A stretch of 64,000 bases of DNA. It comes from Microvelia longipes (lineage: Eukaryota > Arthropoda > Insecta > Hemiptera > Veliidae). The notes under the pieces were generated by a model. The model saw nothing but the letters and a program-made list of their open reading frames with translations, did no database searches and was not told where the DNA came from. Where the stretch lies: positions 32,992,775 through 33,056,774 of the forward strand of contig JACMZG010001913.1 of NCBI GenBank assembly GCA_018340805.1. Reading direction: 5' to 3'. The translations under genes and the position numbers were made by a program. Positions 1-64,000 of the stretch are shown here, in pieces; position 1 is the stretch's first letter, and each line of letters begins with the position of its first letter.

Positions 1-309
1 AAGAGTCAGTGAAAATATGTATGATTGCGGAACCATAGAAATTAACAGCTCTTCTGTCTAGATTAGATGAAACATACCTACACTTGAAATTAAAAGGAGT
101 AGAACACTATCTTAGGGAGCTGGCAAAACGGGCCCAACAACGTGGTCTACTTGCCTGGTAGTTACTACCACTCCCCCTCATATCACTATCACCAGGAAAA
201 TTGTCAGATTTGAGTCTTAGTTCATCAAGCTCATAATGTCGACAAAACAAATTTTGTAGACATTGCCAGTTTTTGACTAGTGCAATTTAATAGTCAAGAC
301 AGCAGGACA

Positions 310-620
310 AATCTCTTTTATTTATTTATTTATAATTTACGGTGTGAGTCAATATACAAAAATCAAGAACAAAAATATACAAAATTATGATAATAAAAAA
401 TAAGTTACAGTATAAATTAGTGATAAACATCAAAATTAAAAATTTGAAAAGACTATAAAATAAAATATCGCATTCATAAAGGAGGAAAGTAAATGGGGAA
501 AAAAGAAAAGAAAATCTATAACATCAAAGTATGAGTGATAAATGTGTGATAATGATGGTGAGAAAGATAACAAAAATACACACAAATAATAAACGTTAAA
601 TAAAAGAATAACATAAATCT
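310..620 (-). mobile_element. 3'-end fragment of a non-LTR retrotransposon (copy 1)
   Basis: The segment matches 27,035-27,350 over its whole length. Shared strings include GTGATAAATGTGT, AGAAAGATAACAAAAAT and ATAATAAACGTTAAATAAAA. On the minus strand it ends in an (AAAT)n tail, as 3' ends of LINE-type elements do. No coding part is present, so it reads as a 5'-truncated 3' UTR. The family name is not determined. Confidence 0.6.
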
Positions 621-1172
621 CATGTTAATACTTAATTTAGAAAAAGGTTAAATTTATTAGGGAATACAAAATCAAATATAGAAAATCAAAGATGATGTTT
701 CCTGCATACATAGTTTTATTTTTTGATTTCTTGGACAAAGAGCAACCTTAGGGCTAGGCATCTCATTAAAAATGATTAAAATATTTTATTGGTTTATCAT
801 TTCTTTTTTTTCGTAATAACAGATACACATAACGATAATATTTTCAATTTGGTTAAGAAGTATAGAATAATTATTTGAACTTGAAATTTTAAGTATTCTG
901 GCTTCGTAAATGAACATTACTTGAATAACCTTCTCCAATTCAAGAGGGGAATCACAATAATGCATTTAAGTTTCCTTGTGGTAGCAACACTTCTCTCATA
1001 ACAGAGAGATAAAAATGCAAAAACCACTTGAGATATAACAGACGTTATCTAACAATGTAGACCGAAACTAATTATTTTATTACTTTTTCAACAAATAAAA
1101 TACTTAAAGAATACTTTAATAAACTAGAAACAGTCGCTTCACAAACCTCATCTGCGTTTTGCTGTGTGCTTT

Positions 1173-1599
1173 CCTTCAGACATGTACTAATACTCAAACA
1201 TTTTGAATTTGTTATACTTTTACTTCTAAGAGTAGTTCCTAAAAATAACAAATAAACATTAGAATAATCCCCTGATGAAAGCCCTTATAACGAAACGTAA
1301 GTAAAAACGAGATTAAAAAATATTTCTCAGATAAAAATAAATAAACAATGGTTACCAAATACAGAAGGAAGTAGTCTTAAAAGCCTCATTACAATTTTCT
1401 TTTTTGAGAAATAAATAAAACTTTATTTTGGTCAACTAAATTTAATAAATTATTTAAATCGAAGACACAAGGTTATTATCTGTAACCGTCATGTAACCTT
1501 GCTTAAAGGTTATGCGGTTTTTGTTTACATTTTTAAGAACCCGCGATTTTTTAAAAAGCATTAATACATTTTTATTATTATTAAAAAAATAATATTTTC
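1173..1599 (+). repeat. duplicated flank, copy A (left of LTR array)
   Basis: Nearly identical to 18,697-19,112, including the strings AGACATGTACTA and CAATGGTTACCAAATACAGA. Differences are mostly single-base indels. Copy A is interrupted after AATATTTTC by the first LTR, whereas copy B runs on through that point. It is either a real duplication or two haplotypes assembled in series. Confidence 0.85.
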
Positions 1600-1754
1600 T
1601 GATATAACTTAACTTAAATTAGAAGGAAAGGCATTCATAACAATCGTTTGGTTTTATTCCATCAACAAGAATAATTAGAAAACTTATCCTATTCAATAAA
1701 CTGACATCTCGTTGCTAAGCAACAACACAACATAAACTAATTAAAGATATATCA
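1600..1754 (-). repeat. LTR 1 (3' LTR of copy 1)
   Basis: 155 bp, beginning TGATATA and ending TATATCA, so the termini are a 7-bp inverted repeat of TG...CA type. It contains the palindrome GTTGCTAAGCAAC at 1711-1723. On the left it abuts host flank copy A. Confidence 0.92.
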
Positions 1755-1778
1755 ATCCTCCCCAGCCCTTTAAGGAGG
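1755..1778 (-). other. polypurine tract of copy 1
   Basis: On the minus strand the purine-rich run GGGCTGGGGAGGAT directly precedes the 3' LTR, the position expected for the plus-strand primer of reverse transcription. The same tract precedes the LTRs ending at 6490 and 11,259 (one base shorter there), but not those at 15,997 and 18,674. Confidence 0.75.
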
Positions 1779-2654
1779 AGTGTACGGTCTGCGCCGCTTC
1801 CTTATACGATGACTCCTCCGAAGGGGCATTGCTGCTTGCTCTGGCCTCATTCTAATAGGAGTAACGCCTGGAGCCATCGCTGGTTGTACTGGTGCAGCTT
1901 CCGGCAATACTATGGCGGCCTCTGCTGGAGGAACTGGTCGGGGTGGTGTAGGTGGTGGTGTAGGCTGGTCAGCTGGTGGAGTAGGTTGTGGTGTAGGCTG
2001 GTCAGCTGGTGGAGTAGGTGGTGGTGTAGGCTGGACAGCTGGACCCAATGGTGGTAGGACTGGTGCAGCTGGACCCCATTGTGGTAAAATTGGGGCAGCT
2101 GAAACTACTGGTGTTGGGACTGGCATGACTGGAACTGAGGATGTTTGGCTAGAGGTATGAGTATCTATAGGCTTGGTGGATCGCTCTTGTTGAGTAGCAC
2201 TGTAATAGGGGGTAGTACTGTAATACCTTGCGCGATATTTCGGCTTCTCTGCTTGTTGTGTAATAGAGGGCCGAGCACATGAGAACGGTCGGAGTTGATC
2301 TATATGCCTCTTGTGTATTTTACCGTCGCGTTCCACAACGTACATGACGTTTCCAAGGCAATGTTTTATTTTACCTTGTAGCCACTTTTCTTCCTGAGCG
2401 CTGTAAGAGCGAAACTGCACTAGGTCTCCTTCATCGAAGGACCTTCGTTTAGCTTCGGGATTCGAAAAAGTCTTTCTTTTTCTTGAATCTGGTATCTCTG
2501 GAATTACTAGGTCGAGTCGACTCTTAAGGATTCGCCCCAAAAACAATAAGGAAGGTGGTTCCCCCGTGGTCTGATGGGGAGCCTTGTGATATTGTAGTAA
2601 GAAGGAATCAACAGCCTCTTCTAGATCTCTGGTTTGCGCGCCTTCTTTCAGCAA
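1770..2654 (-). pseudogene. gypsy copy 1: integrase C-terminal part and proline-rich tail
   Basis: This is the continuation of the copy 1 polyprotein in the other frame after the homopolymer break near 2712-2716. It holds the end of the integrase region, a GPY/F-like module (W-x-x-G-K-I ... R-H-I-D-Q-L-R) and then a long proline/alanine-rich tail with repeated PTPP and ADQPTP units. It ends in a strongly basic stretch (RRSHRIRKRRR). In copy 3 the same region is in frame with the integrase core, so it is the C-terminus of one polyprotein rather than a separate env gene. No signal peptide or membrane segment is seen. Confidence 0.85.
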
Positions 2655-2662
2655 TGCCTTCT

Positions 2663-5600
2663 TTATAGACTGAACATAGCGTTCCGCTTGCCCATTACTA
2701 GACGGGTGGTAGGGGGTGTTCTCCTATGGCACCGCACTCCTTGGGTCTTAAGAAATGTTTGAAATTCATCAGCAGTAAATTGTGGTCCGTTATCTGAAAC
2801 GACCACTGAGGGAACACCGTAAGTACAGAAAATTTTTCTCAGACTCTTACAAGTAGCTTCAGCCGTAATGGAAGTCATTATTTTTACTTGAGTCCACTTA
2901 GAGTAGGCATCAACGATAATTAGTAGGTATTTATTGTTTTTCAGAGGTCCAGCGAAATCAAGATGGATGCGTTCCCAAGGTGCACTAGGGTATTCCCAAT
3001 GATGATCTTTATTTTTCGCTGGCATTGTAGCATGTTTTAAACACTCAGAACATGTTTTGGCGATCCGCTCGATATCTCTATCGATGTTTGGCCAATACAC
3101 AAGAGATCTAGCTAAACCTTTCATTTTTGTAATGCCGATGTGGGCAACATGGAGCTCTTTAAGAATCATTTCATGGAACTTTTTTGGAATTACAACCCGA
3201 TGACCTAACATTAAGCATCCGCATGCTTGGGAGAAATCTAACGTCCTACCGGAGTATCCTAGAGCTTTTAAATCCTCCCCATTTTGCAAGGCAGACAGTA
3301 TGGGTGCTAGCACGGGGTCTTTTGTAGTTTCTTTAGAAATTCGTTCTGAATTTACCGGTAATTGGGAAATTTGCATTTGCACGAAAGAATCGAATTCCTC
3401 TGAAATGGAATGATAACTATAAGATTTTAGAGAGTCTGATTCTTCAGAAGACTTTAATGGGGCTCGGGAAAGGTAATCCGCATTTAAATTTTGGGTCGAC
3501 TTTTTATGTTTAATCTCGTAACTGAAATTAGTTAAATAACTAGCGTAATTTGCACATCGGGAAAGGGTAAACTTTGGTAAGGCTGTATTTGGCGCAAAAA
3601 TATGATAAATAGGTTTATTATCGGTGACAATAGTAAATTTCCTCCCATATACGTATTGAAAGAATTTTTTAACCCCCAAAACAATACTTAAAGCTTCGCG
3701 ATCGATCTGAGGGTACTTCTTCTCGGTTTCACTTAAAGCTTTGCTGGCATAGGCAATCGGTCTTTCGACTCCATCTGGCATGATATGCGACAAGACCGCT
3801 CCTAACCCTATAGGACTGGCATCTACGGCCAGAATGAGAGGTAGTTTAGGGTTATAAGGCGTTAACACCCGATTTGATGCTAGTTCTTCCTTAAGTATTT
3901 TTAGGCTTTCGAGACCTTTCTTAGTCCATTGAAACTTTGAATTCTTAAGTATGTCCCTTAAAGGAGCTGTAATCGCAGATAAGTTAGGAATAAAGCTGTG
4001 ATAGTAGGTAACTTTCCCTAAAAAGGACCTTAGTTCATCAAAAGTATTGGGTTTAGGAGCATTGAGTATTGCAGTAACATGCTTGTCTAGTTTATGAATC
4101 CCCGTCTTATCAATTCGATGTCCTAAGTATTCAACGCTGTCTAAAAGAAAAGCACATTTGGATTTCCTTAACTTTAATCCTGAAGCACGGATTCTTTCAA
4201 AGACTAACTTTAAAGTACTTAACATATGCTCCGGAGATGATGCATATACTAAGAAATCGTCGAAGAAATTCTTAACGTTTTTGATACCTTCAAAAATATT
4301 ATTGGTGCGCCTATGCCATATGGCAGGAATACTGGCTACACCGTACTGAGCTCGTTTTGGCCGAATGAGACCATGAGTAGGCGTATTCAACGTCATGACC
4401 TCACTGAACTCCTCACTGCATGGTAAGCTCATGTACGCATCCGTAATATCGATTTTACAAAATATTTTAGCGTCTCGGACTTCACTGAATATCTCTTCTA
4501 CCCTGGGTATAGGGTATTCATCTATGATAATCTGTGGGTTTAAAGTGGATTTATAATCTCCCGTGATTCTAATCTTCTCTCCCTTAACGACCACATGAGT
4601 CGGTGAAGCCCACTGAGAATGCGCGACTTTTTCATAAAATCCAGACTGCAGTTTCTTTTCTATTTCCGAGGAGTAAGTTTTAAGCAAAGCAAACGGAATT
4701 GGTCGCGCTTTAGCGAATACTGGTCGAGCAGTTGCCTTCAGATGCACATCTATAGGCGGTCCCACCAATGTGCCGGCTGTTTCACTAAAGATATCTTCAT
4801 ATTGTTTAAGCAGCTTGTTAAGTTCGTGTTTATTTTGCTTATTTACAACTTGTGCCGATTCTAACTCAGAAATATCGTGCATTTTAAACAAACTTTGAAA
4901 AGAAAGTAGATCTGCAAAGTGTACTATCCAGTCCCGCCCGAAGATACAATCAGCATCGAAATCGACAACATATAGATCTAAAGATTTAGTTCTGCCCTTA
5001 AAAGTTACTTCAACAGTGGCGAACCCTAAACATTTGAATTTATTTTTGGTGAAACTAGCAAAAGTACGCTTAGAAGGTGAGAGCCTTTGGCGGGGCAGCA
5101 ATTTCTCGAATATATTTCTGCCTATAATTGAACAGGCTCCGCCAGTGTCTAGTTCCATTTTTAACGGCCTATTGTTAATTAAGACGTCAATCATCGCTCT
5201 CGGGTTACGCAGTAACTTTGTAGCATTAATTGAATTCTCATAACATTGTATATGAGCATAACTTTCAGAATCCGTATCACTCTCCGTAGTTTCAGTTTCT
5301 TGGACTGCGTGACTCTTTCGTTTAGACGACTCCTTGCGGCAGACGCTAGCTACATGACCCTTAATTTTACACTTTGAGCAAAAACTGTCTCTATTGGGAC
5401 AATCCTTGCGCCAATGCTGTCCCCCACAGCTGAAACACGCACCCCGGGATGCGGAAGAATTGGTAGAATTATTTATTATTTTTTTTCTAAAACTAGTACT
5501 GTTATCTTTTGATTTACTTTTCATTTTTCTCTCTGAACTAAATTTAAATTGGGTACTATCATTTTTTGTAGGACTAAATTTAACGAGTGAAGCAGCCTCC

Positions 5601-6262
5601 CGTGTAGCTTCCACTTCTGAAGCTATTAGGACAGCATCCTCGAATTTCTCGGGTTTTTTCGCTATTATTTCATCGCGAATTTCATCACGCAGTACCCCGT
5701 GCAGCAATTGAACTATTAACGAATAATCTAAAAAAGTTTTGAACTCACAGTAACGCGCCCCTGCCTTTAATTGGGACACGAATTCATGAAGCGGCTGATT
5801 AGGCAATTGAACAATATTTCGGAATTTAATCGCTTCGCTATATTTGTTTTTAGTTTTAATCAAATGATTAGTAAGCAATTGTTTTATGCTAGCAAACTCA
5901 AGACTATTACAATCATTCGGGTAAGCTAGATTTCTTAGCGTATTGTTTAAATCTGGCCCCATATGTACTCTCAGATGCGATGCCCATTCACTGACATCAA
6001 TTTTGCAAAGCTTGAGCTGTAATTCTATTCTTTCAAAATAATCTTCAAGTGTTTCATTTGAATTACTATTATAAGCTTCGAAGCTGAAGCGTGCATTAGA
6101 AGAAGTATGGCTAACAGTAGAAGTATTAGCCATAGAATGGCTAGAAGTATTTGCCACATTAGAAATCTGTATTTCAGCAAGCATCGAAACTATCGCTGTC
6201 AGTTTATCAAGTTTTTCATTCAAAGCATCATTAGAAATATTAGATTGGCCTTCAGTGTCCAT
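2663..6262 (-). pseudogene. gypsy copy 1: gag-pol polyprotein (broken in integrase)
   Basis: Open for 1,199 residues from an ATG 74 bp inside the 5' LTR. Order: a gag/capsid region (about residues 1-260); two CCHC zinc knuckles (C-x2-C-x3-H-x4-C then C-x2-C-x4-H-x4-C, about 280-310); an aspartic protease with LDTGG; a reverse transcriptase with an FFDD active site in place of the usual YxDD; an RNase H starting at AVDAS; and an integrase with an HHCC zinc finger (HVAHIG ... CSEC) and catalytic aspartates in HLDFAG and SDNGPQF. The frame is lost just before the third catalytic residue (E) by one base missing from a run of G (plus strand 2712-2716), so the copy as assembled lacks the full DDE triad. 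Confidence 0.93.
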
Positions 6263-6316
6263 TTTGTTAAGTGTATAAAATAAAATTTAAATCACAACTC
6301 ACTGACTTCCAGTTTT

Positions 6317-6333
6317 CCTTGTCCTCGTCGCCA
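6317..6333 (-). other. primer-binding site of copy 1
   Basis: Two bases inside the 5' LTR the minus strand reads TGGCGACGAGGACAAGG. A TGG start at this position is the hallmark of a tRNA primer site. Which tRNA is used cannot be settled here. The same sequence follows the LTRs at 15,840 and 18,520. Confidence 0.75.
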
Positions 6334-6335
6334 TT

Positions 6336-6490
6336 TGATATAACTTAACTTAAATTAGAAGGAAAGGCATTCATAACAATCGTTTGGTTTTATTCCATCA
6401 ACAAGAATAATTAGAAAACTTATCCTATTCAATAAACTGACATCTCGTTGCTAAGCAACAACACAACATAAACTAATTAAAGATATATCA
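6336..6490 (-). repeat. LTR 2 (5' LTR of copy 1, 3' LTR of copy 2)
   Basis: 155 bp with the same sequence as LTR 1. It is shared by two adjacent internal regions, the structure expected from recombination between LTRs or from an assembly repeat. The palindrome GTTGCTAAGCAAC lies at 6447-6459. Confidence 0.92.
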
Positions 6491-6505
6491 ATCCTCCCCA
6501 GCCCT

Positions 6506-7384
6506 TTAAGGAGGAGTGTACGGTCTGCGCCGCTTCCTTATACGATGACTCCTCCGAAGGGGCATTGCTGCTTGCTCTGGCCTCATTCTAATAGGAGTAA
6601 CGCCTGGAGCCATCGCTGGTTGTACTGGTGCAGCTTCCGGCAATACTATGGCGGCCTCTGCTGGAGGAACTGGTCGGGGTGGTGTAGGTGGTGGTGTAGG
6701 CTGGTCAGCTGGTGGAGTAGGTTGTGGTGTAGGCTGGTCAGCTGGTGGAGTAGGTGGTGGTGTAGGCTGGACAGCTGGACCCAATGGTGGTAGGACTGGT
6801 GCAGCTGGACCCCATTGTGGTAAAATTGGGGCAGCTGAAACTACTGGTGTTGGGACTGGCATGACTGGAACTGAGGATGTTTGGCTAGAGGTATGAGTCT
6901 CTATAGGCTTGGTGGATCGCTCTTGTTGAGTAGCACTAGGGGTAGTACTGTAATACCTTGCGCGATATTTCGGCTTCTCTGCTTGTTGTGTAATAGAGGG
7001 CCGAGCACATGAGAACGGTCGGAGTTGATCTATATGCCTCTTGTGTATTTTACCGTCGCGTTCCACAACGTACATGACGTTTCCAAGGCAATGTTTTATT
7101 TTACCTTGTAGCCACTTTTCTTCCTGAGCGCTGTAAGAGCGAAACTGCACTAGGTCTCCTTCATCGAAGGACCTTCGTTTAGCTTCGGGATTCGAAAAAG
7201 TCTTTCTTTTTCTTGAATCTGGTATCTCTGGAATTACTAGGTCGAGTCGACTCTTAAGGATTCGCCCCAAAAACAATAAGGAAGGTGGTTCCCCCGTGGT
7301 CTGATGGGGAGCCTTGTGATATTGTAGTAAGAAGGAATCAACAGCCTCTTCTAGATCTCTGGTTTGCGCGCCTTCTTTCAGCAA
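6506..7384 (-). pseudogene. gypsy copy 2: integrase C-terminal part and proline-rich tail
   Basis: Equivalent to 1770-2654 in copy 1 but two residues shorter, from a 6-bp deletion in the tyrosine-rich linker. The GPY/F-like module, PTPP repeats and basic end are all kept. It is out of frame with the upstream integrase because of the same five-G run seen in copy 1. Confidence 0.85.
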
Positions 7385-7392
7385 TGCCTTCT

Positions 7393-9453
7393 TTATAGAC
7401 TGAACATAGCGTTCCGCTTGCCCATTACTAGACGGGTGGTAGGGGGTGTTCTCCTATGGCACCGCACTCCTTGGGTCTTAAGAAATGTTTGAAATTCATC
7501 AGCAGTAAATTGTGGTCCGTTATCTGAAACGACCACTGAGGGAACACCGTAAGTACAGAAAATTTTTCTCAGACTCTTACAAGTAGCTTCAGCCGTAATG
7601 GAAGTCATTATTTTTACTTGAGTCCACTTAGAGTAGGCATCAACGATAATTAGTAGGTATTTATTGTTTTTCAGAGGTCCAGCGAAATCAAGATGGATGC
7701 GTTCCCAAGGTGCACTAGGGTATTCCCAATGATGATCTTTATTTTTCGCTGGCATTGTAGCATGTTTTAAACACTCAGAACATGTTTTGGCGATCCGCTC
7801 GATATCTCTATCGATGTTTGGCCAATACACAAGAGATCTAGCTAAACCTTTCATTTTTGTAATGCCGATGTGGGCAACATGGAGCTCTTTAAGAATCATT
7901 TCATGGAACTTTTTTGGAATTACAACCCGATGACCTAACATTAAGCATCCGCATGCTTGGGAGAAATCTAACGTCCTACCGGAGTATCCTAGAGCTTTTA
8001 AATCCTCCCCATTTTGCAAGGCAGACAGTATGGGTGCTAGCACGGGGTCTTTTGTAGTTTCTTTAGAAATTCGTTCTGAATTTACCGGTAATTGGGAAAT
8101 TTGCATTTGCACGAAAGAATCGAATTCCTCTGAAATGGAATGATAACTATAAGATTTTAGAGAGTCTGATTCTTCAGAAGACTTTAATGGGGCTCGGGAA
8201 AGGTAATCCGCATTTAAATTTTGGGTCGACTTTTTATGTTTAATCTCGTAACTGAAATTAGTTAAATAACTAGCGTAATTTGCACATCGGGAAAGGGTAA
8301 ACTTTGGTAAGGCTGTATTTGGCGCAAAAATATGATAAATAGGTTTATTATCGGTGACAATAGTAAATTTCCTCCCATATACGTATTGAAAGAATTTTTT
8401 AACCCCCCAAACAATACTTAAAGCTTCGCGATCGATCTGAGGGTACTTCTTCTCGGTTTCACTTAAAGCTTTGCTGGCATAGGCAATCGGTCTTTCGACT
8501 CCATCTGGCATGATATGCGACAAGACCGCTCCTAACCCTATAGGACTGGCATCTACGGCCAGAATGAGAGGTAGTTTAGGGTTATAAGGCGTTAACACCC
8601 GATTTGATGCTAGTTCTTCCTTAAGTATTTTTAGGCTTTCGAGACCTTTCTTAGTCCATTGAAACTTTGAATTCTTAAGTATGTCCCTTAAAGGAGCTGT
8701 AATCGCAGATAAGTTAGGAATAAAGCTGTGATAGTAGGTAACTTTCCCTAAAAAGGACCTTAGTTCATCAAAAGTATTGGGTTTAGGAGCATTGAGTATT
8801 GCAGTAACATGCTTGTCTAGTTTATGAATCCCCGTCTTATCAATTCGATGTCCTAAGTATTCAACGCTGTCTAAAAGAAAAGCACATTTGGATTTCCTTA
8901 ACTTTAATCCTGAAGCACGGATTCTTTCAAAGACTAACTTTAAAGTACTTAACATATGCTCCGGAGATGATGCATATACTAAGAAATCGTCGAAGAAATT
9001 CTTAACGTTTTTGATACCTTCAAAAATATTATTGGTGCGCCTATGCCATATGGCAGGAATACTGGCTACACCGTACTGAGCTCGTTTTGGCCGAATGAGA
9101 CCATGAGTAGGCGTATTCAACGTCATGACCTCACTGAACTCCTCACTGCATGGTAAGCTCATGTACGCATCCGTAATATCGATTTTACAAAATATTTTAG
9201 CGTCTCGGACTTCACTGAATATCTCTTCTACCCTGGGTATAGGGTATTCATCTATGATAATCTGTGGGTTTAAAGTGGATTTATAATCTCCCGTGATTCT
9301 AATCTTCTCTCCCTTAACGACCACATGAGTCGGTGAAGCCCACTGAGAATGCGCGACTTTTTCATAAAATCCAGACTGCAGTTTCTTTTCTATTTCCGAG
9401 GAGTAAGTTTTAAGCAAAGCAAACGCAATTGGTCGCGCTTTAGCGAATACTGG
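7393..9453 (-). pseudogene. gypsy copy 2: RT, RNase H and integrase core
   Basis: An open frame runs from just after the nonsense codon at 9454-9456 through reverse transcriptase (FFDD), RNase H (AVDAS), the integrase zinc finger and the first two catalytic aspartates. It then hits the same homopolymer break as copy 1. The first in-frame start-like codon is near 9417. There is no independent ATG context, so this is a fragment of the polyprotein. Confidence 0.88.
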
Positions 9454-9924
9454 TCAAGCAGTTGCCTTCAGATGCGCATCTATAGGCGGTCCCACCAATG
9501 TGCCGGCTGTTTCACTAAAGATATCTTCATATTGTTTAAGCAGCTTGTTAAGTTCGTGTTTATTTTGCTTATTTACAACTTGTGCCGATTCTAACTCAGA
9601 AATATCGTGCATTTTAAACAAACTTTGAAAAGAAAGTGGATCTGCAAAGTGTACTATCCAGTCCCGCCCGAAGATACAATCAGCATCGAAATCGACAACA
9701 TATAGATCTAAAGATTTAGTTCTGCCCTTAAAAGTTACTTCAACAGTGGCGAACCCTAAACATTTGAATTTATTTTTGGTGAAACTAGCAAAAGTTCGCT
9801 TAGAAGGTGAGAGCCTTTGGCGGGGCAGCAATTTCTCGAATATATTTCTGCCTATAATTGAACAGGCTCCGCCAGTGTCTAGTTCCATTTTTAACGGCCT
9901 ATTGTTAATTAAGACGTCAATCAT
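9454..9924 (-). pseudogene. gypsy copy 2: protease region ending in a nonsense codon
   Basis: Carries the aspartic protease LDTGG motif and its downstream IFGRDW loop. It ends at TGA (9454-9456), where copies 1, 3 and 4 have an arginine codon CGA, a single C-to-T type change. The frame is open upstream of 9924 into the gag zinc-knuckle region. Confidence 0.85.
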
Positions 9925-10202
9925 CGCTCTCGGGTTACGCAGTAACTTTGTAGCATTAATTAAATTCTCATAACATTGTATATGAGCATAACTTTCAGAA
10001 TCCGTATCACTCTCCGTAGTTTCAGTTTCTTGGACTGCGTGACTCTTTCGTTTAGACGACTCCTTGCGGCAGACGCTAGCTACATGACCCTTAATTTTAC
10101 ACTTTGAGCAAAAACTGTCTCTATGGGGACAATCCTTGCGCCAATGCTGTCCCCCACAGCTGAAACACGCACCCCGGGATGCGGAAGAATTGGTAGAATT
10201 AT

Positions 10203-10934
10203 TTATTTTTTTTTTCTAAAACTAGTACTGTTATCTTTTGATTTACTTTTAATTTTTCTCTCTGAACTAAATTTAAATTGGGTACTATCATTTTTTGTAG
10301 GACTAAATTTAACGAGTGAAGCAGCCTCCCGTGTAGCTTCCACTTCTGAAGCTATTAGGACAGCATCCTCGAATTTCTCGGGTTTTTTCGCTATTATTTC
10401 ATCGCGAATTTCATCACGCAGTACCCCGTGCAGCAATTGAACTATTAACGAATAATCTAAAAAAGTTTTGAACTCACAGTAACGCGCCCCTGCCTTTAAT
10501 TGGGACACGAATTCATGAAGCGGCTGATTAGGCAATTGAACAATATTTCGGAATTTAATCGCTTCGCTATATTTGTTTTTAGTTTTAATCAAATGATTAG
10601 TAAGCAATTGTTTTATGCTAGCAAACTCAAGACTATTACAATCATTCGGGTAAGCTAGATTTCTTAGCGTATTGTTTAAATCTGGCCCCATATGTACTCT
10701 CAGATGCGATGCCCATTCACTGACATCAATTTTGCAAAGCTTGAGCTGTAATTCTATTCTTTCAAAATAATCTTCAAGTGTTTCATTTGAATTACTATTA
10801 TAAGCTTCGAAGCTGAAGCGTGCATTAGAAGAAGTATGGCTAACAGTAGAAGTATTAGCCATAGAATGGCTAGAAGTATTTGCCACATTAGAAATCTGTA
10901 TTTCAGCAAGCATCGAAACTATCGCTGTCAGTTT
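10203..10934 (-). pseudogene. gypsy copy 2: gag fragment next to the gap
   Basis: Matches gag of the other copies from about residue 20 to the lysine-rich stretch before the zinc knuckles. There a one-base loss in a T run (near 10,207-10,217) shifts the frame. The start codon falls inside the N gap. Confidence 0.85.
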
Positions 10935-11157
10935 NNNNNNNNNNNNNNNNNNNNNNNNNNNNNNNNNNNNNNNNNNNNNNNNNNNNNNNNNNNNNNNNNN
11001 NNNNNNNNNNNNNNNNNNNNNNNNNNNNNNNNNNNNNNNNNNNNNNNNNNNNNNNNNNNNNNNNNNNNNNNNNNNNNNNNNNNNNNNNNNNNNNNNNNNN
11101 NNNNNNNNNNNNNNNNNNNNNNNNNNNNNNNNNNNNNNNNNNNNNNNNNNNNNNNNN
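10935..11157. other. assembly gap (223 N)
   Basis: Unresolved bases. By alignment with copy 1 about 179 bp would be expected here (gag start, leader, primer-binding site and the first part of the LTR). The gap length may be an estimate. Confidence 0.99.
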
Positions 11158-11259
11158 TGGTTTCCATCAACAAGAATAATTAGAAAACTTATCCTATTCA
11201 ATAAACTGACATCTCGTTGCTAAGCAACAACACAACATAAACTAATTAAAGATATATCA
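11158..11259 (-). repeat. LTR 3 (partial, right part after the gap)
   Basis: The last ~100 bp of the 155-bp LTR, ending TATATCA. It lacks four bases (TATT) present in the other LTRs close to the gap edge. The palindrome GTTGCTAAGCAAC is at 11,216-11,228. Confidence 0.9.
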
Positions 11260-11413
11260 ATCCTCCCAGCCCTTTAAGGAGGAGTGTACGGTCTGCGCCG
11301 CTTCCTTATACGATGACTCCTCCGAAGGGGCATTGCTGCTTGCTCTGGCCTCATTCTAATAGGAGTAACGCCTGGAGCCATCGCTGGTTGTACTGGTGCA
11401 GCTTCCGGCAATA

Positions 11414-13171
11414 CTATGGCGGCCTCTGCTGGAGGAACTGGTCGGGTGGTGTAGGTGGTGGTGTAGGCTGGTCAGCTGGTGGAGTAGGTTGTGGTGTAGG
11501 CTGGTCAGCTGGTGGAGTAGGTGGTGGTGTAGGCTGGACAGCTGGACCCAATGGTGGTAGGACTGGTGCAGCTGGACCCCATTGTGGTAAAATTGGGGCA
11601 GCTGAAACTACTGGTGTTGGGACTGGCATGACTGGAACTGAGGATGTTTGGCTAGAGGTATGAGTATCTATAGGCTTGGTGGATCGCTCTTGTTGAGTAG
11701 CACTGTAATAGGGGGTAGTACTGTAATACCTTGCGCGATATTTCGGCTTCTCTGCTTGTTGTGTAATAGAGGGCCGAGCACATGAGAACGGTCGGAGTTG
11801 ATCTATATGCCTCTTGTGTATTTTACCGTCGCGTTCCACAACGAACATGACGTTTCCAAGGCAATGTTTTATTTTACCTTGTAGCCACTTTTCTTCCAGA
11901 GCGCTGTAAGAGCGAAACTGCACTAGGTCTCCTTCATCGAAGGACCTTCGTTTAGCTTCGGGATTCGAAAAAGTCTTTCTTTTTCTTGAATCTGGTATCT
12001 CTGGAATTACTAGGTCGAGTCGACTCTTAAGGATTCGCCCCAAAAACAATAAGGAAGGTGGTTCCCCCGTGGTCTGATGGGGAGCCTTGTGATATTGTAG
12101 TAAGAAGGAATCAACAGCCTCTTCTAGATCTCTGGTTTGCGCGCCTTCTTTCAGCAATGCCTTCTTTATAGACTGAACATAGCGTTCCGCTTGCCCATTA
12201 CTAGACGGGTGGTAGGGGGGTGTTCTCCTATGGCACCGCACTCCTTGGGTCTTAAGAAATGTTTGAAATTCATCAGCAGTAAATTGTGGTCCGTTATCTG
12301 AAACGACCACTGAGGGAACACCGTAAGTACAGAAAATTTTTCTCAGACTCTTACAAGTAGCTTCAGCCGTAATGGAAGTCATTATTTTTACTTGAGTCCA
12401 CTTAGAGTAGGCATCAACGATAATTAGTAGGTATTTATTGTTTTTCAGAGGTCCAGCGAAATCAAGATGGATGCGTTCCCAAGGTGCACTAGGGTATTCC
12501 CAATGATGATCTTTATTTTTCGCTGGCATTGTAGCATGTTTTAAACACTCAGAACATGTTTTGGCGATCCGCTCGATATCTCTATCGATGTTTGGCCAAT
12601 ACACAAGAGATCTAGCTAAACCTTTCATTTTTGTAATGCCGATGTGGGCAACATGGAGCTCTTTAAGAATCATTTCATGGAACTTTTTTGGAATTACAAC
12701 CCGATGACCTAACATTAAGCATCCGCATGCTTGGGAGAAATCTAACGTCCTACCGGAGTATCCTAGAGCTTTTAAATCCTCCCCATTTTGCAAGGCAGAC
12801 AGTATGGGTGCTAGCACGGGGTCTTTTGTAGTTTCTTTAGAAATTCGTTCTGAATTTACCGGTAATTGGGAAATTTGCATTTGCACGAAAGAATCGAATT
12901 CCTCTGAAATGGAATGATAACTATAAGATTTTAGAGAGTCTGATTCTTCAGAAGACTTTAATGGGGCTCGGGAAAGGTAATCCGCATTTAAATTTTGGGT
13001 CGACTTTTTATGTTTAATCTCGTAACTGAAATTAGTTAAATAACTAGCGTAATTTGCACATCGGGAAAGGGTAAACTTTGGTAAGGCTGTATTTGGCGCA
13101 AAAATATGATAAATAGGTTTATTATCGGTGACAATAGTAAATTTCCTCCCATATACGTATTGAAAGAATTT
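11414..13171 (-). pseudogene. gypsy copy 3: end of RNase H, complete integrase, start of tail
   Basis: This frame is open from just downstream of the RNase H nonsense codon. It includes the HHCC finger, the complete D-D-E catalytic set (HLDFAG, SDNGPQF, NGQAERY), the GPY/F-like module and most of the proline-rich tail. A one-base deletion in a G run near 11,444 then diverts the last residues and removes the basic C-terminus found in copies 1 and 2. Confidence 0.88.
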
Positions 13172-15766
13172 TTAAACCCCCCAAACAATACTTAAAGCTT
13201 CGCGATCGATCTGAGGGTACTTCTTCTCGGTTTCACTTAAAGCTTTGCTGGCATAGGCAATCGGTCTTTCGACTCCATCTGGCATGATATGCGACAAGAC
13301 CGCTCCTAACCCTATAGGACTGGCATCTACGGCCAGAATGAGAGGTAGTTTAGGGTTATAAGGCGTTAACACCCGATTTGATGCTAGTTCTTCCTTAAGT
13401 ATTTTTAGGCTTTCGAGACCTTTCTTAGTCCATTGAAACTTTGAATTCTTAAGTATGTCCCTTAAAGGAGCTGTAATCGCAGATAAGTTAGGAATAAAGC
13501 TGTGATAGTAGGTAACTTTCCCTAAAAAGGACCTTAGTTCATCAAAAGTATTGGGTTTAGGAGCATTGAGTATTGCAGTAACATGCTTGTCTAGTTTATG
13601 AATCCCCGTCTTATCAATTCGATGTCCTAAGTATTCAACGCTGTCTAAAAGAAAAGCACATTTGGATTTCCTTAACTTTAATCCTGAAGCACGGATTCTT
13701 TCAAAGACTAACTTTAAAGTACTTAACATATGCTCCGGAGATGATGCATATACTAAGAAATCGTCGAAGAAATTCTTAACGTTTTTGATACCTTCAAAAA
13801 TATTATTGGTGCGCCTATGCCATATGGCAGGAATACTGGCTACACCGTACTGAGCTCGTTTTGGCCGAATGAGACCATGAGTAGGCGTATTCAACGTCAT
13901 GACCTCACTGAACTCCTCACTGCATGGTAAGCTCATGTACGCATCCGTAATATCGATTTTACAAAATATTTTAGCGTCTCGGACTTCACTGAATATCTCT
14001 TCTACCCTGGGTATAGGGTATTCATCTATGATAATCTGTGGGTTTAAAGTGGATTTATAATCTCCCGTGATTCTAATCTTCTCTCCCTTAACGACCACAT
14101 GAGTCGGTGAAGCCCACTGAGAATGCGCGACTTTTTCATAAAATCCAGACTGCAGTTTCTTTTCTATTTCCGAGGAGTAAGTTTTAAGCAAAGCAAACGG
14201 AATTGGTCGCGCTTTAGCGAATACTGGTCGAGCAGTTGCCTTCAGATGCACATCTATAGGCGGTCCCACCAATGTGCCGGCTGTTTCACTAAAGATATCT
14301 TCATATTGTTTAAGCAGCTTGTTAAGTTCGTGTTTATTTTGCTTATTTACAACTTGTGCCGATTCTAACTCAGAAATATCGTGCATTTTAAACAAACTTT
14401 GAAAAGAAAGTAGATCTGCAAAGTGTACTATCCAGTCCCGCCCGAAGATACAATCAGCATCGAAATCGACAACATATAGATCTAAAGATTTAGTTCTGCC
14501 CTTAAAAGTTACTTCAACAGTGGCGAACCCTAAACATTTGAATTTATTTTTGGTGAAACTAGCAAAAGTACGCTTAGAAGGTGAGAGCCTTTGGCGGGGC
14601 AGCAATTTCTCGAATATATTTCTGCCTATAATTGAACAGGCTCCGCCAGTGTCTAGTTCCATTTTTAACGGCCTATTGTTAATTAAGACGTCAATCATCG
14701 CTCTCGGGTTACGCAGTAACTTTGTAGCATTAATTGAATTCTCATAACATTGTATATGAGCATAACTTTCAGAATCCGTATCACTCTCCGTAGTTTCAGT
14801 TTCTTGGACTGCGTGACTCTTTCGTTTAGACGACTCCTTGCGGCAGACGCTAGCTACATGACCCTTAATTTTACACTTTGAGCAAAAACTGTCTCTATTG
14901 GGACAATCCTTGCGCCAATGCTGTCCCCCACAGCTGAAACACGCACCCCGGGATGCGGAAGAATTGGTAGAATTATTTATTATTTTTTTTCTAAAACTAG
15001 TACTGTTATCTTTTGATTTACTTTTCATTTTTCTCTCTGAACTAAATTTAAATTGGGTACTATCATTTTTTGTAGGACTAAATTTAACGAGTGAAGCAGC
15101 CTCCCGTGTAGCTTCCACTTCTGAAGCTATTAGGACAGCATCCTCGAATTTCTCGGGTTTTTTCGCTATTATTTCATCGCGAATTTCATCACGCAGTACC
15201 CCGTGCAGCAATTGAACTATTAACGAATAATCTAAAAAAGTTTTGAACTCACAGTAACGCGCCCCTGCCTTTAATTGGGACACGAATTCATGAAGCGGCT
15301 GATTAGGCAATTGAACAATATTTCGGAATTTAATCGCTTCGCTATATTTGTTTTTAGTTTTAATCAAATGATTAGTAAGCAATTGTTTTATGCTAGCAAA
15401 CTCAAGACTATTACAATCATTCGGGTAAGCTAGATTTCTTAGCGTATTGTTTAAATCTGGCCCCATATGTACTCTCAGATGCGATGCCCATTCACTGACA
15501 TCAATTTTGCAAAGCTTGAGCTGTAATTCTATTCTTTCAAAATAATCTTCAAGTGTTTCATTTGAATTACTATTATAAGCTTCGAAGCTGAAGCGTGCAT
15601 TAGAAGAAGTATGGCTAACAGTAGAAGTATTAGCCATAGAATGGCTAGAAGTATTTGCCACATTAGAAATCTGTATTTCAGCAAGCATCGAAACTATCGC
15701 TGTCAGTTTATCAAGTTTTTCATTCAAAGCATCATTAGAAATATTAGATTGGCCTTCAGTGTCCAT
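13172..15766 (-). pseudogene. gypsy copy 3: gag-PR-RT ending in RNase H nonsense codon
   Basis: 864 codons starting at the same ATG as copy 1. It covers gag, both zinc knuckles, protease, the whole RT and the beginning of RNase H. It stops at TAA (13,172-13,174), where the other copies have a lysine codon AAA within an A run. The lesion is beside a homopolymer, so a sequencing error is possible. Confidence 0.9.
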
Positions 15767-15839
15767 TTTGTTAAGTGTATAAAATAAAATTTAAATCACA
15801 ACTCACTGACTTCCAGTTTTCCTTGTCCTCGTCGCCATT

Positions 15840-15997
15840 TGATATAACTTAACTTAAATTAGAAGGAAAGGCATTCATAACAATCGTTTGGTTTTATTCC
15901 ATCAACAAGAATAATTAGAAAACTTATCCTATTCAATAAACTGACATCTCGTTGCTAAGCAACAACAACACAACATAAACTAATTAAAGATATATCA
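15840..15997 (-). repeat. LTR 4 (5' LTR of copy 3)
   Basis: 158 bp, the 155-bp LTR with one extra AAC in the AACAACACA run. It ends TATATCA and the palindrome is at 15,951-15,963. On the right it is followed not by the usual purine tract but by the chimeric segment 15,998-16,338. Confidence 0.9.
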
Positions 15998-16338
15998 AAT
16001 CTTGCTACTAGCTTAATACTAAGGAGGAGTAGCAGCTCCTGGTCAGCTGGACATGGTAGGCTGGTCAATACTGGTCAAACTATGTTTGGATTTGTATACT
16101 TGGTTACTGTCTAAGAGTAGTTCTCTAAAAAAAAAATAAACATATGAGATAATCCCTCTGATGAAAGCCCTTTATACGACTGTAATAAAAACGAGATTAA
16201 AAATATTTCTAGATAAAATAAATAAACAATGGTTATCAAATACAGAAGGAAGTAAGTACTAGAAAAGCCTCATTACAATTTTCTTTAGTTTGAGGAATCA
16301 AATTGAATAAACACTCACTCTTATTTGATGTCAACTAG
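15998..16338. other. chimeric low-quality segment between LTR 4 and truncated copy 4
   Basis: The first ~80 bp resemble scrambled pieces of the element's 3' end (AAGGAGGAGT, GGTCAGCTGGAC, GGTAGGCTGGTCA). The next ~250 bp are an indel-rich third version of the host flank seen at 1,200-1,430 and 18,710-18,950 (for example CAATGGTTATCAAATACAGA). It then switches abruptly to the middle of RT at about 16,339. Such a mixture is more like a misassembled or poorly polished long-read junction than a natural sequence. Confidence 0.6.
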
Positions 16339-18446
16339 AATTTGGATTTCCTTAACTTTAATCCTGAAGCACGGATTCTTTCAAAGACTAACTTTAAAGT
16401 ACTTAACATATGCTCCGGAGATGATGCATATACTAAGAAATCGTCGAAGAAATTCTTAACGTTTTTGATACCTTCAAAAATATTATTGGTGCGCCTATGC
16501 CATATGGCAGGAATACTGGCTACACCGTACTGAGCTCGTTTTGGCCGAATGAGACCATGAGTAGGCGTATTCAACGTCATGACCTCACTGAACTCCTCAC
16601 TGCATGGTAAGCTCATGTACGCATCCGTAATATCGATTTTACAAAATATTTTAGCGTCTCGGACTTCACTGAATATCTCTTCTACCCTGGGTATAGGGTA
16701 TTCATCTATGATAATCTGTGGGTTTAAAGTGGATTTATAATCTCCCGTGATTCTAATCTTCTCTCCCTTAACGACCACATGAGTCGGTGAAGCCCACTGA
16801 GAATGCGCGACTTTTTCATAAAATCCAGACTGCAGTTTCTTTTCTATTTCCGAGGAGTAAGTTTTAAGCAAAGCAAACGGAATTGGTCGCGCTTTAGCGA
16901 ATACTGGTCGAGCAGTTGCCTTCAGATGCACATCTATAGGCGGTCCCACCAATGTGCCGGCTGTTTCACTAAAGATATCTTCATATTGTTTAAGCAGCTT
17001 GTTAAGTTCGTGTTTATTTTGCTTATTTACAACTTGTGCCGATTCTAACTCAGAAATATCGTGCATTTTAAACAAACTTTGAAAAGAAAGTAGATCTGCA
17101 AAGTGTACTATCCAGTCCCGCCCGAAGATACAATCAGCATCGAAATCGACAACATATAGATCTAAAGATTTAGTTCTGCCCTTAAAAGTTACTTCAACAG
17201 TGGCGAACCCTAAACATTTGAATTTATTTTTGGTGAAACTAGCAAAAGTACGCTTAGAAGGTGAGAGCCTTTGGCGGGGCAGCAATTTCTCGAATATATT
17301 TCTGCCTATAATTGAACAGGCTCCGCCAGTGTCTAGTTCCATTTTTAACGGCCTATTGTTAATTAAGACGTCAATCATCGCTCTCGGGTTACGCAGTAAC
17401 TTTGTAGCATTAATTGAATTCTCATAACATTGTATATGAGCATAACTTTCAGAATCCGTATCACTCTCCGTAGTTTCAGTTTCTTGGACTGCGTGACTCT
17501 TTCGTTTAGACGACTCCTTGCGGCAGACGCTAGCTACATGACCCTTAATTTTACACTTTGAGCAAAAACTGTCTCTATTGGGACAATCCTTGCGCCAATG
17601 CTGTCCCCCACAGCTGAAACACGCACCCCGGGATGCGGAAGAATTGGTAGAATTATTTATTATTTTTTTTCTAAAACTAGTACTGTTATCTTTTGATTTA
17701 CTTTTCATTTTTCTCTCTGAACTAAATTTAAATTGGGTACTATCATTTTTTGTAGGACTAAATTTAACGAGTGAAGCAGCCTCCCGTGTAGCTTCCACTT
17801 CTGAAGCTATTAGGACAGCATCCTCGAATTTCTCGGGTTTTTTCGCTATTATTTCATCGCGAATTTCATCACGCAGTACCCCGTGCAGCAATTGAACTAT
17901 TAACGAATAATCTAAAAAAGTTTTGAACTCACAGTAACGCGCCCCTGCCTTTAATTGGGACACGAATTCATGAAGCGGCTGATTAGGCAATTGAACAATA
18001 TTTCGGAATTTAATCGCTTCGCTATATTTGTTTTTAGTTTTAATCAAATGATTAGTAAGCAATTGTTTTATGCTAGCAAACTCAAGACTATTACAATCAT
18101 TCGGGTAAGCTAGATTTCTTAGCGTATTGTTTAAATCTGGCCCCATATGTACTCTCAGATGCGATGCCCATTCACTGACATCAATTTTGCAAAGCTTGAG
18201 CTGTAATTCTATTCTTTCAAAATAATCTTCAAGTGTTTCATTTGAATTACTATTATAAGCTTCGAAGCTGAAGCGTGCATTAGAAGAAGTATGGCTAACA
18301 GTAGAAGTATTAGCCATAGAATGGCTAGAAGTATTTGCCACATTAGAAATCTGTATTTCAGCAAGCATCGAAACTATCGCTGTCAGTTTATCAAGTTTTT
18401 CATTCAAAGCATCATTAGAAATATTAGATTGGCCTTCAGTGTCCAT
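16335..18446 (-). pseudogene. gypsy copy 4: gag-PR-partial RT (3'-truncated)
   Basis: The first ~702 codons are the same as copies 1 and 3: gag, two zinc knuckles, protease and RT past the FFDD site. The element sequence then stops at about 16,339 and joins the chimeric segment. The RT thumb, RNase H, integrase and 3' LTR of this copy are missing. Confidence 0.9.
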
Positions 18447-18674
18447 TTTGTTAAGTGTATAAAATAAAATTTAAATCACAACTCACTGACTTCCAGTTTT
18501 CCTTGTCCTCGTCGCCATTTGATATAACTTAACTTAAATTAGAAGGAAAGGCATTCATAACAATCGTTTGGTTTTATTCCATCAACAAGAATAATTAGAA
18601 AACTTATCCTATTCAATAAACTGACATCTCGTTGCTAAGCAACAACACAACATAAACTAATTAAAGATATATCA
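16339..18674 (-). mobile_element. Ty3/gypsy retrotransposon, copy 4 (truncated)
   Basis: 5' LTR (18,520-18,674), leader and primer-binding site, then gag-protease-RT cut off in mid RT. Its sequence is practically that of copy 3, so the truncation is very recent or created by assembly. Confidence 0.9.
18520..18674 (-). repeat. LTR 5 (5' LTR of copy 4)
   Basis: 155 bp, same as LTR 1 and LTR 2, palindrome at 18,631-18,643. The bases to its right lead within ~25 bp into flank copy B. No target-site duplication matching the left side of LTR 1 is visible. Confidence 0.92.
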
Positions 18675-18696
18675 ATCTTTATATAATAAAAGATAC

Positions 18697-19112
18697 ATCC
18701 TAGACATGTACTATACTCAAACATTTTGAATTTGTATACTTTTACTTCTAAGAGTAGTTCCTAAAAATAACAAATAAACTTAGAATTCCTGATGAAAGCC
18801 CTTATAACGAACGTAAGTAAAAACGAGATTAAAATATTTCTCAGATAAAAATAAATAAACAATGGTTACCAAATACAGAAGGAAGTAGTCTTAAAAGCCT
18901 CATTACAATTTTCTTTTTTGAGAAATAAATAAAACTTTATTTTGGTCAACTAAATTTAATAAATTATTTAAATCGAAGACACAAGGTTATTATCTGTAAC
19001 CGTCATGTAACCTTGCTTAAAAGGTTATGCGGTTTTTGTTACATTTTTAAGAACCCGCGATTTTTTAAAAAGCATTAATACATTTTTATTATTATTAAAA
19101 AAATATGATATT
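18697..19112 (+). repeat. duplicated flank, copy B (upstream of tws)
   Basis: Second copy of the 1173-1599 flank. It continues without interruption through the point where LTR 1 sits in copy A (GATATTTTCTTGTTAATTTA), so it represents an empty insertion site. It leads directly into the tws 5' region. Confidence 0.85.
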
Positions 19113-19550
19113 TTCTTGTTAATTTAGAGCTTCGTAGCGTAAAATAGTATTATTACTTATATGTCAGCCGTTTAAAAGATGTCTTAAAACATTTTTTTTT
19201 AATTTTATTAAAAAGGCATTGAAAACTCAAGTTAAAAATCTGACGTCATGTTATTTTTACAAGTTTTTCGCACTTTTTCCGTAGTTGTGCCGCCATTGTT
19301 GGTGTTGAAAAAAGACGTTCGTTTCATTTTAAATAAATTAATTTTATTATCCTTAATCATCGGATTTATTATTTATTCCGTATTGATTTTAATTATTAAA
19401 TGTATTTACTTACTAAATAAATATTGCGTTTTTATTATTTTTATTAGTTATCAAAATCATGATTTATTTTTATTTAGATGCCTAGTAAAGAGTTATCGTT
19501 TTTATCGGCTTTTTAGTTTTTTTGTTATATTATAGTTTAATATTTGAAAA
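19113..19550 (+). promoter_or_regulatory. putative promoter and 5' UTR of tws
   Basis: About 440 bp between the duplicated flank and the proposed start codon. It contains a perfect TGACGTCA (19,241-19,248) and GCCGCCAT, a YY1/Pho-type core, near 19,290, set among T-rich sequence. No TATA box in a convincing position is seen. The transcription start is not determined. Confidence 0.4.
19241..19248. promoter_or_regulatory. cAMP-response element (CRE), perfect palindrome
   Basis: TGACGTCA, the full consensus for CREB/ATF bZIP factors, about 300 bp upstream of the proposed tws ATG and downstream of the LTR insertion point. The role is inferred from the motif and its position only. Confidence 0.4.
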
Positions 19551-36862
<17,312 letters not shown>

Positions 36863-37034
36863 CAGGTTCAATATAGCACATGCTATTATACCATCTTGCC
36901 TCTACGCTACAAACCTCCTCCTACCTCCAGGTACAAATCAGTTTATTATTTTGTTCATTATACATTCTTATTATTCATTTACATATTGCTCATTACACTA
37001 AATATTTATTTCAACTTAACTCTTATAACTAATG
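36863..37034 (+). other. start of tws 3' UTR (inferred)
   Basis: Sequence directly after the tws stop. It contains no further domain and runs into the minisatellite. The poly(A) site is not identified. Confidence 0.4.
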
Positions 37035-37945
37035 ATTTCTCCCTCTTAAACTCTTATAATAGTTCATTTTCTATGTAAAACTTTTAAAGTTGTTCATATC
37101 TCCCTTTATAACTCTTATAATAGTTCATTTTCCCTATAAAAGTCTTATAGTTGTCCATTTTCCCTATAAAACTCATATAGTTGTTCACTTTCCCTGTAAA
37201 ACTCTTAAAGTTGTTCATATCTCCCTTTAAAACTCTTATAATAGTTCATTTTCTATGTAAAACTTTTAAAGTTGTTCATATCTCCCTTTATAACTCTTAT
37301 AATAGTTCATTTTCCCTATAAAAGTCTTATAGTTGTCCATTTTCCCTATAAAACTCATATAGTTGTTCACTTTCCCTGTAAAACTCTTAAAGTTGTTCAT
37401 ATCTCTTTAAAACTCTTATAATAGTTCATTTTTCCTTGTAAAACTTTTAAAGTTGTTCATATTCCCTGTAAAACTCTTGTAGTTTTTCATTTTCCTTGTA
37501 AAACTTTTAAAGTTGTTCATATTCCCTGTAAAACTCTTGTAGTTTTTCATTTTCCCTGTAAAACTCTTATAGTTGTTCATTTTCCCTGTAAATCTCTTCT
37601 AGTTGTTCATTTTTTTTAAATATGTATTTATTAAATAAATATACAATTGATATCATACAAAGATAAAATAATTAATTCTAAAAATGATATACAATAATTG
37701 TTACATTGTAACTTAACAGAAATACTTCCCTCCATCTCTAGGAAAAGTCCTGTGCTGATGGAGGGGAACCAGTGACTCAAGTGGTCAGTTATTTGTATTA
37801 TTTATTTAATTATAATTATATTTTCCTTTCCTTAAAAATAAAAATAAGTTAATAAATATTAATAAATATATTTTTTAAATATTTTTTTAAATTTTCTCTG
37901 TAAAACTCTTATAATAGTTCATTTTCCCTGTAAAACTCTTACAGT
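37035..37945 (+). repeat. 30-31 bp minisatellite, interrupted by an insertion
   Basis: About 19 units of the type ACTCTTATAGTTGTTCATTT plus TCCCTGTAAA run from 37,045 to 37,620. Two more lie at 37,893-37,945 after a ~270-bp unrelated segment. A higher-order period of 182 bp (six units) is visible: the block from CTATGTAAAA at 37,071 recurs from 37,253 almost unchanged. It lies just after the tws coding end and may be in the 3' UTR. Confidence 0.92.
37615..37890. mobile_element. insertion splitting the minisatellite
   Basis: Breaks the array between units. It begins with TATGTATTTATTAAATAAAT and contains ATCTCTAGGAAAAGTCCTGT. The TTTATTnAATAAAT-type end recurs at about 51,203 and 63,230, so it is probably a short LINE or SINE end. 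Family unknown. Confidence 0.5.
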
Positions 37946-40900
37946 AGTCACTTTAAATAAGTCAGAATTTACTATGCTTTCCTAGTTTTCTAAGAAGGGT
38001 TGAATTGTGGTTTTCTATTTTAGCTACAAATCCTATGTCTTAGTCCTTTTTGCTTTTAATTTGTTTAACTTTTGATCTAACTTAATAATGGATAATTATT
38101 GTCTTTTATTAAGTTAATTTCTAGTAGTTATAATCTATTAATAAATTTATCTTATAATGTCTGATATTTTTGTTGACATTTTATTATAAGATGCATCTTT
38201 TACAGGTTTCTGGATTTGAGTGTTCAATTTTCCATGCATCTCCAATCCAACGTTTAATTTGTTCATTATACATTTTAAGTTCTGGACATTTAATGTTATC
38301 TACTTTATCGAAATCAATTTAATATTTTATTGACTTTGTTGCAGGGAAAAGGAAGGTGTCGTTGTATTGATGCTGTTTTGTCTTCTATTTGTGGAATTGT
38401 TCGAGCTAAAGAAGATACGAACAGCATGCCATCTACAGATATCTTGTCTGTAAATAAGTCCTAATCTGTACATCATTTTAGATATACTGTACAGTGCTCT
38501 TCAGGTTCTTATTCTAGAATGCCAATTTACATAGTTAAGACTTTTTTTTCTTAACCTTGAACGCTTTTTAAAAAGATATAGTACTGGATTATATCACAAG
38601 AAATTATTTGTCCACAATATAAAATTGATCATGGATACCTGTACTAAACTTATTCTGTAGCTACTCTAGTTCTTTTTATCTCATTGCTAGCGAATTCCCA
38701 AGACAAGCTTATTAGGTCTTTGGCATGAAAGTGGTGTTAAATATTTTAATTGCTTAATAGAGTTAACTCCTCTAAATATGATACGAGGTCAGCATTCTAG
38801 AGTTGGATACTGTCGAGTTGTACTATTATAACTCCTGCCTACTTAGTTTGTATACTTATACTCAAAACACTCCAACGTTCCCTTTAATTTATTTATTTAA
38901 TTTAAGGTCATTTTTAGCTAAAAAAAATATAAAATTTTTAAAAAAACAAATTTAGGATTCGACAAATACTTTTTTTTAAAGTTTTTATATTATTAATTAA
39001 AACAAAAAAAGATTGTGAATTTGTATAAAAAATTTGAATTCTTTGGCTGGTTCAAGAATTAATTTTATGAAGATTTTTTTTATGTAGACAATTTGAGAAA
39101 TTAAAACTTGATTCGAAGTCACAGCTTTTGACATTTGATGTTTTGGGAACCAGTACAACAAAAAGTTTTATATTGGTAATATTTCTTATTTGTTAAATTA
39201 TTAGAAAATTTTATTTAAATAATAAGATTATTATTTTTATTGAATAGTTTTGATAAATGAGAGGAAGTGTGGAAACAAATTTTTTACAAATGCCTCCTTT
39301 CATTGTTATGTCAATTTAGTTAAAATTAAAATACTAAGATGCTAAAGAAAACGTCAATAATCAAATTATTTATATGTGGTACAACTCAAAGAATCGTTAA
39401 ATAAGTGTCCTTTTTTAATAATATATATATCCCACACTGTCAAATGACAATTTTCATGACTCCGATATTGTGTTTTATATTTCTTGTTTAAAGCGCTCAG
39501 ATGAAAGTTATTTGGTTGCTACGATAAAGACAAATACACTTTGTATTAAATTAGCCTAAGCTATTTTTCCCCTCCGCTTGACATGCTATTTGTATTATTT
39601 TACTTTAAGGAAGAAGTTGAGAGGTATATGATGTCTGTATGTCAATGGTAAGCTTGAAGAACAACTTTTTTAAAAGATAAATAAGTTGCGGGATCAATAT
39701 ACAAGTCATTAATGCTACACTTCTGAAATGAAGCTGTTTCTCTTGCTTCCACTACACCTTGCTATTATTGCAGGAATCCCTCTTACCTCTTTTTTGAACT
39801 GAGGTTATTGTTATTTGAGGTTGTAAAAACCTTTTATTTTTATTCAAACCTCGTGATTCATTTAGGTTGTATTGTCTTGGGTGAATGTAATAAAAAGTTT
39901 AAAGAAATGTAAAAAAAATAGTGTGTTAGACATAAGAGACTTAACCGCTGTGGAATGGACAAAGCATATCAATTATATTCTGGATTTTGCCGTGAGTTTT
40001 GGGGGCTATCTTGTTGCAAAGCTGCTATATTTTGGAAAACATTGATGGGGATTTTACAAGTAGAACCACTTGTTACTAACCTGTACTTGTAAATCAACTA
40101 CTTGTTGATTTGGCTGTTAAATCATGAAAGTCATTTAAACCATGAACATATACTTCAATTTCAATATCCTGAATTAATTTATACTAATTTTATTTTTTAA
40201 ATTATCATTGTTTTTAAATAATCAGTAATCACTTATCTATTAGTCATCCTTAATTTTTAATATTCGATCTTCAATACTTAAAGGTAAAGATTGCTAAAAA
40301 AGAAGATTCTACTATGGTGAAATTTGAAAAAGACAATAAAATTTAAAAAATATAATTAAGAGCTTAACAGGGCTGCTATGGTAAAAATAGAAATCATGAC
40401 GGAAATGCTGCCTTTCAAACTTAAATGGCCTTTTTGTTTCGAACAGCAGTATGGATTTTGCAGTATTAGTAATTTACAAGATATTTTAGTGGTTTATTTT
40501 TTACAAGATATATATCTTATTGCTTTTATTTTTTAGTGAATTTCTATAGGTAAATTAAGCTAGTAGGCTAAACTAAGATGCCGAATGTACATAGCTGTAA
40601 ACTTTGTTGTAATACTGATAATTGAATTCTAGTTTATTTGTAATGACACAGCTTTAAATTTGTATTATAAATAAACTATAATTCAATTATTATTAGAACA
40701 AAATTTACTGGTATTTATACTGAGCAGAGCATTCCAGGTGTGCCAACATTACATCCTTAAAAATAAGGGGGGTAGAAATGGCCCAAGACTTTGGGGCATT
40801 CAATAATGCTCTCTACCCCCCCCCCCCCCTCTGCAAATCGACTCTTGGGAGTTCAAATTTACCAGCATTATTTTGGTAATTGTGTTTCCATTTTTGGTAA

Positions 40901-42092
40901 TTTTGAAAACATGAATAAGAGCATATGTGATATTGCCTATTTTAAATATTGCATAAAATCCTAAGAAATTTAGTACCAATAATGCAATTGGTACTCTACT
41001 TGAAACCTTTTTAAATAATCTTTAATATATGTCACCTGGTATATTGCATCTTATCTTAGTTTAAATACTAAATGCTTAAATATCTAATAAATTACTAATA
41101 TAGTTACAGTTTATTAATCTTTTTCTCGTTACTTATTATTTAAGAAATATCGTTAACCAGTTGCTCTTGAAGCTAACCAGTGACATTAGTAGTTGTCGAT
41201 GTTTTTCTTATGATAAATGAAGTGTAAAAAGCTATTCTCCAGCTTCTTAATGTTCCAAAATTGCCATATATTAACCTCTTTTAGCCTTATGGTTAATGTC
41301 GGTTACCCTTTTGATTTGGTTACCAGTACTTTGTAAAATGTAACTGAAGGTAGACTATAAAATTTTTTGTGAAAAGTTTTTGTAAATTCTGAATTTCGCT
41401 TTTTGGAGACTCAAATAATCGTAGAATTAGTTAAAGGAAGTATACTATTTTGTTGTTGATGGTTGTATTATTGAAGTACAGAGATATTTTTTTTTATGTT
41501 CAGATAGTATTATTACCAATAGAATTGTAATGGAAAATGGTGTTTGAAAAGTAGTAGTTGTTGTTATCCTTACTTGTTATGTGAGAAAGTATTTGCATGG
41601 TTTAGTGTGCTTAAGTTTTCCCCTCATTGCAATTGGTACTCTACTTAACACCTTTTTGGACCCTCATATCTGAACCCAAGTTAAGTTATCAGCCTTGTAA
41701 TATTACTTAAGAGACTATACTACTAGAGGAGGACTAGGGTTGAATTACACAGTAATTGATAAGGGGTCTACAGTCTATTGTTTAGTTTAAAAATCCCGAA
41801 GGTCATAAGTTTTGGGAGATTGACCAATCAGAGAAGCCGCTGCCAACCTCTCACTTAAAAAGAGAAAAAAAATCCTTACCACCAATCGTTTACGGCAATC
41901 GTTCACTTTGTTTGTGGTTCTTCTTTTGATTACATCATTTTGAAAATAACTTTAAAATTAATCTTAAAACTGATATTTTAAAGTAAAACTACACAAAAGA
42001 AATGTAAAAAAACATTGCCAAGAAAATCCGGGTAAAATAACCTGATTTAAAAAAAGTTTCTTTTTGTAGACTTATAAAAAATATATAAATAA
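37946..42092. other. intergenic region without recognised genes
   Basis: AT-rich. The only items noted are an acceptor-like site followed by a 39-codon open frame (38,345-38,464), a C run at about 40,816-40,830, and an AATAAA near 40,668. None supports a gene. Confidence 0.6.
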
Positions 42093-42338
42093 AAACAGGT
42101 TAATTACACAAAAGTCCTTTATTGTTTAATATATAATAACTAAGCTTTGACTAAAAATTAGTCATCATCGGAGTTTAAAAAATATAAAATAAAATACAAT
42201 TTTACAAATATATGAAGTAGTTTGTAAAATTGTATTTTATTTTATATTTTTTAAACTCTGATGATGACTAATTTTTAGTCGAAAGCTTAGTTATTATATA
42301 TTAAACAATAAAGGACTTCTGTGTAATTAACCTGATTT
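42093..42338. repeat. foldback element with ~115-bp arms
   Basis: Left arm from AAACAGGTTAATTACACA through AAAATTAGTCATCATC to AATTTTACAAA. The right arm is nearly its exact inverse, ending GTGTAATTAACCTGATTT. Spacer only ~15 bp. The arm core GTCATCATCGGAG resembles the TCATCATCAGTG core of the other foldbacks. Confidence 0.88.
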
Positions 42339-44266
<1,928 letters not shown>

Positions 44267-44479
44267 TTTTTGAATTTGGAATTTATAGTAGGGCATTAGA
44301 GGATTTAAGAGATGAGCCAAAGTTTAGCCAAGAACGGAAAAAACTTCTCTTATAATTGTCCTTTAAGAAATATCTTAATATTTTTATACATTCAATAGTC
44401 AAAAATGTAAGCTATTGTTGCTAGAAGTTGCAAAAACTGATAATTTTTGTCATATTTGCATATCTCTACAATGGTAAAT

Positions 44480-44890
44480 AAGATGATGTCAAAATAATCT
44501 AAATTTTGGCATTTTTTCATACTTCACTGGTCTGTTTTCATAACGGCCTTGGTGATTTCAGTTAGTTTTGGTGCACAGAACAAGAATGTGAAGGTAATTT
44601 CCCTGCTGTTTATGAGGTAATTTTTGGCATTTCTTTAAAACTTCAACCATGGTCTGTTTTCAAAACAGCCCCATAGATCGCGACAAACCTTGATGATTTG
44701 AGTTTGTTTCAATGCCTAGAGTAAAAATATAAAGATCTTTTGCAGCTTATGAGGTAATATTTGTCATTTTTTTTTAATTTTGAGGTGCGAATGATTTTAA
44801 ACGGCTCCACTTTTGGCGACAGACCAAGGTTTTTTACGATGTACTAACTACACCCTACAATATCCCACAGACCAATTTCATGCCTTTTAT
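44480..44890 (+). repeat. degenerate tandem repeat, ~130-140 bp unit
   Basis: Three diverged units share TTTGGCATTT or TTTGTCATTT, a GGTCTGTTTTCA(A/T)AAC box, a (C/T)CTTG(G/A)TGATTT(C/G)AGT box and TTATGAGGTAAT. An old local duplication with no open frame. Confidence 0.6.
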
Positions 44891-47864
44891 GAGATAGAAA
44901 ATAAGCCTGGGCTCCCAGACTGAATGGTTTAGGATGAAAAAACAAAATTAATAATAAAAATATATACTTTATTTATAAATTAAATAAAACCCTTAGCCCA
45001 ATTTTTAATTATAATATAATTTTAGTTATTTTTTCATAGATAATCCACAAAACAAATCCCCTCAATTATGCTAAATTACAATTTTATTAGCTCTACCCAA
45101 AATTTCACAAACTTACAGTAATAAATTGGAAAATATATTGTTTATATCAAATTTGCTAGAAATCAATTTATAACTGAATATTTTTTTAATTTTGAATGAA
45201 CTAACTCTGCCAACATTTTTATTTAAAATTAATACCATATATTAAATAGCTCTTATTGTTATGGTGTGTTAGTTATAATGGCGTACAAGGCATATTATGC
45301 ATTAAGGATAATTTAATCATAGAAACAAAATAAATCTTCTATTTTTCCTTTTACTATTGCCTTACACTCAAATTTATCTTTTTAAAGTTACTTGAAGTGG
45401 TAATAAAATTACCAAATTAGGATAATAGTATTTTAACTTAAAAGATCAAACAGGGAAAAAAAGATTTGATTTTGGAGTAATTTGGTGGTGCTATGATTAA
45501 CATGAACACTAGTATAATCAGCATATCTGACCTCTAAGGTGACAGAAGAATAAAATAGCATAAAGGGGTGCTAGAGTACAACATCCTATAAAAGGAGAGA
45601 GTTCCCACAAACGTAAAAGAGTTAATTAAAAAGTAGATCGCAACATTGTCTACTCGAGTGACAATACAAATTTTGTTAAACTTACTACTTTTTCTAAAGT
45701 AGAACAACTAATTAAAAAGCTAATTATTTAATTTCTGACAGAGTCGGTTGAATACAATTTCATTAAATTATTAATTCTTTTACATACATTTTAATAAATA
45801 TTATAATAATTTACAATATATAATTTATTATCCTAAAAAATTAAACAATTAATTTCCTATTTTATAATTTAGGTGCAATTTTTTTTAATTAATTATTTTT
45901 TACAAAAAGTTTTTAAAGAAATGTTAAATGCGGGAATGACAAAACACGATGATCTCATAATAATTAATAACAACTGTAATTATAAAAAAAAAAACAATAA
46001 CAAAAAAAAACGATGGAATGATAAAATAAACAAAATAGTAAGGCAAAAAAAATCATAAATATCCCACTGGAACCTGGACCTAGTCCATTATTAATAACTA
46101 TAAATTTTAATCCATTAATAAAACAAGTTAAAATCAAGTCGCATTCTCACTTTTTAACATTAATTAAATGTCACCATTACATCAGTGAGCATGCAGAATA
46201 CCATGATTAAGTAAAAAATAGTTTTGGAACCTCCAGACTACCTTGAAGTCTACCATATATGCTCAGGTATGAAATTATTATTTTAAAACTTTAATTTGTA
46301 ATAGGAAAAAACAGTGGGCTTGGGGTTGAGCAATGGTATAAATGAATTGATTGGTTGATTTCTCTACGTAACCTGCATAACTGGTTAATCCAATTGTAGA
46401 CCAGTAAATTTCTTATGACTATATTTATACCACAGGGAAAGCATAAAGGCAAAAAAGTGTCGCCACCGTTTAAAAAATAGATGAGCATGGAACAACTTGT
46501 ACTATATAGAGTTTAAAAGTATTGGAGAAGCGTACAAAGATTGTGTTTTTCACTTTTAAGATCTAACACGATTAATGTCAACAGACTTTGATTCTAGTAA
46601 TTTTTTTTATTTTCTAAGGATTCATTACTTGATAATCTTAAGCAAGGTAAGAATAACATTAAATATGTACAATTAACTACTACACAATAATAAGAAACTA
46701 AACATTTTACATGTTTAACCTGATAATAGAAAGGATGTAGTAGTGCCAAGAGTGCCTGAAGGAGTTGCGGTGGGGGTTGGCGACACCTTTTTACAATGTG
46801 AAGGCACATTGACATGTTCCTTCCCCTTTATATAAGTTCCTTGATTTATACTAAAGGGTTAACAGCATTTAAACTTCAAAAAGATAACTCTGTGTTTGAG
46901 GTAGTCATTACAGCATTCGTACTGTACTTTTAAACCCTCAAATGTTTGGGTTTGTATCCGAGACACACACTCTAAGTGTACATAAAATTGGTTGCAACCA
47001 CAACCCGAGGCTCTTCCCGCAGTGGACAACCCTGCTCATCTCAACTCTGATAAGCTGCAGTTTATTGTGGGCTGATATTTAATGAGAAAGCAAGAGGCTT
47101 AAAAAATATATAGAGACTTAAGGACTAATACCAGACTGCTTTAGCATTTTAGGATCAAGGATTTTCAAGTCAGTTTGTCAAACTTCGACAAATAAGGTAA
47201 TTTAAGCCAACACACTGAAATTACCACCACAGCCTACATGATTAATACATCTCACAATATTTCAATGATAACAACAATTTTACATTGGTCCATTTCACCA
47301 GTGGTTAAGTGACTTTTTATTTTTCCTCATTTATTTATAGTAAAGCTTAACATCATTAGCTCCACGCAACACAAATAACCACTCCACCATTAGTATAAAA
47401 AAGAAAATTTAACAACAAAACAATTATAGCTATAAATTCGCCAAGTAAAACTTATCAAATTACTTTAACACGGGGTTTACAATGCCAATACAAAGTTTCT
47501 TCTCTTTGACAGACTAAAATGCCAACAATAGTTAAAATATAGTACAAAATTTCAAAATAGGTTTGAGCTATTTTGTCTCTTAAGATTTTTAATTTAACGT
47601 CTTAAAAGTACAACTTTTTAAGTCACAAATGAGACTTTAGGATCACAAATGTCTCATAAAACATTTTTATTATTAAGTCCTTTAGGATACAATAACCCTA
47701 CAGGTATAATAAACATGCTAATAATTTAAGAGTAAAACTTAAGAAATATGAAAATTTAACTAACCAAATAATAAAATTAATTATTTTAATTTAGAAACTG
47801 AGTAGGCTTCCTCGATTATTGTCATGAAGATTTAGGCCTTCCTAAATCGGTGGTGACTGGATAA
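44891..47864. other. intergenic, no recognised feature
   Basis: AT-rich with short A-rich stretches (about 45,980-46,050). No motif or open frame worth naming. Confidence 0.55.
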
Positions 47865-48685
47865 GTATTCAGAGACTGGCCTTAATAAGTTGAGACCAGT
47901 CTCTTCAACTCGTTTTCAGCCTAAAATTGAGAACTAATCGCCAGTCACCTTAAACTTCACTTCCACTGTGGGAGACGTCTTCAGTAGGAAACCACAGAAG
48001 AGTTTACAATGCTCTACAAAACAGAAGTCAGTTTCCGAGAACTCATCCATGATATCCTACATTCCTGAAGATACCTCCCTCAATGGAAGCCAAATATCAG
48101 TTTCATTGAGGTCACCATCGAAAGACCTTAATCATCAATCAAGTTACCAATGAATTTTATAGAGGTACAGAATTCAGACGTCATTCAAAACTCTTCTTTC
48201 TAACTGGAAGACATTAATTATAAAACAAAACTACAATGAAGCAAACAATTTTAAAAACTTACGTCTCTTTTGGTTCAATTTTTAAACAATCTTAAAGATT
48301 TAAAAGGTTGGAGTTGAAGCTTTCAAAGAAGTAGCTACAGCCCTTCTAAGACTGAATACTTTTATCAGCCATGGATCTAGTTCTTCTAATATTTTTTAAA
48401 TATTTTTCATGACAAAATCATATGGACTTAAGACCAAATTTGAGCCTCAATTTTACAGCTGATTCACCCTGGTTTAGAACAGTCTACCTCATAGCTCTTT
48501 CCTTTTAATTATTTACCTAATTCATTAAAGCTTTAAAACTAGTCTTAAAAGTTGTCAGATGTCAAATATTCAGATGGTGTCTGAATATTTGTAAAGTATT
48601 CAGAGACTGGTCTTAATAAGTTGAGACCAGTCTCTTCAACTCGCTTTCAGCCTAAAATTGAGAACTAATCGCCAGTCACCTTAAA
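47865..48685 (+). repeat. direct repeats of ~90 bp bounding a ~640-bp segment
   Basis: Copies at 47,865-47,954 and 48,596-48,685 differ by about two bases and share GTATTCAGAGACTGG, TTGAGACCAGTCTCTTCAAC and AGAACTAATCGCCAGTCACC. The left one is preceded by GGTGACTGG, the inverse of its own end. It could be a small terminal-repeat element, but the repeats lack TG...CA ends. A 61-codon open frame inside (47,968-48,153) matches nothing I know. Confidence 0.7.
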
Positions 48686-49908
48686 ATAAAACAACTCTTG
48701 AACTAAGCTACTTCTTAAAATGTTTTTTTAACTCATTACCAAACCTTTATTACTTTATTTTAAATATCTATTTATTTTAATTGATTCCTACAATAAAAAA
48801 AATGTACAAGTTAATTTTTATTTTTACACTATTATTTTTATTTAACCTAAACAATCCAACTGGTTATTTTTTAACACAATTATAAGGTTTTAAACCAAAC
48901 AACCTCAGAGGTTCATCCCTACATATTTAATTAGTGTTAAATAATGATTTATTCTTCTAAATTTTTACAAAAAATTAAAACAAAAAGCTAAACAGAGCAT
49001 AGATAATACAGATGGACAAATTAACAAAGAAAAAATATCTTATACTATGGTCATCTAGTAGCTTTCGACTCCCTGCATCATATTTGAGTCGAAAAATTGA
49101 CAGGATTACCAACAACTTTTCACATACAAATATTTTCTTGGTTCTTAACTCGGCAACACTGAATGATCATTATTATGTAGAATAAAAATAAATGAGTTTA
49201 AAATTAATATTTCTTTAAAAAAAGAACATTAATGTTTTAAAGGTTTGTTAAATCATTAGTAATGCTTAAAGTTATCAGTAAAAGCGCCTCGTAACTTATA
49301 TGTCTATGACATTACCTTGGCATAGTTGGTAGCAATGCATTCTTGCCAGGAATAGTCGGTGGGAACCAATTAGAGCCCAGAAATCTCCAGCAATCTGTGC
49401 GTAAAAACTAATAGATATATCACAAGTGCAAGACTGATTGTATTTGTATGTATTCCAAACATATTAAATGAATGCTCCGAAGAGTACTGTAAATAAATAA
49501 GTTAAGTTAAAGTTAATTTAATAAGTTGATGAAACAGGACTGTGGATCATAAAATGAACATAAGCTTATAGAAAACAGTAGTAGCCTATAAGACCACCAA
49601 TCGTATAACCTACCAAAAATTTTGGAGAAAACAGTAAACACTAGTCAACAAGAGAAACTACTACAGCTCTGGGTGGAGTTAACTTCCCCTGATAAACCCT
49701 CAACTAGCCTTTTCACTGACTGCATACATACTCTATTGAATTTTATACTTATAATAAGTCTCACTTAAAATCAGAAATCTCAAGTTGTTTAACATTTTAT
49801 TAAAAATTTAGTTAGCTGATTTTAAATTATTTTTTAAAGTGAACGACGTTTGAAGAGTTAAAGAATAATCAAAACTATGACATAACCATAGAAGGTCTTA
49901 AGTAAACA
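48686..49908. other. intergenic, no recognised feature
   Basis: AT-rich, no open frame or repeat identified. Confidence 0.5.
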
Positions 49909-50045
49909 GCATAAGGTTTAAAAAAACAGCAAATTTCTTATATAACCAGCTTAATGTTTTAGAACAATAAGTAGATTTCTTATGTAATCAGCATCATGTT
50001 TTAAAACAATCAGCAAAATTTGTACATAACCAGCATCATGTTTTA
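49909..50045 (+). repeat. degenerate ~41-bp tandem repeat
   Basis: Three to four units with ATAACCAGCATCATGTTTTA, AACAATCAGCA and ATTTCTTAT elements, moderately diverged. Confidence 0.65.
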
Positions 50046-50674
50046 ATAATCACACCCATCGCCTATATTTACAGTTTTTGTTTTAACAAGACCAATACTG
50101 AAATTACATTTTCTCACTAAAAAATCACTCATTTGTTGGGTTCAATTTATAATTAGTCTAAGATAAATAATAATAATTTAATATTATTTAATTGATTCCA
50201 GCTTCATGTGATTTAGTTTTAGCGCTTGTACAAAAATTAAATCTGTTTTAAAAATCAGATTCATTCAGTACATACTTATTTTATAAAAATGTATAAATTG
50301 AGCCATTTTTTAAGGATTTGATTATTATTCTTTATTGTTTAATTAAAAACACCAGAAAAGCATTGCACTAGTACATTGTAACTAAGCAGTTGATTGTTAA
50401 AGTTTTTAAAATATAAGTTTAAGTTTAAAATAAATGGTTCAAAATAAAACTTAATTAAAAAATAATAACTTTTAAAGCGAAATACTATGAGTATATGAAA
50501 TGGAATGTAAAGAGTCTGATCTTGATGTAAAAAGCAAGTAAAAACAATACAGAGCAGTGACAACTAAAATAATGACTCATATTAAATTACTTTAACAGTA
50601 TAGACAGGTATAGCTTGAAATCATAGAAATAATTTTGATTTTGATCACTTGACAGCTTATCAAAAATCAGTGAC
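50046..50674. other. 3' side of the EpsinR gene
   Basis: AT-rich sequence downstream (minus strand) of the EpsinR stop. It may contain the end of the 3' UTR; no clear poly(A) signal was selected. Confidence 0.4.
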
Positions 50675-50860
50675 AGAAGGAATTCGTTATGAATATGCTC
50701 GTCCTACCAAGGGAAAAGCAGCATTGGTTCAGAATTAACCAATAAAATGCTCTCCCACAATAATCCAATGAGGGAAGGAATTCTATTAGAGTATGGATTC
50801 TTCCAAGGAAAAGAGCAGCATTGATTCAGAAATAACAAATAGAATGACTTCCCTCGATGA
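50675..50860 (+). repeat. ~100-bp tandem duplication in the EpsinR 3' region
   Basis: GAAGGAATTC, CCAAG(G)GAAAAG, CAGCATTG(G/A)TTCAGAA and AATA(A/G)AATG recur about 103 bp apart. It lies ~140 bp past the EpsinR stop, so probably inside its 3' UTR. Confidence 0.65.
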
Positions 50861-50995
50861 TTTTTGGTGAGCCCTCAACTGATTGAAACCAAAAACTTAT
50901 CTGATAAATTTGACACCAATTTTATCAGAATGATAAAAACTTTTGAACAGTATTGTTTATTACCAGACCAAGAATAAAGATGTAGAAGAGATGTT

Positions 50996-51066
50996 TTACT
51001 TAAAAGTAGCAAACTGTTGGAAATTTTGAGATGCGATGCCTTGATTAAGACCTCCCATCATAAAGC
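50996..51066 (-). CDS. lqfR: EpsinR terminal exon
   Basis: Acceptor TTTACAG; 22 codons then TAA. Encodes FMMGGLNQGIASQNFQQFAT and FK at the end, comparable with the FANFANFSK end of CLINT1. Confidence 0.88.
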
Positions 51067-54000
51067 CTGTAAACAAAATGGAAAAGAAGTGTTTGATCAA
51101 ATACACAGTGTACCAAATACAGTGTTTATTCAAATTCCAAAAAGTAGTCATATAAAACCACTAAAAATAGGGTAAATGTTTTTTTTTTTGTTTTTTTTTA
51201 TAATAAATTCTTTATTAAATAAATTACAAATTTACAAAATAATATAAAGATAAGCTGCTCATGATGGCCCAAGAGCCTGTTTAATTTTTACTTTTCCTCA
51301 TTTATACCAAAAGTAAATAGGAAAAGTATTGTGTTTGCAAAGAAATATGAAACCAGGATTACAGGTGTTTTTAAGACCTCCTGAGAGGTTTTCATAGAGT
51401 TGTTTGTCTGAATGTGTGAATGTTTCTGATATCATTTTTGACAGTCTAACTTTTTTCTGGGTATCCTTAAACATGTCAAACAGATTCTTAAAATAAAATT
51501 TTAACTATTTAAACGTCTTATATATTTTTTGTTTATTTATTTACCCTAAAGGCAGCCACTTCAGATGGCTTGAAATAAAACTTGAGCTGCTCTTTTAAAC
51601 CCATTTACCAATAGTTCCTATACCCTCCAACAAAAAAATATAAATAAAATAAACAAGTCTCGCCACTGATGTTATAATTTAATGACAGAGTCAGCTTTCA
51701 GACTTAACAGGCCGTCATCAGTGCCTAACCAACAAAGTATAAAATTCAATAGACTAAAGAGACAAATAAAAAATGACAAGATAAACCAACAGAACTATGT
51801 CAATGATGGTTTAACTATGCATTTTTTTCATTTATCTTTTTAGTCTAATGAATACTTTTTTTTGTAAGATTGTAATATATACTTTGTTAGTTAGGCACCG
51901 ATGATGGTCTATAAGCTGAATCTGTCATTAAATTATAACATCAGTGGAGAGACTTGTTTCTTATTTTTCCTTATATTTACACTCCACAGCTCTACTTTTC
52001 TAGTATTTGATTATGGTAAAGCTAAGTTAGTTCAGGGTCAATCCATTTCAAGTGATCCAGAGATGTTGCTCGAAAAAAATAAAAATTGATAATTTTTTTT
52101 TCTGTGTTGGTCCTACCCATTGGTAGTCCAAAACGCCTAGTATTAATTTTTTCTACAGCCTCCTTCATTTTCAAAAATCACGAGTAGATTAGCAGCAGTA
52201 GAACAAAAATTATTGGTTTCGATATAAAGCCCAAAGAGGGCACTTTCAAACGAGACCTGTTTCATTAAGCTAGGTTAAGCCAAAGCCGAAAAATTAAGCC
52301 TAAAAAATTGGCGAAAAAACTCAAAATTTAGGTGTCTCGGGAACTAAAAAGTGATTTTTGAAAATGAAGGAGGCTGTAGAAAAAATTAATACTAGGCGTT
52401 TTGGACTACCTATGGGTAGGACCAACACAGAAAAAAAAATTATCAATTTTTATTTTTATCGAGCAACATCTCTGGATCACTTGAAATGGATTGACCCTTC
52501 AGTTAACCTAATAGGATGGCTGTCTACCCAATACCTAGACCTGAGCTGGTTACCTGCAAGCATCAATATCTCTTATAGATAAATGCAACTTATAACTACT
52601 AACTTATACTGCTAACTGGTAGCTCAGAATAAGAATCTGAAGAAAAAATAAATTAAGAATCTGAGCTCAAAGATAAAAATATACAATTTAGATAGCCCCA
52701 TGTACTTTGACAAACACAAAAAAAAAGATTTACCTGGATTAGAGTGAGTGGGTGAATTAGAAGCCAGCTGATTCATGGTAGGTTTATTAGTTTTATTCTG
52801 ATTCTTTGCGTTTCCGCTTAAACTAAGTGAATCTAAATCTATATTTAAATTACTCCACGTGCTGCCAACCTGGTAAAAAAATAAACTCTATAGAGAGAGC
52901 ATGAGAATAGAATCCAGTACCAACATAGGAAATCTAAAGTACACTAGTGGCCCTAATTTGGTTAAAAGAGATGCTAACAAGCAAAATGCAACATTGGTGT
53001 CCTAGTATAAATGTTTTTGAAAATTATAAAATAAAGTTGATAATTGTCTAGATGACTTATCACAAAATTTTAATTTTCTTTTTTTTTTTGACTTACTGTC
53101 AAAGTATTTCCTTTCCTTTATTCTGTCCCTTAACTTAGTCTGTGGGGGGGGAGGGTGTAATTATATGAGGAGAATAATACGAAAAAAGGTCAGGAGTCAG
53201 CAGTTAAAGTTTTGCCTAGAGTTTTGTAGCTGACAGCTACAAACCTTGGTGAATTCTAAAAGTTATGTCTTTCAGAGCAGGTGATTAAATAATCACCAAA
53301 ATTTTGAGAAAGCACTGGTGAATCCTAGAAGTCATCTCACATCAGTATATCACCATAACATATATATCTCAACAAATATTGACACATACAACCAAAAGTA
53401 AATATTCTTTGCAATGCTCGAACCTCATGTGAGGTCCACTACCTTAAGTCCAAAAAGTTGTACGGTACAACCAGGGTACAACTCTTAACTCACAAAGAAA
53501 AGGGAAAAATTGATGGGGGGGGAATCTTTTTAAATAACTTAAATTATCTTTTGAACTATTTTACTACTTTATTTATTGCTAAACCGAAAAATTGACTAAG
53601 ATATTATAAGCTCTGAACACAATTCATATAATATTAAGTTGACAAAATATCACAAACATACCTGCTGTTGTGGAGTATTAGTTGGTTTAATATTAGCAGT
53701 CTGTAGAGGTTGGTTGGGTTTCATAGGTTCTAAAACTCCTCCTAATGACATACCTGCGACACAAACATTAAACATAACAACAATCAGCATGAACCATCAC
53801 ATCGGACCTCTATCTGTCTCCTGTATTGCTAAAACACTTCCTTTTTTACCAAAGAAATCTGTGAGCTAATGTCTTTCAAATGTATTCACCCAGTTTAATA
53901 AATTATTTAATGTGGACAAAATTACATTTTTATTCTGATGCATTCTTCTTTTTTTTGGGGCTCTGATGATATGATAATTGATAAATAAATTATTATCTTA

Positions 54001-57000
54001 TTCATATAGTTATTTGCTTATTTTATCTATTTATCTAAGCAGAACCATAGATATTCCATTCACAAACGATGACTGAAAGTGGCATAGTTTGAGCAAAGAT
54101 GGTCAAACAACACCAAGCAGTTGCATAGTAGGAGCCACTGATGGTCAAGCAATATCTAGAAGTTGCATAGGAGGGGCCACAGATGGACAACCAAGTTATT
54201 TCTAAGCAATAGTGTGTATTTTCAGATTTATTAGTGGATATGCTCATATACTGTCACATTGATAGATTGACATCTATTTGCTTACATGAAATAATCACAA
54301 AGCTTTTACCTTATGTATTTACAACATATATTAGAGTAAAACATACAAATAATTGTTTAAACACAAATTTATTTTTAAAATACAAAAATTAAAAACCAAA
54401 TACAAAAATTTAAACATTTTTGATGAAGTTTCAAACAAAAAATAATGCTTACTTAAAAAAATTATAATCTAAATTAAATTAATAGCCAAACAATTTCATG
54501 TTAAATGAGGTACATATAGTTCAAATAAAAGCACTATACTTCCATTATGGTCAGAGTAAATGAAATAACTTATTTTTATACATTAATTTGTACTTCTTTG
54601 TTATTAGACTTAGATATTATTTATAATTTTTATGCTGTTATTTATATTATGATATATGTTTGCTTTTAAAATAATAAAGTAATGAGTTATAATTATTTAT
54701 AAATTACTAAAATTATAAAAAAAAACATTATTTTATAATAAAAATAATTTATTTTCAAAGCATGGACTAAAATTATGTTACTGATTATAAAATTGTTTCT
54801 TAAGAAATTTTATTAGTTTGTTTTCAAAATTGTACTTAACAGAATAGGACGAAAGAATAAAAAGTCTCTCTACAGTTATAGATTTTATTAAAAGTAAAGC
54901 AGAGCGCTTTCGACCTAACAAGAGGTCATCATCAGTGCCTATTTAACAAATAGCCTATTAAATATATTTTGTTTAATAGGCACTGATGATGACCTCTTGT
55001 TAGGTCGAAAGCGATCTGCTTTACTTTTAATAAAATCTATAACTGTGGAGAGACTTTTTATTCTTTTGTTCTATTACGATGGACTCCATTTATGCTCATT
55101 CTCAAACATTTGTACTTAACAGTTTTGAAAAACTTGAAAATATTAATGAGAAAGGAGAAAGTACTTCCCTTCTAAGAGCTTTTATTACACCAGTAAAAGG
55201 GATCTTAGAAGGGTTAGACAACTCATTGGTGTAAAATAAAAATAAATGAGTTTATAACAACTTATAACCTTTATCTTAAGCATGGGGTACCTCTGAACTT
55301 TTCCTCATCAAATCGGATTCGCTTCGCTGATCCTCCCTACTTCAGACTCACTTCTCTCATCCTCCGAATATAAAAGTCATTAAATTTATACTATAATATA
55401 TCTACGGACTCGCTTTGCTTGTCCTAACATAGTTAATACATCCGTTTCATTCCCAGCGGTCACTCATCCAGGCACTGACGAAGCTCGATACTGCTTAGCT
55501 ATTATTATCTAACAAAAATCATGAATATACTTATCATAATGAAACAAAACTCAGTGCACTTATTTATAACGTGAAGGTGTACACTTGTACTGAATTTCAA
55601 CTCAATTGGATTATTCAGTGTTTAATGAATTAATGCTGAGTCAATGATGGTTAAAGACATAATAGAAAAAATATTTTCTGTACAGCACATTAACATTGAT
55701 CCAATAACTATTTTTGTACCAAGTTTCAGCTTTCTAGCATAAACACAATGGGTGCTACAATGATACACAGACACACAGATTCAGAACATTTCAAAGACAT
55801 CTGAAACGGATGATTCAGGTGAAATTTGGGATTTTAAGTGCAAAAACAATACATTTCCGACATACCTACAGTATAAATAAGAAAAAATGTAGCACACTTA
55901 TTTTACCTAAATAAAAAACTAAATTTTGAATGAACTAGGAATTATGAAAATAGTTTGTATTTAAAAAAACGTTCTAGAAATTAAAAACTGATTCATCCTG
56001 TACAAGAACTGATAATGTTTTATTAATCAAGCACAGAACTTGTTTAGCAAACAAATTTACTTCACTGTCATGATGATGACAGCTCAAAACATAAAGCCAT
56101 TCTTTATTCTCTAACATGCTGTCGAAAAAATCCGACATTAATCTACTAGCAGGAACGGACAAAATAACGGAAGCTACACAGGAAATAACGCACAGAGTTA
56201 CTTGAGGATCGGGGTGGTATCTAACAGAGTATATCGCTTCTAGAACTTCGCTTGCCATGCGTGAAACAACTGAACAGTTTTCAGAACAAGTCATAACAAC
56301 AGCTACTGTCCGCAAGAGTTCGATTAGTAAAATTGTAAAATCAGACACATCGTTAGTCAAAAAAACTTCATTTTCGCGACTCATTTTTAAAGGAGAAGTA
56401 TTAGATCCGCCTCTCAGCAAAGGAAATAGAAAAGAACCAGCAACTTTGCTAAATTCATTCAGTCTCAAAGTAGGTAATTTGGTTTTTGAAGTCAATTTTC
56501 TTGTTTTACCTACTATTTTAACTTTGATTTCATTGATTACAGGGTTATTAATTTCTTTACCTTTCGATAACTTTTGAGCCGACGTCGATAAGATTTGCAA
56601 AATAAATAATCTACAAGCTATATTATGTGAGCTAACATCACGATGGAATTCAGAACATAAAAATTCCGCAGATTCCTTCGGATAAACACAAACGACTGCG
56701 ACTGAAGCATTGAATTTCAAATCGTCAAAATTCTCGCAGTAAAATTCCTGCTGTAATGATATTAAAACAGATAAAATTTCTAAACCTAACGAAACATCAT
56801 CGTCAGGTAAATCATTTAAAATCAAATTTTCAGCCACTTCTAAACTTCCCAACCAAACGTTAGCCTTTTCACGCTCACCGAACCCTTCAAGCAAATCCCG
56901 TAAATACTTTGGTTTCTCTAATTCTTTACTCTCGATATCATTAGAAGTATCGTAAGGTTCAAAATCATCATCACTATCCAACTCTTCCATGATTTGTCTT

Positions 57001-60000
57001 TCTTTATTTTCAATAATCGTCTCATTATTTGAAGTTGGTTCAGTGATTTCAACACTCAAACCTACATTAAATCTACCATTAACCATAATTTTTTCTAATA
57101 AAATATCACCACTAACAAACTCATAATCAATTTTATCATCTTTGTACATATTTTTAACACTATCAACTATCTCTAACAAATCTTTGGTCAGACCAGTATA
57201 ATCAAACTTTAAAGTATCAGTTCCATCTATAGACTGAATCAAACACTCGGCCGTAGACATTCCGATAACTCTAATGCCCGGAGTGTTAGACTCCAAATGC
57301 GCACTCACCCCGTCAGTCAAAAATGTTTTCAAATCATTACCTATTTTATTTTTCAATTTCTTACTCAACTTAACAATGATCTTACTCAAAAACAAATGTT
57401 GCTCAAAAGGCGTATTTTTAATAGATACTCGACTTCCCCAAACTTTGATCAAATCTAAAATAACGCTTTTATTAATATCATCATTTTCAAAACAGTTCAT
57501 CAAACCTTTTATAACTTCATCATCTAAAGTATAAGTAAATAATAACAACTTTTTACTCAAAACATACTTAAAAGTTTCATTTTTAACACACAAATCATTA
57601 ATAACATTATTCAAAGAGAATTTTGCATTTTTAGCCACGCTAACACAAACCTTTTCAATAACTTTCACATCAAATTTATCAAAAATTTGAAATAAAATTG
57701 CATCGAAACCGTCCCTCTCGTGACACCAAGCATCTAACACAGTGATGAACGTATCGGCCGATTTGTAACTTCCATAATTTATAAACATTTTTTCAAAAAA
57801 TTTACTCACCAAGTCTAAATTGATATCTGAGTAAATTTTAGCGTTATTTAAAATAGCAATAATTTTGGCTAACTGAGCAAAAATCAGTTGCGAAAACTCA
57901 TCAGGGGTCAAATCAGGCAAATTAGTTTTTAAAACATTTGACACTTTAGATGGAATTGACATTAAATTTCGACAAAATTTACTAATGTCATTTTCATCTA
58001 ATTTCATAATTAAAGCACCGTTAATTACTCCGGAAATAAAACAATCCGACTTTAACAACGAAATAATCAAATTTACAACAATATCAAACTTTTTACACCT
58101 ACTTGATGAATCAACAAAATTGATCAATGTAACTAAAGAATGATTCAACATTTTAAAACTACCACTTTCAACACAATAAAGTCCTTTTAAATCCTTTTCG
58201 GAAAACATTTTAAAATTTAGAATTTTCTCCAAAATCCTTGGGTATATAATTTCTTCAAATTTTTCTGGAAATGTCCAATCATCTGCTCTAATTATCCGTG
58301 CTTCAGTGAGAGGTAAGTTGATCCTTTCGATCAATCTTCTTAAATTTACGTTGCTTTCGTCTTGTTGTTCTAAAATTTGAATTCCAATTCGTTCTGTTTC
58401 AGAGTCGCCAGCTGGAAATCACCGGAAAAACAAAAATGTCCTAACGCTCTAATTATTAGTAAAAATAATAAGAACAAGAAGAACATTAAAGGCAACACTC
58501 ACAAATACACCAATAAGTTGTTTTAAAAGTGCAGAAAAAATAAAGAAAATAGATATATGGATAGCACTATCATATTTAAAACATTATGATAATACACTTC
58601 AAATACTTATTAAGTCCAAATAAATAAAATTAAATTAAAAACTTAGGATTTAAAAGAAAAAAAATCATGTAAGATTAACATTTTTATAAGGGCTGTATAA
58701 AAATTAATAACCTATAGTAATGCACATGTTTATAATCAGTTGACAGCGTGGAAAAATAACGTGAGGGAGCCAATGAGGTTAGTCCTGAATGTTAAACCAT
58801 GCCCACAATTAGTACTTCATAAATAAGAAGCCATGGCTACTCTATGGCATCAGTGCTGAGACATGGTGGTGTAAAAGTTAAATAGGGGTCCAAAAGTAAT
58901 ATTTTTCATACTTCAGCTGTAAAAAGCATTTTTTATTGTCTTCGCAATGAAGTCATACTTTACTGACAATTATTGGTTGAGAAACAGTGTGTCTTCTCTT
59001 TTTTTTAATGCTGTTAAAATTTGATAAGATAAACGAAAAAATGAACTGAAAAATGAATGAAAAGAAAAAATGTACCCAATGATTATAACAAAAATATCCA
59101 CGATAATACTAACTTACCACTAGATACTAAATTGTCTTCTAGAGGATTGAAAGAGAAATTAGAGTTGGGCTGGGGTTGGTTTAGATTACTAGGCAGGGCT
59201 GGAGTACTGAATCCACTAAGACCCAGGAGTAGATCAGTGTTAGTTCCTCCTTCAACAAAACACAACCAGTTTAAGAGCCTGATTTTAAAAGGAATCTCAT
59301 AACATTTGTAAACTCTGTTGGAGTGATAGATAGATATCTCAGATAGATAGATATGCAGTATCACACACATAGACCTTAGACAATAATTAAGAATACAAAA
59401 ATTAGTGTTTCACAACATAACCTTAGACAATAAGATTAAAGAATACAAAAATTAGTGAACCAGTTTGCACCCGGGGGGGAAAATTAAAACCCAGGGCAAA
59501 ACCCACCCTATTTACCCGGGTTTTTACTGGTTTATATTTTTTATTCATTAATTTAGTTTTTATAATAAAGCTTGTTGTTTGGGAAATTAGCTAAAAATAA
59601 TAAAATAATTATAAAAAGTATAATTAGGTTATTCTTGCATCTGTTCTATGCATGTAAAATAATCAAGGCATTGGTAAATATATGAATGCTCTTTATTTTT
59701 ATTAAACTTTATTGTCATATTTTTTTTTTATTTATTCGTGGTATTTTTTTTTATGAAGAATCTGTAATGCATTGAAGTTGCTTTGTGACTGTTATTTTTT
59801 AACTGTTATATATACAAGAGAGAAGTATAGGTATTTATTAATTAAGAATGGGGATTTTTTTAGTTAAACTATCGATTAAAACTTAAAATTTCTGAAATAA
59901 TATTATCTTTGCTTACAAAAAATCTTAATTTAACTAAAACTATGTTCAATAAATGTATTAATTATGTATTACGCCTATTTATCAACTAGATTCTTAAAAT

Positions 60001-63000
60001 AGGCTTAAAAATACGATTATTTAACTCGCAATTTAAAAAAAAAATATGAAAACCCATTTTACCCATTAAACCCAAAAAAACCCGGGTGGGCTGGGTTTTT
60101 ACAATTAAACCCGGGTTTTTGCCAACCCTGGTCTGAACACTCCTATACCCAGCTTGGGCTTTTGAATAATCAATAATTTAGTGTTGCAAAAAATTAATGA
60201 TTCAAAAATAGTACCTGTGTTGTTTCCGTTTGAGACAGGCTGAACAGAACCTGGTGGTGGTATAAGTGATGTTATATTCTGACCTAGAGCTGAGGGGGGC
60301 TGGGGTAGACTAGTGGGACCACTAGAAAACAGGTTAGTTTGTGGAGCACTAGTAGGACCACTAAACACACTGGGTTGTGGTGGTAAGCTAGTCGGAGCAC
60401 CGCTTGAGAACGCTGAACTGAAATCTGCAAACTCATCCTTACTGTCAGATCTAACAAATCAAAAATAACATGCTCGTAAATAACATTTTACAGTTAAAGA
60501 ATGTAAAAACCATTCTTCTTTTTCTTCTTCACACAGCTTGTTATAACAATTCTAAAGATCACAATACATATGGGGATCTGAACATTCAATAGTAAAAGAC
60601 CCTTTTGGAGGGTGAAGCCAGTAAAAAATGTTCCTAGCCAAAAATATGGCATCAAATATACACTATTAACAAAACCTAGAAGTATCAAATAATATATGAT
60701 GTTCAAATATTTAAATTGTACCTTTAGATTGCAATTCTTTATTTAAAAGTAAGAATAACTTTTTATGGAGATTAACTATTTATCTACATAAAAAGTAAAA
60801 ATTCTTTCATGTTAAAATTAATAATTATAATTGATCAATTTAATTTTAATTCCAACTAGGAACACCCTATGCACATTCAATCATTGGGCAAGTTTAAAAG
60901 TCAGCTTTATTAAGTTTATATCATCAGCAGAAAATAAGTAATATTGTTTCTCCTCCCTAACTCCCTCATTTCTTATAAGAAACTCAGGTTCAGGTTGTTC
61001 TTACCTTACCTAGCACAAAGAACTGAACTATAGTTGTGCAACAAGTTTTAGAAAGATACTAGAAAAAAATCAGGTACAGGGTACCTTGGAATTTTTCCTC
61101 GCCACATAGAATTCGGTAAGCGCATCCTCCCTACTTCGGACTAGCTCCGCTTGTTATTAGAATTCTGAGGTCAAGTGCAGCAAGATTGAAGTAATACTAT
61201 CTAAAGCTTTGGATAATCATGACATTTCTAAAGGCGAGCAAAGCGAGTCAAATTCTGAGGTACTCTGGACCCAATTTTAACTTAATAAATCAATAATCAA
61301 TTAATAAATGAAAATAATCCTTGTGGAATCATATTCATTCATGGAATCATGAATATTTTCCTTGTGGAAAATATTCTTTCTTCAATCTTTAAAGGAGATT
61401 GAAGAAATTTGCTGAATCATAAGCATTCTGCTAATTATTAAGTGTTTTCAATAGACTGACTACGTATTAAGTCTATAAAAAACATACTGTTCAGTGGACT
61501 GCGGAGCGGTGAAGGCATTGGTGAAATCACCAAAATCACCAGGCTGGTTGTCAAGTGATCTGGGATTAAATAGATCATCACTCAGCTCACCAGATGGTGA
61601 TGTGATGCCACTAGATCCACTGCTGGCTCCTCCCTAAACAAAAAAACAAATTGGTAAAATCGAGAACATGATAAGACACAATGTAAAACTCTCTACTAAG
61701 GAATTTTCAGGGGAAAAAGTATAAATTAAGAGTTGTAACTCGCAACACCTGTTGTAATAAAAAAGAAGAGACTTCATTAAAACACGATTGATGTTATCAT
61801 TCTTGAAATCAATTTCAGATCATATAGTAAAGATTATCAAACCTAAATATTCTCTATACTAATTATAATAATAATAATAATAATATATTTATTTGTCATA
61901 GACATACAGTCTTTACAAAGGGGGAGGAGTCCTTGTGGGACAATTACAAGTTTAGCAAAGTTATACTAATTATAAAAGACAAACAGTAGGGTTACCTGAG
62001 ATGAGAAAGCAGCGACAGCAGGTCCCAAGTCAACAGTCCTCCTGGGAGATTTAATTTTCTCACTAGATTTCTCTGATGTCCTATTTATAGTAGTAATATT
62101 TATATTGTTCTGTGTGGGAGAATCTAACTGGTTCTTGGTGGGCTCCTGCCTTGGGTCAGGATACGAGGTATCTCGATACTCTTTAGCTGATGAGTTCCGA
62201 ACACCAACATCTCCTTCACTATCCCCCTCATCACTGTCAATCAAACAGAATTATTGAATTATCATCCATTAACCTGAGTTGAAAATGTCAAAGAGTAAGT
62301 TACAACAAGGTCAAGTAAGAAAATCTTAGAAAAAGGGCACGTTTTATAAATATTCCCGCTATTTTGTGTTGAAACATAAGAATGGTTTTTCCATTAGAGC
62401 ACCCATTCTGTGGGACCCACAATGTCAAATAATATTAAATTAAATGTAATCATCAAGTACTTATAAATTTATAGAAAAAAGCGTTTTTTGAAACAGCGGC
62501 AAAACTTGCAATACCTTTTTCAAAACTTGAAAAATACCTCAAAACTAAAACTTAAGAAAAACACCTTAAAAACAAATAAGGCTTTATTTTTTTGAAAACA
62601 ATATCTTTTATTTTTATAAAAAAAATGCTCAAAAAAAGCATTTGAAATTCTTATTGTCTGACATTCCATTTTATTGATTAAAATTTAAAGTAAAAAGAAC
62701 AACAACAGATGGTATTTAGCTACCCTCTGTTCTCAAATTGATAAGTATGATGTAGCTGTAATTAGCTAGTGGCAGTAAAAGTTAAGAGCTTCTTGGGGTT
62801 AAATTTTAATCTAAAAGATTGAACTAAAGCTAATAAAGAGATAAAACTTTACATATATGTTGGAATGATATACGACTTGATGCACACGAAATCTCAAATC
62901 GATCGCCAAATTTTCCATGTTTTATAAATTTTTGCTGAGTCATTATTGCAGGTCAATGACGTTATATTTTTTTGTCCCAGATAGCACAACTAGACCTACA

Positions 63001-63649
63001 GATTGATATTATTAGTATTTGTCACCACTGCATACAATTTTAAATTTATATACAAAAAACCTTACCTTTATATTCCCTAGATTCATTGCACCCTGTGTTT
63101 CACCTGTTATTACACCTTGCGTCTCTGCACCAATTGGTTAGTAGACATGAGTATGCCTGGGGTCAGGCGAAATATAGTCATTTAAAGAAGTAAGAAGTTT
63201 TATTTTTTTTTTTATTTATTTTAAATACCTTTATTGAATAAATTACAAAAAATAAATAATTATATTCTAATATTAAGGTTACCTCTCTGCTAAAAGGCTT
63301 ACGCCTTGTGCTGCAGAGAGAAATTTCAGTCCCATCCAGTGTCTTTAAATAAATTAAAAACTACAGATTGATTTTTGTACCGAATTTCAACTCTCTAGCA
63401 TAGATACACTGGGGGATACAATGATAACAGACACAGACGCAACTTTATAAAAACCACTTAGGAGGTCTTAAAAACATCAAAACGTAATTCAGGAGAATTC
63501 CCAGGTCTGATTTTTTTTTCCAACACAATACTTTTCCAATACACATATGGTATAAATAAGAAAAAGTAAAAAGATGTACCTGTTGTCAAATTCATCTCTC
63601 CTGGTAGACCTGTCTTCTGCCCAGTCATTGTCTCCTCCCCACCTCTCGC
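50996..63649 (-). CDS. lqfR: EpsinR / clathrin interactor 1, 3' part (ENTH domain outside window)
   Basis: EpsinR is a clathrin and AP-1 adaptor that works at the trans-Golgi network and endosomes. Exons (minus strand, 5' to 3'): 63649-63580, 62233-61996, 61633-61488, 60450-60215, 59249-59118, 53753-53662, 52869-52734 and 51066-50996 (TAA at 50,998-50,996). All have GT-AG borders, and the phases (1-2-0-2-1-1-0-1) chain without conflict over 1,121 nt. Family landmarks after the ENTH domain: an acidic NSDEGDSEGD, the TVDLGPA motif (TIDLGAA in vertebrate CLINT1), gamma-ear type motifs DFGDF and EFADF, STWSNLNIDLDSLSL, and the C-terminus FATFK (FANFSK in CLINT1). The 5' exons lie beyond position 64,000. 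A Tel2 exon lies between exons 59118 and 53753. Confidence 0.93.
51190..51480 (+). mobile_element. dispersed repeat (head module) preceded by an AT-rich element end
   Basis: 51,190-51,287 has TTCTTTATTAAATAAATTAC and ends near GGCCCAAGAGCCTG. From 51,288 the sequence follows the head module of the 5S-like repeat: CTCATTTATACC, GGAAAAGTATTGTGTTTG, AACCAGGATTACAGG, TTTTTAAGACCTCCT. The 5S-like part is absent in this copy. Confidence 0.6.
51651..51967. repeat. foldback element, CATCATCAGTG family
   Basis: Arms start AAACAAGTCTCGCCACTGAT and end with the inverse ATCAGTGGAGAGACTTGTTT. Inside are CCGTCATCAGTGCCTAAC and its counterpart GTTAGGCACCGATGATGG. Arms ~95 bp, spacer ~125 bp. Confidence 0.85.
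52035..52497. repeat. foldback element with ~155-bp arms
   Basis: Left arm: GGGTCAATCCATTTCAAGTG, GATCCAGAGATGTTGCTCGA, GTCCTACCCATTGGTAG and GCCTCCTTCATTTTCAAAAA. The right arm is its inverse with only a few changes, ending at ATGGATTGACCC. The ~150-bp loop includes repeated AAGCC(A/T)AA motifs. A different family from the CATCATCAGTG foldbacks. Confidence 0.9.
52734..52869 (-). CDS. lqfR: EpsinR exon with STWSNLNIDLDSLSL
   Basis: Acceptor TTACCAG, donor GTAAAT, phase 0 in and phase 1 out. The motif corresponds to the STWSD...ISLDNLL segment of vertebrate CLINT1, so it identifies EpsinR specifically rather than other epsins. Confidence 0.9.
52870..53661 (-). other. EpsinR intron (792 bp)
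   Basis: AT-rich with a G run near 53,142-53,151. No element recognised. Confidence 0.6.
53662..53753 (-). CDS. lqfR: EpsinR exon downstream of Tel2
   Basis: Acceptor GTCGCAG, donor GTATGT, phase 1 in and phase 0 out. Encodes GMSLGGVLEPMKPNQPLQTA and a glutamine end, comparable with the MQPSKPQQP region of CLINT1. It is separated from the preceding EpsinR exon by the entire Tel2 exon. Confidence 0.85.
54847..55072. repeat. foldback element, CATCATCAGTG family (best-preserved)
   Basis: Arms ~100 bp: GAATAAAAAGTCTCTC, TTTTATTAAAAGTAAAGCAG, GCTTTCGACCTAACAAG and GAGGTCATCATCAGTGCCTA, then the nearly exact inverse. The spacer is ~20 bp, so the arms are almost a perfect palindrome. Confidence 0.9.
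55277..55905 (-). mobile_element. dispersed repeat with 5S-rRNA-like segment, copy 3
   Basis: On the minus strand: head from CTTATTTATACTGTAGG, then GTGTCTGTGTATCATTGTAG and TGCTAGAAAGCTGAAAC, middle AATTGAGTTGAAATTCAGTA, then a clear 5S-like stretch (55,500-55,447) CTAAGCAG..TCGAGC..GTCAGT..CTGGATGAGTGACCGCTGGG, then tail with GACAAGCAAAGCGAGTCC and GATCAGCGAAGCGAATCCGA. Same module order as copies 1 and 2. Confidence 0.72.
55974..58411 (-). CDS. Tel2: Tel2/TELO2 homologue, single large exon fused in frame to EpsinR
   Basis: TELO2 with TTI1 and TTI2 forms the TTT complex, which works with Hsp90/R2TP to mature PIKK kinases (mTOR, ATM, ATR, SMG1, TRRAP). The exon encodes 811 residues and a TAG stop, close to the family's ~840. 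Visible landmarks: helical-repeat N-terminal half; GIRVIGMSTAECL in the middle; the acidic CK2-type site LDSDDDFEPYD (56,961-56,978); PKYLRDLLEGF opening the Telomere_reg-2 domain (PF10193, exon residues about 498-615); KLPTLRLNEFSKVAGSFLFP and FPLLRG near the C-terminus. The acceptor TTTCCAG at 58,412 is in phase 1, matching the EpsinR exon ending at 59,118. There is no in-frame ATG before 58,208. An independent Tel2 transcript starting at that ATG or from an unseen first exon remains possible. Confidence 0.93.
56961..56978 (-). other. Tel2 CK2/PIH1-binding motif DSDDDF
   Basis: Codons for D-S-D-D-D-F, preceded by EEL. In vertebrate and yeast Tel2 the CK2-phosphorylated DSDD(D/E) site is bound by the PIH1D1 subunit of R2TP. 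Its presence argues that this Tel2 keeps the chaperone link. Confidence 0.75.
58412..59117 (-). other. intron between EpsinR exon and Tel2 exon (706 bp)
   Basis: AT-rich. No clear alternative first exon or promoter for Tel2 is visible. It is short compared with the 5.4-kb distance to the next EpsinR exon. Confidence 0.6.
59118..59249 (-). CDS. lqfR: EpsinR exon upstream of the Tel2 choice
   Basis: Acceptor GTTGAAG, donor GTAAGT, phase 1 at both ends. Encodes GGTNTDLLLGLSGFSTPALP and FNPLEDNLVSSG. From here the transcript can go to the Tel2 exon (58,411) or to the EpsinR exon (53,753). Both accept phase 1. Confidence 0.9.
59461..60130. mobile_element. hAT-like non-autonomous transposon
   Basis: The right end, read inward on the minus strand, is CAGGGTTGGCAAAAACCCGG, a typical hAT-type terminus. 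The left end (CAGTTTGCACCCGGGGGG) is a diverged inverted counterpart with further AACCC/GGGTT blocks on both sides. Flanking octamers TAGTGAAC and GTCTGAAC share their last five bases, compatible with a decayed 8-bp target duplication. The interior is AT-rich and non-coding. It lies in an EpsinR intron. Confidence 0.65.
60215..60450 (-). CDS. lqfR: EpsinR exon with EFADF motif and proline-rich stretch
   Basis: Donor GTACTA, phase 1 out. Encodes DEFADFSSAFSSG (motif at 60,420-60,437) and repeated VFSGPTSAP / LFSSGPTSLP units. Two in-frame acceptors 9 nt apart (after TTAG at 60,451 and after ACAG at 60,442) would include or omit three residues. Confidence 0.9.
60451..61487 (-). other. EpsinR intron with repeat tail
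   Basis: Contains, at about 61,075-61,260, fragments similar to the tail of the 5S-like repeat (GCGAGCAAAGCGAGTC, ATCCTCCCTACTTCGGACTA). Otherwise AT-rich. Confidence 0.55.
61488..61633 (-). CDS. lqfR: EpsinR exon with DFGDF ear-binding motif
   Basis: Acceptor GTTTAG, donor GTATGT, phase 0 in and phase 2 out. Encodes DDLFNPRSL and GDFGDFTNAF. DFGD-type sequences in EpsinR bind the gamma-ear of AP-1 and GGAs (known for the vertebrate protein). The motif codons are at 61,523-61,537. Confidence 0.9.
61634..61995 (-). other. EpsinR intron with (AAT)n and short element end
   Basis: An (AAT)n run at about 61,864-61,886 followed by TATATTTATTTGTCATAGAC and a GGGGGAGGAGTCC patch. This looks like a short retroelement end. 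No exon. Confidence 0.5.
61996..62233 (-). CDS. lqfR: EpsinR exon with TVDLG motif
   Basis: Acceptor TTGACAG, donor GTAACC, 238 nt, phase 2 in and phase 0 out. Starts with the acidic DEGDSEGD stretch and ends with RRTVDLGPAVAAFSSQ, the conserved DLG segment of EpsinR proteins. Confidence 0.9.
62234..63579 (-). other. EpsinR intron (1.35 kb)
   Basis: Contains an AT-rich element end (63,205-63,345) and a minus-strand head module of the dispersed repeat (63,355-63,572). A small exon-like stretch near 63,060-63,116 does not fit the reading frame and is not annotated. Confidence 0.65.
63205..63572 (-). mobile_element. dispersed repeat head module plus element end
   Basis: On the minus strand 63,572-63,355 reads CTTATTTATACCATATGTG, GGAAAAGTATTGTGTTGG, TTTTTAAGACCTCCTAAG, GTCTGTTATCATTGTATCCC and TGCTAGAGAGTTGAAATTCG, the best-preserved head module in the window. 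The adjoining 63,205-63,345 carries CTTTATTGAATAAATTAC and a GCAGAGAG hairpin-like patch, the same arrangement as at 51,190-51,480. Confidence 0.62.
63580..63649 (-). CDS. lqfR: EpsinR exon (post-ENTH acidic linker)
   Basis: Acceptor TGTTTAG, donor GTACAT. Encodes ERWGGDNDWAEDRSTRRDEF, the charged linker typical after the ENTH domain. It ends in phase 2 and joins 62,233 to create the DNSDEGDSE acidic run. Confidence 0.82.
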
Positions 63650-64000
63650 CTAAACAGGTAAAATCATATTTTTAACATCATAATATTAAAAACAAATATC
63701 TTGACAATCAAAAATTCATGACTTTAGTCTCATTTCCTCATTTATAAAAAAATTGAGTAAGGATACCTCACCCCCCCCCCTCCCATCCAATTCACTACGC
63801 TCTCCTTCACCACCTTTGAACTCACTTTACATATTCTAAAAATAAAATAATTCTGGTGCGGTGGTCCAACATTTCAGGCGAATTTCCTTGCTCAAGAATC
63901 CGGTTTATGCTTTATAACTTGAGCAGTTAACTCAATCATCAAGCACTACTCGTAACTCATTTTTTCTGAATTTTTCAAAGGAAATGAGCATAATTATCCT
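63650..64000 (-). other. EpsinR intron at the window edge
   Basis: No EpsinR exon is visible. A C run at 63,771-63,780 and a fragment resembling the repeat tail (minus strand GGAGAGCGTAGTGAATTGGA, about 63,785-63,805) are present. Confidence 0.55.

Follow-up and report, generated by a model that had tools for sequence, protein, structure and literature searches.

A probable lqfR orthologue in Microvelia longipes, an EpsinR gene with a Tel2 exon

The Drosophila lqfR gene and the overall layout of the locus

The closest described counterpart of the locus analyzed here is the Drosophila gene lqfR (liquid facets-Related, lqfR/tel2). The gene consists of seven exons, with an RNA of 2.7 kb that comprises exons 1-5 and 7 and is predicted to encode a protein similar to the vertebrate CLINTs (PMC3197181). 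Exon 6, the Tel2 part, belongs to an alternatively spliced RNA of ~5 kb: on a Northern blot, an exon 6 probe detects the ~5-kb RNA only, and two protein bands are observed, both larger than predicted; the cDNA of the ~5-kb form could not be produced and sequenced (PMC3197181). The junction between exons 5 and 6 was obtained by RT-PCR, as cited by PMC3460857; the same publication gives sizes of 1,415 and 649 amino acids for the two proteins, which differ in their C-terminal exons, and reports that exon 6 alone gives rescue. The fusion is likely present in other insects as well as in every Drosophila species that was queried, and EpsinR and Tel2 are not fused in yeast, nematodes and vertebrates, according to a survey described there as not exhaustive, with data not shown (PMC3460857).

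The stretch of DNA that we analyzed (64,000 nucleotides, hereinafter the window; C564:32992775-33056774) comes from a 665-Mb assembly of 1,470 contigs. We consider it very likely that the locus is a composite EpsinR-Tel2 gene, orthologous to lqfR, with alternative terminal exons. Under this model, ten shared coding exons would encode the ENTH domain and a linker that binds clathrin and AP-1; joining of the donor at 59118 to the nearby Tel2 exon, where the transcript would end, would yield an EpsinR-Tel2 fusion of 1,256 amino acids, and skipping of the Tel2 exon, with the same donor joined to the acceptor at 53753, would yield an EpsinR of 543 amino acids. The short product would thus be a Golgi trafficking adaptor, and the long product this adaptor joined to the checkpoint protein Tel2.

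The order of the parts is that of lqfR, namely, shared 5' exons coding for ENTH, a single large Tel2 exon that ends the long form and, finally, the predicted coding sequence for the C-terminus of the short form. The sequence-only reading of this DNA had proposed alternative terminal exons for EpsinR and EpsinR-Tel2, which is still the best reading and matches Drosophila, but the contrast with Drosophila that it drew was wrong: exon 6 of lqfR is likewise nested, between exons 1-5 and 7, according to PMC3197181 and PMC3460857, so that the internal position of Tel2 no longer distinguishes this locus from its Drosophila counterpart.

Thus, the layout is largely known already, from lqfR, and the locus is left as a probable orthologue whose tail is split further: three tail exons compared to one (exon 7) in Drosophila. 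Among the features compared, other dimensions differ as well: the long form, the short form and the part common to both comprise 1,256, 543 and 444 residues here versus 1,415, 649 and 492 in Drosophila, there are ten shared coding exons versus five shared exons, and the gene spans ~25.8 kb from the start codon to the short-form stop (by coordinate arithmetic) versus 7.7 kb. The two parts of the gene resemble vertebrate proteins, the ENTH domain being closest to Epsin 4/CLINT1 and the Tel2 exon matching human TELO2; unlike here, CLINT1 and TELO2 are separate genes in vertebrates (PMC3460857 and PMC3197181). With this locus, there would be one more genome in which a single insect gene encodes both a clathrin adaptor and an essential chaperone of checkpoint kinases.

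EpsinR exons shared by the two predicted forms

Five of the ten shared coding exons lie in the window, on the minus strand between 63649 and 59118, with a continuous frame and GT-AG borders. The exon at 63580..63649, the sixth coding exon of the model, continues the frame of the ENTH exons; it is followed by the exons at 61996..62233 (phase 2 in, 0 out), 61488..61633 (phase 0 in, 2 out; contains PGDFGDF), 60215..60450 (phase 2 in, 1 out; contains DEFADF) and 59118..59249, the last shared exon, which contains DLLLGL and the acceptor of which could equally sit three bases further in, at 59246. The donor of this exon at 59118 reads GTATCTAGTG followed by gtaagt (GTG at the border), in phase 1, and is compatible in frame with either the Tel2 exon, at 58411, or the tail exon, at 53753. 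The exon coordinates and phases given by the sequence-only reading hold for this donor and for both acceptors, all three in phase 1.

Examination of 60 kb upstream, beyond the end of the window, for the missing 5' exons revealed the start codon and the ENTH exons within 13 kb, on the strand of the gene. The four ENTH exons are located at L002:3570-3491, 2300-2179, 1371-1229 and 623-490, and the coding part of the start exon (MWKVRELADKV) at L003:2912-2881, with a phase-2 donor, AAAGT followed by gtatgt, that fits the next exon, a join read by eye; these five exons beyond the window complete the shared set. The joined exons of the short form encode 543 residues, and the predicted long form consists of 1,245 residues plus 11 from exon 1. 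All coding exons other than Tel2 are 32 to 238 nt long.

In a Pfam search, the short form contains an ENTH domain at an E-value of 2.8e-45, with a weaker ANTH match at 7.5e-06. Its best relatives of solved structure are Epsin 4 (1xgw, 286 bits) and clathrin interactor 1 (2qy7, 257 bits), followed by an epsin at 153 bits; because the ENTH domain scores Epsin 4/CLINT1 far above epsin, the shared part is EpsinR rather than epsin. The matches to 1xgw and 2qy7 cover residues 1-163 only, and the linker and the three tail exons were assigned by frame, exon borders, motifs and a presumed resemblance to CLINT1, with PGDFGDF, DEFADF and DLLLGL taken by us to be AP-1 or clathrin motifs.

The Tel2 exon and its probable dependence on EpsinR

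The Tel2 exon (55974..58411, minus strand) is 2,438 nt long and consists of 811 codons and a split codon: the AG of the acceptor ends at 58412, the first exon base, in phase 1, is at 58411, and the stop codon ends at 55974. The 814-codon open frame cannot be attributed to chance, given a probability of ~10^-28.5 under independent bases with the local composition. The Pfam Telomere_reg-2 domain (PF10193) is recognized in this frame at an E-value of 6.3e-20, covering all 112 profile positions with a score of 72.1 bits (cut-off 23.6), and TELO2_ARM scores under its cut-off (25 versus 27 bits). The solved structure of human TELO2 (7f4u) matches the exon at 7e-46 in three stretches, residues 152-408, 478-619 and 634-801 of the query, with the first 151 residues unaligned; to this extent the matches cover the two-part alpha-solenoid expected of a full-length Tel2/TELO2 protein. 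An exon of this length with its own stop, as originally read, is borne out by the frame and by both matches. A single-sequence AlphaFold model of the exon was too poor for a fold check (mean pLDDT 43.6).

In the Tel2 exon, the open frame of 814 residues has its first in-frame ATG at residue 71. The TELO2 alignment runs at an offset of 8-9 (query residue 152 corresponds to chain residue 160, and 478 to 487), which, extrapolated over the 151 unaligned residues, places the start of the exon near TELO2 residue 11; by the same extrapolated offset, translation starting at residue 71 would drop ~70 residues of Tel2. The assembly contains one PF10193 match, at this locus (one candidate scored), compared with 0 in 14 control genomes, a count that misses any Tel2 copies that lack the 112-position domain or lie in unassembled sequence. 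A search for Tel2 relatives among prokaryote genome contigs yielded 18 pattern matches, 0 of which were confirmed, as expected. Given that no second Tel2 domain was found in the assembly and that the exon lacks a well-placed start codon, Tel2 probably relies here on EpsinR for both its promoter and its start codon, a prediction made from the genomic sequence.

The principal competing explanation, which we regard as improbable, is that one of the EpsinR introns harbors Tel2 as an independent gene, transcribed from a promoter of its own and supplied with a start codon by a small 5' exon, and that the phase match is a coincidence. Agreement of phase is by itself weak evidence, given that two junctions agree in about one of three cases by chance, and the upstream introns, such as intron 1 (~9.3 kb by exon coordinates), could hide a short first exon. 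Against such an arrangement, the 706-nt intron 59117-58412, the sole intron scanned, holds no convincing start mini-exon, and in Drosophila the exon 6 probe sees RNA of the fused size only (PMC3197181). The scan returned three candidates that lead from an ATG to a phase-1 GT; all three were rejected as weak, since no donor among them looks good by eye and the intron remaining after two of them would measure just ~11 and ~20 nt.

The two acceptors are alike in quality, with pyrimidines at 11 of 16 positions in the Tel2 acceptor and at 10 of 16 in the tail acceptor at 53753. Under the favored model, both junctions from the donor at 59118 would be used, with one promoter presumably serving both forms.

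That an assembly artefact placed the Tel2 exon inside an EpsinR intron is a negligible prospect: at least one run of N is present in the window, though ~40 kb away among repeats, and the exon has the same orientation and a matched phase, no N is seen in the gene stretches read, and the exon order is the same in Drosophila (PMC3197181).

The predicted short-form tail, the 3' ends and a possible origin of the Tel2 exon

The predicted tail of the short form comprises 99 residues encoded in three exons on the minus strand: 53662..53753 (phase 1 in, 0 out) and 52734..52869 (phase 0 in, 1 out), both with GT-AG borders and an open frame, and 50996..51066 (AG acceptor, phase 1 in), which ends in NFQQFATFK and a TAA stop. 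Pfam and PDB searches with the joined short form matched the ENTH region only, without a match of the tail exons to EpsinR; we infer from their position and frame that these three downstream exons constitute the EpsinR tail. Conceivably, they could instead be a relic or be rarely used, the gene making mainly the fusion, and the shortness of the tail together with its lack of recognition by Pfam or PDB would fit such a state. This appears very improbable to us, considering that all three exons retain their splice signals and frame, that an AATAAA, an ordinary poly(A) signal, is found at 50961, ~35 nt beyond the short-form stop, and that the short form accounts for the majority of the LqfR protein in Drosophila eye discs (PMC3460857).

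For the long form, a poly(A) site may be located after the Tel2 exon. The 2.2 kb between this exon and 53753 contain 13 poly(A) hexamers compared with an expectation of 8.6 (s.d. 2.9; order-1 Markov model, 500 resamples), that is, ~1.5 s.d. above expectation, a weak indication.

Two inverted repeats are found in the introns of this part of the gene. The repeat at 54843-55075, between the Tel2 and tail exons, has 108-nt arms that are 95% complementary and 17 nt apart, resembles a foldback mobile element and encompasses 4 of the 13 hexamers of that intron. The repeat at 52034-52498, in the last EpsinR intron, has 148-nt arms that are 99% complementary and 169 nt apart.

With respect to the origin of the Tel2 exon, we tentatively put forward a scenario that we deem possible but rather unlikely, in which a retrocopy of Tel2 inserted in the sense direction into an EpsinR intron and, once deprived of its start codon, came to serve as an alternative last exon by capture and then replaced the original Tel2 gene. 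The proposal is worth raising because the Tel2 exon is intronless within a finely divided gene, lacks a start codon and has no other Tel2 match in the assembly. Literature searches on the fusion, on other insects and on a retrogene origin yielded PMC3197181, PMC3460857 and PMC4910058 (C. elegans RSD-3), and no publication on a retrocopy origin was found. If the scenario is true, the locus would cleanly illustrate how an essential gene can be supplanted by a captured copy of itself, and the exon would have been retained for long because of shared control or a real physical link between Golgi sorting and PIKK maturation.

An Rfam search of the window returned nothing at gathering scores. Elsewhere in the window, an open frame at 26377-26727, with runs of YIYI and HTHT, looks like simple-repeat DNA in translation rather than a gene. 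The plus strand carries at 31151-31519 an exon for B55, a regulatory subunit of PP2A, which matches solved B alpha chains at 2.4e-65. The region 1770-18470 contains several copies or pieces of one gag-pol retroelement, all on the minus strand and alike by eye, with a run of N among these repeats near 10.8-11.1 kb; the one retroelement frame that was scanned encodes RVT_1, RNase H and integrase domains.
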